NCBI GenBank assembly: GCA_016930795.1
Contig: JAFGFY010000069.1
Location: 1 to 55,743, forward strand
Source of the DNA: Deltaproteobacteria bacterium
Lineage (GTDB): Bacteria; Desulfobacterota; DSM-4660; Desulfatiglandales; HGW-15
DNA length: 55,743 nt
Direction: 5' to 3'
Positions within the stretch are counted from its first letter, which is position 1. Each line of letters starts with the position of its first letter. Shown in pieces: positions 1 to 55,743 of the stretch. Position numbers and translations under genes: made by a program. A model generated the notes under the pieces. The model was given only the letters and a program-made list of their open reading frames with translations. It was not told the origin of the DNA and ran no database searches.

Positions 1-1
1 G

Positions 2-70
2 ACAATAGCTGACGAGTCTTCCACAGAAGAAGACGAAGCAGCGGGTGCCGGTGGATTAACCAACAATTGA
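2..70 (+). CDS. 3' end of an unidentified gene (partial)
   Basis: Only this forward frame is open from the left edge; it runs to a TGA at 68-70. The visible 22 residues form an acidic tail (DESSTEEDEAAGAGG) that does not identify a family. The stop codon lies inside the left arm of a long inverted repeat, as expected for a gene ending on its own terminator. The next gene, at 299-1174, is on the opposite strand, so this gene and the formate channel converge. The piece is too short to exclude a chance open frame. Confidence 0.35.
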   Translation, partial: TIADESSTEEDEAAGAGGLTNN

Positions 71-108
71 AGCTCCCCGCGGCAAGCCGCGGGGAGCTTC
101 AATTGTTG
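61..108 (+). terminator. Perfect 23-bp inverted repeat, likely terminator
   Basis: Positions 61-83 and 86-108 are exact reverse complements separated by two bases. The GC-rich inner part (CTCCCCGCGGC) is flanked by an AT-rich outer part (CAACAATTG). The left arm contains the stop codon of the gene entering from the left. No long T-run follows, so it may act as a bidirectional hairpin terminator or be a palindromic repeat element. Confidence 0.55.
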
Positions 109-174
109 TATAGGCTAATTGATAGCACTTCTAGCAAAGGAGTATAAAAACTCCCAGCAAGGCTCCCCCCTGTT

Positions 175-192
175 CTCCTCTCAAAAGAGGAG
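175..192. terminator. Short hairpin between convergent genes
   Basis: CTCCTCT (175-181) and AGAGGAG (186-192) pair around the loop CAAA. It lies 107 bp beyond the stop of the minus-strand formate channel. No clear T-run follows on either strand, so the terminator role is tentative. Confidence 0.3.
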
Positions 193-298
193 TTCTTATC
201 ATCGGATAATCTATTTCATGTTTTAGCAATAATGATGTCCATTCTTCAAAAACAGCCTTCACTGACACAAGACTCTGTGGGGACTTGATATCCCTCTG

Positions 299-1174
299 TT
301 ACGAGAAAAGTGGAGTTTTTGGTTTGCGAATGTAAATAAACCAATAGATCAATCCAACCATTATCACGCCCCCGATTATATTTCCTATGGTAACGGGAAG
401 CAAATTTACTAGGAAAAAATTTCCCCATGTAAGGTTGGAGAAATCTCCCGCGGTTTTACCTATATTTTCCCAGAATTGTAATGGGGCCTTCATTTTAACG
501 AATATCCCTATTGGAATGAAATACATATTCGCTACACAGTGCTCAAATCCGCATGCGACAAACGCGCTTATCGGAAATAGGATGGCATAAACTTTGTCAG
601 TCAAGGTCCTGCCGCTAAAACAAAGCCAGACGGCCAAACAAACGAGTCCATTGCACATCATTCCAAGCGCCACTGCCTGAATGAATCCAAGTCCGCATTT
701 TCCGTTCGCGATTCCCAGGATGTTCAGGCCAACGATCCCCTTCCCGAACATGTATTGTTGTGAGTAGAGTAGAAAAAGTGCCGTTATGATGGAACCTATG
801 AAATTGCCGATATAGACGATGACCCAGTTCCTGATCAACTGATATACGGTTATTTTGCGGCTGGCTAAGGCCATGATGATCAGATTATTACCGGTGAACA
901 GTTCAGCACCGGCTGTGACAACCAGGATAAGACCAACGCAAAAGACAATTCCTCCTAATAATTTTGTGACACCAAAAGAGATATTCCCTGATGCGCCGGC
1001 CGTAACCGTTGTGGCAAATACAGCCCCTATCGCGATGAAAGCTCCTGCCAATATTGCGAGAAGGGACATATTTTTCCATCCCATTGAGGCTTTCGTTACA
1101 CCAACCTCTTCTGCTTTCTTTGCCATCTCAGGGGGAAGCAACATATCAATTCGCTGTAGATTATTATTTTCCAT
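299..1174 (-). CDS. Formate/nitrite transporter (FNT family) channel
   Basis: A 291-residue inner-membrane protein of the FocA/NirC family, pentameric channels for formate, nitrite or similar small anions. It has the usual length, a soluble N-terminal helix (residues 1-35), then about six membrane segments. The family pattern is visible as AGAELFTGNN (about residues 88-97), the omega-loop region of the second helix, and NWVIVYIGNFIGS in the next helix. A strong AGGAGG lies just ahead of the ATG. It is the last gene of the long leftward run and follows a sensor kinase and receiver. Formate is the likeliest substrate in an anaerobe, but sequence alone does not separate formate from nitrite or hydrosulfide channels. 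Confidence 0.9.
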   Translation of the reverse strand: MENNNLQRIDMLLPPEMAKKAEEVGVTKASMGWKNMSLLAILAGAFIAIGAVFATTVTAGASGNISFGVTKLLGGIVFCVGLILVVTAGAELFTGNNLIIMALASRKITVYQLIRNWVIVYIGNFIGSIITALFLLYSQQYMFGKGIVGLNILGIANGKCGLGFIQAVALGMMCNGLVCLAVWLCFSGRTLTDKVYAILFPISAFVACGFEHCVANMYFIPIGIFVKMKAPLQFWENIGKTAGDFSNLTWGNFFLVNLLPVTIGNIIGGVIMVGLIYWFIYIRKPKTPLFS

Positions 1175-1294
1175 TTCAAGGCCTCCTATTTATGAAATAC
1201 TATTTCTAAGTATCAACCTCTATTATTCTTTGGGCAATCGCCCTGTTTTTATTATTGGCTCCTATTTTGGAGATATTCCTTAAATCTAGAAAAT

Positions 1295-1756
1295 TTAACC
1301 CTTCCTTTTTGGGAACAGGTCAAAAACAGACGAAGGTGATTCTACGACTTTTTGGATTTTCTCTTGCGTATCCTTATTCTTCTCTTCATTTTTCTTCCCC
1401 CACGCGCCTTCTATTTTGTTTACAAGGTCGTCAATTTCACAAGGCTTGGTCAAATAATCATAGGCCCCCAGCTTGATAGCCTCAAGGGCGGTGTCAATGG
1501 ATCCGTGGCCGGTAAGAATAAGGGTCTGGGCGAAGAGTCCCAGTTTGCCGATCTCTTTCAAGGTCGTGATTCCGTCCATCCCTGGCATCTTCAGATCTAG
1601 GACAATCACATCGAAGTCCTTTTCTCCAAGAATCCGGAGGGCGGCTTCGCCGTTATCCGTGGCCGTTACTAAATACCCTCTAGTAGTCAGAAGTCTCGTC
1701 ATATTTTCGGTAAAGACGGTTTCGTCATCCACCAGCAGAATTCTGGATCCCTTCAT
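1295..1756 (-). CDS. Single-domain response regulator (lone receiver)
   Basis: A CheY-like receiver with VDDE acidic pocket, phosphoacceptor Asp in VLDLKMPGMDG, Thr in LTGHG and Lys in LTKPCEI. About 30 charged residues follow it, with no DNA-binding domain. An in-frame ATG lies 18 bp upstream (1774), but the start at 1756 is preferred because AGGAGG sits 8 bp before it. It lies 27 bp downstream of the dCache kinase at 1784-3562 and is probably its partner. With no output domain it must act by protein contact or as a phosphorelay intermediate. Confidence 0.88.
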   Translation of the reverse strand: MKGSRILLVDDETVFTENMTRLLTTRGYLVTATDNGEAALRILGEKDFDVIVLDLKMPGMDGITTLKEIGKLGLFAQTLILTGHGSIDTALEAIKLGAYDYLTKPCEIDDLVNKIEGAWGKKNEEKNKDTQEKIQKVVESPSSVFDLFPKRKG

Positions 1757-1783
1757 CTCTTTGTCCTCCTTCATTTTCAGTTC

Positions 1784-3562
1784 TTAAGACTTGCCAAGTC
1801 CAACGCTTTCATGGCCTTCCGGCATACTTTCGTTCGGATTCAACGGTGGACGGTAAGGCAGAAAAATGGTGAATTCAGTCCCTTTCCCTTCATGACTCTT
1901 GACAGTAATGTCTCCCCCCAGTTGTTTGATACTGCTGTAGCAGATCGAAAGCCCTAATCCCGTCCCCTTGCCCGCCGGTTTGGTAGTAAAGAATGGATCG
2001 AATACCTTCGCTATGTATTCCGAGGAAATCCCTGATCCTGTATCCGCAATGAGGACCCTTACTCCCTGATTTTGATCGTCGGATTGCGTGCTGATGTGGA
2101 TAATGCCGTAAGGTTTCCCATCATGAGCGTCGATGGCGTTTGTGATCATATTCAGGAATACCTGTTGGAGCTGCGAAGGATCGGAAAGAAGCAAAGGGAG
2201 TCTTTCTTCCAGATCGGAAAGAAATCTAATGCCGCTCGTTTTAGCCTCCCGCTCCACCAGCTCAATAACCTCAATGATAAAGTTATTGAGATCTACGGTT
2301 TCAATAGAAGGTTTGGTGCGTCGAGAGAATCGAAGGAGATTCTGAGTGATCCGCTTGCATCGATGGATTTGGAGATCCATCTGGTTTAGGGAGTGGGTCA
2401 ACTGCCTTCTGAAGCGGTCGTCAAGGTCAGGAGTCTGTTCCGCTGAATCCAGGAGAATCTGTCTTTCGGTCAATACGATGGCCAAGGGATTATTGATCTC
2501 GTGGGCCACACCCGCGGAAAGCTCACCGACAGCGGCCAGTTTTCCTGCCTGCATAAGTTGCCTGTTCAATCGATCTGCTTGGGTGTCCCGCTTCCGAATA
2601 AGCTTAATCATATACCGCGTGATCAGAATCGTCACAATCAGGATGGTGGCCGCGCTCAAATGAAGAAAGACCAAAATGGCAACATTAGCCCGGTTGACCT
2701 CATTGAAGGCCTCCGAGTATTCCTGCATCACCACCAGCATCCATCGAGGTTCATCAAGCCATAAGGTCGCTACGATCTTACCCGGAAAGGGTTGTTGTGT
2801 CTCCTTTGTATCGGATTTTGAGACATATACTCGAATGCCCTCATGGATCGGCCCCGCGGGGAAGGGGGCGTTTTCCATGATTTGTCCCGAAAACCTGGGA
2901 TTCGTCTGAAAGATCCCTTCTTGATTAATCAGATAGACCTCACCTGTTTTGCCGATCCGAACATCTTCCACAAGAGAGCGAAAGGCATCCGTGTCAATGG
3001 TCGCCCTCAAGATCCATGTTTCCTCATTTTCGGCGCGGGTGACGGCAATGACAAAATGAGGGACCTCTCGAAATCCTGAGAACATATCGCTTATGTAGAT
3101 TCCTTTTTCCATCACTTGCCCAAACCAGAGGGCCTCCGAGTAGTTCTTGTCCATGAGGTCATAGGGGCCCACATAGGCCAAATGCTTTCCGTGATCATCG
3201 ATGACCCCTAAATCTGTCAGGGATCCGTATTCCCGATTCATAATTTCAAAAACTCGAAAGAGATTCGCTCTTTGTGTTAAAATATCCCTGGAATGAGTTT
3301 CGGAGATCAAACGAAGTCTGGAACACCTCTCTTGTAGAAAAGACTCTATGATCCTGCGATGGTAGTCCACCAGTGTTTGAAAGGAATCGGTCATTCGGGA
3401 GACGGCAAACCTCTTGTAATGAATGTTTATCGCCCATCCTACCAAGAGAAGGGGCACAAGTGAGCACACAAGGGTCAATCCAATGAACTTAAAATACAAC
3501 CCGGAGTAATGTATTTTCTTCTCTTGTGGATCATCTCTATCAAAATGAGTCGATTTATTCAT
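1784..3562 (-). CDS. dCache sensor histidine kinase
   Basis: A 592-residue membrane kinase. Order: TM1 at about 24-46, a periplasmic double-Cache sensor (about 50-285) with the pattern [18 protein letters not shown] and [14 protein letters not shown]2 at about 292-320, a short coiled linker with no HAMP, HisKA with phosphoacceptor His354 in [10 protein letters not shown], and HATPase_c with N-box [10 protein letters not shown]1 DTGSGIS and GKGTGLGLS. dCache domains usually bind carboxylates or amino acids, so an organic acid ligand is a reasonable guess. It is one of five clear paralogues in the window and is followed by its own lone receiver and a formate channel. Confidence 0.9.
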
Positions 3563-3699
3563 CGCCGCAAGGTCTCTTATTTAGGCCTCTATTATCCCGG
3601 ACAATTGTTCAAAACGATATAACCTGTACATAACCTCTTCGTTTCTTAGACAGACACCCGGAAGAAGACGAAGGTCTATGACCAATGGGTCCCTCGGAC

Positions 3700-4389
3700 T
3701 CATTGATTCTCCCAGATTTCACATTCTTCACCTCTATGTTCGACAATATAGAGTAAGGAAAATCTGCTCTTTAGCTCTGATTTCAGTTCCTGCCTTCTAG
3801 ATTCATCAACACCGTAAATACGGATATAGACCTTATGAAAGACCTCAGGAACACGATAAGAAGAGCTTAGAATGCTTTCAATGCGACCGCCAAACATTCG
3901 AATAACGTCGGTGACCTCTTTAATCGAGCCGGGTCGATCTTCCAGCTGAAACGCGAATTGGACTCCATCCTTCCTGGTACCAATAAAAGAAATCAAGGCC
4001 CGAAAAACATCCGTCTGAGAAACAACCCCCTTCAAATTTCCTTCGCGATCCATCACAGGTGCGCTCGATAATTTGTTCTCCATCATAATCTCTGCAGCCT
4101 TTTCGACCGTGTAATAATTCATGATTTTTATGGGATTCCTTATCATAAACTCTTTTACTTTGATGTGAGTAGTCATTCGGTCCATTCCCAGAACATATTC
4201 CAGCCTGCCGATTTCAGAGGCCGACGCTCTCTTTATCTCTCTATCTGTAATGTAGCCGACCAACGATCCCTCTCTCAATACGGGTAATCCCCTTATGTTG
4301 TATGTTCCCATAAGCTTCGCAGCATCTTCCATAGAGCTCTCTACATCGATTGTAATGACCGTATGACTCATCCAATTTTTTACAAGCAT
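3700..4389 (-). CDS. CBS-pair plus ACT domain protein (copy A)
   Basis: 229 residues: two CBS motifs in tandem (about 1-60 and 75-140, the second with SSAPVMDREGNLKGVVSQTD) followed by an ACT-like domain (about 145-215, FQLEDRPGSIKEVTDVIR). CBS pairs bind adenine nucleotides and ACT domains bind amino acids or other small ligands; no catalytic domain is present. The architecture resembles AcuB-type proteins, which are linked to acetoin or acetate use, but orthology is not claimed. It is a tandem duplicate of 4534-5223. TCCTCC lies just upstream on the complementary strand, giving a GGAGGA ribosome site. Confidence 0.85.
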   Translation of the reverse strand: MLVKNWMSHTVITIDVESSMEDAAKLMGTYNIRGLPVLREGSLVGYITDREIKRASASEIGRLEYVLGMDRMTTHIKVKEFMIRNPIKIMNYYTVEKAAEIMMENKLSSAPVMDREGNLKGVVSQTDVFRALISFIGTRKDGVQFAFQLEDRPGSIKEVTDVIRMFGGRIESILSSSYRVPEVFHKVYIRIYGVDESRRQELKSELKSRFSLLYIVEHRGEECEIWENQ

Positions 4390-4533
4390 CTTTTCCTCCT
4401 TAGCCCCCTAATATCCCGGACAATTGTCAAGGACTGAATAAGAAGATAATGCTTCTTCTATCCCTAAACTCTTCGTTTCTTAGAAAAGTACCCGGAAGAA
4501 AATGAAGGCCGAGGATCAATGTATCCTCTGGAC

Positions 4534-5223
4534 TCATTGATTATCCCATATTTCATATTCTTCACCTTTCTGTTTAACAACATAGAGTAAAGAAAACTTG
4601 CTTTTTAGCTCTGATTTCAGTTCCTGTCTCCTGGATTCACCAACCCCGTAGATACGGATATAAACCTTACGAAAGCCCTCAGGTACACGATAAGAAGAAC
4701 TTAGAATGCTTTCAATGCGACCGCCAAACATGCGAATAATGTCAGTGACCTCTTTAATCGAACCGGGTCGATCTTCCAGCTGAAACGCGAATTGGATTCC
4801 TTCCTTTTTGGTCCCCATAAAGGAAACCAGGGCCCGAAAAATATCCGTCTGGGAAACAACTCCCTTCAACTTGCCTTCGCGATCCACCACAGGTGCGCTC
4901 GATAATTTGTTCTCCATCATAATCTCTGCTGCCTTCTCGACCGTGTAATCAGTCAAGATCTTAATGGGATTCTCTATCATAAACTCCTTAACTTTGATGT
5001 GAGTGATCATTCGGTACATTTCCGGAATATATTCCAGTCTGCTGATTTCAGAGGCCGACGCCCTCTTTATCTCTTTATCCGTAATGTAACCTGCCAATCT
5101 CCCCTCACTCAACACGGGTAATCCCCTTATATGGTGGATTTCCATAAGTTTCGCAGCGTCTTTAAGATAGGTCTCTAAGTCGACTGAAATGATCGGATGA
5201 CTCATCCAATTTCTTACAAGCAT
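4534..5223 (-). CDS. CBS-pair plus ACT domain protein (copy B)
   Basis: 229 residues, the same length as the next gene downstream and clearly its duplicate: most of the second CBS motif and the ACT domain are identical (ENKLSSAPV, QFAFQLEDRPGSIKEVTD, GGRIESILSSSYRVPE). Differences cluster in the first CBS motif, which may reflect divergence in nucleotide preference. It lies 27 bp after a receiver-CBS fusion protein, so three CBS-containing genes are adjacent. Ligand unknown; adenylate sensing is the family expectation. Confidence 0.85.
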   Translation of the reverse strand: MLVRNWMSHPIISVDLETYLKDAAKLMEIHHIRGLPVLSEGRLAGYITDKEIKRASASEISRLEYIPEMYRMITHIKVKEFMIENPIKILTDYTVEKAAEIMMENKLSSAPVVDREGKLKGVVSQTDIFRALVSFMGTKKEGIQFAFQLEDRPGSIKEVTDIIRMFGGRIESILSSSYRVPEGFRKVYIRIYGVGESRRQELKSELKSKFSLLYVVKQKGEEYEIWDNQ

Positions 5224-5250
5224 CTTTTCTTCCCCATTTTATATCAACAA

Positions 5251-6162
5251 TTACAGCATATTTCGCTGAATTCTCTCCATTTCAAAGAACAGATCCTGTT
5301 CCCGAATGACGCCTATGGCTTTGCCTGATTTGACGACAAGCAGGCGTCTGACGTTCTGTGTGAACATCATGTGGGCGGCTTCCATGAGATTCGATTCCCC
5401 CTCAATGGTGAGGGGGGCTTGGGACATGATATCTTGGACTCTTGCCCTGATCAGACCTTGAATCGCGCTCGTGAACATGCCCTTCCAAAACATGGGAGAA
5501 TACTGAATACTATCTGCCATGGATGGTTTGACGGCGTTGAGATATCCCGGCATGATCGCTTTAAGTAGGTCCGTGATTGATAGAATGCCCTGAACTTCAC
5601 CCTTCCCATCCAGTACAAGAAGGGAACGGTGTCCGGTTTCCATGATCCGGTTTGTGGCCATCTTCAAGAGGAATGACATCTTCAACTTGATCATGGCTTC
5701 CTTGACTGTCTGGTCGCGATAAATCGTCGTATATTCCTGGAGTGGGATCATCACTTCCTTGGCCATCATCTCGTGAGGAGAACGTCCTCCATCTATCCTA
5801 TATTCAAATGCCTCATGGATTTTGCCGGCGAGAATCGTAATATCGCATGGCTTTGTGAGATAATCGAAAGCCCCTTCGACCAGGGATTCTCTGGCCGACG
5901 GCAGAGCTCCGTGACCTGTAAGCATGATTATCGGGAGATATGGTGAACGTTTCTTGATCTCCCTCAAGACCTGGTGGCCGTCCATGCCTGGCATTTTAAT
6001 ATCCAGAATCACCACATCTGGATTTTCCTTGAGTTTTTCAAGGGCCTCTTCACCGTTTTCAGCCAAAATAGTCTCAAAGCCTCTCCGGCCAAGAAGCTTT
6101 TTAGTCGTAGCTCGAAAACGTTCCTCGTCATCAACCATAAGCACTTTTATTCTTTCATTCAT
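5251..6162 (-). CDS. Receiver-CBS fusion response regulator
   Basis: 303 residues. A complete receiver (1-120: MVDDEE, VILDIKMPGMDG, LTGHG, YLTKPCD) is joined to a pair of CBS motifs (about 135-205 and 240-300). The output is therefore ligand-binding rather than DNA-binding. The second CBS motif ends VRRLLVVKSGKAIGVIREQDL. AAGGAG lies 10 bp before the ATG. It sits between a Yip1-type membrane protein and the two CBS-ACT genes. Phosphorylation could set adenylate sensing, or the reverse; that is inference. Confidence 0.85.
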   Translation of the reverse strand: MNERIKVLMVDDEERFRATTKKLLGRRGFETILAENGEEALEKLKENPDVVILDIKMPGMDGHQVLREIKKRSPYLPIIMLTGHGALPSARESLVEGAFDYLTKPCDITILAGKIHEAFEYRIDGGRSPHEMMAKEVMIPLQEYTTIYRDQTVKEAMIKLKMSFLLKMATNRIMETGHRSLLVLDGKGEVQGILSITDLLKAIMPGYLNAVKPSMADSIQYSPMFWKGMFTSAIQGLIRARVQDIMSQAPLTIEGESNLMEAAHMMFTQNVRRLLVVKSGKAIGVIREQDLFFEMERIQRNML

Positions 6163-6197
6163 CTTTCAGCTCTCCTTCAAAGGTGCTCTGAAACAGA

Positions 6198-6749
6198 TCA
6201 TCCCTGTCTGCCCGCAAAAAGAGCGAATTGAATCAATAAGAACAGGCAACCGGCCGTGATCAAGATGATTCGAAAGGCCATAGAGGCTGTAATGGGGCCT
6301 ACTTTGGCCATTCCAAGACCTATCAGGCCGTATGTCCAGATCCCTGTGACCCAGGAAATGCCGGGAATCCAGGCAAGCAAGAGTGTGGCGTTGGCATAAG
6401 CCGTAATGCTAAGCACGGTCTGATACGAAAATACATGTCTGCATAGAATCAGGGTCGCGAGATAAGCAAGGAAGGCCGTGATAAATGGCATGAAAAACGC
6501 GTTCATGAAATAGAGGGCTCCGAGGACTGCCTTCTCTCTGTTCGTACACATAGTCGCGCAGATGCTATGAAGCGTACTGCATAAAAAAAGAAAGATGATC
6601 GGATATGTGTATCCGCTCCGTTGGAGAAGTCTTTCATAGAAAGTTCTCGGATGAAACAGTATGGCACAGACGATTCTGAAAATCCGATCAAAGGGCGCCC
6701 ATCCTTGGAAACCTTGTTTATCATTGATGGTGATTGATTTGTCCGTCAT
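6198..6749 (-). CDS. Yip1-domain membrane protein
   Basis: 183 residues. A soluble start (1-45) with the F-hP-TFYERL pattern typical of bacterial Yip1-family proteins precedes about four to five membrane helices (50-180) rich in Ala, Leu and Ile. No catalytic motif. Bacterial Yip1 proteins have no settled function. It is placed between a DASS transporter (58 bp upstream) and the receiver-CBS gene, in the same direction, so it may assist the transporter; this is inference. Confidence 0.7.
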   Translation of the reverse strand: MTDKSITINDKQGFQGWAPFDRIFRIVCAILFHPRTFYERLLQRSGYTYPIIFLFLCSTLHSICATMCTNREKAVLGALYFMNAFFMPFITAFLAYLATLILCRHVFSYQTVLSITAYANATLLLAWIPGISWVTGIWTYGLIGLGMAKVGPITASMAFRIILITAGCLFLLIQFALFAGRQG

Positions 6750-6807
6750 TTTCGTCTACACCTTTTTTTACGTCATCTATATTCCATTTCGAGACCCAAT
6801 CTTTTTA

Positions 6808-8655
6808 TCAAAACGAAATCAACCCGGGATATCCCAACCACCTCCAGTAGATGCTCACCAACAACATGAGTCCCGCCATATTCGTGAACCAGAGAATAAG
6901 TCCCACTCTCAAGTAATCCTTAGGCTCTAGGTATCCACTGGCATAGACAATGGCATTAGGCGGCGTCCCGATAACAAGGCAATAGGCAAAGGACGACGCA
7001 ATGGCCGTCCCCATGGCCATAAAGGGGATCATTGCACTCCCCGGATGGACTATCCCTCCCATGGCCAAGGTGACCGGTCCCACCGCCGCGCAAGCAGGCC
7101 CGTCCGCCATAAGTTGTGTAAGCAAACCTGTTATGGCGTTGCCTGTCAGCATGAGGCCAAGACCATGTCCCAATCCCAACGGAATCGTCAAATGCAGCAA
7201 AGACCGTGCGATCCAATAAGCACCACCTGTCTCTACAAGGACACGACCGAATATAATGGCCCCTGCATAGAGCCATACCACCCCCCAGTCCACTTTGGTT
7301 TGGTAGTCACGCCAGTTAACGATTCCGGCAAAAATGTACGCGACGGCACCCATAACGGCAAGCACGCCGATCCCGAACCGGATGCCCGTCCATTTGAGAA
7401 GGAGATTGTTTTCCGTAATCCAGCAAAAAAGCATGATGAGGAAGATCGTAATCGCCACCTTCTGCTGACGAGTCCATCTAGCCCCCACTCTCATAGACTC
7501 TTGTTTCGCTAAATCCAAGGCTTCACCAAGGTTCCTTATAGAGGGTCTGAATCGCCAATTGATCACTATCCATGTGACGGGCATCAAAAAGACCAGAAAG
7601 GGCACACAATATACGCACCACTGTCCAAAACCCATGCTGATGCCGAACATATCCTCAGTATAGTTCATCATGATAATATTGCGCGCGGCACCGGAAGGGG
7701 CCAGAGAACCACCGAGATTGCAGGCCATGGCGATGGTGATCATCAGCATCTTGGCCAACTCGGGGTCTTCTCTGCCCGCAGCACTCATTGAAGCCGTGTA
7801 AAGAAGAATGCCGATGGGAAGAAACATGGCGGCCAACGCGTGATCAGACATGAACATGGTCAACGGCGCGATAACGCATATAATGATGAGACTCACCCAT
7901 TTAATATCCGGGCTTTTCAATCTGCCGAACATCATCATGGCGATCCGTCTATCCACACCGGTTTTGACAAAGGCCGTGGCAAACATGAGGCTCCCCATGA
8001 TAAACCACGTGGCATCGGACCAGTAGAGTCCCGCTACCGTCTCCCTCGTCACAATTCCGCTCATCAAGGCAATAATGCCTATGCTAAACGCCACCATAGG
8101 CAACGGCATGGCCTCGCTCACAAAACAGAGGACCACAAAAAAGACAATTCCTACCGCCATCTTGACATGGAAGCCGGCCCTCATGGCTTCCTTCTTCTCA
8201 TTTTCGCTTAGATTCTCAAACGAGAGTTCCTCGGTCCTTAATCGATAGCCCCTATCCATAACGGACCTAAATTCTTCAGGCGTCATTTGTTCTGCAAAGG
8301 CCCTAATCTTTTCAAGGTGTTCCTTCGCGGTCGGAATGCTATTCGTTTCACACCATCTTTCATTTCTCTTGACAAAGGAAGCACGGGAAAACGATGACTT
8401 CTGAATGCTCTTCTCCATCATTCTGATCATTTGGATCTGCCATTGGGACAGCTCCGTTGTTTTGGTATTGAAAAGCTCTTCGGAAAAGAAATCCTGAACA
8501 TGTCGGGGTCCAAGGGCATATTCGATGCCTACATCAAGCATGCTTTTTGGTAGGGGAAGAAATAGAAGCAGGACGAGCACTCCCACTGGAATGGAAAAGA
8601 GACGCCAGTCGATGTACCTGTCATACCCTGATGTCTTTTTCTTTGCCTCAACCAT
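6808..8655 (-). CDS. DASS-family (SLC13) anion/carboxylate transporter with a large N-terminal insertion
   Basis: 615 residues. TM1 (about 20-36) is followed by an unusual 130-residue, mostly charged segment (about 40-165) before the rest of the 11-12 helix DASS core. Core signs are AMPLPMVAFSIG, the first substrate loop NLGGSLAPSGAARNIIMMNY and the second GLLTQLMADGPACAAVGPV, ending VIGTPPNAIVYASGY. DASS carriers move di- and tricarboxylates or sulfate with Na+. AGGAGG precedes the ATG. The extra segment would be periplasmic if TM1 is inside-to-outside, and could contact the neighbouring dCache sensors. It follows a tiny membrane ORF (8736-8870) and a receiver. Confidence 0.87.
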   Translation of the reverse strand: MVEAKKKTSGYDRYIDWRLFSIPVGVLVLLLFLPLPKSMLDVGIEYALGPRHVQDFFSEELFNTKTTELSQWQIQMIRMMEKSIQKSSFSRASFVKRNERWCETNSIPTAKEHLEKIRAFAEQMTPEEFRSVMDRGYRLRTEELSFENLSENEKKEAMRAGFHVKMAVGIVFFVVLCFVSEAMPLPMVAFSIGIIALMSGIVTRETVAGLYWSDATWFIMGSLMFATAFVKTGVDRRIAMMMFGRLKSPDIKWVSLIIICVIAPLTMFMSDHALAAMFLPIGILLYTASMSAAGREDPELAKMLMITIAMACNLGGSLAPSGAARNIIMMNYTEDMFGISMGFGQWCVYCVPFLVFLMPVTWIVINWRFRPSIRNLGEALDLAKQESMRVGARWTRQQKVAITIFLIMLFCWITENNLLLKWTGIRFGIGVLAVMGAVAYIFAGIVNWRDYQTKVDWGVVWLYAGAIIFGRVLVETGGAYWIARSLLHLTIPLGLGHGLGLMLTGNAITGLLTQLMADGPACAAVGPVTLAMGGIVHPGSAMIPFMAMGTAIASSFAYCLVIGTPPNAIVYASGYLEPKDYLRVGLILWFTNMAGLMLLVSIYWRWLGYPGLISF

Positions 8656-8678
8656 GTTTTCCTCCTTTTCAGGCCAAT

Positions 8679-8697
8679 GATCCGCTCAGCGCGGATC
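8679..8697. repeat. Short inverted repeat ahead of the DASS gene
   Basis: GATCCGC (8679-8685) and GCGGATC (8691-8697) pair around TCAGC. It lies about 24 bp upstream of the DASS start, in the leader between the small membrane ORF and the transporter. It could be an attenuator-like or mRNA-stability hairpin. No T-run follows. Confidence 0.35.
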
Positions 8698-8735
8698 GTC
8701 ATCCCCCTTCACCCGCGAGCTGCGACTCGACCGTC

Positions 8736-8870
8736 TCAAGCACTTAGAAGCCTTGAAAGGACGTACAAGAGAAACATCACCACCGTGGCATAAAAGAAGA
8801 ATGCGCGCTCTGCCTCTCTCGTAAACCATGTTATCCCCGTTCTGCGATTATTTTTCTTCCGTTTTTTCAA
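8736..8870 (-). CDS. Small single-pass membrane protein (44 residues), candidate
   Basis: A 44-codon frame starting with TTG at 8870, with GGTGG 7 bp upstream. The protein begins with a strongly basic stretch (KKRKKNNRR), then TREAERA, then one hydrophobic helix (FFFYATVVMFLLYVL) and a short SRLLSA tail. The basic N-terminus and single helix fit an inner-membrane small protein with its N-terminus inside. It sits exactly between a receiver gene (8907-9356) and a DASS transporter, all on one strand. Similar tiny proteins accompany many transporters as accessory subunits. No homologue is known to me, and the non-ATG start lowers confidence. Confidence 0.45.
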   Translation of the reverse strand: MKKRKKNNRRTGITWFTREAERAFFFYATVVMFLLYVLSRLLSA

Positions 8871-8906
8871 CGAAATACCACCCTTTATTCATTCCGCGAA
8901 TCAAGC

Positions 8907-9356
8907 TTATTCGGTTTCCCTTAGAATCTCTCTTGGCGTTTTCATAGAGAGGCGGGTCTGAGCCACGCGAATCTTTTCCTCTAATCGCTTCCTCCTCTCA
9001 AAGGCCTCTTCTGCCTTTTCAAGGAGTTCATCGATATCGGCAGGCTTCATCAGATAATCCGTAGCGCCGGACTTAAGTCCCTCCACGGCGGACTCCACTG
9101 TCGCGTGTCCGGTCAACATAATGACCTCCGTCAAAGGATGTTGCCTCTTGATCTCCCGAAGTGTGGCCATGCCATCCATCCCCGGCATCTTGACATCCAG
9201 TATGACCACGTGAATGCTGTGGGAGTTGAGCATTTCCAAGGCCTCTCCCCCACTCAAGGCCGTCAGCAAATCTATTCCTTTTTTTGAAAGCAATTTCTTG
9301 GTGGTGGAAAGAAACCTCTCCTCATCGTCCACTAACATGATCCTCATTTCTTCCAT
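8907..9356 (-). CDS. Single-domain response regulator
   Basis: 149 residues: a receiver (VDDEE, VILDVKMPGMDG, LTGHA, YLMKPADI) with a basic/acidic helical tail (120-149) and no output domain. AGAGGTG precedes the ATG. It follows the dCache kinase at 9428-11128 by 71 bp and is probably its phosphoacceptor. It is the last receiver before a small membrane ORF and a DASS transporter, so it may act on transport directly; inference. Confidence 0.87.
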   Translation of the reverse strand: MEEMRIMLVDDEERFLSTTKKLLSKKGIDLLTALSGGEALEMLNSHSIHVVILDVKMPGMDGMATLREIKRQHPLTEVIMLTGHATVESAVEGLKSGATDYLMKPADIDELLEKAEEAFERRKRLEEKIRVAQTRLSMKTPREILRETE

Positions 9357-9427
9357 GTTTCACCTCTCTGCCTTTGATGGGGTTTTTGCGCCTGAAAGTC
9401 GAATTCCTATGAACTGAAACCGACATC

Positions 9428-11128
9428 TCAACCTGAAGCCGGAAGACGAATGGTCACGATCGTGCCGATCCCTTGCTCACTGTTGACCTCCATGGCGCCC
9501 CCCATGTTTCCGATAATCCCGTAACAGATCGAAAGCCCCAATCCCGTCCCCTTTCCGACCGGTTTAGTCGTAAAAAACGGTGTAAAGATCTTGTCCAGAT
9601 AACTCGGATTGATTCCGCATCCGTTGTCTTGAACCGTGATCTTCATATTGGCGTCATCACTCCTTACCGCATCCACGATGATTTCACCCCCCTCGACCCC
9701 GTGTTTATCAATAATTGCATCAATGGCGTTATTAAAGAGATTTAAAAGGACCTGCTGCAACTGTGCCGAATCCATGTAAACAGAGGGGGCGTCTTGATCG
9801 ATTTTTTGCTCGATGCGAATGCCATGGACGCCCGCCTTCTTTTCTATCATAGCCACAACTTCCGGGATTAAGGTCTGAAGAGACACATCCTGGGCCCTGG
9901 ATTCCCCGTGTCTGCTGAATCTGAGGATCGATCGGGTAATCCCCGCGCAACGGTCTGTCTGGATCGCTATTTGACGGACCGAATCTTCAAGCTCTGAAAG
10001 GTCTTCCGACTCTTCTATTTGGCCATTGTCCTTTAGATCCGATAGAATCGTCTGAATAAGGGTCTGTTCCGATTTCATGATTTGAAGGGGATTGTTGATC
10101 TCATGGGCGAAACCGGCGGCCATCTCACCAAGCTCGGCCAAACGGCTTGCTCGTATAAGCTGTTCACCTAACCGATCCTTTTCCGAGTCCATCTCCTCCA
10201 TGCGCCTGACAATCCTATCGGTCAAGTAAAGGGCGATGCCGATGATAGCCCCGCCCCCGATAACGGCAATAAGGACAATGAGGTAGCTTGCCGAACGAAG
10301 GTCCCTGAACACATCGCCCTTTTCCTGTCTGACCACCAGCAACCACTTTTTCTCTTGTATCCAGGTCGTGGCAAAAAAACAGTCTTCTCCTCTCAGGTCT
10401 TTTTGTGAGAACGTCTTTGTGATCGGTTCATCCGAGGTGTGTCTGAGGTTGTCCGGATCTTTGTCCATCAGATTCCCGCCTGAGCGGCGTTCAGTCTGAA
10501 ACATCCCTTCAGCATTCAGGATGTATCCTTCTCCCGTCTTACCAATGCGCACCTTTTTGACGAGATCACTGAAGGTGTGCGTATCGATCGTTGCGCGAAG
10601 GACCCTTTTACCTTCAGCGTCTTCCCTCTTTACGGCGATGATAAAGTGGGGAATCTTTCTAAAACCCATAAAAATATCGCTGATGTAGTATCCCTCTTTG
10701 ATGACCTGATTGAACCAAGCCTCTTGCCCATAGTCCATTCCTGCCAAATGATAGGGCCCGGAGTAATTGACGTGAATACCCTCTTCATTGAAGAGGCCCA
10801 GGTCGACAAAAGCGCTGGATTTCTTTTGCAGCTGAGTCAGGATATCGGGGAGTCTTCCGGGGTCGGCCAGGGTGTCGTAAGAATAAGAATTAAGAATAAA
10901 CTCAAGATCGGCTTTTCTTTCGCGAAGGAACGAATCAATCATTTGCCGGTGGTCTTCGATAATCCGCCTCATGCTGGAAATCGTGCTGGATTCCAGGGAG
11001 GCTGTGAAGTAATAGTACCCGACGCCCAGGACCAGGATAAACGGGATCACCGGCACAAGGATCATGCAGGCCAGAATAGTATTTTTCATGGTCGCGTAAC
11101 GGTCTTGCTTCATAGGCCCAGCCCACAC
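9428..11128 (-). CDS. dCache sensor histidine kinase
   Basis: 566 residues. TM1 at about 17-42, a double-Cache sensor with YYISDIFMGFRKIPHFIIAV and RIGKTGEGYILN, TM2 at about 281-303, no HAMP, HisKA with His342 in [12 protein letters not shown], and HATPase_c with NLFNNAIDA, DNGCGIN and GKGTGLGLS. The listed start is a GTG; in-frame ATGs five and thirteen codons later are alternatives without strong ribosome sites. It lies 13 bp after a lone receiver and before another, giving the order RR-HK-RR. The Cache region differs most from its paralogues in the membrane-distal part, so ligand preference may differ. Confidence 0.9.
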   Translation of the reverse strand: MWAGPMKQDRYATMKNTILACMILVPVIPFILVLGVGYYYFTASLESSTISSMRRIIEDHRQMIDSFLRERKADLEFILNSYSYDTLADPGRLPDILTQLQKKSSAFVDLGLFNEEGIHVNYSGPYHLAGMDYGQEAWFNQVIKEGYYISDIFMGFRKIPHFIIAVKREDAEGKRVLRATIDTHTFSDLVKKVRIGKTGEGYILNAEGMFQTERRSGGNLMDKDPDNLRHTSDEPITKTFSQKDLRGEDCFFATTWIQEKKWLLVVRQEKGDVFRDLRSASYLIVLIAVIGGGAIIGIALYLTDRIVRRMEEMDSEKDRLGEQLIRASRLAELGEMAAGFAHEINNPLQIMKSEQTLIQTILSDLKDNGQIEESEDLSELEDSVRQIAIQTDRCAGITRSILRFSRHGESRAQDVSLQTLIPEVVAMIEKKAGVHGIRIEQKIDQDAPSVYMDSAQLQQVLLNLFNNAIDAIIDKHGVEGGEIIVDAVRSDDANMKITVQDNGCGINPSYLDKIFTPFFTTKPVGKGTGLGLSICYGIIGNMGGAMEVNSEQGIGTIVTIRLPASG

Positions 11129-11140
11129 CAGACAATCCAG

Positions 11141-11605
11141 CTACTTCTTGTCTTCCTTTTCCTGGTCAAATACCCTGCCGGGAAATCGCATCAAATCTTT
11201 AATCCTCGCCTTTCGAATCTTCTGTTCATGGGAGTCCTTCTTTTCAAAGGCCTCAGCCAGTTTCATCATCAGATCTTCGAGTTTTACGGGTTTCAGTAGA
11301 TAATCAAAGGCCCCCAGCTTCATCCCCTCAATACTGGTCTCCACTGATGCGTGACCGGTCAACAAAATGACCTCGGCAAGGGGTTGAATCCTCTTGATCT
11401 CTCTCAGGGCTTCGATGCCGTCCATCCCTCCCGGCATCTTGATATCTAGAATGATGGCGTCAAAGAGTTTCTTCTTGACCTCTTCAAGGGCTCTCTCTCC
11501 GCTCAATACACCAATGGCATCCATGTCCCTCTTATTTAACCGGTTGACCAGGGTTTCCAAAAAATCCTGTTCGTCATCGACGACCAATACTCTGAAAGAA
11601 TCCAT
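11141..11605 (-). CDS. Single-domain response regulator
   Basis: A receiver (VVDDEQDF, IILDIKMPGGMDG, LTGHA, YLLKPVKL) followed by a lysine-rich helical tail and no output domain. A TTG 15 bp upstream (11620) is in frame, but the ATG at 11605 has GGAGG 5 bp before it and is preferred. The phosphorylation loop reads MPGGMDG, one Gly longer than the usual MPGMDG of its neighbours, which shifts the beta3-alpha3 loop. It follows the kinase at 11622-13289 by 16 bp. Confidence 0.87.
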   Translation of the reverse strand: MDSFRVLVVDDEQDFLETLVNRLNKRDMDAIGVLSGERALEEVKKKLFDAIILDIKMPGGMDGIEALREIKRIQPLAEVILLTGHASVETSIEGMKLGAFDYLLKPVKLEDLMMKLAEAFEKKDSHEQKIRKARIKDLMRFPGRVFDQEKEDKK

Positions 11606-11621
11606 GCACGCCTCCTTCAAT

Positions 11622-13289
11622 CTATTTCTTTTCAGGGATAATCGCAGGAATCGTTACGAAAAACGTACAGCCCTTCCCTTCCTGACTGCTAAATGTAATG
11701 TTGCCCCCCATCTTTTCCATAATATTATGACTGACCCACAGACCCAAACCCGTTCCTTTTCCTTCAGCGCTTTTCGTCGAGAAAAAGGGATCAAAGATCT
11801 TTCTCTGCTCTTTTTCCGGGATGCCTGGTCCGTTATCGATGATGTTCACCGCGATATGCGACGAATCCGTCTGCCGGCTTTTCACCTGAATGAGCCCATC
11901 CTTTTGTACGGCGTCAATGGCATTTGAGATCAAGTTCATGAAGACCTGCTGGAGCTGGGCCTGATCACCGGCGATAATCGGCAGATCGGGAGCCAAATCC
12001 GTTCGAATCTCAATATTGTTTATTCGCGCGGAATTCTCTAAAAGGGCAATGGTCTGATACAAAGTGGCGTTGATGTCCACATCCTCTAAATGGGGCTCCA
12101 TTCTCCGTACGAACCCGAGCATGTTATGAACGATTTTTCGAACCCGTTCCAAATGTTCATCGATCTTTCGAATGGAGGAGATGTACTCTTCAAGATGTTG
12201 GCTTTTTTCAAACGCCTCCTCAGCTAAAAGGTCTTCCATCCAACCGATTTTCTGTTGGATTACGGCCAAGGGGTTGTTGATCTCATGGGCCACGCCCACG
12301 GCCATTTTCCCTAAAGCGGTCAGCTTATCTGACTGAACGAGTTGGGCATTGAGTTCATTCATCCTCATGTCTGCCTCCCGTAAGCGGGTGACGGCGAGGC
12401 GTGTGGTAAAGACCGTCATCAAAACGATCGCCACAATCCCGCCTACGATGATAGCTATTTCCACATTTCTCGTTGCAAACAGGCCTCCCATCTCTTCTTC
12501 CGGATCCTGACTGATGATTAAAAGCCAATCGTTGTTCTTTAACCAACTCCCTGCATAGAAGAGCCTTCTACCTTGACCGTTTATCTCTTTGTTAACAGTA
12601 GCGCTCCTTCCAAACATGGTCGTACTGAGGATAGCTTCAGAGAGGATATCCCCATCGAAGCGCGGTTGTGTCTGATAAACCCCTTCTTTGTTCAGAATAT
12701 ATGCGTCTCCGGTCTTTCCCAACTGGGCTGAACGGACGATGCTCCCGAAGATTTCAGGATCAACTGTCGCTCTTAATATCCAGATCTGTTGATTCTCCTG
12801 ACGACGCACCGCGATAACGAAATGGGGGAGCCGGCGAAAACCCATGTAGACATCGCTGATATAAAGCCCTTTACTCATGGCCTCGGCAAACCATGGTTGT
12901 TGATCGTAATTCAGCCCTTTAAGATTGTAGGGACCCACATAGGCGACGTGCTCACCGGAGTTGTCAATTACTCCGAGGTCCACAAAGGCACCGGCCCGAA
13001 GATTGATGACCTGAAATACCTTTGAAAGGTTTTCTTCTTGCTTCAGGTCCTGAAAACTGAGTGTGTCGGCCATGGCCGAGAGAATGGCGGTCCGTTCCTT
13101 TAAAAACAGATCCACGGCCTCTGCCTGAGCTCGCGCTCTGTATAGCATCTGTTCCTCAATCTTATCCTTGTAAACCCGATCAAACTGGTAATAGATCGTC
13201 CCGCCTAGGATCAGAAGCGGCGCAAATGAGACCACCAGAGTAATGGAAATGATCTTTCTCTGAAGACTTGCATAAATGGAGCTTTTCAT
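11622..13289 (-). CDS. dCache sensor histidine kinase
   Basis: 555 residues. TM1 at about 12-33, double-Cache sensor with LYISDVYMGFRRLPHFVIAV and QLGKTGDAYILN, TM2 at about 276-300, HisKA with His335 in [12 protein letters not shown], and HATPase_c with NLISNAIDA, DNGPGIP and GKGTGLGLW. No HAMP. It lies 30 bp downstream of the second DASS transporter, so transporter and sensor are likely co-transcribed. A carboxylate carried by that transporter is a natural candidate ligand, by analogy with DctB/DcuS systems; this is inference. Confidence 0.9.
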   Translation of the reverse strand: MKSSIYASLQRKIISITLVVSFAPLLILGGTIYYQFDRVYKDKIEEQMLYRARAQAEAVDLFLKERTAILSAMADTLSFQDLKQEENLSKVFQVINLRAGAFVDLGVIDNSGEHVAYVGPYNLKGLNYDQQPWFAEAMSKGLYISDVYMGFRRLPHFVIAVRRQENQQIWILRATVDPEIFGSIVRSAQLGKTGDAYILNKEGVYQTQPRFDGDILSEAILSTTMFGRSATVNKEINGQGRRLFYAGSWLKNNDWLLIISQDPEEEMGGLFATRNVEIAIIVGGIVAIVLMTVFTTRLAVTRLREADMRMNELNAQLVQSDKLTALGKMAVGVAHEINNPLAVIQQKIGWMEDLLAEEAFEKSQHLEEYISSIRKIDEHLERVRKIVHNMLGFVRRMEPHLEDVDINATLYQTIALLENSARINNIEIRTDLAPDLPIIAGDQAQLQQVFMNLISNAIDAVQKDGLIQVKSRQTDSSHIAVNIIDNGPGIPEKEQRKIFDPFFSTKSAEGKGTGLGLWVSHNIMEKMGGNITFSSQEGKGCTFFVTIPAIIPEKK

Positions 13290-13319
13290 CTCAGGTCACC
13301 CACTTAACGGTCTTTCGGA

Positions 13320-14990
13320 TCAAAAAACATCAGGCCAGGACATAAACTGCCAGTAGCCTAAGATGGTCCACAGCCAGAGGACAAGCCATGCCAGAATGGT
13401 GACGGGAAGGCCATACTTCACAAAATCAAGAACATCCAAGAGTCTTTCCCCCGTCTCAGGATCTTTTCCCATGCCGAATACAATGGCATTGTTGGGGGTG
13501 CCCACCACCAGGAAGTTGGCAAAGGAAGAGGAAAACGCACAGGCCAGACCTAACTTCCATACATGGACATAGGCTAGGTCGGCCATGGGCAGGACGATCG
13601 GCCCTAGGGCGGCCACCGTGGCGCCGTCGCTCATGAAGTTGGTCATGGTTCCGGTTAGCAGGCTGACTCCAATGATTAGCATGTCCCCTTGAGTCATGAA
13701 ATCCGGAAGAAAATCGACGAAACTATGGGCCAGCCAGAGCGCCCCACCGGTAAAACTCAGTCCTACACCCATGGCACAGGCAGCAGCATACAGACCCACG
13801 ATATCAAACGCTACACCCTCCTGAATGTCATCCCAGGTGACAATGCGGCAAATAAACATGGCCATGATGGCATAAAGGGTCGGCCCGCCCAAGCCGGAAT
13901 GTTCCCCCAGGATAACCCAGGCCCCAACCAGAACGACAAGGATGGCCGCCATCATGGCTTCTTTTCCGCTAAACTTCGGCATCTTGGCTACTTCCGCTTT
14001 CACGATCTGTCTGGGATTGACATTTTGAACCTGAAACCTTGGTTTGCAGCGAAGATACATATAGGTCCCTATGACAATAGCCATCAGAGGAACAAAGGGC
14101 ATTCCATATTTCATCCACTCCAAAAAAGATATGGGACTCCCGTGCCCCATCAAATAACCGACCATAATGGCGTTTCTTCCTCCAGCCGCTGGTGAACCGG
14201 GACCGCCGTGGTTGGCGGCAAAACAGACTCCCAGCAACAGAAATACGGCCAGGGCTCTGTCTTTCTCAATCCCATTTATCTTGCAAGTCACTTTGTAAAC
14301 GCCCATGAGGACCGGGATCAGAAGGGCCACCAGGGCATGTTCGGACAAAAAGCTCGCCACTATAGCCAAAAGGGGAAGGAAGACAAAAGAAAAGGCCTTG
14401 GCATTCTTAATGTGGCTCAAGAGTATTAACCCGATTCTTTTATCAAGTCCGGTCTTACCGACACCGACCGCCACCACCAGGATGCCGAATATAAAAAAAA
14501 CGGCATCCTTCATATAGGCCTGGGAGATTTGTTCGATGGGAAGGATACTGAAAAGGTAGAGCATGACACCCACCAGGATATCGGTCGCACCCAGGGGAAG
14601 GGCTTCCGTCCCCCAAAGAAAGACCGCAAGGCCGAAGATGGCCAGCATCGTCTTGGCCATTCGGGCAGCATCTGTCGGTGTGATCAATGGTTTCGTCTCT
14701 GAGTGACTCTCCTTCTCGGTATCTTTGTGGGCCTCATAAGCATGGGGATAGAATTTTTTGTTTATATTATCGGTAATGGTCTCACACCCCGGTGATAAGG
14801 CGTAGCCGGGTGGATGGGCTTTGGACACCAGATTGATCATGCCCTTAGGAGGAGGAACAAGCAATACCCCAGCAAAAACGATCGCGCCGATCAACAATAG
14901 AACCGGTTTATATCCCGGCTTGCTTGCCCACACACTCGTTTTAGGATGAGCCACCTCTCCAGCTGAATTCACCATCCTCTCCTCCTCCAA
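13320..14990 (-). CDS. DASS-family (SLC13) anion/carboxylate transporter
   Basis: 556 residues with about 12 membrane helices. After TM1 there is a hydrophilic loop of about 75 residues (50-125), shorter than in the other DASS gene. Core motifs are GTEALPLGATDIL, the substrate loop NHGGPGSPAAGGRNAIM, SEHALVALLIPV, and the second loop TNFMSDGATVAALGPIVLPMA, ending VVGTPNNAIVFGMG. The canonical SNT triplets are replaced (GRN and SDG), so specificity is hard to call. It lies 31 bp after a divergent receiver and 30 bp before a dCache kinase, and the group is led by the sigma-54 promoter at 15501-15517. Confidence 0.88.
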   Translation of the reverse strand: MEEERMVNSAGEVAHPKTSVWASKPGYKPVLLLIGAIVFAGVLLVPPPKGMINLVSKAHPPGYALSPGCETITDNINKKFYPHAYEAHKDTEKESHSETKPLITPTDAARMAKTMLAIFGLAVFLWGTEALPLGATDILVGVMLYLFSILPIEQISQAYMKDAVFFIFGILVVAVGVGKTGLDKRIGLILLSHIKNAKAFSFVFLPLLAIVASFLSEHALVALLIPVLMGVYKVTCKINGIEKDRALAVFLLLGVCFAANHGGPGSPAAGGRNAIMVGYLMGHGSPISFLEWMKYGMPFVPLMAIVIGTYMYLRCKPRFQVQNVNPRQIVKAEVAKMPKFSGKEAMMAAILVVLVGAWVILGEHSGLGGPTLYAIMAMFICRIVTWDDIQEGVAFDIVGLYAAACAMGVGLSFTGGALWLAHSFVDFLPDFMTQGDMLIIGVSLLTGTMTNFMSDGATVAALGPIVLPMADLAYVHVWKLGLACAFSSSFANFLVVGTPNNAIVFGMGKDPETGERLLDVLDFVKYGLPVTILAWLVLWLWTILGYWQFMSWPDVF

Positions 14991-15021
14991 ACAGACTCTG
15001 GCGTCTGTTTACGCAATGATC

Positions 15022-15471
15022 CTACTTAGAATCGACACTCCCTTTATCAGTCTGCTTTTCCAAATTCATTTCTGCATCAAACTGCATGTTGGGGGCCTTC
15101 TCCAGCATCTCCGAAACCACACGCTTAAGCTGGTCGACGTTGCTTCCCGTCTTTTCCACAAAAACCGTCGTATCGGATTGACTCGCGTACTCCCTGTAGT
15201 CTGAGAAGAAGGAATGAACGACCACGGGCAATGGGGGGACACGATTCTCAGCCTTCTCCAATATGGACAATTCCTTCGCGCAGGGCACGCCCACATCCAG
15301 GATCAAGAGATGCATATCTCTTTTCTCGTGAATCAGATCTAGGATCTCCTGAGCACTTTTTGCCAGTATGATCTCGTAGCCCTCCCCTGCTAGCTCACGC
15401 CTCAGAAATTCCCTGACATAACGGTTCCGGTCTGCCACTAAAATGGTGAAGTGATCTCTCACGCGATTCAT
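15022..15471 (-). CDS. Divergent receiver-domain protein
   Basis: 149 residues with a receiver fold but altered key positions. The usual DD pair is replaced by VADRNRY (one Asp kept). The phosphoacceptor Asp is present in LILDVGVP, and the conserved Thr is replaced by Ser in VVVHSFFSD. A Lys is present in VFVEKTG. The standard PGMDG loop is missing. It may be phosphorylated poorly or act without phosphorylation. It is the first gene after a sigma-54 promoter with an upstream dyad and leads the operon containing the second DASS transporter. No output domain. Confidence 0.75.
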   Translation of the reverse strand: MNRVRDHFTILVADRNRYVREFLRRELAGEGYEIILAKSAQEILDLIHEKRDMHLLILDVGVPCAKELSILEKAENRVPPLPVVVHSFFSDYREYASQSDTTVFVEKTGSNVDQLKRVVSEMLEKAPNMQFDAEMNLEKQTDKGSVDSK

Positions 15472-15500
15472 TCCTATGCAAGGATTACGTATTCTGAACG

Positions 15501-15517
15501 AGCAATGGCTGTGCCAA
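15501..15517 (-). promoter_or_regulatory. Sigma-54 promoter upstream of the receiver/DASS operon
   Basis: The minus strand reads TTGGCACAGCCATTGCT: TGGCAC at -24, TTGCT at -12, with exact GG to GC spacing of 12. It lies about 30 bp before the start codon at 15471. It matches the sigma-54 consensus at all key bases. Confidence 0.88.
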
Positions 15518-15620
15518 TCAATGCTCTACAGCCCATCAGCGGCAACTCATTAAAAATGAGGAGAAAAATGGCCTATGGATAAACCCGAATAGCGCATTCA
15601 AATGGCCCACATGTCGGGAA

Positions 15621-15639
15621 CCTTTACAGAATGTAAAGG
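15621..15639. promoter_or_regulatory. Dyad, likely sigma-54 activator binding site
   Basis: CCTTTACA-GAA-TGTAAAGG, perfect 8-bp arms. Its centre is 115.5 bp from the -24 GG of the promoter at 15501-15517. The core TTTACAGANTGTAAA is shared with 26510-26528. Confidence 0.75.
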
Positions 15640-15702
15640 GAAAGTCATTACAGGGGAAATCGAAAAAGGTCATGGATGGAGGATCGAATTTCGGTGAGTT
15701 AG

Positions 15703-17376
15703 TTATTTTACCCCTGCTATGGCCTGTGAAACATTAAAGGAATAGCTGTTGATCTTCTCAAAGGCATTGAGAAGATCAACAAAAATCATGCCTCTCTCGA
15801 TCTCACATGTTCCCCTAACCAATCGATCATAGTGTCTTGATCTCATTTCATCGGCCATTTTGTTAATATCACTCACTGACTTCACAGAGTCTGAAAAAAT
15901 TCCCTTATCTTCTTCTTTCATGGCCTTGACCGTCAAAATAATAAATTCCTTGACCGCAGAAGATATGGTCGCATAGTCTTTCATGGCCCGTTCTGAGAAG
16001 AAAAACCTGTCTTCGATGATCCTCTCGATTCCCTCGGCAATGTCTTCCACCTCATCACCGATTCTCTCAATATTGTTGCTCATCCGCATCAATGAGGCGA
16101 TCTCCTGAGTCTCCTCAATAATAAGGTTCTCCTGCATAATTTTAACCAGGTAGTCGGTGATTTCTCTTTGAAAATGATCCAGCACATTCTCTCTCTCCTT
16201 CCACATCGATAATCTCTTTAAATCTCTTATTGTGAGAGACTCAATGACCTCATCGAACATCAATTGAGCAACCCCTCCCATCCTGATGATCTCACGCCTT
16301 GCCTGCATCAACGCTACTTCCGGTGAGTCCAGGTAGCGTTTATCCAGATATTTGATCTGATAAACTTCATCCGCGTGCCCGTTTTTTCGCCGGGGGGTAA
16401 GCCACATGGCTATATTGACCAGCCAAGGAAGCACAGAGAGAAAAAGGATCGCATTTAGGGTGTTAAAAAGGGTATGGGCATTGGCGAGATGACGGGATAT
16501 ATACGGTTTTTCCTCCCCCATAAGAAGGTCCGGGAAACCGATTCCGTGGAGATTCATGGTGAAATATGTGACTGTCTTTATAAAATAAGGAAAGGTTGAA
16601 ACAACAAGGAAAACGCCGATAAGATTAAATAGGGTATGTGCCCTTGCCGCCTGGTGAGCGCGAAGACTCGCCCCAATGCTCGCCAACTCCGCCGTAATCG
16701 TCGTGCCGATGTTGTCGCCCAAGATGAAGGCGACACCTACTTCAAAGCTGATTAGCCCCTGGCTGGCCAAGGCCATGGTGACGCCGACCGTGGCGCTCGA
16801 ACTCTGTACGGCCATCGTCATAATCGTGCCGATAAGGACACACAGAAGGATTTCTCGAAGGTCTTGAGCCTGTATTTCAGTCAAAAAGTTGATGAATTCG
16901 GGCGAGCTTTTTAGGGGTGCAAGCCCGGCCTTCATGGTGGTCAACCCATAGAAGAGCATTCCGAAGCCCAGTAGGACCTCTCCCCAATGCTGCCATTTTC
17001 TCGATGAAACGAAGAATCTAAGCAGGACCCCCGCGGCAATGGCCGGAAGGGCATAGGCATCCAGTTTGAAAGCAATCAACTGCGCCGTGACCGTCGTGCC
17101 GACATTGGCCCCGAGGATGACTCCGATCGCCTGGGTGAGGCTCATTAGGCCCGCTTCGACAAAGCCGACCAACATCACGGTCGTCGTGCTCGAGCTCTGA
17201 ATAATGCTGGTAACCAGTGCGCCGGTGGCGCACGCGATGATTCTGTTGGAAGATACGGCCGATAAAACAGTACGCAATCTATGACCGGCAACCATTTTGA
17301 GCCCTTCGGACATGATTCTCATGCCGAATATAAAAAGCCCAAGTCCTCCAAGGACCTGATAGGCTACTTGATCCAT
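15703..17376 (-). CDS. Na/Pi cotransporter family protein with PhoU-like C-terminal domain
   Basis: 557 residues. Two inverted halves of membrane helices (1-320) carry the twin QSSS motifs of the NptA/PiT-II type family (IIQSSSTTTV and AVQSSSATVG) with the paired loops GANVGTT and GDNIGTT. A cytoplasmic helical PhoU-like domain follows (about 340-557). The family takes up phosphate with Na+, or exports it as in YjbB. AAGGA precedes the ATG. It lies 120 bp after the universal stress gene and could be transcribed from the sigma-54 promoter at 18016-18031. Confidence 0.88.
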   Translation of the reverse strand: MDQVAYQVLGGLGLFIFGMRIMSEGLKMVAGHRLRTVLSAVSSNRIIACATGALVTSIIQSSSTTTVMLVGFVEAGLMSLTQAIGVILGANVGTTVTAQLIAFKLDAYALPAIAAGVLLRFFVSSRKWQHWGEVLLGFGMLFYGLTTMKAGLAPLKSSPEFINFLTEIQAQDLREILLCVLIGTIMTMAVQSSSATVGVTMALASQGLISFEVGVAFILGDNIGTTITAELASIGASLRAHQAARAHTLFNLIGVFLVVSTFPYFIKTVTYFTMNLHGIGFPDLLMGEEKPYISRHLANAHTLFNTLNAILFLSVLPWLVNIAMWLTPRRKNGHADEVYQIKYLDKRYLDSPEVALMQARREIIRMGGVAQLMFDEVIESLTIRDLKRLSMWKERENVLDHFQREITDYLVKIMQENLIIEETQEIASLMRMSNNIERIGDEVEDIAEGIERIIEDRFFFSERAMKDYATISSAVKEFIILTVKAMKEEDKGIFSDSVKSVSDINKMADEMRSRHYDRLVRGTCEIERGMIFVDLLNAFEKINSYSFNVSQAIAGVK

Positions 17377-17440
17377 TAAGGTCTAATCCTTTTTGGGTTC
17401 CTTTCAAAGGATCTCAATATTCAAAGGTCGCTTGACAATA

Positions 17441-17459
17441 GATTCAGATATACTGAATC
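17441..17459. promoter_or_regulatory. Dyad between usp and the Na/Pi gene
   Basis: GATTCAG and CTGAATC pair around ATATA. It lies between two genes on the same strand, about 65 bp before the transporter start. It could be an operator or a weak hairpin; no function is assigned. Confidence 0.35.
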
Positions 17460-17496
17460 ATGATAGTTTGTCAGACTACTCAAGAAAGTGTGTGCC

Positions 17497-17964
17497 TCAT
17501 CTCTCTTCATACTTCTGTGCTCCATAAGGATTAATCGTCAATACAGGAACGGGTGACATTTTCACCACCCTATCAGCCACACTTCCAAAGAAAATTCGGT
17601 CAAGCCCTTTTCTTCCATGAGTCCCCATGATAACAAGATCAATCTCTTCATCCCCAATGTAATCCAAGATTTTCTGAGCAGGATTTCCAAGTGCGACTCT
17701 GGTTATGACATCCGGATATCCCTTTAAATGCACTTCAGCAAACTCTTCTATCTTTGTCTCCGCTCCTTTTACAAGTTTTGCTTCAAACTGTTCTATGGCT
17801 CCGGGGACAACTGAAAAACTGGCATATTGTCCCAACTCCCGCGCGACGAAAAGCAGATGAATTTCCGTGTCAAACCTCTCCGCCATCAAGATAACCCACG
17901 GTGCAATGTTGGGAGAGTTGTCCGATATATCGACCGGGAACAAAATTTTTTTAAATGGCTTCAT
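17497..17964 (-). CDS. Universal stress protein (UspA family)
   Basis: A single Usp domain of about 155 residues. It begins KKILFPVDISDN and carries the nucleotide-binding pattern GTHGRKGLDRIFFGS (G-2x-G-9x-GS), so ATP binding is likely. Three consecutive ATGs follow AAGGAGGG; the third (17964) is at the best distance. A longer frame reaches 18009, but its first 15 residues overlap the ribosome site. Its promoter is sigma-54 type (18016-18031) with a dyad 120 bp upstream. Role: stress or starvation resilience, not further definable here. Confidence 0.88.
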   Translation of the reverse strand: MKPFKKILFPVDISDNSPNIAPWVILMAERFDTEIHLLFVARELGQYASFSVVPGAIEQFEAKLVKGAETKIEEFAEVHLKGYPDVITRVALGNPAQKILDYIGDEEIDLVIMGTHGRKGLDRIFFGSVADRVVKMSPVPVLTINPYGAQKYEER

Positions 17965-18015
17965 CATCATCCCTCCTTTGTTTCCTATGTTTTTGAGCGA
18001 TCCCGTCATTCCGAG

Positions 18016-18031
18016 AGCAAGGCCTGTGCCA
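18016..18031 (-). promoter_or_regulatory. Sigma-54 promoter upstream of usp
   Basis: The minus strand reads TGGCACAGGCCTTGCT, with perfect -24 (TGGCAC) and -12 (TTGCT) elements at correct spacing, about 52 bp upstream of the chosen usp start. Confidence 0.87.
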
Positions 18032-18139
18032 TAGAAGAGGAGACACTTTTTTCTTCTCTAACATTTTGGGAATACTGGAGGATCATATAAGCGGAAATCG
18101 AGCAAGCAGTGGGAGAATTATCGGCTATCCTGTCGAACA

Positions 18140-18158
18140 TTTTTACAGACTGGAAAAT
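18140..18158. promoter_or_regulatory. Imperfect dyad, likely activator site
   Basis: TTTTTACA-GAC-TGGAAAAT, resembling the perfect dyads at 15621-15639 and 26510-26528 but with a weaker right arm. Its centre is 119.5 bp from the -24 GG of the usp promoter. It overlaps the stop codon of the hydrogenase-like gene. Confidence 0.55.
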
Positions 18159-19474
18159 TAAAAAATCGGCTGATGAAAACCCGGTTTCACAAAAACACAG
18201 TCTTCGAGTGAAGCTCGACCATCAACAACGTCTTCCGCGAAAGTTCGGCAGTCAGGGCTGCCACATGCCCCGCATTCCTTGCCCGGAAGCAGTTTCAACG
18301 TTTTCTCCACTTCTCCTTGTCGCCTGATGGCCTCGGAAATGGGTAAGCGCTTTGAATCGCGCCTCTCTAGAAAGTCTTTTCTGTCAATGAAAAACCATCC
18401 CGCGCTGAACAATCTCTCAGCATCCGCATCATGAATTCTCTTGGCAGTACCGAACATTCTAACAAGCCTTCGCAGGTTATTCTTGGCTTGATATCTATCC
18501 TTCAGGGCCATTGGCCCGCCAATACACCCCTCTGGGCAGGCTCGAAACTCCACATATTCGATATCACTCAATAGCCCCATTTCGAGCTTCTCAAGATATC
18601 GAATGGTTTCCTTAATCCCTGATACGGCCAGATATTTCCCTGAATTCAGTCCTTCGATTTCCCCGCCGGACATTCCCCAACCGAGTCCGATCCCGCCGGA
18701 TTGATGCAGCACCTTGCTTGTATCAATCTCTCGAAGGCTCTTGTGGACAATATTGAATAACTCGCTCATGCCCAAGGCGCCATCCAGATAAGATTTTTGA
18801 AGAGTGACCGGCTCCCTTATGGAGATCATTTCCGCCGCACAGGGTGTCACGTCATATACGCCGATCGATTCAAGAGGCACCCCTTCGGATCGAAGACGCT
18901 CCTTCAAATATTTTGCGACAAGCTCCCTTGGCGTAATGATGGGAAGAAGATGCTTCATCAGAGATTGAAAGCGTTGGGCAATGATCCTGTTAACTACCGG
19001 GCAATTCGGCGAGATCAGGGGCCAAAGAGGCGCTTCATCGGAATGATGCTTCCGAATGTACCATTCCGTGGCCAAGTTGAATAATTCGTTCATATATGCC
19101 TGATCGTAGACATAATTAAAGCGACGACGCAATGCCAATAGAATATCGTTGGGCATGACACGCCTATCGGATTGTGTGTAAAAGACTGGTGAGACACTGA
19201 GGAATTGTGTGTAAAAGACTGGTGAGACACTGAGGATCGGATGGCGGGCTAAGCTTGAGAAATCGTCCCCGTTCGTTATGGCCTTGATCGCCCCTTTTGG
19301 GCATGCCCGAATACACTCTCCGCAATAGATACAAGGGCCTTCAATACGAGCTATCCCCTTTCTGACGCGAATAGCTTTTGTCGGGCAGGCCTTCATGCAA
19401 AGCACACACCCGGTGCACCTCTTTTCGTCGATCCGGATATAGTCATGCGAATCATCGAAATCTGCCATCTTCAC
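18158..19474 (-). CDS. [FeFe]-hydrogenase-like iron-sulfur protein, sensory type
   Basis: 438 residues. Two 4Fe-4S ferredoxin motifs (Cys20/23/26/30 and 48/51/54/58) precede a hydrogenase large-subunit-like domain. H-cluster ligands are present: Cys158 (SPNCP), Cys212 (TPCAAE) and Cys313/317 (ACPEGCIGG). The proton-shuttling Cys of catalytic enzymes (TSCCP) is Asn157 here, as in non-canonical or sensory HsfB-like proteins. A C-terminal 4Fe-4S motif follows (Cys401, 404, 409, 426). There is no signal peptide, so it is cytoplasmic. An 11-residue segment is duplicated at 81-101. It is encoded after a Rex-type repressor, suggesting redox or H2 sensing rather than H2 turnover. Confidence 0.82.
   Translation of the reverse strand: MKMADFDDSHDYIRIDEKRCTGCVLCMKACPTKAIRVRKGIARIEGPCIYCGECIRACPKGAIKAITNGDDFSSLARHPILSVSPVFYTQFLSVSPVFYTQSDRRVMPNDILLALRRRFNYVYDQAYMNELFNLATEWYIRKHHSDEAPLWPLISPNCPVVNRIIAQRFQSLMKHLLPIITPRELVAKYLKERLRSEGVPLESIGVYDVTPCAAEMISIREPVTLQKSYLDGALGMSELFNIVHKSLREIDTSKVLHQSGGIGLGWGMSGGEIEGLNSGKYLAVSGIKETIRYLEKLEMGLLSDIEYVEFRACPEGCIGGPMALKDRYQAKNNLRRLVRMFGTAKRIHDADAERLFSAGWFFIDRKDFLERRDSKRLPISEAIRRQGEVEKTLKLLPGKECGACGSPDCRTFAEDVVDGRASLEDCVFVKPGFHQPIF
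19171..19236 (-). repeat. Perfect 33-bp tandem duplication inside the hydrogenase-like gene
   Basis: Positions 19171-19203 and 19204-19236 are identical. The insertion keeps the frame and repeats the 11 residues around LSVSPVFYTQ. Perfect identity suggests a very recent slippage event or an assembly artefact. Confidence 0.92.
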
Positions 19475-19624
19475 GGTCCCTTACTTGATATGAACCCGTT
19501 TTCATGCCCCTGTAACCACATCGACACATGGTACTTTGGTAAGAAGCTCCTTTGATCCCGTTTTCATCACTCGCGCGCCCGTGGGAATGGCATGTTGTGA
19601 GATATTCCGGACTCCCGATGCCCT

Positions 19625-20398
19625 TTATTCCTTTCCCGATGTGAGGCGGGAGTGACGAGGTTTTGAACTTCCTACAAGATTATCACCCCTCATACGGCGG
19701 GGCGTCTTCTTCAGACGATTTGGAAGGCGACTTTTCTTCTCTGTCAGTTGATAGGCTAACATCCCCAAGGTCATGGAGACGTCCTCGTTCAAAACCGTCA
19801 TCTCTTTCGGGATTATGACGGATCTTGATGCAAGATAGAGTACCCCCGTCAGCCCGACTTTTCCAAGACGATCGATAACCCCCTGGACTTCCGGGGGAGG
19901 CAAGGCGATGACCGCGATGTCGTCCTCTTTGGGATCGATCTCCGTTTCAATCTGATTCATATGATAAACGGAAATTCCCCTATACATGTCCTCTATCTTC
20001 TCTGGTGCCTTGTCGAATATCTTATTGACGGTGAAATGTTGATTGTTCATCACCTGGGAATTGATCATGACATCACTGAACTGCCCTGCCCCTATGACCA
20101 CGATATTCCACTTTCTATCCAATCCGAGTATCTTTGAGAGTTCCCTTTTCAAGGTATGGACATCGTATCCCATTCCCCTGCAACCAAAACATCCGAAATA
20201 GGATAGATCTTTGCGAACCTGCGCCGAATAAGAACCGCTTACCCTGGCAAGCTCCGTGGAATTGGTCGTCATCACAAGGTCTCTTTCCATGAGGTCAATG
20301 GCCCTGTAATATATGAGAAGGCGTTCTACCGTGAATTTTGATATTCTATCTGATAATCTACTTCCGTTTCTGCCCATGCATTCGACCATCCATTTCAA
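19625..20398 (-). CDS. Rex-family redox-sensing transcriptional repressor
   Basis: 257 residues. An N-terminal winged helix (about 15-85, ending YFGCFGCRGMGYDV, where other Rex proteins have the GxxGxGY signature) precedes a Rossmann domain (95-215). The dinucleotide loop reads VVIGAGQFSD, so the third Gly of GxGxxG is Ser, and the acidic end of beta-2 reads IFDKAPEK. A basic 30-residue tail (KKTPRRMR) extends beyond usual Rex length (about 210). Rex senses NADH/NAD+. The longest frame starts with TTG; ATGs at 20389 and 20377 are alternatives. Two extra Cys residues (FGCFGC) sit in the linker between domains. Confidence 0.83.
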   Translation of the reverse strand: MKWMVECMGRNGSRLSDRISKFTVERLLIYYRAIDLMERDLVMTTNSTELARVSGSYSAQVRKDLSYFGCFGCRGMGYDVHTLKRELSKILGLDRKWNIVVIGAGQFSDVMINSQVMNNQHFTVNKIFDKAPEKIEDMYRGISVYHMNQIETEIDPKEDDIAVIALPPPEVQGVIDRLGKVGLTGVLYLASRSVIIPKEMTVLNEDVSMTLGMLAYQLTEKKSRLPNRLKKTPRRMRGDNLVGSSKPRHSRLTSGKE

Positions 20399-20453
20399 GC
20401 ATACTTTCCCTTTTACACGGAGGTCTCAAAAGGACTTAAAACCCCCATGTCAT

Positions 20454-21122
20454 TCAACAGGAAATGTATTGATTGGTCTTCAAATAACTCATAACCTGAT
20501 GCACGCACTCCCCGACGGATAGCTGATCGGTTCGCAGATGAATCTCTGGTTTCTCCGGAGGCTCGTAGGGGGCACTGATTCCGGTAAATGATTTGATGAT
20601 CCCCTGACGGGCCTTCTGATAGGCCCCTTTGGGATCACGCTTCTCACAAACCTCCACAGGGCAGTCCACGAACACCTCCACAAATGAACCGTCTTCCGAA
20701 AGAGACCGAGCCATTCGACGGTCTTTTCGGTAAGGTGAAATAAAGGCTACCAGATTGACAATGGCACAATCCCGCAGAATCTTTGCTACCTCTCCCAACC
20801 TTCGAATGTTCTCTTCTCGGTCAGTGGGTGAAAAACCCAGGTCCTTATTAAGTCCATGACGAACATTGTCGCCATCGAGAATATAAGTGTGAAATCCCCT
20901 TTCATAAAGGGCCTCCTCGCTAGCCACGGCTAAAGTTGATTTGCCGGATCCTGAAAGCCCTGTAAACCAGATGGTAAATCCAGGATGCCCATTAAGCCGT
21001 TCTCGATCATTGCGGGTAATGGCGCCCTGGTGCCAATATACATGCGTAGCTTTCTGTATAGTCATGTTTCGCGCCCTTCTGGCATCCCCTCTCATTCGAT
21101 TCTTCCCTTCTGCCGAATTCAT
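20454..21122 (-). CDS. cysC: Adenylylsulfate (APS) kinase
   Basis: 222 residues; about 195 from the internal ATG at codon 20, which matches CysC length and has AGAAGG upstream. P-loop GLSGSGKST, the APS-binding LDGDNVRHGLNKDLGF, REENIRRLGEVAK and the lid FISPYRKDRR are all present. It phosphorylates APS to PAPS in the cytoplasm. In a sulfate reducer, APS normally goes to APS reductase, so this enzyme serves sulfation or assimilation. It lies 55 bp upstream of rex and downstream of the OFA transporter; no sulfurylase is in the window. Confidence 0.9.
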   Translation of the reverse strand: MNSAEGKNRMRGDARRARNMTIQKATHVYWHQGAITRNDRERLNGHPGFTIWFTGLSGSGKSTLAVASEEALYERGFHTYILDGDNVRHGLNKDLGFSPTDREENIRRLGEVAKILRDCAIVNLVAFISPYRKDRRMARSLSEDGSFVEVFVDCPVEVCEKRDPKGAYQKARQGIIKSFTGISAPYEPPEKPEIHLRTDQLSVGECVHQVMSYLKTNQYISC

Positions 21123-21203
21123 CTAATGTCTCGGCTCTCCTTCCTCCCTTCTGAGCTCCATGAGCCTACGGATCAAGCGAAGTCGCTCTTCTTCCTATAT
21201 TAT

Positions 21204-22505
21204 CTAATGGGGCTCTTCATATGTCAGCACTGTATCTTCTTTTAAAAACGGGCTTTCTTCTTTCACCCGCTTTCCCTCCAGAGTAAAGGTCAGAAAGGCC
21301 CCGACAACGAGAAGTGCAGCCGCCATCAAAAATGAATAGGTGTACCCGCCTGTGGCGCTCTGGAGCATCTGGGAGAGCCGTCCCATCACGAATCCACCGA
21401 CCCCCCAGGCGGTAAATACAATCCCGTAGTTGATCCCGAAATGGCTCATTCCCCATTGATCCTTGGTAAGGGATGGGAAAAGAGAAAGGTTGGCTCCATA
21501 GTTGAAGCCGATAAAGGTCGCCAGAAGCACGAGAACGGCTGCAACGGCATTTTCGGATCCCACCACGGGAATCGCGATCAGCATCAAAACAGCCTGAAAT
21601 ATCAATATGGATAAAAGTGTGGCTCGACGGCCGATCTTGTCCGAAAGCACGCCCGCGACGATTCGCCCCCCCGCGTTGCCGACGGCCAGAATCGCCACAG
21701 CCAGAAACGCCAGATTCCCCATACTCTCCTTCGCCATCCCCGCCACGCTGCCGATAACCATCAATCCCGCCCCGGCGCCTATAAAATAGATAACCCATAT
21801 CATATAGAAGGTGCGGGTCTTCATCATCTCGGAAGGCGGCGAGTTTTTATTCTGAAGGGGCTTTATCAGAGAAGGGCCTTCCAAGTCTGTCTTGCCGGCA
21901 GCCGTTTCAGGCGGAGGATTGATCAAAAGAAGGGAAAGCCCGCATACGACGAAAAAAAAGGCTATTCCGAAAAAGAGCATGGCCTTCTGCAGTCCCCAGG
22001 CTCCAAGCAGGTATTGGGACAGGGGAGCAATATAGACCGAGGCCAATCCGAAACCGGAAACCACGAGCCCTGCAATCAACCCGGTCTTTTCGGGAGGGAA
22101 CCATTTCAGGGCCGGCGGAGTAGCGGATGAATATCCGAACCCGATTCCCGTTCCGGCCAGCACACCGAATCCAAGGACCCAAACAACGTAATTCGTCGAT
22201 TGGGAAATCAAAATAAAGCCTAGGCCCACCAGGAGGCCGCCTATAAACGCCGTGATCCTTGGCCCGAACCTGTCCTGGCATTTACCCGCAAGGATCATGG
22301 CAAATGCAAAGACGATGCAACAGACCGCATACGGATCATTCAAGGAGGCGGGCTCCCATTGAAAGGCCCCTTGTCCTCCTTGGTCGATAGATTCCTTGAT
22401 CGCCCCCTTGAAAATACTCCATGTATAGAGGATACCCAACGCCAGGTTGATGCCCGTCCCACTAAAAGTGACCAACCAGCCTTTGTTTTTTGATTGAGAT
22501 GTCAT
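21204..22505 (-). CDS. OFA-family MFS transporter (oxalate/formate antiporter-like)
   Basis: 433 residues with 12 predicted helices and a central cytoplasmic loop (about 205-230). It has the subfamily's GTGINLALGILYTWSIFKG start, GLGFILIS, the motif-A-like RIVAGVLSDKIGRRATLL between helices 8 and 9, and the GANLSLFPSLTKDQWG segment. OFA members exchange small monocarboxylates, but substrate is not predictable from sequence. It lies 101 bp downstream of acetyl-CoA synthetase, which makes acetate or a related acid a fair guess. Confidence 0.85.
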   Translation of the reverse strand: MTSQSKNKGWLVTFSGTGINLALGILYTWSIFKGAIKESIDQGGQGAFQWEPASLNDPYAVCCIVFAFAMILAGKCQDRFGPRITAFIGGLLVGLGFILISQSTNYVVWVLGFGVLAGTGIGFGYSSATPPALKWFPPEKTGLIAGLVVSGFGLASVYIAPLSQYLLGAWGLQKAMLFFGIAFFFVVCGLSLLLINPPPETAAGKTDLEGPSLIKPLQNKNSPPSEMMKTRTFYMIWVIYFIGAGAGLMVIGSVAGMAKESMGNLAFLAVAILAVGNAGGRIVAGVLSDKIGRRATLLSILIFQAVLMLIAIPVVGSENAVAAVLVLLATFIGFNYGANLSLFPSLTKDQWGMSHFGINYGIVFTAWGVGGFVMGRLSQMLQSATGGYTYSFLMAAALLVVGAFLTFTLEGKRVKEESPFLKEDTVLTYEEPH

Positions 22506-22606
22506 AGTTCATTCCTCGTAGGAAATAATTCGTTCTTCAAATAGCCTTCTTCTAATGCCATACTCCCATTCACCGCCGTGATCACAGCCGAACGCAGAGA
22601 AGCCCG

Positions 22607-24595
22607 CTACTGTCGGCCCTCAATCAATCGATCGACGACATCGGGTTCCGCTAGTGTTGAGGTATCGCCTAGTTGATCAATAGCGCCTTCAGCGATCTTT
22701 CTCAGGATCCTGCGCATGATTTTCCCGCTTCGTGTCTTCGGAAGGGCATCGGTAAAGTGGAGTTTGTCCGGAGACGCGATGGGCCCGATCTCCTTTCTCA
22801 CATGCTGGACGAGCGCCTTTTTGAGTTCCTCCGAAGGCTCAAAACCCTGCTTCAAGGTGACAAAGGCATAGATCCCCTGCCCTTTGATGTCATGGGGGAA
22901 ACCGACAACAGCAGATTCGGCCACGGCCTCGTGAGCCACTAAGGCGCTTTCCACTTCCGCCGTTCCCATCCTGTGGCCCGAGACATTGATAACGTCATCC
23001 ACACGGCCCATAAGAAAATAATACCCGTCTTCATCCTTTCGGGCCCCGTCACCCGTAAAATAGAGACCGGGCATCTGGACAAAGTATTGTGTTTTGAATC
23101 TGTCCGGATCCCCATAGACCGTTCGCATAAAACCGGGCCACGCCTTTCTGATATAGAGGTGCCCTCCCTCGTTTATGTCGGCTTCCGTGCCGTCCTGTCT
23201 TAGTATTACAGGATTGACGCCGAAGAATGGGAGCGCTGCCGATCCCGGTTTCATGGCCATGGCCCCTGGAATCGGTGTAATCATGAACCCTCCTGTCTCC
23301 GTCTGCCACCAGGTGTCCACGATGGGACATTTCTCCTTCCCGATTACATTGTAATACCAAAGCCACGCCTCGGGGTTGATCGGCTCTCCCACTGTTCCAA
23401 GAAGTCGCAGGCTGCTCAGGTCCCTCCTGTTCGGCCAATCATCCCCGTTTTTCATGATCGCTCGAATCGCCGTAGGTGCTGTATAGAAAATGTTTACACC
23501 ATACTTCTCCACCACTTCCCAGAAACGGTCCGGTTCCGGATAGTTGGGGACCCCTTCAAACATCAGGGACGTCGCCCCTAGAGAGAGAGGGCCGTAGACA
23601 ATGTAGCTGTGACCCGTCACCCATCCGATGTCGGCCGTACACCACCAGATGTCTTCGTCCTTGTAGTCGAAACAGTATTTCAAGGTCATCGTCGTATAGA
23701 GGAGGTAACCCGCCGTGGTATGAAGAACGCCCTTGGGCTTCCCTGTACTGCCGCTGGTATAAAGGATGAAGAGAGGATCCTCCGCATCCAGGCTCTCAGG
23801 TTCGCAATGGATAGAAGCCTTAGCCATAAGCTCGTGCCACCACAAGTCCCGGCCTTCCTTCATCTGGGTTTCTTTGTCTACTCGATTCACCACGATACAT
23901 TGCTTGACAGTCGGACACATCTCCAAGGCCGCGTCCGCGCTGGGCTTGCTGGGCAGGACCTTTCCCGAGCGGTATCCCCAGTTGCAGGTAATCAATGTCT
24001 CTGCCTTACAGTCCTGAATCCGATCCCTCAGGGCGTCAGAGCTAAAGCCTCCGAAGACCACACTATGAATCGCACCGATCCTGGCACAGGCCAGCATTGC
24101 GATGGGAAGCTCGGGAATCATTGGAAGATAGATAGCGACTCGATCCCCCTTTTTCACATCAAGCCCCTTGAGGACATTGGCAAACTTGCAGACCTCCCGG
24201 TGAAGACCTTGGTACGTGTAGGTCCTGGATTCTTCCAGGGGCTCTCCTTGCCAGATCAGAGCGGCCTTGTTTTTTCTCCATGTCTTCAAATGCCGATCCA
24301 GACAGTTGTACGAAACATTAAGCTTTCCTCCTGCAAAATAGCGAATGTAGATATCGTCCTTGAAACTGTATTCCTCTGAGGGTCCGTCCCATTTCTTGAA
24401 CCAATCCAGGTACTCTTCTGCAGCTTCCGCCCAAAAACCTTGAGGATCTTCAATCGATCTCTTATAGCGTTCTTCATACGCTTTCATGTTTTTCAAATAA
24501 GCCTTTTCTACAAACGCCTCGGTCGGCTTAAAAGCCCTCTTTTCCGCATAAACCGATTCCACATGACCTGCATTTTCCTTTGTTTTTGCATCCAT
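22607..24595 (-). CDS. acs: Acetyl-CoA synthetase (AMP-forming)
   Basis: About 662 residues from the ATG at 24595, the usual Acs length, with AAGGAG about 12 bp upstream. A GTG at 24685 overlaps the porin stop as GTGA and would add 30 residues with no ribosome site. The AMP-binding motif [14 protein letters not shown], the acetate-pocket WWQTETGG, the hinge [17 protein letters not shown] and the acetylatable Lys in TRSGKIMRR are all present. It activates acetate to acetyl-CoA in the cytoplasm. It is downstream of a porin and a sigma-54 promoter, indicating regulated acetate uptake and use. Confidence 0.93.
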
Positions 24596-24681
24596 CTCTT
24601 TGTATTTCTCCTTTCTTGCGATAAAATCTATTAGTTTGTCGAAGGCCCTGAGCAAAACCCGGGGATAGGAATCGCGAGGCC

Positions 24682-26025
24682 TCACCAGTTATATATAAAA
24701 GAAAACTGAATCCGATTGTCCGTCCCCCTGCTCATCTCTTTGTATTCCGTGTCCCAATGGCTGTATTCCAGACCGACAGTCACGGAGGGAATGACGTCAA
24801 AAAGCCCGTTGAGATAGACAAACCTGTTTTTCGCCCGCATACCGGGATTCAGGTATTTGTCAGAAGGATTATCCAGACCAAATCCCGCATGGAACTGCCA
24901 TTCCTGATCGGGTTGATATCGGAGCTGGGCCCAGCCCCCCGTCGCCTTAATTCCTTCACCTGCTATGACGTTTACTCCCTGGAGAATCCCTCCAAAGTAA
25001 TCATCGAGGTTGCGCCCAACAAATGCTTCCCCTTTCAATGAGATTTGATCGGAAAAAGGGATATCAAAGTCCAAATTGACGGACCACGACTGCAATTCTC
25101 TCTCGATTGTATCCCGTTTCATCTCTTCTTCCCCATAGTGGCCGGAAAGACCGAACACACTCTCCTTCTCAGTGAAGCATTTTGTAGCTAAAGCAAGTCT
25201 GGCTTGAATGGATGGGATTCCTGTGTCCTCGCCGTCATTCTCACCGTCGAGATCTAGGTCCTCGTTGACTAATCCTGACGTCCTCGCTATGGACACAGCC
25301 GTCAACAACCTGTTTCTATTGTTCAGGGCATAATCGGTGGTCAAGCCCAATTGTGGTCGCCGATACCCAATGTTCCCTCCGGCCCATCCGACAGTATAAT
25401 TCAGGGTGTAGGGATTCAGAGGTGAAATCACGTCGGATGTTTGTCCCGCAATGAGGCTCAAACCCTCTTTTTTGATCCTAAGAAAAGCATGCCGCAGCAT
25501 GGGTTCCGCCTTGTTTTCATGCCTCGTAGATCCGTCTCCATAAAAATCAACCTCTATTCTTGCTTGAGCCGTCCAATCAGTAAAAGGCGGGGCCGTGATG
25601 TTCATGCCCAGCCTTGTTTGTCTCGCCGTCATGTTGAACTCATCATCATTCTTGTTCTCGGCTTCTCCTGAAATGTACAACACAAAATCACCATAGTTGG
25701 TCCTGCTGTCGTCGTAGGAGGCATCCAATTTAATATAGCCGTACGGTTTAAATTGGAACTTGTTGCTTGCACGGGGCTCCACAACCTCTTTCTCTGTCTT
25801 TTTGGCGCTGCTTTCCACATTTTGCTCGATTTTTGTTATATTTGCTCCTTCTTCATTTCTCTCTTGTTGCTGTCTCATTAACTGCTTAAGCTCGTTAAGC
25901 TCTTCTTCCAGTTTCTCTATCCTCATTTGGAGGGGCTCCGTTTGAAGCTCCGCACTCACCCTTGAATAGAGGCAAAAACAAAAGACTCCACAGATTATGA
26001 AGGAAAAGAATATTCTGCGCATCAT
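24682..26025 (-). CDS. Outer-membrane porin with N-terminal coiled coil
   Basis: 447 residues. A signal peptide ([20 protein letters not shown], about 1-25) is followed by a coiled coil (30-75: [21 protein letters not shown]). About 370 residues of alternating strands rich in aromatic residues end in YNW, the usual aromatic C-terminus of outer-membrane barrels. The fold resembles DcaP-like porins, which also start with a coiled coil and pass small organic acids. It is the first intact gene after the promoter at 26390-26406 and precedes acs, so acetate or another carboxylate may be its cargo. Confidence 0.82.
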
Positions 26026-26039
26026 GTTTTTTCTCTCTT

Positions 26040-26295
26040 TCTATTCGCTATTTTAACGAACAACCCAAACGGCTTTGTTCTTTGCTGATTCAACGACTTT
26101 CCTGCAGACCCGACCCCTTGAAAATTCCTTTGATCTTCTCTTCCCAGGTCGCGCAAAAATTCCGGGATCTTTCCAAAAAGATGAAATGAAACCACCGTGG
26201 TTTGTCTCGCAGGGAAAACGCGACTCACATACCGCACAGCTTCAAAGGATTGATCCGATCCGTCCACTGCGAGCAGCACTTTTCTTGCGTGTCAT
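26040..26295 (-). pseudogene. Universal stress protein gene remnant (frameshifted, truncated)
   Basis: The frame beginning at GTG 26279 encodes VLLAVDGSDQSFEAVRYVSR and later FHLFGKIPEFLRDL, the first 45-50 residues of a UspA-type domain. A proper start (ATG at 26295, MTRKK) is one base out of frame; removing one A from the A-run near 26280-26284 would restore it. After PEFLRDL the similarity fades, and the domain is about half the normal length. It lies between the sigma-54 promoter at 26390-26406 and the porin, so it is probably still transcribed as leader RNA. Confidence 0.6.
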
Positions 26296-26389
26296 TCATC
26301 ATGGAAGGACCTCTTTTTTGAAGTGGTTTCCTTTGCCGTGGTTATTATCTCATATTTGATAAACAGAACAAATTTAAAAAAACGGTTAG

Positions 26390-26406
26390 AGCAACTTGCG
26401 TGCCAA
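26390..26406 (-). promoter_or_regulatory. Sigma-54 promoter upstream of porin-acs
   Basis: The minus strand reads TTGGCACGCAAGTTGCT, a full consensus match (TGGCACG-N4-TTGCW). It faces the usp remnant, porin and acs. It lies 147 bp downstream of the NtrC-type regulator gene that may act on it. Confidence 0.92.
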
Positions 26407-26509
26407 GAAAAATCCTTTTTGGTGATAATGTAACTGGTTGATTTATAATAAATTGTTTGACAGAAGGGCAGGCTCTGCAAAGAAGTCGATTGCAAAGGTT
26501 TGTCAGGAT

Positions 26510-26528
26510 TTTTTACAGAGTGTAAAAA
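26510..26528. promoter_or_regulatory. Dyad, likely sigma-54 activator binding site
   Basis: TTTTTACA-GAG-TGTAAAAA, perfect 8-bp arms with a 3-bp centre. Its centre is 115.5 bp from the -24 GG of the promoter at 26390-26406, exactly the spacing seen at 15.5-15.6 kb. Confidence 0.75.
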
Positions 26529-26552
26529 GAGCAATGGGGGAAAGTTCTTTAA

Positions 26553-27983
26553 TTACCCCTCTCTTACCGTTGTCTCCATTTCAAGCTGATATTTCTCTAT
26601 CTTGGAGTGAAGGGTCGGTCTGGAGAGACCGAGGAGCTTAGCCGCCTGGGAGCGATTGCCACGCGTGAGGTTCAGTGCTTCACTGATAAGAATACTGGCA
26701 AACCTGTTCATGGATGAATCAAAAATGTGTTCTTCCACGGGATCACTCAGAACTTCACGTACCCAGCCTCGGATCGGTTGATCTTCCGTTTGACTCATAA
26801 TCCTTTTCCCGGAATCCCCAATACTGATGGCCTGAGCAATATCTTCGGGGTGGATGGGGGCGCCACGATTGAATATTAAGACTTTATGAATAGTATTGGA
26901 AAGCTCGCGAACATTGCCCGGCCATTCATAGTAACTGAGGGTTTCTTTTGCTTCCTCTAGAAGTCCCGGGGGATCAATGCCCAGTGCCGCTGCGTAATGC
27001 GATATATAGTAATCTGTTAGAAGAAGGATGTCGTCTTTCCGTTCACGAAGCGGGGGAAGCCAAATTGTCACGACTTTAAGGCGATAATAAAGGTCTTCGC
27101 GGAAAAGGCCTTCAGAAATGGCCTCTTCCAGATCCCGATTTGTGGAGGCGATGATCCTCACATCAACGGGAAAGGTCTCTCGGCCACCGAGACGCTCAAC
27201 TTTTCTTTCTTGAAGCAGTCTCAATATCTTCCCCTGAATACTGAAGGGCATGTCACCAATCTCATCTAGGAGAACCGTTCCGCTATTAGCCTGCTCGATT
27301 TTCCCCACACGGCGATGAGCCGCCCCGGTGAAGGCCCCTTTCTCATATCCGAACAATTCACTCTCCAGCAGTGTATCAGGGATCGCCACACAGTTTATCA
27401 CGTGAAAAGGCTTGTCGGATCGAAGGCTATGCTGATAGATGGCTCGAGCGACCAGTTCCTTGCCTGTGCCGGACTCCCCTCGAATAAGGACAGTCGCCTC
27501 TGTTGAGGATACCCTCCCGATGGCCTTGTAGACATCCTGCATGCAGGTACTTCTACCGATGATGGCTTCCCCCGATGTCTCTTCGGGAACGGCATTCATA
27601 TTCACCGGCGAGCGCATGAAACGACCCGCTTCCAGCGCTTGAGCGATCACGCTGAGCATATCCGGAATGTCAAAGGGTTTGAGGATATAATCAAAGGCCC
27701 CCATCTTCGTGGCCTCTATGGCGGTCTCTGTGGTCCCGTAGGCAGTCATGATGATCACAGGAAGCTTGGGCTCGACTTTATGGATGGCCTCGAAGGTTTC
27801 GAAGCCATTCATTCCTGGAAGCCGCATATCCAGAATGACCAGGTCCGGAACTTCCGCCTGGACCATTGAGAGGCCCGCTTCACCGCTGGACGCGCTTTTT
27901 ACTGAATACTCTTCCTCTTTAAGAAGCTTCTCAAAGCTCCTACGCAATTGATCATCGTCATCAATAATCAGGATGTTGTTCAC
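26553..27983 (-). CDS. NtrC-family sigma-54-dependent response regulator
   Basis: 476 residues. Receiver 1-120 (IDDDDQ, VILDMRLPGMNG, MTAYG, YILKPFDI), AAA+ 140-375 with Walker A GESGTGKE, the sigma-54-contact loop GAFTGA, Walker B VLLDEIGD and an arginine-finger region, then a Fis-type HTH at the end (GNRSQAAKLLGLSRPTLHSK). Its start overlaps the end of the kinase gene by 23 bp, marking them as a pair. It is the best candidate to bind the TTTACA-gaN-TGTAAA dyads, one of which lies 25 bp past its own stop codon. Confidence 0.93.
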   Translation of the reverse strand: MNNILIIDDDDQLRRSFEKLLKEEEYSVKSASSGEAGLSMVQAEVPDLVILDMRLPGMNGFETFEAIHKVEPKLPVIIMTAYGTTETAIEATKMGAFDYILKPFDIPDMLSVIAQALEAGRFMRSPVNMNAVPEETSGEAIIGRSTCMQDVYKAIGRVSSTEATVLIRGESGTGKELVARAIYQHSLRSDKPFHVINCVAIPDTLLESELFGYEKGAFTGAAHRRVGKIEQANSGTVLLDEIGDMPFSIQGKILRLLQERKVERLGGRETFPVDVRIIASTNRDLEEAISEGLFREDLYYRLKVVTIWLPPLRERKDDILLLTDYYISHYAAALGIDPPGLLEEAKETLSYYEWPGNVRELSNTIHKVLIFNRGAPIHPEDIAQAISIGDSGKRIMSQTEDQPIRGWVREVLSDPVEEHIFDSSMNRFASILISEALNLTRGNRSQAAKLLGLSRPTLHSKIEKYQLEMETTVREG

Positions 27984-29460
27984 GCTCTGACTCCGTCATG
28001 GGGAGGGTCATCACAAAAGTCACTCCCTCGCCTTTATTTGAGATGAAATCCAGCCACCCGCCATGATTCGCCACAATCCTAGCGGCGATATTCAGGCCGA
28101 GGCCCGTTCCCTCGTCTTTTGTTGTGAAAAACGGCTGAAAAATCTGGTCCCTTATCGAATCCGGGATCCCTGACCCGCTATCAGCAACTCGCACCACCGC
28201 CACACGGCCTAACGGCTCGACAAAACGCTCTTCTTCTTGAATCCGAATACACCCGCCTCCTTCCATCGCCTCGCAGGCATTAATGATCAGATTAACAAGA
28301 ACCTCTTTCAGTTGCTCAGGGTCGGCCTGAATCTCCGGAAGAAAGCGCTCCCGGTGGAGGTCTATGTCTACATCATACGATTTAAGCCGATGCTCCAGTA
28401 ACTGAAGGACCATATCCACCACTTCTGAAGGACTCACCTTCTGCATTTTAAGCTTTGGCGGACGAGCGAACTCGATAAAATTTTGGATGATGGTGTCAAT
28501 ACGACCAATCTCCTCTGAGATCACCGTGAAGTCTTCTTTCTGAACAGGGGTAAGTTTCAGGCTTCGTCCCAGGGAAAAGAGCCTCATCTTGACCGAGGTC
28601 AGGGGGTTGCGAACACTGTGGGCGACCCCTGCGGCCAGTTTACCGACCATAGCCAACCTCTCGGTCTGCAAGAGGTGCTCGCGGCTTTTTTCAAGTTCAG
28701 AATGGGTGTGATCCATATCTTCGATCAGCCCGCGAACACTGCGATCAAGGGCCTCGACCTCATCACCGGATCGATCCATCCCTCCTTTGCGATCCGCATC
28801 CAAAGCCAATCTGCGAACCGGTCCCAAGATCTGGTTGACCAACACGAAGACCAAGAGCAAGCCAAGCAGGATAACTGCCGGCATCGCTGTGGCCGCAATG
28901 ATCCTGAGGTTTTTGGCCTGGACGCTGCTCCTGTCTCTGGCCTCCGTAATCCTGTACCTGTGGATGTCTTTGTATACCTCACACAGATCCAGTGTCTCGG
29001 AGAAGTCCGTGCGCACTCGAACATGAAGCAGGGCTCCCTCTTCCCTTTGATCGGTTTTGTAATAGGCGATCACGTCGTCTTTTCCCGTGATATACCGAAG
29101 GTAGGCCGTCTCGATCCGGTCGATGGCTCGTTTTTCTTCCTCATTCTCGGCCAGCAGCCGCACTTCATGGAGCCTTTCACTAAAGATCTGCCGATAGACC
29201 CCCAGCTGCGTGAGCCAGTCCGGATCATTGTCCATTAAATAGTAGGAAACCAATCCCTTCTGGTTGACGAGGGCCGTCTCAAGGGCCTCGGCTGCCTGGT
29301 AGGCGGCCACATTCTTGTTAATGATACCGTTCAAGAGGCTTTCCATTCGGTAGGTATACCATACCGTAACCAAGGCACCCATCAAGGCGATAAAGACCAG
29401 GACGGTCAAAATTAAGTATATCTGATTGCGCAGGCTGATTTTTTTAACAATCTCCATCAC
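27961..29460 (-). CDS. Sensor histidine kinase with four-helix-bundle sensor
   Basis: 499 residues. TM1 at about 13-34, a helical periplasmic domain (35-185) of four-helix-bundle type, TM2 at about 188-212, a HAMP-like linker, and HisKA with GVAHSVRNPLTSVK (Ser in place of the more usual Glu after the His). HATPase_c has NLIINACEA, DSGSGIP and GTGLGLN. GTG at 29460 or ATG at 29457 starts it, with AAAGG just upstream. It is unlike the five dCache kinases and pairs with the overlapping NtrC-type regulator. Confidence 0.9.
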   Translation of the reverse strand: MMEIVKKISLRNQIYLILTVLVFIALMGALVTVWYTYRMESLLNGIINKNVAAYQAAEALETALVNQKGLVSYYLMDNDPDWLTQLGVYRQIFSERLHEVRLLAENEEEKRAIDRIETAYLRYITGKDDVIAYYKTDQREEGALLHVRVRTDFSETLDLCEVYKDIHRYRITEARDRSSVQAKNLRIIAATAMPAVILLGLLLVFVLVNQILGPVRRLALDADRKGGMDRSGDEVEALDRSVRGLIEDMDHTHSELEKSREHLLQTERLAMVGKLAAGVAHSVRNPLTSVKMRLFSLGRSLKLTPVQKEDFTVISEEIGRIDTIIQNFIEFARPPKLKMQKVSPSEVVDMVLQLLEHRLKSYDVDIDLHRERFLPEIQADPEQLKEVLVNLIINACEAMEGGGCIRIQEEERFVEPLGRVAVVRVADSGSGIPDSIRDQIFQPFFTTKDEGTGLGLNIAARIVANHGGWLDFISNKGEGVTFVMTLPMTESEREQHPDY

Positions 29461-29584
29461 CCTTTGCCCTCGTTGGTTCTCCTTTTCATATCCGCTCAGG
29501 CTAATGTTAGCTCAAGGCCCTTTGTGTTACTAGGCCGACGACTAAGCACCCCATTATTTAATGAATTAGGAATTTTCGACTGCC

Positions 29585-29604
29585 CCTGTTCCGGCGAGAA
29601 CAGG
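29585..29604. terminator. Hairpin after the cytidylate-kinase-like gene
   Basis: CCTGTTC and GAACAGG pair around CGGCGA, 16 bp downstream of the minus-strand stop at 29620. A T-rich stretch is not obvious on the minus strand. It separates the 38.8-29.6 kb unit from the kinase/NtrC pair. Confidence 0.45.
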
Positions 29605-29619
29605 CCGGCCGAAGTGAAC

Positions 29620-30450
29620 CTAATCCGATACTCCGCTTCCGCCTGACATCCAAGACGGAAGACCTCTGATATCTATCTTTGTCTCTTTGACACCCGTAAT
29701 GGTCTTCGAGATTTCATCTATTTCTTGAGCCAGTATTTCTTCCTTTCCTCTAGGTGCTTCACCCTTCACGAAGACCCTTCCACTCTTTGCAGATACTCGA
29801 AGATCCCGCTTGACATCTACTAAAGCCGCTTTTATTTGAGCGGCAAGCGCTAAATCATCAACGTTTTGTTGAGACTCAGGTGTGGCCTGAAACTGCTCCA
29901 AACTTGAGGCTTGACAAATCATGTCCACCGCGTTTTTCACAGAGAATTTCTGAATGTGGATGACCAGATCATAGAGGCTCGAATCCCGTGTGTCAATTCC
30001 ATACAGGGATTTGCTCCATTTGACCCTCTCGTCATCGTCCTTTTTTAGAATTCGTAAAGCTTCCGCTCTTGATATGTCTTCACGCTCCATTTCTAACCGA
30101 ACACGCTCTTCTATGTCGGCAATAATCCTCACCTTTAGAACGTGGGATATGCCTTTAACAAAAAAATGACCGGCCAGTCCATGATAGACGATATTATCTC
30201 TTTTGACATGCTTCAGCATCTCCGCTTCAATGAAGGTCACATATTTCTCTTTGCTGTGGGAGACATATTTGAAAAAGGACGGCGCGTCATGAATGGCTCT
30301 CGTCAGTTTCACCTCCGGGACATTGAATTCTTCCGAGGCTGAAAGAAGGATATCGCGTCCAACGCATTCATACCCAAGCTCTTGGGCGACCTTCTCGGCG
30401 ATCTCCTTGCCTTTGCTATATGAACCTCGACTAATCGTAATAATAGCCAT
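29620..30450 (-). CDS. Cytidylate-kinase-like protein with C-terminal BON-like domain
   Basis: 276 residues. The N-terminal 190 residues resemble the cytidylate-kinase-like family: it opens AIITISRGSYSKGKEIAEKVA, where the P-loop is the divergent SRGSYSKGKE, continues with GRDIL, and has an Arg/Asp-rich lid (REDISRAEALRILKKDDDERVKW). Residues 205-265 look like a BON/hyperosmotic-type fold (AAQIKAALVDVKRDLRVSAKSGRVFVKGE). The combination is unusual for a cytoplasmic kinase. It lies 21 bp after the PEP-synthase-like gene and is probably co-transcribed. The substrate is unknown; a phosphotransfer role alongside that enzyme is inference. Confidence 0.72.
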   Translation of the reverse strand: MAIITISRGSYSKGKEIAEKVAQELGYECVGRDILLSASEEFNVPEVKLTRAIHDAPSFFKYVSHSKEKYVTFIEAEMLKHVKRDNIVYHGLAGHFFVKGISHVLKVRIIADIEERVRLEMEREDISRAEALRILKKDDDERVKWSKSLYGIDTRDSSLYDLVIHIQKFSVKNAVDMICQASSLEQFQATPESQQNVDDLALAAQIKAALVDVKRDLRVSAKSGRVFVKGEAPRGKEEILAQEIDEISKTITGVKETKIDIRGLPSWMSGGSGVSD

Positions 30451-30471
30451 AAATGACCTCCTTGCTTTGAC

Positions 30472-33075
30472 CTATTGAACGCTTAATATTTCATCAATAC
30501 TTTCATTTATTTTCGATCTGTAATAGCGTACCTTTTGATCATTGCCCATAATCACATCCAGTTGTCTCGTATGGATGATAAGGTAGCCTAGAATTCTGAG
30601 GGATTTCTCCATATTCTCCTTTGGCTGATCTTCCAGACCGGCCATCAGAAAATCGTCTTTCACCTCTACTCCGAAACCATACCCTTCCAAGATCTCCATA
30701 AGAAAAAGGACTCTCTTATTCCGTCTTTGATCATCAGCAGCCCCGCCTTTGAACTGAAAACGAATATAGTTTTCTGTCACTCTCTCACTGACAAGGGTCT
30801 CAATAATGGAGAGATGAAAGCCAAATCTTGAATTTAGGCTGCAGTAGTTTTTTGAGATCATGAAATAATTGCGATCCGCATATCTCGACCTCATCCCGGG
30901 AACCAGCGCCGTATTCCTCGTCGCCTCAAACATAACGGACATCAGCCCTTTTCCGTCAACCGGTGGCGGCCCCTCCCAGGGAAAGGCGGTGATTCCCTTC
31001 CATAATGCCAACATGGGAATGGAGACAATGTTTTCCAGTCGAACGTATTTGCCTTCTACCTCTTCTCTAAAGCCGTCATCCAGATTCAGAATCCACCAGT
31101 TCATGGGAATATTCACAAAAAGCTGCTTGCCGGATCTTTCTGGAAATTGATGATCTTTACCGAAACGAAACATCTCATGCACCGATTTTTCGTGGCAGAA
31201 GCGGGTGATATCGTGAAAGGTCTCGCAGTTCCCAGGCCTAAATGAGGTTTTATCCGGGTCAAGAAGAGTTAACGGTACAATATGCCGGGCCGCTCCTTTC
31301 AGGGCTTCATAAACGGGGCTGCCGAGCATCAGGTTTTTTGGTCTTACAGTTTTTTCAAGGAAGCCTTCAACGCGCCCATCAAAGATCCTTCCGCCATCGG
31401 CATCCACTGTGATGATCCGGCCATTCTGCAACCGCTCCATGGCTTTTTGAACCCCAAAAAGGGCCGGTACGGAAAACTCTCGTGCCACATTGGCCAAGTG
31501 ACCGGCGATGCTCCCTTGCTCCGTAACCACTGCAGACGCCTTATTCAGCAGGGTCGCCCACCGCGGCAGGGCCTGTGCGGCGACCAGGACAGCGCCATCC
31601 GGAAATTTCATGACGTCCATATCTTTTTTCAATACAAAGACCGGTCCTGATCCGAGCCCGGGACTTGCGAGGGTCCCCCCTTTGATCAGTACTGATTCCC
31701 CTTCCCACACATTCATTAAATCGGGAAAGTCTCCGGCCGAGGCCTGCACAAGGGGCCGGCATTGGAGAATAACAAAAGATCCATCACCATCAAGGGCCCA
31801 TTCAATGTCCTGTGGACAACCGTAGTGAGTCTCCAGCCTTCGAGCCATGTCGGCAAGCTCCAAGGCCTGCTCATCACTCAAAGATTCTTTAGCACCGTCC
31901 TCACCCGATAGATCCATTCTGCAGACCCCTTCATCCGGATAACACACGAATTTTCGTTCCTTGAAGGCAATCTCCTTGTGCTTGATCTCCATGGGCTCGG
32001 CCCCGGAAATCCAGATGAGGTCTGGTGTGGTGTTCCCGTCCACAACCGATTTGGGAAGACCCCAAACGGAATTGATCAACAAGGCGTCGTCACGGATATT
32101 GACGGGATTTCTCGAGTAGATCACACCTCCCGAGACCGCGTCCGCCATCCGAAGACACCCAACGCACATAACCACATCCTCATCCCGAATACCCCGGTTC
32201 AAGCGATAGGACATGGCGGGAAGACTGAATTTGCTCGCGACCACTTCTTTATAGGCCTGAAGGATATTTTCCTTACTCACGTTGAGCTCTGAACGATATT
32301 GGCCGGCAAAAGAGATGCCTGCTGCGTCTTCCCCCAGGGCACTGCTTCTCATGGCCACAGTGATCCCTCGACCTTCCCGCTCTTCCAGCAACCCGTACTG
32401 CTCCTGAATCGCTTCTTCAAGATCACGGGGAATGGATGATCCAATGATCAGTTGCTGAAGTGATGCGCTGAGGCCGAATAGCTCGTCAAGGGCTTGGATA
32501 TCCGTTGTCTGGATCCTGCGGTCGATCTCCGGCTGCAGATCATTGTATGACATGAAGCGCTGGTATCCACAGGCAGTGATGACAAATCCGTCGGAAATCT
32601 TCAAATGAATTCGGTTCTTAATCTCCGCGAGGTTAGCAATCTTTCCGCCCACCAGGTCCGCCATCGTCCTCTCCACTTGGTCGAGGATAAGGACCAGGGG
32701 GCCTTCCCGCAACCGCCCTCTATCCTTTACAAATGGATTTATTTTTTTCCGGATTTCCTTGAACCTGTTGTAAAGCGCTTCATAGTTTCCTGGGGAGAGT
32801 TCATTAAGATGTCTAATCATCTGCCACACGCTCGCGGAGACGCTGGTGCATCTTGATGAGACGAAATTCATTCCGAACGGTCGAGTCCCTTTCAAGGCTT
32901 CTTCCATGTCCGCCATGATCTCCAAGGCCCTGTTATTGGCATTGAGAAGAAGCTTGAACGCGTAATATCGGGCCTTGAACTCGGTTCGAAGACCCTCGGT
33001 GTCAAGCCTCTCGACATCCGGATTCCTGGAAAGCAACCGCCTAATCATATGTCCTAATGACTCCATGGTGATCAC
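30472..33075 (-). CDS. PEP-synthase/PPDK-like ATP-grasp phosphotransferase lacking the PEP-binding barrel
   Basis: 867 residues. Helical N-terminal region (1-130), an ATP-grasp pyruvate/PPDK domain (about 140-435: VGGKIANLAEI, AMRSSALGEDAAGISFAGQY, QDIEWALDGDGSFVILQCRP), then the swivelling phosphohistidine domain (about 480-570) with the catalytic His in TEQGSIAGHLANVAREF. The last 270 residues are not the PEP/pyruvate TIM barrel and match nothing I recognise. The layout parallels enzymes that use ATP and a phospho-His to phosphorylate a different acceptor, such as rifampin phosphotransferase. The true acceptor is unknown. It follows a two-helix membrane protein and a TauE/SafE permease. Confidence 0.82.
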   Translation of the reverse strand: MITMESLGHMIRRLLSRNPDVERLDTEGLRTEFKARYYAFKLLLNANNRALEIMADMEEALKGTRPFGMNFVSSRCTSVSASVWQMIRHLNELSPGNYEALYNRFKEIRKKINPFVKDRGRLREGPLVLILDQVERTMADLVGGKIANLAEIKNRIHLKISDGFVITACGYQRFMSYNDLQPEIDRRIQTTDIQALDELFGLSASLQQLIIGSSIPRDLEEAIQEQYGLLEEREGRGITVAMRSSALGEDAAGISFAGQYRSELNVSKENILQAYKEVVASKFSLPAMSYRLNRGIRDEDVVMCVGCLRMADAVSGGVIYSRNPVNIRDDALLINSVWGLPKSVVDGNTTPDLIWISGAEPMEIKHKEIAFKERKFVCYPDEGVCRMDLSGEDGAKESLSDEQALELADMARRLETHYGCPQDIEWALDGDGSFVILQCRPLVQASAGDFPDLMNVWEGESVLIKGGTLASPGLGSGPVFVLKKDMDVMKFPDGAVLVAAQALPRWATLLNKASAVVTEQGSIAGHLANVAREFSVPALFGVQKAMERLQNGRIITVDADGGRIFDGRVEGFLEKTVRPKNLMLGSPVYEALKGAARHIVPLTLLDPDKTSFRPGNCETFHDITRFCHEKSVHEMFRFGKDHQFPERSGKQLFVNIPMNWWILNLDDGFREEVEGKYVRLENIVSIPMLALWKGITAFPWEGPPPVDGKGLMSVMFEATRNTALVPGMRSRYADRNYFMISKNYCSLNSRFGFHLSIIETLVSERVTENYIRFQFKGGAADDQRRNKRVLFLMEILEGYGFGVEVKDDFLMAGLEDQPKENMEKSLRILGYLIIHTRQLDVIMGNDQKVRYYRSKINESIDEILSVQ

Positions 33076-33132
33076 AGTAAACGAAAAAAGGTTAAAGGCA
33101 AAGGAAGAGGAAAGCCAAAACTTCCGGATGGC

Positions 33133-33822
33133 TCAGTGTTCCAACTGCATTCCCCACCCCTCGAACATATACATGTAGGCAAACCCGTACCAGAGGGTGT
33201 ATATCACGTAAAAAACCAACGAAAAGATCACAATCCAGATTTTATCCATAATCCTTTGAGGCTCAATCCCAAAGTAGTTGTAGGAGCACTCAACCGCCTT
33301 ATCTTTTACTTCCGTGACGATTTTGGCCTCTTTAAATTTTTTCTGCTTCTTGAGATCCTTGTCCATCTCCCTGAAGGTCAACCACCAGTGGTATAGGGCC
33401 AGTCTCGCGTCATATCCGTATTTCTTTGAAATTTGATCACCGTCGTTTCGATACATGGCCTCGGCATCCTCCAGACAATTCTCCAGAATTTTTCCCAAAT
33501 CACCCGATACTCTGAGGATGTTACCCGACAGAGAGGTCTCTGCGCCTCCTTTTTCAAATAGGCGTGCGCAGTGCTCTGTAGTTTGATGATCCTGCATGAT
33601 GAGCGTCAAGCTGACCATATCACCAAGATAGCCTTTGGTTTCTTCCGTCACCTTGGGGATGTAATAGGCAGAAGCCTTGGATATGGAGTTATAGAGATGA
33701 TCCATGTAATTCAGTCCGTTCTTCCCTTCAAAAACAGGCAGAAAAAAGATGATCAGTAGGACAACAAATCCGATCATCATGGCAAAGCCTCTGAAAAATA
33801 TTCCTTTTCGGGAAATCATCAT
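33133..33822 (-). CDS. Two-helix membrane protein of unknown function
   Basis: 229 residues. One helix near each end (about 10-32 and 195-220) flanks a soluble middle of about 160 residues rich in charged residues and containing three Cys (EHCARLF, ENCLEDA, VECSYNY). No domain recognised. Its start overlaps the permease stop by 4 bp (ATGA), so the two are translationally coupled. It probably forms part of the same membrane complex as the permease; inference. With both ends inside, the middle domain would be periplasmic. Confidence 0.7.
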   Translation of the reverse strand: MMISRKGIFFRGFAMMIGFVVLLIIFFLPVFEGKNGLNYMDHLYNSISKASAYYIPKVTEETKGYLGDMVSLTLIMQDHQTTEHCARLFEKGGAETSLSGNILRVSGDLGKILENCLEDAEAMYRNDGDQISKKYGYDARLALYHWWLTFREMDKDLKKQKKFKEAKIVTEVKDKAVECSYNYFGIEPQRIMDKIWIVIFSLVFYVIYTLWYGFAYMYMFEGWGMQLEH

Positions 33823-35132
33823 AGCACCTCCCCTCCCTTCAGCGTCGATATGTTTTTAAAGAATGTCCCGATCACCCAGACGCCGAAGACTGCGATCACA
33901 ATAAAAAAAGCATAGACGCCGATCTTGTCCAGAACAGAACCGAACGACTTGGAGATGGGAACCACACCCACCTCACCCAGTTTACCCGGTAGGGCGAAGA
34001 TTCGGTTGACAAAGCCGGCCAAGACAGCCATAGCATAGAACCCGCGAATGGTTATCCCCTTGACCACCTTTGTGACCAAAGAGCCTATCTGGATCCCCAC
34101 CAATGATCCGAGGAGCATCCCCATGGCCAGCGTGTAAAAAATAAAACCATAGACGGCATACTGTGTGATCGAAGCATACCCTGCAGTGAAGATAATCTGA
34201 AAGATATCGGTGCCCACTGTGGTCATGGAAGAGACCCCCAGCATGTAAACAAAAATGGGAAAAGTCAAAAACCCGCCTCCCACGCCCATAATGCCTGCGG
34301 CCAGTCCCACCAATGCACCACTCAAAACCAGGAATACCCAGGAGATGCTCCTACCGCCGGGTGTAAAATTATAATCAAACCTGATCATGGGCTGGATTTT
34401 CATGGCCTGGAGTTTTCTGGGAAGATTCCCCACATCCGTACCTTCATCTCGTCCTCCCAGAGACTCTTCGTCGTACTCGTGAAAATCGACTTCGGCCTTT
34501 ATCGCTTTTCTTGCCTTTAGGAAATCGATCAGGGCATAGATCCCCAAAAATCCAAGCATCATTGCATAGACTGTGGTGATAAAGGCATCACTCAATACAG
34601 GGTTGAGTTCATAGAGCACACGATTGATGACACCTCCAAGGGTCGCGCCGATAATGGCCCCGATCAAAAAAACCAAGGCCAAAGGGACCGAAACATTTCC
34701 AAGCTTCTTGTGCATCACGGTCCCCATAATCGCCTTGGCGAAAATATGAAAGAGATCAGTTCCGACGGCAAGAATTCCCTTGATCCCTGCACTCATCAGT
34801 GCGGGAGCAATAATGAATCCACCTCCCGCTCCGATGCAACCGGTAATCAATCCGGCGCCAAGTCCAATTAGAATAGAGACAATAAAAATACCTGATGAAA
34901 AGAATGCCGGACTGTAAGCCTTCTTTCCTCCTAGGACCTCTGGAAGAGCCGATCCGATCTCTTCGGCGAAGGCAATACCTACAAGTAAAACAGGAATCGT
35001 CATCAAACCAAGAATAATCATCCTTTTTCGATCACCCAATATTGTTCTTGAAGCATTGATTTCCCATTCGGCATGGACCTTTGCTCCGATCATCATGAAT
35101 CGCCCCCACTCCTTAAAGAATCTCATCATCAT
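33819..35132 (-). CDS. TauE/SafE family anion permease
   Basis: 437 residues with about nine helices in two homologous halves, each opening with the family pattern (GLGAGLITGCIGAGGGFIIAPAL and GLAAGIMGVGGGFLTFPIFVYMLG). A cytoplasmic loop of about 60 residues (210-265) separates them. Family members export sulfite, sulfoacetate or related organosulfur anions, or import them. There is an N-terminal extension of about 30 residues before the first helix. The neighbours are a coupled membrane protein and two receivers; substrate not predictable, though a sulfur oxyanion fits the inferred lifestyle. Confidence 0.87.
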   Translation of the reverse strand: MMMRFFKEWGRFMMIGAKVHAEWEINASRTILGDRKRMIILGLMTIPVLLVGIAFAEEIGSALPEVLGGKKAYSPAFFSSGIFIVSILIGLGAGLITGCIGAGGGFIIAPALMSAGIKGILAVGTDLFHIFAKAIMGTVMHKKLGNVSVPLALVFLIGAIIGATLGGVINRVLYELNPVLSDAFITTVYAMMLGFLGIYALIDFLKARKAIKAEVDFHEYDEESLGGRDEGTDVGNLPRKLQAMKIQPMIRFDYNFTPGGRSISWVFLVLSGALVGLAAGIMGVGGGFLTFPIFVYMLGVSSMTTVGTDIFQIIFTAGYASITQYAVYGFIFYTLAMGMLLGSLVGIQIGSLVTKVVKGITIRGFYAMAVLAGFVNRIFALPGKLGEVGVVPISKSFGSVLDKIGVYAFFIVIAVFGVWVIGTFFKNISTLKGGEVL

Positions 35133-35175
35133 TCCAACCCCCGTTCCTTATTTCAAGTAACGTTTTTCCGGTTTC

Positions 35176-35598
35176 TCATTCTCTGCCTGAGGTCATCCGC
35201 TTTATGTTATCTATCTTTTGTTCCTGTATGATCTTCTGTTGATGGGCGTCCTGAATCTTGTACAGGAGATCATCGATCTGCATGGGTTTCATAAGGTAAT
35301 CAAACGCCCCGAACTCCATTCCTTGAACGGCGACTTCCACGCTGGCATGCCCGGTAAGCATAATGACCTCGATGAGAGGGTGCCTCTTCTTTAACGCCCT
35401 CAAGGTCTCAATACCGTCCATTCCCGGCATTCGAACATCTAGGATCACTACATCTATTGGGCTCTGATCCAATGTCTGAAGCGCTTCTTCACCACCTCGT
35501 ACGCCGGTGATATCCACATTTCGCTTTTTCATTCGCTTGATTAAGGTTTCTGAAAATTCTCTTTCGTCATCGACGAGCAAAACCTTTATGTTATGCAT
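35176..35598 (-). CDS. Single-domain response regulator
   Basis: A receiver (LVDDEREF, VILDVRMPGMDG, LTGHA, YLMKPMQI) with a short basic tail and no output domain. The frame is open to 35691, but the ATG at 35598 has GGAGG 8 bp upstream and begins exactly at the receiver, so it is preferred. It is the second of two consecutive lone receivers after the kinase at 36131-37891 and lies 43 bp ahead of the TauE/SafE permease. Confidence 0.87.
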   Translation of the reverse strand: MHNIKVLLVDDEREFSETLIKRMKKRNVDITGVRGGEEALQTLDQSPIDVVILDVRMPGMDGIETLRALKKRHPLIEVIMLTGHASVEVAVQGMEFGAFDYLMKPMQIDDLLYKIQDAHQQKIIQEQKIDNIKRMTSGRE

Positions 35599-35703
35599 TC
35601 TCATCACCTCCTCCAAAGGAAACGCTTGCCCCTTCTTTATCAGGCGTGCTTCACGTTTGTAGTTCCTGTCTTCACGGTCACAAACAAACACTTTTGCGCA
35701 TTT

Positions 35704-36102
35704 TCAATCCGGCCATTTTTCGTCAAGCCTTCTCTTTTTTTCCGTGGCTTCTTGCATCCGGGAAATGAGCTGATCAATGTCACAGGGTTTAACCAGGTAA
35801 TCGAAAGCCCCCAATCTCATTCCTCTAATGGCGGAGTCCACGGTAGAATGGCCGGTGAGAATGATAACTTCCACCAACGGATAGTCTCTTTTAATCTCCT
35901 CGAGGGTTCTAAGGCCATTCATACCAGGCATTTTGATATCAAGCACAATGATCTCAATATCGGGATCTTTTTTAAGCTGGGCCAGTGCCTCTTGTCCGCT
36001 AAAGGCCGTTATGATATTGAGTTCTCTTCTCGATAGACGCTTGGTCAATGTCTTTACGAAGGGTATCTCATCGTCGACCAAGAGTATTTTCACGGGATAC
36101 AT
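35704..36102 (-). CDS. Single-domain response regulator
   Basis: 132 residues: LVDDEIPF, VLDIKMPGMNG, LTGHS and YLVKPCDI mark an intact receiver; no output domain. It lies 28 bp after the dCache kinase and before a second lone receiver, so one kinase may serve two acceptors, or the two may compete for phosphate. The upstream minus strand has AGAAGGAAAGG before the start. Confidence 0.87.
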   Translation of the reverse strand: MYPVKILLVDDEIPFVKTLTKRLSRRELNIITAFSGQEALAQLKKDPDIEIIVLDIKMPGMNGLRTLEEIKRDYPLVEVIILTGHSTVDSAIRGMRLGAFDYLVKPCDIDQLISRMQEATEKKRRLDEKWPD

Positions 36103-36130
36103 GCACCTTTCCTTCTAGAAGCTCCTGCCC

Positions 36131-37891
36131 CTATTGTTGAGAATTCAAAATTCTTGACGCTTCTTCGACATTGTTTTTCCCACTCCCCTTGAGTGGGAGC
36201 CTTATACAGAACGTACTCCCTTTATCGATGACGCTGCGGACACTGATCTCCCCTCCCAATTTTTTAATAATCCCATAGCAGATTGACAGGCCTAAACCGG
36301 TTCCCTTCCCGACCGGCTTGGTCGTAAAAAAGGGATCAAAGATTTGTGAAATGTTATCTTCCGGAATCCCGACACCATCGTCTGAAACCTCAATCACGAC
36401 ATGATCTTCTTCCAGTCGGGCGGATATGGATAAAATCCCCCCTTTCTTTTCCATTGCATCCAAGGCGTTATTAATCAGGTTGAGAAGGACTTGTTGAAGC
36501 TCGGTTGGAGAGACCTCAATGGGAGGAAGATCCTTTTTTATTTCCATATTGATGATAATGCCGCTGAACCTTGCCCTTTTTGCGGAAATGGTGACCATAT
36601 CTTCAATCAATTCATTCAACCTGATCGTCTCTATTCTGGAGTCTGTTTTCCTGGCAAAACTGAGCAGTTTGTGGGTTATCTCCTTGCAGCGTTCCCCTTG
36701 AGTGCGAATCTGCCTCAATGCTCTTCTAAATTCACCCAAATTTTTGCTTTCCTGGAATTCTTCCTCTTCCAACAGATCGTCAATCCAGCCGGCTTCTTCA
36801 ACCATAATAGCGACCGGATTGTTGATTTCATGGGCGATACCTGCCGCCAGTTCACCTATCGACGCCAGTTTGCCCGTCTGAAACATCTGTTCGCTTCGTT
36901 TTTGCTTTTCTTTGTCAGCCTGCTGGATTCTACGAAGCATCTTCTTGGAGAGGCTGAGGGTATTGGCCACGATCAACAAACCGACTATCAAGATGACAGT
37001 GAGGGCTATCATCTCTGTCTTTATAAGACCGGAAAACGCCTCAGAGGCCCTTTGATAATAGACCAGGGCCCAATCCCCTCCTTTGAGAAAGCCTGTTACG
37101 TATATGTTTTTATGCCCTGAACCATCCGTCCGCTGAACCATGAAGATGTCTCGCGCCCCTTCTGTGATTCCCAGGAAATCCATTAAGCTTCTTTCTCCGT
37201 GGTCTATGTGGTGAATCGATCCGACCTGATATTGCCCATCCCTATCTATGATAAAAGCGGATCCCCCCCTTCCGGTAACAGTCTCTTTCACGACTCGGCT
37301 GAACACATCGCGATCGATGCCTGTTCGCAAAACCCAGTCTTTTTCCATTTTGTTTTTTCTCACTGCAATGATGATAAAGGGAATGTCTGCCAAGCCGGAA
37401 GGCATATGGCTAATCACATACCCGGTACTCATCGCTTCTCGGTACCAGTCAGTCTTTAAATGTCTTGGATTCTCAGATTTATGAGGGCCTGCATAGGCGA
37501 CCCGAACACCCTCATCGTCAATCACCTCCAGATCTGAAAAGACATGGCCGTAATGCTTCTGTAATCTGTTCAACATCTCCACTAAAAAGAATTCATCCGT
37601 TAATTGTTGGAAATTAAATGTGTCCGCCATCATGCTGATGTCGGCCAGTTTATCTTCCAAGAAACGATCAATATGCTCTGTGCTTTTTTGAATAACTTCT
37701 TCGAGATGCGCCCTAATCTCCTTTTTATAGGACACTCGAGACTGATATAAAATGATGCCGCTGACCAGCACCATGGGTATAAGGGGAACCACCACTCCGA
37801 TAAGAAACATACTTTTCATTAATGATTTATAATGCTTATCAGCTGCCATGCCTCTTTTGAGTCCTTCGAAAAAGGGATTCGACGTCTTCAA
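36131..37891 (-). CDS. dCache sensor histidine kinase
   Basis: 586 residues from a TTG start; an ATG 14 codons later (37849) is an alternative. TM1 at about 27-49, a double-Cache sensor that departs most from its paralogues ([33 protein letters not shown]), TM2 at about 300-320, no HAMP, HisKA with [12 protein letters not shown], and HATPase_c with [16 protein letters not shown] and GKGTGLGLS. The changes in the sensor suggest a different ligand from the other four. It lies 31 bp after the double-receiver gene in the unit led by the promoter at 38854-38870. Confidence 0.9.
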
Positions 37892-37922
37892 GCACTTTAC
37901 TCATTTGACCAGGCTTTCCGGA

Positions 37923-38765
37923 TTATTTGTCATCTTCATTCTCTTCCATAAACTCTTTCATGGTTTCCCTAGCCATTTCCCTCTCGCCTGCCTGCGCAAA
38001 GGCTGAAGCCATAATGAGAGTATCCATAGCCCTCTTTGATTTCTTAATTTTCTTCCATGCATTTTGTAAGGCGCCGACCAGGCGATCAATGTCCACGGGT
38101 TTTCTCATGTAGGCGACTGCCCCTAATTTCTTGGCCATGGCCTCATCTTTGTCCGTTCCATGACCTGTCAGCACAACCACCTGGACATCAGGATTCCTCT
38201 CCTTGGCCTGACGCAGCACCTCTATCCCATCAATGCCGGGCATTCTGAGGTCCAGCACCATCATGTCATGTTTTCCCTCCTTGAGCGCTTCCAGGGCCTG
38301 CTCACCGTCATAGGCGACATCGGCTTCAAGGTTTCGCAGTTCAAGTCGCTCCGAAAGGCTCTCGACAAATTCCTTCTCATCATCCACTAGAAGCACTTTC
38401 ATCTTCTCTTTCTTCATGGCGCCAATAAGATGATCAATATCTACCGGTTTCTTTAGATAGGCGAATGCGCCAAGTTTTTTGGCCATGGCTTCGTCCTTCT
38501 CGGTTCCGTGACCTGTCAGCACAACCACCTGGACATCGGGATTCCTCTCTTTGGCCTGACGCAGCACCTCTATCCCATCAATGCCGGGCATTCTGAGGTC
38601 CAGCACCATCACGTCGTGTTTTCCTTCCTTGAGCGCTTCCAGGGCCTGCTCACCGTCATAGGCGACATCGGCTTCAAGGTTTCGCAGTCCAAGTCGCTCC
38701 GAAAGGCTCTCGACAAATTCCTTTTCGTCATCCACTAAAAGGATTTTCAGTTTTTCTTTCTTCAT
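37923..38765 (-). CDS. Double-receiver response regulator (tandem REC-REC)
   Basis: 280 residues: two nearly identical receivers (1-116 and 117-232) with LLVDDEKEF, VLDLRMPGIDG, LTGHGT and KKPVDI or RKPVDI, then a 48-residue helical tail. The second copy starts with its own MKKEK, the relic of a start codon, so the gene arose by in-frame tandem duplication of a receiver gene. Both phosphoacceptor Asps are intact. It is the first gene after the sigma-54 promoter at 38854-38870 and may buffer or relay phosphate among the several kinases here. Confidence 0.9.
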   Translation of the reverse strand: MKKEKLKILLVDDEKEFVESLSERLGLRNLEADVAYDGEQALEALKEGKHDVMVLDLRMPGIDGIEVLRQAKERNPDVQVVVLTGHGTEKDEAMAKKLGAFAYLKKPVDIDHLIGAMKKEKMKVLLVDDEKEFVESLSERLELRNLEADVAYDGEQALEALKEGKHDMMVLDLRMPGIDGIEVLRQAKERNPDVQVVVLTGHGTDKDEAMAKKLGAVAYMRKPVDIDRLVGALQNAWKKIKKSKRAMDTLIMASAFAQAGEREMARETMKEFMEENEDDK

Positions 38766-38853
38766 GATGGGTCTCCTTTGGTATCTCTGAACCAGTCTTT
38801 AGATTTGAGGCCTTTCTCACTCACAATAAAACAGCCTCTCTGTTTGAGATGAG

Positions 38854-38870
38854 AGCAAAGGATATGCCAA
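38854..38870 (-). promoter_or_regulatory. Sigma-54 promoter upstream of the double-receiver operon
   Basis: The minus strand reads TTGGCATATCCTTTGCT: TTGGCA at -24 and TTTGCT at -12 with exact spacing. It lies 89 bp upstream of the start at 38765 and faces the large unit running to 29.6 kb. Confidence 0.82.
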
Positions 38871-38962
38871 AAATATACTACGTGTAATTTCAGGTGGTTA
38901 TAGGAGGGACAAGAAAATTCCGTAAACAATATGAAACATAATGGAACCTTCTTATTAAAACG

Positions 38963-38982
38963 TTATGAGACATTATGAGACA
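38963..38982. promoter_or_regulatory. Tandem 10-bp direct repeat, candidate activator site
   Basis: Two adjacent copies of TTATGAGACA, centred about 105 bp upstream of the -24 element of the promoter at 38854-38870. Nearby at about 38930 is ATATGAAACATAATG. Both differ from the TTTACA dyads of the other three promoters, suggesting another activator. Confidence 0.5.
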
Positions 38983-39037
38983 CTTCACGATGGCTAGATT
39001 CTTCAAAGGAGCGGGATCTCTTTTCATCACCGCTACT

Positions 39038-39421
39038 TTAACGGCTTCTTAGTTTTGAGGGCTCGAGGGCCTCGTTCATTCGATTGATCAACTCCTCGAT
39101 ATTGACGGGCTTCATCAGATAGTCAAAGGCCCCTTGATACATGCCCTTGATCCCGTCTTTTGTGGAGCCGTGACCCGTTAAAAGGATGACCTGAATTTCA
39201 GGATGCTTTCTCTTTATTCGCTTCAAGACATCAAGTCCGCCGATGCCGGGCATCAAAACATCCAACACCACTAGAGGCGGTTTGTGCTCTTCTATTAGAT
39301 GAAGAGCCTGTTCACCATTCATGGCTACAAGGGTTTCGATATCTCTAAATTCAAGTCTCTCTGCTAAGGTGGACACAAATTCCTGTTCATCATCCACCAA
39401 GAGCACCTTTATTTTGTTCAT
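39038..39421 (-). CDS. Single-domain response regulator
   Basis: 127 residues: LVDDEQEF, VVLDVLMPGIGG, LTGHGS and YLMKPVNI. The phosphorylation loop reads PGIGG, with Gly replacing the usual Asp of PGMDG. No output domain. It begins one base after the stop region of the dCache kinase at 39423-41156, so the two are tightly coupled. It ends the operon that starts with the PAS sigma-54 activator. Confidence 0.87.
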   Translation of the reverse strand: MNKIKVLLVDDEQEFVSTLAERLEFRDIETLVAMNGEQALHLIEEHKPPLVVLDVLMPGIGGLDVLKRIKRKHPEIQVILLTGHGSTKDGIKGMYQGAFDYLMKPVNIEELINRMNEALEPSKLRSR

Positions 39422-39422
39422 G

Positions 39423-41156
39423 CTATGCCTCCGCCTCCTGTTTAGCGCTCTTGGGAAGAAACACAGTAAATGTGGTTCCTTTCCCTTCCCTGCTATTGAC
39501 CTCGATATGACCGCCCAGCTTCTTGATAATACCGTAAGTAATGGAAAGGCCTAGACCCGTACCGTACCCCTTGCGTCCCGTGAAAAAAGGGTCAAAAATA
39601 CGACTCATGGTCTCTTCCGACATTCCGATGCCGTTGTCCTCTATGGATACTGATACAAGTTCTGGGTCTTGCCGGCGGCTGGTAATGGCAATGCTTCCAC
39701 CATCTTCCACGGCAGAAAAGGCGTTGTTGAGGATGTTGAGAAAGACCTGCTGCAACTGGCCGTGGTCTGAGGAGATCTCCGGAAGTTCTTTATCCAAATT
39801 GAGCCGCACCTCGATGTTGCGATGAAACGCCTCCTTTTCCAGAAAGCCGTACACTTCCTGCACGACTTCGTTCAGGTCTATGGTCTCGATTTCAACATCC
39901 ATGCGACGGGCAAAGCCCAGGAGTCGATGGGTAATCGTGCTACACCGATCCACACAGGCGTTGATCGACTCCGTCAACTTCAGAAATTTCTCTTTTCTTT
40001 CAAAGGTTGGCATGGTCTCGATGAGGTCTTGCAGAAGGCCGGCCTTCTCATTGATAATCGCCATCGGATTATTGATCTCATGGGCGACCCCGGCCGCCAG
40101 TCGACCGACCGATGCCAGTTTGTTCGTGTGCTCGATTTCATGATAGGTCACGAGACGTTCACGGTCAGATATTTCGATCCGTTTAACGAGTATGTCCGTT
40201 ATCTTAAATACAACAAGAAAAATGAGAAGCACGCTGACTATAAAAATGATCAGTATTTCACTTTTCAGTGTGTACCAGGACTTTAAAACCTCACTTCGCG
40301 GTTTTGCCAGCATAAGGACGAACGAAGGGGAGAGAAAGTATTTATAGGCCAGCAGGATTGGATGTCCCTGGGGATCCATCGTTTCCACGACATCCGTCTC
40401 ATAGTTTATGGGAGGCATAGGCATGGGAAACCTCTCCAAAACCTTTCCATAGAACCTTGATGAGGTCTGAAAAACGCCTGAATGGTTCACAATAAAGGCG
40501 TCACTTGATGAATCAAGTCCCATGGAGGCAATGAGACTATTAAACTTCTCCGTGTCGATGGTAGCCCGGAGAATCCAGTTTTCCCCTATTTGGTTTTCCG
40601 TCCGAATGGCGATCACAAAATGGGGAAACTTGCGATATCCCATAAATACCTCGCTGATATGCTCTCCACGAACCGTTACTTCCCTGAACCAGTCATGGTC
40701 CATGTATGTCTTCCCTTCAAGAGAATAGGGACCGACATAGCTCTTTTGCACACCGAAAGAGTCTATTAATCCAAGATCTACAAAACCTCCGAATTTATCT
40801 TTCATGACATGAAAGATACGATTCAGGGTCTTCTGGTCGGATAATTCCTCAAAAGAATAGGCCGAAGCGATGAAACTAACGGCCGAAAGGCGCTCCGTGA
40901 GAAAAAGCTCAAAGGAGTGTTGGGTTTTACTGACCAGGCTCCTCATGGGCGTGATGATCTCACGCCTTAGCGCCTGCTGATACTCATAGTGATTAATGAC
41001 AGCCATCATGACAAGGGGCAATATGGTAACCGCCACCATGATAAGAATCATATTGCGCCTAAGAAGTCTGTAACGCCGAGGAAATTCTTCCTCGCTGGGG
41101 AATCTCACCGGCTCTGCCAAAATAGAAGTGGCTTGATCTGAGTTTCTGTCAGCCAT
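39423..41156 (-). CDS. dCache sensor histidine kinase
   Basis: 577 residues from the ATG at 41156, which has AAAGGAA upstream and overlaps the NifX-like stop by 8 bp; the frame stays open 20 codons further, to 41216. A cytoplasmic leader of about 35 residues, TM1 (about 36-57), a double-Cache sensor (HISEVFMGYRKFPHFVIAI), TM2 (about 300-325), HisKA with [12 protein letters not shown], and HATPase_c with NILNNAFSA, DNGIGMS and GYGTGLGLS. The RIGKTGE motif of its paralogues is replaced (LDSSSDAFIVN). Its receiver lies 1 bp downstream. Confidence 0.9.
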   Translation of the reverse strand: MADRNSDQATSILAEPVRFPSEEEFPRRYRLLRRNMILIMVAVTILPLVMMAVINHYEYQQALRREIITPMRSLVSKTQHSFELFLTERLSAVSFIASAYSFEELSDQKTLNRIFHVMKDKFGGFVDLGLIDSFGVQKSYVGPYSLEGKTYMDHDWFREVTVRGEHISEVFMGYRKFPHFVIAIRTENQIGENWILRATIDTEKFNSLIASMGLDSSSDAFIVNHSGVFQTSSRFYGKVLERFPMPMPPINYETDVVETMDPQGHPILLAYKYFLSPSFVLMLAKPRSEVLKSWYTLKSEILIIFIVSVLLIFLVVFKITDILVKRIEISDRERLVTYHEIEHTNKLASVGRLAAGVAHEINNPMAIINEKAGLLQDLIETMPTFERKEKFLKLTESINACVDRCSTITHRLLGFARRMDVEIETIDLNEVVQEVYGFLEKEAFHRNIEVRLNLDKELPEISSDHGQLQQVFLNILNNAFSAVEDGGSIAITSRRQDPELVSVSIEDNGIGMSEETMSRIFDPFFTGRKGYGTGLGLSITYGIIKKLGGHIEVNSREGKGTTFTVFLPKSAKQEAEA

Positions 41157-41508
41157 GGGATTTCCTTTCCGGCCGATCAAAGAGGATGGACCCGGCCTTA
41201 AGCTTTCCTTGTGCAAAAAGGTTGAGAGCGTGCTCCCAAGACCCCATTACGGAATCCAATACCCTCACCTTCTTCCAGGTAAGATATTCGAAAAATTCTT
41301 CTTCAATTCCGTTACAGATGACCACTTCAATCCCTTCCTTTGAAATCAATTGACACAGATCCTCCGCAGAGGCATGGGCCAGCACGATCGTCCTGTTCTT
41401 CTCAATGCGTCCATCCGCGCCGATAGAGGAAATCATGACTTCGGTGGTCATGTCGAATCGGGGCGCCACAGCATTTTCACATAGGGTAGTCATAACTTTT
41501 TGTGACAT
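41149..41508 (-). CDS. NifX/NifB-like dinitrogenase cofactor-type protein
   Basis: 119 residues with a fold like the dinitrogenase iron-molybdenum cofactor family: the early CENAVAPRFDMTTEV (compare the family's hGRFG/APHFG-type segment), a central VICNGIEEEFFEYL and VRVLDSVMGSWEHAL. No nif genes are near. Such stand-alone proteins may bind metal clusters or act as small regulators, but their function is unsettled. It lies 24 bp after the PAS sigma-54 activator and overlaps the kinase start, so it belongs to the signalling operon. Cys10 is among the few candidates for metal ligation. Confidence 0.68.
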   Translation of the reverse strand: MSQKVMTTLCENAVAPRFDMTTEVMISSIGADGRIEKNRTIVLAHASAEDLCQLISKEGIEVVICNGIEEEFFEYLTWKKVRVLDSVMGSWEHALNLFAQGKLKAGSILFDRPERKSHG

Positions 41509-41532
41509 TTTTATCGTCTCCCGCCTAAGACA

Positions 41533-42942
41533 CTATGATTGAATCCCATACTGCTTCATTTTTCGCCATAATGTAGACCTGCCCCAGCCTATAAGTTCGG
41601 CGGCTCTACTGCGCCGACCCCTGGCTTTGAGCAAAGCATCAATGATGAGCTGCCGCTCTACAGATGCCCAACTCATGGTGCTCTTCTCCAGAGATGAATT
41701 CGGTCTCGCCGGGGTCGACAAACGGCCTTTCAAACCATTCTTGGTACCGATCATTTCCGTCCCATGATAAAGATAAGTGGGAAGATCCTCCATTCCGATC
41801 ATGTGAGATGAACAGATGCTGGTTGCATACTCCACGATGTTTCTAAGCTCTCGCACATTACCCGGGTAGGCATAATTCAGCACAACATGGCGGGCCTGCC
41901 GTGAGAAATCCTTGACCTTTTTCCCAAAGCGTGTGGAGAAAAGTTTTATAAAGTGATCCAGGAGAAGGTTGATGTCCTCTTCTCTTTCCCTGAGGGGAGG
42001 TAAATGTAGACGAACAACGTTAAGCCTAAAGAGCAGATCCCGGCGAAAAAGCCCCTCTTCAACCATACGTTCCAAATCTCGATTTGTGGCGGCAATGACC
42101 CGAGCATCGGACTGGAAACCATTGGTGCATCCCAATGGATATACGATCTTGTCGTCCAGAAAGGTCAGGAGCTTGGCTTGGAGCGGAAGCGGAAGGTCAC
42201 CGATTTCCGTGAGAAAGAGCGTGCCGTTATGGGCCAACCGCAGGCGTCCCATCTTGTCATTCACGGCCCCTGTAAAAGCCCCTTTCTTATGCCCGAATAG
42301 CTCTGATTCCAATAGAGTCTCCGGTAAGGCCCCACAATTAATCTTGACAAAAGCCCCTTCTGAACGCTCAGAGGCATTATGGACGATTTCCGCGAGCACA
42401 TCTTTGCCCGTGCCTGTCTCCCCGGTAATAAGGAGAGAAGAATCGGTCTGGGCGATTACCGGGACCAACCGGAGTATATCCCTTATTCTCGGGCTTCGAC
42501 CAATAAATTGACTGAAGCTGTCATCAGATTGAGCCTTATCATCACCTCCCTGATGCGCCCTAATGTCTTCCATCGTCTCCAAAAAACCAACAATCCTTCC
42601 TTTGATATCATGCAAGGGCGCGGTCCTCACTCGAACCGGGATTTTTTGACGCCCGCGATTGATGAGGTTTCCTTCAGCGGTCACCGATGAATGGCTCTCC
42701 GTCACTTTGGGTAAAGGGCAATGATAACTGCAAAGGCTGGTTCGCAATACATCTCGGCAGGGGATCCCCCATACCTCATCCCGCGAAAAGCCGCTTAGGG
42801 TTTCCAGGGCACTGTTCATAAATAGGATTCGTCGTTCAAGGTCTGTAATAGCCAACCCCAGGAAGACCTCATCCATGAGGCTGGAGAGTTCCACGGAGGA
42901 GCCGAATAGTTCTCTGATTTTCCCGAATGATCCAGAAGTCAA
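41533..42942 (-). CDS. PAS-containing sigma-54-dependent activator with altered Walker B
   Basis: 469 residues: PAS (about 20-125, with Cys-rich SLCSYHCPLPK), AAA+ (about 148-370) with Walker A GETGTGKD, sigma-54 loop GAFTGA, and a Fis-type HTH at the end (GRRSRAAELIGWGRSTLWRK). The Walker B reads LFLTEIGD, so the usual Asp of LFLDEIG is Thr; this could weaken Mg-ATP use. The start is TTG at 42942 with GGGGAAC just upstream. No receiver is present, so the PAS domain or a partner (NifX-like protein, kinase) gives the signal. It may act on the promoter at 38854-38870. Confidence 0.88.
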   Translation of the reverse strand: MTSGSFGKIRELFGSSVELSSLMDEVFLGLAITDLERRILFMNSALETLSGFSRDEVWGIPCRDVLRTSLCSYHCPLPKVTESHSSVTAEGNLINRGRQKIPVRVRTAPLHDIKGRIVGFLETMEDIRAHQGGDDKAQSDDSFSQFIGRSPRIRDILRLVPVIAQTDSSLLITGETGTGKDVLAEIVHNASERSEGAFVKINCGALPETLLESELFGHKKGAFTGAVNDKMGRLRLAHNGTLFLTEIGDLPLPLQAKLLTFLDDKIVYPLGCTNGFQSDARVIAATNRDLERMVEEGLFRRDLLFRLNVVRLHLPPLREREEDINLLLDHFIKLFSTRFGKKVKDFSRQARHVVLNYAYPGNVRELRNIVEYATSICSSHMIGMEDLPTYLYHGTEMIGTKNGLKGRLSTPARPNSSLEKSTMSWASVERQLIIDALLKARGRRSRAAELIGWGRSTLWRKMKQYGIQS

Positions 42943-43056
42943 TACGTTCCCCTTCTTCCTAAAGATGATTCATCTTATTTATGTTTATGTGCGTTGATTT
43001 AAATAAAAATTATCTTTTATAATTTAAAGCCTATAAGTTTTGGAATGAGTACATCT

Positions 43057-43101
43057 CGAGACATTCTTTAGCATTGATAATGTTTCATATCAAGGCATTA
43101 T
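43057..43101. promoter_or_regulatory. Candidate operator region upstream of the PAS activator
   Basis: The 181-bp gap 42943-43123 is AT-rich. It holds CGAGACATT (about 43058) and, on the minus strand, ATATGAAACATTAT (about 43077-43090), both echoing sequences near 38930-38982. ATAATG (43077-43082) and CATTAT (43096-43101) form an inverted repeat. Autoregulation by the PAS activator is possible; no clear promoter was identified. Confidence 0.3.
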
Positions 43102-43123
43102 AAAACAAATGTTTGAGCTGTGA

Positions 43124-44059
43124 TCATCCGGCAATCACGTGGGTGCCGGCGTTTCCTTCGACGGCTTTCTCGATGTCTTTCAAATGGGTAATGACGGCTT
43201 TCTCGCCCCCGTTGGCAATAAAAGAGATACAGGCATGCACCTTTGGGCCCATGGACCCCGGCGGAAATTCGCCGTTTTCCAGATAATCCTTGGCCTGACT
43301 GACAGTGAGGGTGGGCAGGAAGGTCTGGTCCGCAGTCCCGTAATGAAGTGCAACACCCTTTTCATCAGTCGCAATGACAAATATATCCACACCCACCTCT
43401 TCGGCCAGTTTGGCGCTGGCCAGGTCCTTATCGATAACAGCATCCACACCGCTAAAACGCCTGCCTTCCCTGACTACGGGGATGCCGCCGCCGCCGCAGC
43501 AGATGACGATAAAATCCATTGAGATCAGTCTGCTGATCTCCCGTTTTTCAACAATGGTTACCGGGTTGGGCGATACAACCAGGCGACGGTAACCTTTAGC
43601 CGTTTTGCGGATCGGGTAGGGCTGGGCCTTTGCCTGTCTTTCGGTAAAAACCGGTCCTATAGGTTTCGATGGGGCCTTAAAAGCCGGATCTTTTTCATCA
43701 ACAACAACGTATGTGATGACAGTGATAAGTGGCTGTATCTCGTCAATACCGAGTGCCGTTAATTCGCTGTCCAGGGTGGATTCAATCATGTACCCGATCT
43801 GCCCTTGGGTTTGAGCGACAAGGATCTCAAGAGGCAGTCGCGGTAAGGCATCGCAACACTCTTGTTGGAGCATCAGATTGCCGACCTGGGGACCGTTGCC
43901 ATGAGTGATGATCAACCGGTATTCGCGGGATAATTTTCCCAGTTGACTCATAGGTATCTTTAGGTTGTCGAATTGCTCCTCAATGGTCCCGTCCTGCCCC
44001 TTCCGAATCAAGGCGTTCCCACCTAACGCGACAAGTAATGTTTTTTTTCTTTGTGGCAT
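43124..44059 (-). CDS. arcC: Carbamate kinase
   Basis: About 311 residues from the ATG at 44059; the frame is open to 44092. It opens LLVALGGNALIRKGQDG and contains ITHGNGPQVGNLMLQQE and the GGGGIPVV segment, all carbamate-kinase signatures of the amino-acid-kinase fold. It interconverts ATP plus carbamate and ADP plus carbamoyl phosphate, usually making ATP in arginine or purine-derived catabolism. No carbamoyltransferase is in the window. It is downstream of the diphosphoglycerate-synthase-like gene and ornithine aminotransferase on the same strand. Confidence 0.92.
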   Translation of the reverse strand: MPQRKKTLLVALGGNALIRKGQDGTIEEQFDNLKIPMSQLGKLSREYRLIITHGNGPQVGNLMLQQECCDALPRLPLEILVAQTQGQIGYMIESTLDSELTALGIDEIQPLITVITYVVVDEKDPAFKAPSKPIGPVFTERQAKAQPYPIRKTAKGYRRLVVSPNPVTIVEKREISRLISMDFIVICCGGGGIPVVREGRRFSGVDAVIDKDLASAKLAEEVGVDIFVIATDEKGVALHYGTADQTFLPTLTVSQAKDYLENGEFPPGSMGPKVHACISFIANGGEKAVITHLKDIEKAVEGNAGTHVIAG

Positions 44060-44124
44060 ATTGATCGACCCCGTTGGTTCAATTCTTGACATAAAGACTC
44101 AGGTGGACGGGCGCGACCTGTTAG

Positions 44125-44227
44125 TGTCGTGTCTCAGAAATAGCTTTCATAATTTTATTAGGTTCTATGACACTTTTGAGTCTTTACCGAAGGCACATAT
44201 TATTCAAGTTAATTCTGAGACACGACA
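44125..44227. repeat. 103-bp palindromic element with 15-bp perfect terminal inverted repeats
   Basis: TGTCGTGTCTCAGAA at 44125-44139 is repeated inverted at 44213-44227. Pairing continues imperfectly for about 15 further bases inside each end. The element fills most of the gap between carbamate kinase and the upstream gene. It has no ORF. The size and terminal repeats fit a MITE-like remnant; no target duplication is evident. Confidence 0.65.
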
Positions 44228-44233
44228 ATATCT

Positions 44234-45559
44234 TTAACTGTCTAATGCCAGGCGTTTTCTTAGGACATCCGCCAAGGTCGGGCCGTCACCATAATCCCGG
44301 TACTCATAGCGGATACGTACCGTCGGTTTATTGATCTTGATAAGCCTCGGCAGGTCGATTGGTGTTGCGAACAACACCAGATCGCAGTCGCAGTTGTTAA
44401 TGGTTGTCTCAAGGTCCTTGATCTGCCGCCGGCTGTATCCCATAGCGGGTAATACATCTTTCACTTGGGGATACTTGGCAAAGGTCTCCGCGATACTGCC
44501 GACAGCGTGCGGTTTTGGCCCTACAATTTCTCTTGCGCCCAGGCGTTGTGCGGCAATGGTGCCGGCGCCGAAGGACATCTCGCCATGTGTGAGGGTCGGG
44601 CCCTCTTCTACGATCAAAACGCGTTTGTCCCTAATGAGTTCCGGTTGATCCGCGGTTATCAGGGATTCCGCATGAATGATGGTCGCGTCAGAATTATTCC
44701 TGCGGATATTCTCCTCAACCCGCGTGATCTGCTCTTTAGTCGCGCTGTCTACTTTATTGATGACGGCGGCGTGGGCCATGAGCATATTGATTTCTCCCGG
44801 AAAGTACAACAATTCATGTCCGCCGCGATGTGGATCGAAAACGGTGACGTGGAGATTGGGGTAGTAGAATGGCGTATCGTTGTTGCCGCCGTCCCATACG
44901 ATGACATCTGCTTCTTCTTCTGCTTTACGAAGGATCTGTTCATAGTCAACACCCGCATAGACAACGATGCCGCGGTCAACAAGCGGTTCATACTCTTCGC
45001 GTTCTTCAATGGTGCAATTGTGTTTGTCAAAATCGTCATAGGAAAAAAATCGTTGAACAACCTGTTTGGTCAGGTCGCCATAAGGCATGGGGTGACGAAT
45101 GACGACAACCCGTTTCCCCGTTTTTTGAAGGATATCGCAGATATGGCGTGTAGTCTGTGATTTTCCGCACCCCGTTCGCACGGCACATACGGCGACCACG
45201 GGTTTTACCGGTCGAAGCATGGTATAGGTGGTGCCGATCAGAATGAAGTCTGCTCCTGCGGCCATGGCGGCCGAAGCCTTATGCATGACGTCGACATGGG
45301 CTATATCGCTGTATGAAAACGCAACCAGGTCGACCTTATTGTCACGGATCAATGGTATAAGGCCGGCTTCGGGAAAGATGGGAATTCCATCCGGATAACC
45401 CTGCCCGCATAATTCAGCCGGGTAGCGACGTCCGTCAATGTCGGGGATCTGAGTGGCGGTAAACGCAATGACACGGTACCGCGGGTTGTTTCTAAAATAG
45501 ACATTAAAATTATGGAAATCGCGCCCTGCGGCGCCCATGATAATGACTTTCTCAATCAT
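44234..45559 (-). CDS. Cyclic 2,3-diphosphoglycerate synthase-like nucleotide-binding protein
   Basis: About 441 residues from the ATG at 45559 (AGGTG upstream); a GTG three codons earlier is less likely. It opens KVIIMGAAGRDFHNFNVYF, has a P-loop-like VCAVRTGCGKSQTTRH (about 130-146), IVWDGGNNDTPF and VINKVDSA, as in the COG2403 family that includes the archaeal cyclic 2,3-DPG synthase. Bacterial members often sit by carbamate kinase or carbamoyltransferase genes, as here, so their role may concern carbamoyl phosphate or a cyclic phosphate. Cytoplasmic. Confidence 0.78.
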   Translation of the reverse strand: MIEKVIIMGAAGRDFHNFNVYFRNNPRYRVIAFTATQIPDIDGRRYPAELCGQGYPDGIPIFPEAGLIPLIRDNKVDLVAFSYSDIAHVDVMHKASAAMAAGADFILIGTTYTMLRPVKPVVAVCAVRTGCGKSQTTRHICDILQKTGKRVVVIRHPMPYGDLTKQVVQRFFSYDDFDKHNCTIEEREEYEPLVDRGIVVYAGVDYEQILRKAEEEADVIVWDGGNNDTPFYYPNLHVTVFDPHRGGHELLYFPGEINMLMAHAAVINKVDSATKEQITRVEENIRRNNSDATIIHAESLITADQPELIRDKRVLIVEEGPTLTHGEMSFGAGTIAAQRLGAREIVGPKPHAVGSIAETFAKYPQVKDVLPAMGYSRRQIKDLETTINNCDCDLVLFATPIDLPRLIKINKPTVRIRYEYRDYGDGPTLADVLRKRLALDS

Positions 45560-45653
45560 TGCTGTCACCTATCATCTATTCATTCTCAGCCTCTTTGGAG
45601 GTGGGTAGACAATGCATGAATGCCTTTTTTGAATCAGATAAAGCCAGCCGTTT

Positions 45654-46856
45654 TTATGGTGCCTTTAAAATTTTTTCGATTCGTTCAAGTGCCCAGTCAA
45701 CATCTTTCCGGGTAATGACCAAAGGGGGTGCGAAACGAATTGTATCTTTATGGGTATCTTTGCACAGCAGGCCTTCCTCTATGAGTTTATAGCAGTACTG
45801 GCGTACGCCGCCGGCCTCGGGGTAGAATTCAACGGCTATCATCAGGCCTCTACCGCGGATTTCTTTGATCAAGGGATTTTTAATCTGCTTGAGGCCCTCA
45901 AGGAAATAAGCCCCCATTTCAGCCGAGTTTTCAACCATGTGTTCTTCTAGCAAAACTTTAAGTGCCGCTCTGGATACAGCACAAGCCAGAGGATTACCGC
46001 CAAAGGTGCTGCCGTGCTCACCGGGTTTCAGCGTTCCGAGGACTTCAGAGTTAGAAAGAACGGCCGAAACCGGGTAAAAACCACCGGACAATGCTTTACC
46101 AACCAACGTGATGTCCGCTTCGATGCCTTCATGTTCTTCGGCCAACAATTTTCCGGTGCGTCCAAGGCCTGTCTGGATCTCATCTAAAACCAGGACCACA
46201 TTTTCTTTTTCACATATTTCCTTGGCCTGTTTCAGATAGCCGTCCGGTGGAATATTCACACCGGCTTCGCCCTGAATAGGTTCGACTAAAAAGGCCACCG
46301 TATTTGGCGTAATGGCGTCTTGAAAAGCTTTGGCATTCCCGAACGGAATAATCTTAAATCCAGGGGTAAAGGGACCGAATTCTTTGCGAGCCGTCGGGTC
46401 GGTGCTGAAACCGATGATGGTAATGGTGCGGCCATGGAAATTATTGGAGCATACGATGATTTCAGCTTTATCCTCAAGCACGCCTTTGACTTGATAGCCC
46501 CATTTTCTGACGGCCTTGATAACGGATTCCACAGCTTCGGCGCCGCTGTTCATGAGTAAAACTTTGTGGGTATGAGTCATTTCGCAAATCTCCTCGTAGA
46601 GTAGACCGAGTTGGTCATTGCGAAACGCGCGCGAAGTCAAGGTGAGTTTTTTAGCCTGTTCAAACATGGCGGCCATGATTTTCGGGTGGCAGTGGCCCTG
46701 GTTAAGAGCTGAGTAGGCTGACAGACAGTCCATGTATCGGTTACCTTCAACATCCCATACCCATATCCCTTGGCCTCTATGTATTACGACATCAAACGGT
46801 TCATAGTTATGGGCGCCATAGGTCTCTTCCAGATCGATAAATCGATTTTTTCTCAT
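45654..46856 (-). CDS. rocD: Ornithine aminotransferase
   Basis: 400 residues, the typical length. Class-III aminotransferase signs: [58 protein letters not shown] and the PLP-binding Lys in [15 protein letters not shown], plus [12 protein letters not shown]. It converts ornithine and 2-oxoglutarate to glutamate semialdehyde and glutamate. The start [20 protein letters not shown]-like pattern is intact. With carbamate kinase nearby it suggests ornithine/carbamoyl phosphate breakdown, although acetylornithine activity cannot be wholly excluded. Confidence 0.88.
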
Positions 46857-46920
46857 GGGTCATTCCTTTACAAGTCAGATTTGGGTTAGTCTTCCTGTAC
46901 TGTCAAATTTTGAATTGCTC

Positions 46921-46940
46921 TATGAGGTTAACTCCTCATA
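46921..46940. promoter_or_regulatory. Dyad upstream of rocD
   Basis: TATGAGG and CCTCATA pair around TTAACT, about 65 bp upstream of the rocD start codon. An adjacent imperfect palindrome (CACCTTGTAACGGTG) follows. Both are possible operators; no regulator is assigned. Confidence 0.4.
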
Positions 46941-47119
46941 TCACCTTGTAACGGTGTAGAGCTGTTCACACACCTGGAGTTCTTCTGCGACCCCTATGTG
47001 AAAGACAGTTATCTATACGACAATGACTGGTGTTCCTATATACCATCTCTAGTCTCAAAAAGCGATCGACAGATCATGGCGGACATAGAAAGGTAGCTGT
47101 TTCTGAAATCCCTCACCGA

Positions 47120-47263
47120 TTTTTGGGGCCGATCCCATGGATGATTGAGGTGGCGGTGATTCTGCACGCGGTTTTCCGGAATTGGGTGGATTTTTTCATC
47201 ATCCTTTTTTGGCCTTCCATTTTGGGCTCGCTAAAAAACGTCCACAATATCATGAGGGGATTT
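47120..47263 (+). pseudogene. Remnant of a plasma-membrane proton-efflux P-type ATPase
   Basis: The forward frame here encodes FLGPIPWMIEVAVILHAVF and then RNWVDFFIILF, closely matching the first membrane hairpin of bacterial and plant-type H+-ATPases (FWGPIPWMIE...). The following GFWEE-type segment, phosphorylation site DKTGT and all later domains are missing, and the frame ends at about 47335. It is best read as decayed DNA rather than a 101-residue gene. Confidence 0.6.
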
Positions 47264-47460
47264 ATTTATTGGAATACGGACCAGAATTCAACTATACTCA
47301 CACCACATAGTGCAATCTATTACAGTGCAGACTAATGTCTGAAACACTCAATCATGATATTATCTTAATAATCTTTATAACACAGTTTTTACGAACAGAT
47401 TATAAATGATAGAATCTATTTCAGATATTTTTTTCAACTCAACGTCCGGGGAGATATATT

Positions 47461-49074
47461 ATGGAACTTATTGATTTAACGCCTGAATATGGACTAGGGT
47501 ATCTCGGGCTGCACCATCTGGCTGAGGTGTATTGGAACCTTTCAACCCCGGCTCTATATGAACATGCCATACAGCGCTATGAGGGGCAGATCTCTCATCT
47601 GGGGCCATTGGTTGTTTGTATGGGACAGCATACCGGTCGTGCTGCCAAGGACAAGTATATTGTAGATGAACCCATAACGACAAATGACATCTGGTGGGGC
47701 AAGACTAATGTCAAATACCCGGAAGCAAGATTCAACGCCCTGCTTAACCGCATGACTGCCTATCTGAGGGGAAAAACAGTCTTTGTTCAGGACTGCTATG
47801 CAGGAGCGGAAAGTCAGTATCGCCAGTCTGTAAGGGTAATCAATGAACATGCCTGGCATAATCTGTTTGCCAGAAACATGTTTATTCGGAAACCCACCGC
47901 CCAGGATGTTATCAAGAAGTTTAGGCCTGATTTTACGGTGCTTCAATGTCCTAGCTTTAACTCTGATCCGGATGAAGATGGTACCCGCAGCGGGACTTTT
48001 GTAGCCATAAATGTGGGCAGAAAAATCATTCTCATAGGCGGGACGGCTTATGCTGGCGAAATCAAGAAATCGATTTTTTCCGCGCTTAACTTTCTGTTGC
48101 CGGGGAAGGATGTCCTTTCCATGCATTGTTCGGCAAATGTCAATAAAAACGATCCCAATGATGTAGCTATCTTCTTTGGCCTCTCAGGCACAGGGAAAAC
48201 AACCCTCTCCGCTGATCCGAAGAGGCTGCTCATAGGTGATGACGAGCATGGATGGTCTGATAACGGAGTATTCAATTTTGAAGGTGGCTGTTACGCCAAA
48301 GTCATTCGTCTTTCAAAGGAAGCTGAGCCGGAAATTTATGAATGTACCCGCCGTTTCGGCACAATCCTGGAAAATGTGACCATTAATCCGGCTACACACC
48401 GCGTAGACCTAGATGATGACAGCCTGACCGAGAACACCCGGGCTTCCTATCCAATAAAACACCTCCCTAATATCGTAGAATCAGGAGTCGCCGGTTATCC
48501 CCGTAATGTCATCATGCTGACAGCGGATGCTTTCGGCGTGCTTCCTCCTATCGCCAGACTCACACCCAATCAGGCAATGTATCACTTTATCAGCGGGTAT
48601 ACGGCAAAGGTTGCCGGTACGGAAAAAGGTATAATCGAACCCCTTGCCACATTCAGCGCCTGCTTTGGAGCTCCATTCATGATGCGCCATCCCTCCGTGT
48701 ATGCCCAGTTGCTGGCAGATAGAATCGAAAAGCACAAGGCCCAATGTTGGCTTGTAAACACCGGCTGGACCGGAGGTCCTTATGGTATTGGATCCCGCAT
48801 GAAGATTCAATACACGCGGGCATTGCTGGATGCCGCCCTCGATAAGTCCCTTAATGATGTGGACACGCGGACTGATCCCATATTCGGATTCCAGGTGCCT
48901 GTCTCCGCTCCGGGAATACCGGCTGATATCTTGGATCCTAGAAAGACATGGTCCAACCCTTCTGAATATGATATTCAAGCTAAAAAACTCGCGCTTCTGT
49001 TCCATGAGAACTTTGAGCAGTTCAAGGCACAAACACCACAAGATGTAATTGGGGCCGGACCCAAAAACGGTTGA
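47461..49074 (+). CDS. pckA: Phosphoenolpyruvate carboxykinase (ATP)
   Basis: 537 residues, typical for the ATP-using enzyme. Kinase-1 loop GLSGTGKTTLSADPKR, metal-binding GDDEHGWSD, ENTRASYPI and the adenine-side NTGWTGGPYGIGSRM are all present. It catalyses oxaloacetate + ATP to PEP + CO2 + ADP, the gluconeogenic exit from the TCA intermediates; in some anaerobes it runs the other way. GGGGAG precedes the ATG. It is the first forward gene and is divergent from rocD. With acetate activation and carboxylate uptake nearby, it fits growth on C2-C4 acids. Confidence 0.95.
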   Translation: MELIDLTPEYGLGYLGLHHLAEVYWNLSTPALYEHAIQRYEGQISHLGPLVVCMGQHTGRAAKDKYIVDEPITTNDIWWGKTNVKYPEARFNALLNRMTAYLRGKTVFVQDCYAGAESQYRQSVRVINEHAWHNLFARNMFIRKPTAQDVIKKFRPDFTVLQCPSFNSDPDEDGTRSGTFVAINVGRKIILIGGTAYAGEIKKSIFSALNFLLPGKDVLSMHCSANVNKNDPNDVAIFFGLSGTGKTTLSADPKRLLIGDDEHGWSDNGVFNFEGGCYAKVIRLSKEAEPEIYECTRRFGTILENVTINPATHRVDLDDDSLTENTRASYPIKHLPNIVESGVAGYPRNVIMLTADAFGVLPPIARLTPNQAMYHFISGYTAKVAGTEKGIIEPLATFSACFGAPFMMRHPSVYAQLLADRIEKHKAQCWLVNTGWTGGPYGIGSRMKIQYTRALLDAALDKSLNDVDTRTDPIFGFQVPVSAPGIPADILDPRKTWSNPSEYDIQAKKLALLFHENFEQFKAQTPQDVIGAGPKNG

Positions 49075-49105
49075 TTTTATTTGGAGATTTCACTGTAAAA
49101 TAAAT

Positions 49106-50230
49106 TTAATCCTCTCCCCTGTCGCTTTTAATATCCACATTGTAGATCCTAAGCCTATCTCCCGGATGGATGGGGTTTTTGATGTTGATACGGTTCCAGA
49201 TAAGAATGGAGGATAGAGACACACCGAACCTATCGGCGATTAGAGAGAGATTATCCCCTCTCTTCACCACATAGATCCTTTCATTTCTTGCGGTTGCGTA
49301 TTTTTCTAGATCAGCTTTGTACCTTTCTTGAAAACCTTTTGAGGCCCCTTCAGGAACAAGGATCTCATGCTTTCCTTTTGCCAGGTAGTGCCCTCGAATT
49401 TCAGGATTCAAATCCTTTATCTCTTTGAAATGTGTTTTTGCTGCATCGGCTATAATCCTGATAGGGACTTCTTGGGAACATTCCAAATAAATCCGGTCGA
49501 ATGTCAGAGGAGGATAGAAGTCTTCTTCGGCAAGGACAAAACCATATCGCTGAGGATCAGTGAAGATAAGCTTCACCGAAAGTATTCTAAAGATATATCG
49601 CTGTGTCTCGAGAGGAAGGTAAAGATCATAGAAATCTTCCGTACCCTGTTCCAGTCTCTCCGCTTCAAGACCCTTCTCCCCCATATTATAAGCGGCCGCA
49701 GCGAGTGTCCATGATTTGAATTGGACCTTCAGTTCCATGAAGTATTTGATCGCGGCCCGGGTTGACGCGAAGACACTTCGTCTTTCATCCACATACTCAT
49801 CAATAACAAGCCCATGTTTCCTCCCCGTATCCCTTAAAAATTGCCAAAAACCTATGGCGCCCTTATTCGAACCCGCATGTGGTCGAAGGGCGCTTTCCCC
49901 GATGGCAACATATTTGAGATCATCAGGCATGCCACTCTCTCGTAGTGCCTTTTCGATATAAGGAAGATATCGGGTAGAACGTTTCAGCCATAGTATGACC
50001 TGAGGCCTATCCCAAAGAGAAAGCAAAAGCTCTTTTTCAAATCGCTCACGGACGTCTTGTTTCTCGAGAGGCACACGCTCATCACAGAAATCAAGAGAAG
50101 TCTCAACGTTAAGAGATGACATCAATGAGGGGTATTCGTCCGGCGCCAGAGACTGTCCATAAAGCCCTACACTGTATAGAAGTAGGGTAAAAAGAAGGGG
50201 GATGTATGTTCTCTGGCTGTTCACCTTCAT
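49106..50230 (-). CDS. Lytic murein transglycosylase with LysM domain (MltD-like)
   Basis: 374 residues. A signal peptide (about 1-28, YIPLLFTLLLYSVGLYG), a transglycosylase SLT domain (about 90-225) with the catalytic Glu in AIGESALRPHAGSNKGAIGFWQF and AAAYNMGEKG, and one LysM at the C-terminus (about 320-367, YVVKRGDNLSLIADRFGVS). It cleaves peptidoglycan in the periplasm with 1,6-anhydro product formation. MltD of E. coli is longer with more LysM units. It converges with pckA, leaving a 31-bp gap without a clear terminator. Confidence 0.87.
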   Translation of the reverse strand: MKVNSQRTYIPLLFTLLLYSVGLYGQSLAPDEYPSLMSSLNVETSLDFCDERVPLEKQDVRERFEKELLLSLWDRPQVILWLKRSTRYLPYIEKALRESGMPDDLKYVAIGESALRPHAGSNKGAIGFWQFLRDTGRKHGLVIDEYVDERRSVFASTRAAIKYFMELKVQFKSWTLAAAAYNMGEKGLEAERLEQGTEDFYDLYLPLETQRYIFRILSVKLIFTDPQRYGFVLAEEDFYPPLTFDRIYLECSQEVPIRIIADAAKTHFKEIKDLNPEIRGHYLAKGKHEILVPEGASKGFQERYKADLEKYATARNERIYVVKRGDNLSLIADRFGVSLSSILIWNRINIKNPIHPGDRLRIYNVDIKSDRGED

Positions 50231-50648
50231 GTCGCGATCTCCTTGATACTGGTCGAAGACTGCATCATTTCGCCGAATCGAAAAAAGTTTATTTTCCAGG
50301 TACTGGGAACTGAATCTCTCAATGTGGGAATACGTTTAGTCCTTGATTCAGTATCCAGTATCCCGCAGAATCATGCAAGACAATATACGGAAAACAGCCA
50401 AACCTCGCTTTTCTCCATACAGGCCTTTGTATACTCCCAATCAAATACGATTGTATAATAATGAACACGTCGTTTATGTAAAACATACAAATCCTTTTCT
50501 GTTTTTTCACGCACAATATTGAAACCCCTTGTTCTTATCTGAATGAAAACACAGACATACTACAATGCTAAAACGGTTGGCATGGTTCATGAAGTTACCT
50601 GTGATATAACTTGCGATCATCAATGCTTAATAGAAGAAGAGGTGGCTA
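50231..50648. other. 418-bp intergenic region upstream of mltD-like gene
   Basis: No gene is supported. It contains an imperfect stem-loop (TACTGGGAACTGAATC at 50301-50316 against GATTCAGTATCCAGTA at 50345-50360) and an AT-rich stretch. GGTTGGCATGG at about 50576 looks like a sigma-54 -24 box, but its -12 GC is missing. Promoters of the divergent genes on either side should lie here. Confidence 0.5.
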
Positions 50649-50897
50649 ATGACCGGAGAGAAAAAGTCCCCACATCTACACGAGATGGTAGAAGAACATG
50701 CAGGCAAAACATATCGTGAACATTTCATTGTCAAAGGTGATTTGGTCATTTTCGAGATCATGTCTGAAGATGGCACTTCCGAAATAGTATCCACACATAT
50801 AGGACGAGGAGGGCCCGAAGTTGCCGCACGACATCTGCAAAGAGAAATGATCATATCTGGACGAATACGGCCCTCAAAGCTAACCCAAGACATTTGA
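50649..50897 (+). CDS. Small conserved-looking protein of unknown function
   Basis: 82 residues, soluble, with no signal peptide or membrane helix. It is preceded by AGAGGTGG 6 bp before the ATG, a good ribosome site, which supports a real gene. It has charged segments (GEKKSPHLHEMVEEHAGKTYREHF) and EIMSEDGTSEIVSTHIGRGGPEV, which could form a small beta-rich fold. No family recognised. It stands alone between the lytic transglycosylase and the acyltransferase, the latter in the same direction 199 bp away. Confidence 0.6.
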   Translation: MTGEKKSPHLHEMVEEHAGKTYREHFIVKGDLVIFEIMSEDGTSEIVSTHIGRGGPEVAARHLQREMIISGRIRPSKLTQDI

Positions 50898-51026
50898 GTC
50901 GGCATTTCTCAGAACACATTCCTGTTGGGCTCTCCCGGCTTCTTCGGTTTTTTCCCGGCCTCAGTATCCTTATTATTTCCCTATGATACTTGAAGCGACC
51001 ATTCGTTACGCTCCAATTTTTTCCGC

Positions 51027-51054
51027 TTGACGCGACAAACATATTGGAGATAAT
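51027..51054 (+). promoter_or_regulatory. Sigma-70-like promoter for the DUF374 gene
   Basis: TTGACG, a 16-bp spacer and GATAAT, ending about 40 bp before the proposed start at 51097. TATAAT at 51059 is an alternative -10. Confidence 0.45.
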
Positions 51055-51096
51055 CTTGATATAATAATTGGATATTACTAGGGATCAGGAGTTCTT

Positions 51097-51780
51097 TTGG
51101 CCCTTCATCTGTCTCAGAATATTATTAGATGGCGCCTTGTGCCGGTCTGTTATTTCCTTCTTCGGACCTACCTGTCCCTCTTGAGAATCAAAGTCATCGG
51201 CAAAGAAACCGCCTATGACCAAATCAAGGAACATGGTCGGATCATTGTCCCGATTTGGCATCAACGTCTGGTCCCTGCGCTTGCGTACGCTCGCAGATTC
51301 AAAGAGTTCCGTCCTATTGTCATGATTAGCCAAAGCCGGGACGGTGAATTCATTGCAGACATTGCTCAACGTCTGGGACTTGTCCCTGTAAGAGGTTCCA
51401 GTTCAAGAGGAGGGTCTGAAGCCCTTAAGACCATCGTGAGAAAGCTTGAAGAAAATCCCATTGTCAGTCATATTGTGGACGGCCCAAGGGGCCCCAAAGG
51501 AAAGGTCAAACCAGGTCTCATTCGAATGGCCCAATTGTCCGGTGCCGTTGTTTTGCCACTCATCCTCGCTGTGGACAAGGCTTGGATTGCGGGAAGCTGG
51601 GATCGTTTCCTGATACCAAAGCCCTTCAGCCGAGTGACAGTGCACTGGGGAGAACCGATCACTGTTCCCCGAAAAGCGGATCCTGAGGAATTTGACGCCT
51701 TTAGAAGACAGATCGAGAAAAGACTCATTCAAGCCCACGCGGAAGCTGACCTAAGGTCGGGGTGGAGAAAGCCCCTATAG
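51097..51780 (+). CDS. DUF374 lysophospholipid acyltransferase-like protein
   Basis: 227 residues starting at TTG with AGGAG 5 bp upstream. The family pattern is clear: VPIWHQRLVPALA (the HxxxxD-like active site with His), MISQSRDGEFIADIAQRLGLVPVRGSSSRGGSEALK, IVDGPRGPKGKVKPGLI and PLILAVDKAWIAGSWDRFLIPKPFS. A short hydrophobic N-terminus may anchor it to the inner membrane. DUF374 proteins are related to the late acyltransferases of lipid A synthesis and probably acylate a lipid or lipid A precursor. Acceptor not determined. Confidence 0.85.
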   Translation: MALHLSQNIIRWRLVPVCYFLLRTYLSLLRIKVIGKETAYDQIKEHGRIIVPIWHQRLVPALAYARRFKEFRPIVMISQSRDGEFIADIAQRLGLVPVRGSSSRGGSEALKTIVRKLEENPIVSHIVDGPRGPKGKVKPGLIRMAQLSGAVVLPLILAVDKAWIAGSWDRFLIPKPFSRVTVHWGEPITVPRKADPEEFDAFRRQIEKRLIQAHAEADLRSGWRKPL

Positions 51781-51972
51781 ACCGAAAAGTTCTGGTTTTC
51801 TCTGAAAGATGATGTGTGTTTCTATAATCCGCAGGAAAATTCTTTACTTTAAAGACGAGGCGATACCGATATTTTTATAATTAATTCAATAAGTTATTTT
51901 TTAATACCCAGTTCACAACTCAACCTAACTCAATATGCCACAGAACCCGGAAGGAATGCTTCGCATTTCCCC

Positions 51973-52001
51973 TTGACAAATCCAACGGTTATCGGATATT
52001 G
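51973..52001 (+). promoter_or_regulatory. Sigma-70-like promoter for the IHF gene
   Basis: A perfect TTGACA (51973-51978) with GATATT or TATTGA 16-18 bp downstream, ending about 25 bp before the chosen start at 52026. Confidence 0.5.
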
Positions 52002-52025
52002 AAAAAGAAAAAGGAGAAGACTGCC

Positions 52026-52316
52026 ATGGCCCTCACGAAGAACGATCTTATGAATTCCTTGCACCAGCGGTTGAAGCTTCGCAAGTGTAAATCTCTGGAA
52101 CTCCTGGAATCTCTCTTAGAGATCATGAAAAAGAGACTGGAGAGTGGTGAAGAGGTCCGGATCAGCGGATTCGGGAAATTCTCTGTCAAAGACAAACGTG
52201 AACGGAGAGGACGGAATCCGCAGAGCGGGGAGGATTTGATGTTGGAGCCAAGGAGAGTGGTGACGTTCAGATGCTCAGAGGTATTTAGGGATAAGATTAA
52301 TCGAGGTAGTGACTAG
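52026..52316 (+). CDS. IHF-alpha/HU-family DNA-binding protein
   Basis: 96 residues from the ATG at 52026, with AAGGAG 10 bp upstream; a TTG at 51999 is in frame but less likely. It begins MALTKNDL, has SGFGKFSVKDKRERRGRNPQSGE (beta-arm base and the Pro near the arm tip) and ends RRVVTFRCSEVFRDKIN. It is closer to IhfA than to HU in its MALTK start and VVTFR segment, but the loop KCKSLELLESLLEIMKK is divergent. It bends DNA, and IHF commonly helps sigma-54 promoters loop to distant activators, of which this window has several. Confidence 0.87.
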   Translation: MALTKNDLMNSLHQRLKLRKCKSLELLESLLEIMKKRLESGEEVRISGFGKFSVKDKRERRGRNPQSGEDLMLEPRRVVTFRCSEVFRDKINRGSD

Positions 52317-52434
52317 GTTCACTATCTTGCTTGTAGTCCACCGGAGATCGATCAGACCGTAAAGACCATATAACTCGTTGAGCTGAATGCCCTGCGTGCC
52401 GGCTCAAGACCGAGTTTTGAATCATTTTAATTAG

Positions 52435-52474
52435 ACAAGAAAGGGTTGGCTATGGGAGGCCAACCCTTTCTTGT
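52435..52474. terminator. Strong bidirectional hairpin terminator
   Basis: Perfect 16-bp arms (52435-52450 and 52459-52474; ACAAGAAAGGGTTGGC and its complement) around an 8-bp loop. The right arm ends in CCCTTTCTTGT, giving a T-rich tail. It lies between the convergent IHF gene and the membrane gene at 52523-53143, about 120 bp after the IHF stop. The intervening 118 bp could encode a short 3' RNA. Confidence 0.75.
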
Positions 52475-52522
52475 TCAAGTCATTTCATTCTCAGCAAGAA
52501 CGGGAAGAATGATGATTATAGG

Positions 52523-53143
52523 TTATGCGGTTTCAGGGGAGTATTCATTGTCTCTTATTTCAGTGATTTTTATCAGAACCATATATGCGGCGACAGTCCC
52601 GAGGACAATGGATATAAGATCAATATAATCAAATGTCCCGCGGATAAAGTAGGGTTTGACAGCTTCAAATATCGGAATTCCCTCAAACCAGTCGGGAAGA
52701 TTCTTCATTGGCTGCTTCAGGTATTTTTGACCCATTTCAAAAGCACTGTCTATGAGCAGCCAGCTCAGGCAGATAAAAAGATAGCCCTTTTTTCCACATG
52801 ATGAAATCCCTGCGGTTATTAGGATGAATGAAAACACATGTATAAAGTCAGGTAATGAGTGACCGACAATGCCAAAAAGGATTGGGATACGGTCATGTAT
52901 ACTCAGGTCTTCACTGTATTTATTGACAAAGTATGTTTGATCGGGTGGCCGGTCAATATAATACACCAGTACACCGATCATTAAAGCGATTGATCCGATA
53001 AGAATAAGATAGAAGTTCGCTTTATTGTTCCTGATTATCTTCAACATCCACGACATGTTTTTACAGCAAAGAATGGAATGAGTCCTCTGATTTGTTTCCA
53101 TAGTGTGGACAGAATTGAATCCTCTGCCCTGGTTAACGTGCAT
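52523..53143 (-). CDS. Four-helix membrane protein of unknown function
   Basis: About 175-206 residues; the start is uncertain because in-frame ATGs at codons 16, 30 and 33 are possible and none has a strong ribosome site. Helices lie at about 45-63, 97-112, 115-133 and 175-192. Motifs are LPDFIHVFSFILIT and RGTFDYIDLISIVLGTVAA, a pattern I recall from uncharacterised bacterial membrane proteins resembling VanZ in size. It lies 18 bp upstream of the HAMP kinase stop on the same strand, so it may be part of that signalling unit. Confidence 0.6.
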   Translation of the reverse strand: MHVNQGRGFNSVHTMETNQRTHSILCCKNMSWMLKIIRNNKANFYLILIGSIALMIGVLVYYIDRPPDQTYFVNKYSEDLSIHDRIPILFGIVGHSLPDFIHVFSFILITAGISSCGKKGYLFICLSWLLIDSAFEMGQKYLKQPMKNLPDWFEGIPIFEAVKPYFIRGTFDYIDLISIVLGTVAAYMVLIKITEIRDNEYSPETA

Positions 53144-53161
53144 ATATAAGGCACTGAATGA

Positions 53162-54574
53162 TTAGGCTGGAATGGGTGTATTTGGGAGAGTGACCGTAAA
53201 TGTACTTCTCTCATTCAGCGTGCTCGTGGCAGAGATGTGACCGCCATGTGCCTCGATGATGGCCCGCGCCCAGCTCAGCCCGAGACCAGTACCAGGCTGT
53301 GACCGACTACGATCGCATCGATAGAACCGTCTAAAGATAAGGGGCAGATCATCCCGGGATATTCCTATGCCGTTATCGTTGACGGTAACCACGACCTGAT
53401 CGGCATTTCCTTCGACGGTGACGGTAATAGTTCCACCGGCCGGCGTATACTTCAGGGCATTATCAAGAAGATTGGACACAACCCTTTGCAGTTTTTGATT
53501 ATCCGCCCAAATGAACGTATTGTCGGACAACCTCTTGATGATCCTCGTGTTTTTGTCTTCGGCAATGGGTCGAAACAACTCACACGTTTCATCCACGATC
53601 TTTGAGATGTCGACCTGAGAAATGTTCAGTTTTGAAAGGCCTGCTTTCGCCTCTGAGATATCCAGCATCGTGTTGATTATTCCGAGCAGTCGGTCGCATT
53701 CTTCAATAATGCTTCCGGTCATGAGTTCATAATCCCGGTTATCCCTAGCGCTTGTTATCGTCATCTCGGCAATGCCTCGTATCCTTGTGATCGGACTCCT
53801 CAGATCGTGGGCCATATTATCGGTGATTTCCCTCATTCCCGTGACCAGCGCTTGTATCCGCTCAGCCATATTATTGAAAGTGGCGGCAAGCCGGTCTATC
53901 TCTTCACCTCTTCCTGTTATCGGGACCCTGCTGCTGAAGTCCCCACCGGATATCTGAATCGCCGTCCGTGTAACCTCCTCCACTCCCTTGAGGGCGCTTC
54001 TTATAACGAACCATCCGACAAAGGTGGAATAGACAATGAGGACCGCCATGACTATGCCGAATTCCCTCCACCGCTTCTCGATTATCCGTTGAAGGCCTTC
54101 CTGTGATGTTCCTATTTGGAGAACCCTGTCAGGCCCGATGGCATAGGAAAGGATGCGTGCCTTATAGTGACTCTGAGGTAGGGGTAAGGTCTTAAAGGCA
54201 TGCCCAGTTTCACTATTGAGAATCCCTGTGACAATCGGGCTCAAGTCCATACCCAGGGAAGAAGTATCCGAAGACGCGAATACCTCCCCGTTTGGTCCAA
54301 GGAGACGGACAAACAGTCTATAGGAGTTTTTAATCTCATAGTCAAAAAGCCTCGCTATGTCTTCCTCAGTCATCCCTTTTACCGAGTCTAAGAGGAGAGA
54401 GAGCTCCTTTGCCTCCTCCAAGAGCCCCAGATCCACATCTCGGTAGTGGCCGGAATCTCTATGGAGGCGATAGCCCACAAAAGCCCCTAAAAAAGCGATA
54501 ACGCTCAAGAAATACAAGAGGGTTAACCGGAAAACAAGTGTATGTCGAAGTCTAAGAAGCTTCTTTAATGGCAT
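53162..54574 (-). CDS. HAMP sensor histidine kinase (CusS/QseC-like architecture)
   Basis: 470 residues: TM1 (about 12-32), a periplasmic domain of about 130 residues, TM2 (about 170-193), HAMP (195-247, GRGEEIDRLAATFNNMAERI), HisKA with the phosphoacceptor His in NMAHDLRSPITRIRG, and HATPase_c with NLLDNALKY, DNGIGIS and GTGLGLSWA. This is a different kinase class from the dCache set. Its start overlaps the OmpR-type regulator's stop by 23 bp, marking a cognate pair. Ligand unknown; envelope or metal stress is typical for the class. Confidence 0.9.
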   Translation of the reverse strand: MPLKKLLRLRHTLVFRLTLLYFLSVIAFLGAFVGYRLHRDSGHYRDVDLGLLEEAKELSLLLDSVKGMTEEDIARLFDYEIKNSYRLFVRLLGPNGEVFASSDTSSLGMDLSPIVTGILNSETGHAFKTLPLPQSHYKARILSYAIGPDRVLQIGTSQEGLQRIIEKRWREFGIVMAVLIVYSTFVGWFVIRSALKGVEEVTRTAIQISGGDFSSRVPITGRGEEIDRLAATFNNMAERIQALVTGMREITDNMAHDLRSPITRIRGIAEMTITSARDNRDYELMTGSIIEECDRLLGIINTMLDISEAKAGLSKLNISQVDISKIVDETCELFRPIAEDKNTRIIKRLSDNTFIWADNQKLQRVVSNLLDNALKYTPAGGTITVTVEGNADQVVVTVNDNGIGISRDDLPLIFRRFYRCDRSRSQPGTGLGLSWARAIIEAHGGHISATSTLNERSTFTVTLPNTPIPA

Positions 54575-55310
54575 ATCCCACTCCCCGGACGGTCTTAATC
54601 ATTGTTTTGCCAAAGTCTCGATCAATTTTGTCTCTCAATCTGCACATTCGTGTTTCAACCACGTTTGTTTGAGGATCGAAGTTGTGTTCCCAGACATGTT
54701 CCATGATCATGGTCTTTGAGATGATCTTCCCCGCATTGCGCATGAGGTATTCAAGAAGCGCAAACTCACGAGGCTGCAGCTCGATATCCCTGCCTGCTCG
54801 AATCACTCTGCGGGAGATGAGATCCATGGACAGGTCCCCCAAGGTGAGACGAGTGGGCTCGGAGACACCGCTGGCCCTTCGTATCAGGGCCTGCACGCGG
54901 GCGAGAAGCTCGGAGAAGGCGAAAGGCTTGGTCAAATAATCGTCGCCTCCAGTCTGTAGCCCCTTTACTCGGTCATCTACAGAGCGTTTGGCGCTCAGGA
55001 TGAGTACCGGCGTTTTGACCTCTTGAGCCCGAAGCTTCTCAATGAGCGTTAAACCGTCAAGCTTTGGCAGCATGACATCAATAATCGCAGCATCATAGGG
55101 TTCGCTCAAGGCCATATAAAGCCCCCCCTCGCCGTCAGCAACATGGTCCACGGCAAAGCCCGCTTCCCTTAGACCCTTTACGACAAAAGAAGCGATCTTC
55201 AAATCATCTTCGACAAATAGGACTCGTATGGTTTGCCTCCCTGATTCGACGTTTGGAGATCTCCCTGTCGCTTGTTCACCTTCAAGTCGGCCTGACCATC
55301 CCCCCTTCAT
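54552..55310 (-). CDS. OmpR-family response regulator
   Basis: About 225 residues plus a variable leader: receiver (LFVEDDLKIASF, IIDVMLPKLDG, LILSAKRSVDD, YLTKPFAFSE) and winged-helix output (LTLGDLSMDLISRRV... PREFALLEYLMRNAGKIISK... VETRMCRLRDKIDR... VRGVGYAI). The receiver begins right after GGGAGG at the codon ATA (55229), where Met would be expected; the listed ATG start adds 27 residues with no good ribosome site. Either the leader is real, or ATA is a rare start codon or a mutated ATG. It is paired with the HAMP kinase. Confidence 0.88.
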   Translation of the reverse strand: MKGGWSGRLEGEQATGRSPNVESGRQTIRVLFVEDDLKIASFVVKGLREAGFAVDHVADGEGGLYMALSEPYDAAIIDVMLPKLDGLTLIEKLRAQEVKTPVLILSAKRSVDDRVKGLQTGGDDYLTKPFAFSELLARVQALIRRASGVSEPTRLTLGDLSMDLISRRVIRAGRDIELQPREFALLEYLMRNAGKIISKTMIMEHVWEHNFDPQTNVVETRMCRLRDKIDRDFGKTMIKTVRGVGYAIKEAS

Positions 55311-55743
55311 GGATTCCTAAACGAACATGCGCACCAGTGACAGAAGAACACGAGCTAAGACCGGGATGGATGAGAAAGTTTGGGAGGTAGTCGGACTTAA
55401 CTTCTTGTAACATAAGATAAAATAGAAGTCAATAGGCCAAATCCACCATCTAATATGGATATATTCTTTCAAATCAAGTGGTTTGGACTTATCCCTGATC
55501 ACCTGCAAGGTATTAGATGTAAGGCGCCGAGGAGCGACAACTGAGGCGTATAGGTCATATTCAAATACACCCTCTTATGGAGCCCCACGGGTAAACCCGT
55601 GGTTCCCATTACATGACCCGCCTTCGCACAAGGCTTCGGCGGGTTCATCCGCCCCAGCGCCAAGGGCGACATCCGCCGAAGCGGATGACAAGAGCATTCC
55701 TCCCCGCATAAATGCGGGGTTTCCTGCGAAGGCGGATGAAAAA
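55311..55743. repeat. Right-end noncoding region with a cluster of palindromes
   Basis: No gene is supported in these 433 bp. The last 160 bp hold perfect hairpins CCACGGGT-AA-ACCCGTGG (55585-55602), CATCCGC-CGAA-GCGGATG (55670-55687) and CCCCGCAT-AA-ATGCGGGG (55702-55719). CCCGCC/GGCGGG (55617-55643) and TTCATCCGCC against GGCGGATGAA (55644-55653, 55731-55740) also pair. Such GC-rich hairpin clusters resemble REP-like elements or the ends of IS200/IS605-type elements; a transposase may lie just beyond the window. Confidence 0.6.

Follow-up and report, generated by a model that had tools for sequence, protein, structure and literature searches.

The window, that is, the whole stretch of 55,743 nucleotides analysed here (contig JAFGFY010000069.1 of a Deltaproteobacteria bacterium), carries on its minus strand a series of genes that encode, in the order of transcription, a histidine kinase (36131-37891), two receivers, a TauE-family permease, a two-helix membrane protein, an enzyme resembling PEP synthases, a cytidylate-kinase-like protein, a further histidine kinase and an NtrC-type regulator. 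The features of the locus, with the evidence for each in brackets, are the following:

37923..38765, minus strand: double-receiver protein, farther upstream (domain scan)
36131..37891, minus strand: Cache-domain sensor histidine kinase of the unit (domain scan, gene order in other loci)
35704..36102, minus strand: second single-domain receiver (domain scan, synteny)
35176..35691, minus strand: single-domain receiver adjoining the permease (domain scan, receiver upstream in other loci)
33819..35132, minus strand: TauE/SafE-family permease, 437 aa (PF01925 with E 9.3e-38, motifs, synteny)
33133..33822, minus strand: two-helix membrane protein, the permease partner, with helices at about residues 13-31 and 197-215 (open reading frame, helix prediction, synteny)
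30472..33075, minus strand: barrel-less PEP-synthase-like dikinase, 867 aa, GTG start, referred to below as the enzyme (open reading frame, Pfam, full-length relatives)
31738..32658, minus strand: ATP-grasp domain of the enzyme, residues 140-446 (PPDK_N, alignment to PEP synthases, invariance)
31390..31605, minus strand: phosphohistidine swivel domain of the enzyme, residues 491-562, with H526 (PEP-utilizers, alignment, invariance)
30475..31338, minus strand: C-terminal domain of the enzyme, about residues 580-867, without known family or fold (domain scan, PDB profile search, Foldseek with the model, invariance)
29620..30450, minus strand: cytidylate-kinase-like protein with a weak BON match, a neighbour here but outside the conserved unit (domain scan, synteny)
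27961..29460, minus strand: CHASE3 histidine kinase of the downstream pair (domain scan, synteny)
26553..27983, minus strand: NtrC-type response regulator of the downstream pair (open reading frame, synteny)

All the open reading frames, their coordinates and the 4-bp overlap (ATGA) between the permease gene and that of the two-helix protein, as described in an original prediction made from the DNA letters, were confirmed on the minus strand; the range given there for the unit, 30472-35132, does not contain the cytidylate-kinase-like gene, which sits at 29620-30450. The permease reached 130.7 bits with PF01925, against a cut-off of 32.6, and has glycine-rich motifs in both halves, whereas an insert at about residues 205-240 is poorly conserved, which speaks against this insert as a phosphorylation site. 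No DNA-binding domain was detected in the receivers of the unit by the domain scan, so that control by these proteins would be exerted via protein contact. A search for sigma-54-like sites returned, at two mismatches, fewer matches than the shuffled controls, and little weight was given to it. No literature on the gene unit as such was found.

The enzyme was matched in Pfam by PPDK_N (E 1.2e-91, residues 140-446) and by the PEP-utilizers mobile domain (E 5.1e-18, residues 491-562). When aligned to solved PEP synthases, the ATP-grasp motifs were found to be kept and H526 fell on the swivel histidine of these proteins. In an alignment of 96 family members, K145, R243, E249, D250, E425, Q438 and R440 of the ATP-grasp domain were present without exception and H526 was invariant (96/96), and a full-length AlphaFold2 model (pLDDT 83.7) was confident for both the ATP-grasp and the swivel domains. 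The prediction that both domains are retained was thus borne out by domain matches, alignment and invariance, and the enzyme is probably catalytically active, as judged from these conserved residues; no biochemistry of any member of the family was found in the literature. Relative to PEP synthase, the enzyme has an extra helical domain of about 120 residues at its N-terminus.

It is in the last third of the protein that the resemblance to PEP synthase breaks down. The C-terminal domain, of about 290 residues, was not matched by any Pfam family and its profile had no sequence relative in the PDB, in agreement with the claim that the barrel has been replaced by a domain of unrecognised type. When this domain was modelled alone with AlphaFold2, a mixed alpha/beta structure of moderate confidence was obtained (pLDDT 78.6), and not a barrel. 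The best Foldseek match of this model in the PDB had an E of 0.022 and a TM not above about 0.2 across the domain; no PEP-type barrel appeared among the top matches. As the model is only moderately confident, this is better read as a domain with no recognisable fold than as one with a new fold. The possibility that the domain is a diverged barrel was addressed also with the barrel family PF02896, which was not found in the enzyme; the genome has two matches to this family, both of them elsewhere, in open frames of 600 and 929 aa. Within the C-terminal domain, H621, D622, R625, H628, H754, N769, R788, D808 and D840 were invariant in the 96 members, as were G777 and G778.

These results bear directly on one explanation of the gene, namely that it encodes a diverged PEP synthase serving gluconeogenesis and lying near a permease by chance. 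The best named matches of the enzyme are indeed PEP synthase models, and it shares with PEP synthase (2OLS, 8A8E) the ATP-grasp and swivel domains in the same order, with about 29% identity to 2OLS in a structural alignment. However, the PEP/pyruvate barrel is missing and replaced, the scores lie below the equivalog cut-offs (319 vs. 739.75 bits for TIGR01418 and 329 vs. 598 for NF005057), a PEP-utilising enzyme that does bear a barrel is encoded elsewhere in the genome (the 929-aa frame), and the linkage to the permease is conserved across the phylum, as described below. A PEP synthase role is, in consequence, extremely unlikely.

Phosphohistidine enzymes with other acceptor domains are known. 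The phenylphosphate synthase PpsAB and the related HpeHI and CreHI also have an ATP-grasp domain, a phosphohistidine swivel and an acceptor domain for something other than PEP (PMC12167813), but they consist of two subunits, act on a phenolic acceptor, and carry a different acceptor domain, placed before the swivel, whereas the enzyme is a single chain of 867 aa and thus lacks the separate subunits of the phenylphosphate synthase type. Rifampin phosphotransferase (RPH) is a single chain with ATP-grasp, swivel histidine and a non-PEP acceptor domain, but in the order ATP-grasp, acceptor, swivel and with an antibiotic as substrate, while in the enzyme the swivel precedes the C-terminal domain; the score with the corresponding NCBIfam model was below its cut-off (212 vs. 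999 bits). Such precedents (PMC12167813, PMC4844700) give some ground for a second explanation, in which the imported compound X would receive a phosphate from the enzyme once in the cytoplasm (ATP + X + H2O -> AMP + Pi + X-P) and would thereby be trapped or activated, so that the unit would combine transport with a first catabolic step. Phenylphosphate synthase and rifampin phosphotransferase phosphorylate their compounds likewise, and the conserved polar residues of the C-terminal domain could bind an anion.

The C-terminal domain defines a large, unnamed family in sulfate-reducing bacteria and their relatives. It was detected in 28 of 61 genomes made up of the window's own and 60 relatives, in 129 of the 326 good-quality genomes (at least 90% complete, at most 5% contaminated) of a phylum sample, and, within one family of the phylum, in 94/119 genomes, with as many as nine copies per genome. 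A search of GTDB genomes yielded 523 stretches with relatives of the domain, and the best 80 of these were nearly all titled Desulfobacterota, Deltaproteobacteria or groups within them. Extended members, with open frames of up to 1838 aa, carried no informative fused domain above the cut-off, and no relatives of the enzyme family were found in a scan of viral contigs. Roughly 40% of the good-quality genomes in the phylum sample thus carry a member of this PEP-synthase-like family, which does without the PEP-making barrel, and many carry several.

The neighbourhood of the gene was compared first of all among close orthologues. Among 47 loci with at least 5.5 kb of upstream sequence, 42 have the TauE permease and the two-helix protein upstream of the enzyme in the same orientation, and 43 have a receiver upstream of it; many loci showed the order histidine kinase, receiver, receiver, TauE permease. 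Of 59 loci, 19 had a histidine kinase/NtrC gene no more than 3 kb downstream, which makes it a frequent but not a constant neighbour. So as not to rely on close kin only, 40 loci were picked by hand, and so not at random, from the match list to spread over genomes of the phylum, with 20 regions from genomes of these searches as controls. A TauE permease was near in 27/40 loci vs. 0/20 controls and a receiver in 33/40 vs. 7/20, in 23 of the 40 within 600 bp. Permease, membrane protein, enzyme and receivers thus belong together far beyond chance, as originally proposed, and these core genes are adjacent in many genomes. In the loci compared, the enzyme had no dedicated catabolic gene constantly beside it, and the acetyl-CoA synthetase and other genes of the window beyond the unit, when tested, were not conserved neighbours.

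The cytidylate-kinase-like gene, counted as a member of the unit in the original prediction, had to be dropped from it. Its counterpart was not found downstream of the enzyme in any of 59 other loci, and in the phylum-wide sample it appeared in one of 40 loci and in one of the 20 controls, as expected of a bystander. The product was recognised as Cytidylate_kin2 (E 4.1e-42), in agreement with the first part of its earlier description, whereas the BON match (PF04972) remained below the Pfam threshold (18.2 vs. a cut-off of 27 bits), so that the "BON-like" domain is only a hint in the sequence.

The linkage to the permease was not universal. In 13 of the 40 sampled loci no TauE gene was near, and six of these 13 had no large permease nearby at all; a receiver was often still present, and no other permease was constant. 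The enzyme may therefore also act elsewhere. The constancy of the receiver could also be read in another way, with the enzyme making a soluble signal or metabolite for receivers or regulators to read, through which expression of the permease operon would be controlled, while transport as such would not require the enzyme. The receiver is indeed the most constant neighbour, often even without TauE, and histidine kinase/NtrC pairs follow the enzyme in the 19 loci mentioned above, but the closest receivers have no output domain, and we know of no soluble signal of that sort for the superfamily of the enzyme. We regard this explanation as improbable, though less so than that of a PEP synthase.

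In a tree of the 96 members (FastTree, midpoint root), the enzyme of the window was placed in a large clade, that of the two-helix partner, a separate group adjoined TauE and PF09608 (Alph_Pro_TM) genes, and a third clade belonged to clusters with a third membrane protein, of the type of a nitrate cluster described below. Three clades of the enzyme are thus linked to TauE, each with a different partner membrane protein, and every region of the tree also included some members without TauE nearby. The combination of a TauE/TSUP permease with a small membrane partner is as in the pairs with Alph_Pro_TM, which one clade of the enzyme adjoins exactly, but the two-helix partner in the window is not PF09608. 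About ten polar residues of the C-terminal domain remained unchanged through all 96 members although neighbours and permeases varied, some of the latter strongly, which suits one common acceptor better than a different imported compound in each case.

A functional context was provided by the third clade. Its clusters L171-L180 have the order TauE permease, membrane protein, phosphonate-binding protein, histidine kinase, receiver, enzyme and dual-specificity (DSP) phosphatase, with the domains checked on L171, and the same order has been reported for genes DVU0251-DVU0245 (PMC4001038). They look homologous to this published Desulfovibrio nitrate cluster, as far as gene order and domains can tell. 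The L171-L180 enzymes carry the C-terminal domain of the window enzyme (E 1e-79 to 1e-84), and that of L171 is 31% identical to the window enzyme over 802 alignment columns, while the permeases of L171 and the window are only 24% identical; the annotated DVU0246 (744 aa) is shorter than the open frames found here. The nitrate cluster (DVU0251-DVU0245 / Dde_0597-0605) and the window share a TauE permease, a small membrane protein, a histidine kinase, a single receiver and a PPDK_N/mobile-domain enzyme. In contrast, the phosphonate-binding protein and the phosphatase, both present in L171, belong to the nitrate cluster only, neither being among the window genes scanned beside the unit, and the membrane partners look unrelated, as their sequences and predicted helices differ.

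In Desulfovibrio, nitrate resistance follows when the gene for the permease, membrane protein, receiver or enzyme of this cluster is disrupted by an insertion; the mutants in DVU0246, the enzyme gene, in DVU0247, the receiver gene, and in DVU0250 and DVU0251 grew in 100 mM nitrate as without nitrate, whereas DVU0245 mutants stayed nitrate-sensitive; for DVU0250, the data from pooled and individual mutants disagree (PMC4001038). The authors proposed, from unpublished data and without a transport assay, that nitrate enters via a leaky thiosulfate transporter (PMC4001038). As DVU0246 comes after the permease gene, an insertion in it should leave the latter intact, and this position, together with the sensitivity of DVU0245 mutants, means that a polar effect offers no easy explanation. 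Since mutants lacking the enzyme or the receiver share the nitrate resistance of those lacking the permease, and nitrate is an implausible phosphate acceptor, the effect would be on the permease itself. By this analogy, either the working of the permease or its production appears to depend on enzyme and receiver. Altered expression of the permease, as under the soluble-signal explanation, could account for these mutants instead of altered activity, but their resistance would be unexpected if the enzyme acted only after uptake. Together with the lack of a constant catabolic neighbour, this makes phosphorylation of the imported compound a somewhat unlikely role in spite of the tight linkage of the enzyme to the permease. 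The mutant of DVU0245 had a fitness of -6.04, and the homologous mutant in strain G20 had the opposite sign (PMC4001038); the former value would fit an opposing phosphatase, but as the species disagree, little weight is placed on this reading.

Because of the resistance of the permease, membrane protein, receiver and enzyme mutants, a role of the ATP-to-phosphohistidine enzyme in switching on or supporting the permease is somewhat better supported than simple phosphorylation of the imported anion. The unit may accordingly be pictured, tentatively and with a confidence that falls somewhat short of even, as a regulated anion-uptake module in which the phosphate of the dikinase is passed to an acceptor on which permease activity depends. 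The sensor kinase and the single receivers would take in a signal, and the TauE-type permease, with its small membrane partner, would carry the anion; the dikinase would move phosphate from ATP onto H526, from where it would pass via the new C-terminal domain to the acceptor required by the permease, most likely a partner protein or a common regulatory molecule and not the transported anion. That the enzyme acts on the permease, and that the unit of the window works like the distant one of Desulfovibrio, we infer from gene linkage and from the analogy. Of the joint function first proposed for the locus, the association of the barrel-less enzyme with TauE permease, two-helix partner and receivers has stood, the kinase/BON gene has been lost, and phosphorylation of the anion has become doubtful in view of the Desulfovibrio mutants.

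A broader form of the permease-support reading, in which a phosphohistidine enzyme derived from PEP synthase would switch or drive secondary anion permeases throughout the phylum, with the phosphate passed to the permease complex or a receiver, would amount to a phosphoryl-coupled control of transport distinct from the PTS; it is at present speculative and rather unlikely. As no solved fold matches the C-terminal domain, a structure of it would already be informative. If the enzyme does control anion entry, a cluster for nitrate sensitivity in sulfate reducers, poorly annotated and relevant to the control of oil-field souring, would be tied to a concrete enzyme with testable residues.

Directly downstream of the NtrC-type regulator gene, three genes were found that are not conserved neighbours of the TauE/dikinase unit; the match of the porin to DcaP was weak. 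These genes, two sigma-54-like sites and a PEP carboxykinase gene lie in the window as follows:

21204-26025: porin, acetyl-CoA synthetase and MFS transporter
26390-26405, minus strand: sigma-54-like site, 0 mismatches
38854-38869, minus strand: sigma-54-like site, 1 mismatch
47461-49074, opposite strand: ATP-type PEP carboxykinase gene

When 2 mismatches were allowed, sigma-54-like matches in the window overall showed no excess over shuffled sequences. At seven other loci (L083, L108, L112, L128, L130, L133 and L150), an NtrC-type gene is directly followed by a sigma-54-like site, and Usp-like ORFs were seen near these sites in several of them.

The start of a short ORF in the window (26022-26279) resembles universal stress protein, and similar short ORFs were detected near the TauE/dikinase unit in other loci. 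The window ORF may be what is left of a Usp gene that was disrupted.

Two dikinase-family members carry long N-terminal extensions, in which no further domain was recognised with Pfam:

L159:6760-12273: open frame of 1838 aa
L160:5945-10294: open frame of 1450 aa

At three further loci (L206, L211 and L070), two adjacent family members form a tandem pair, with receivers nearby.
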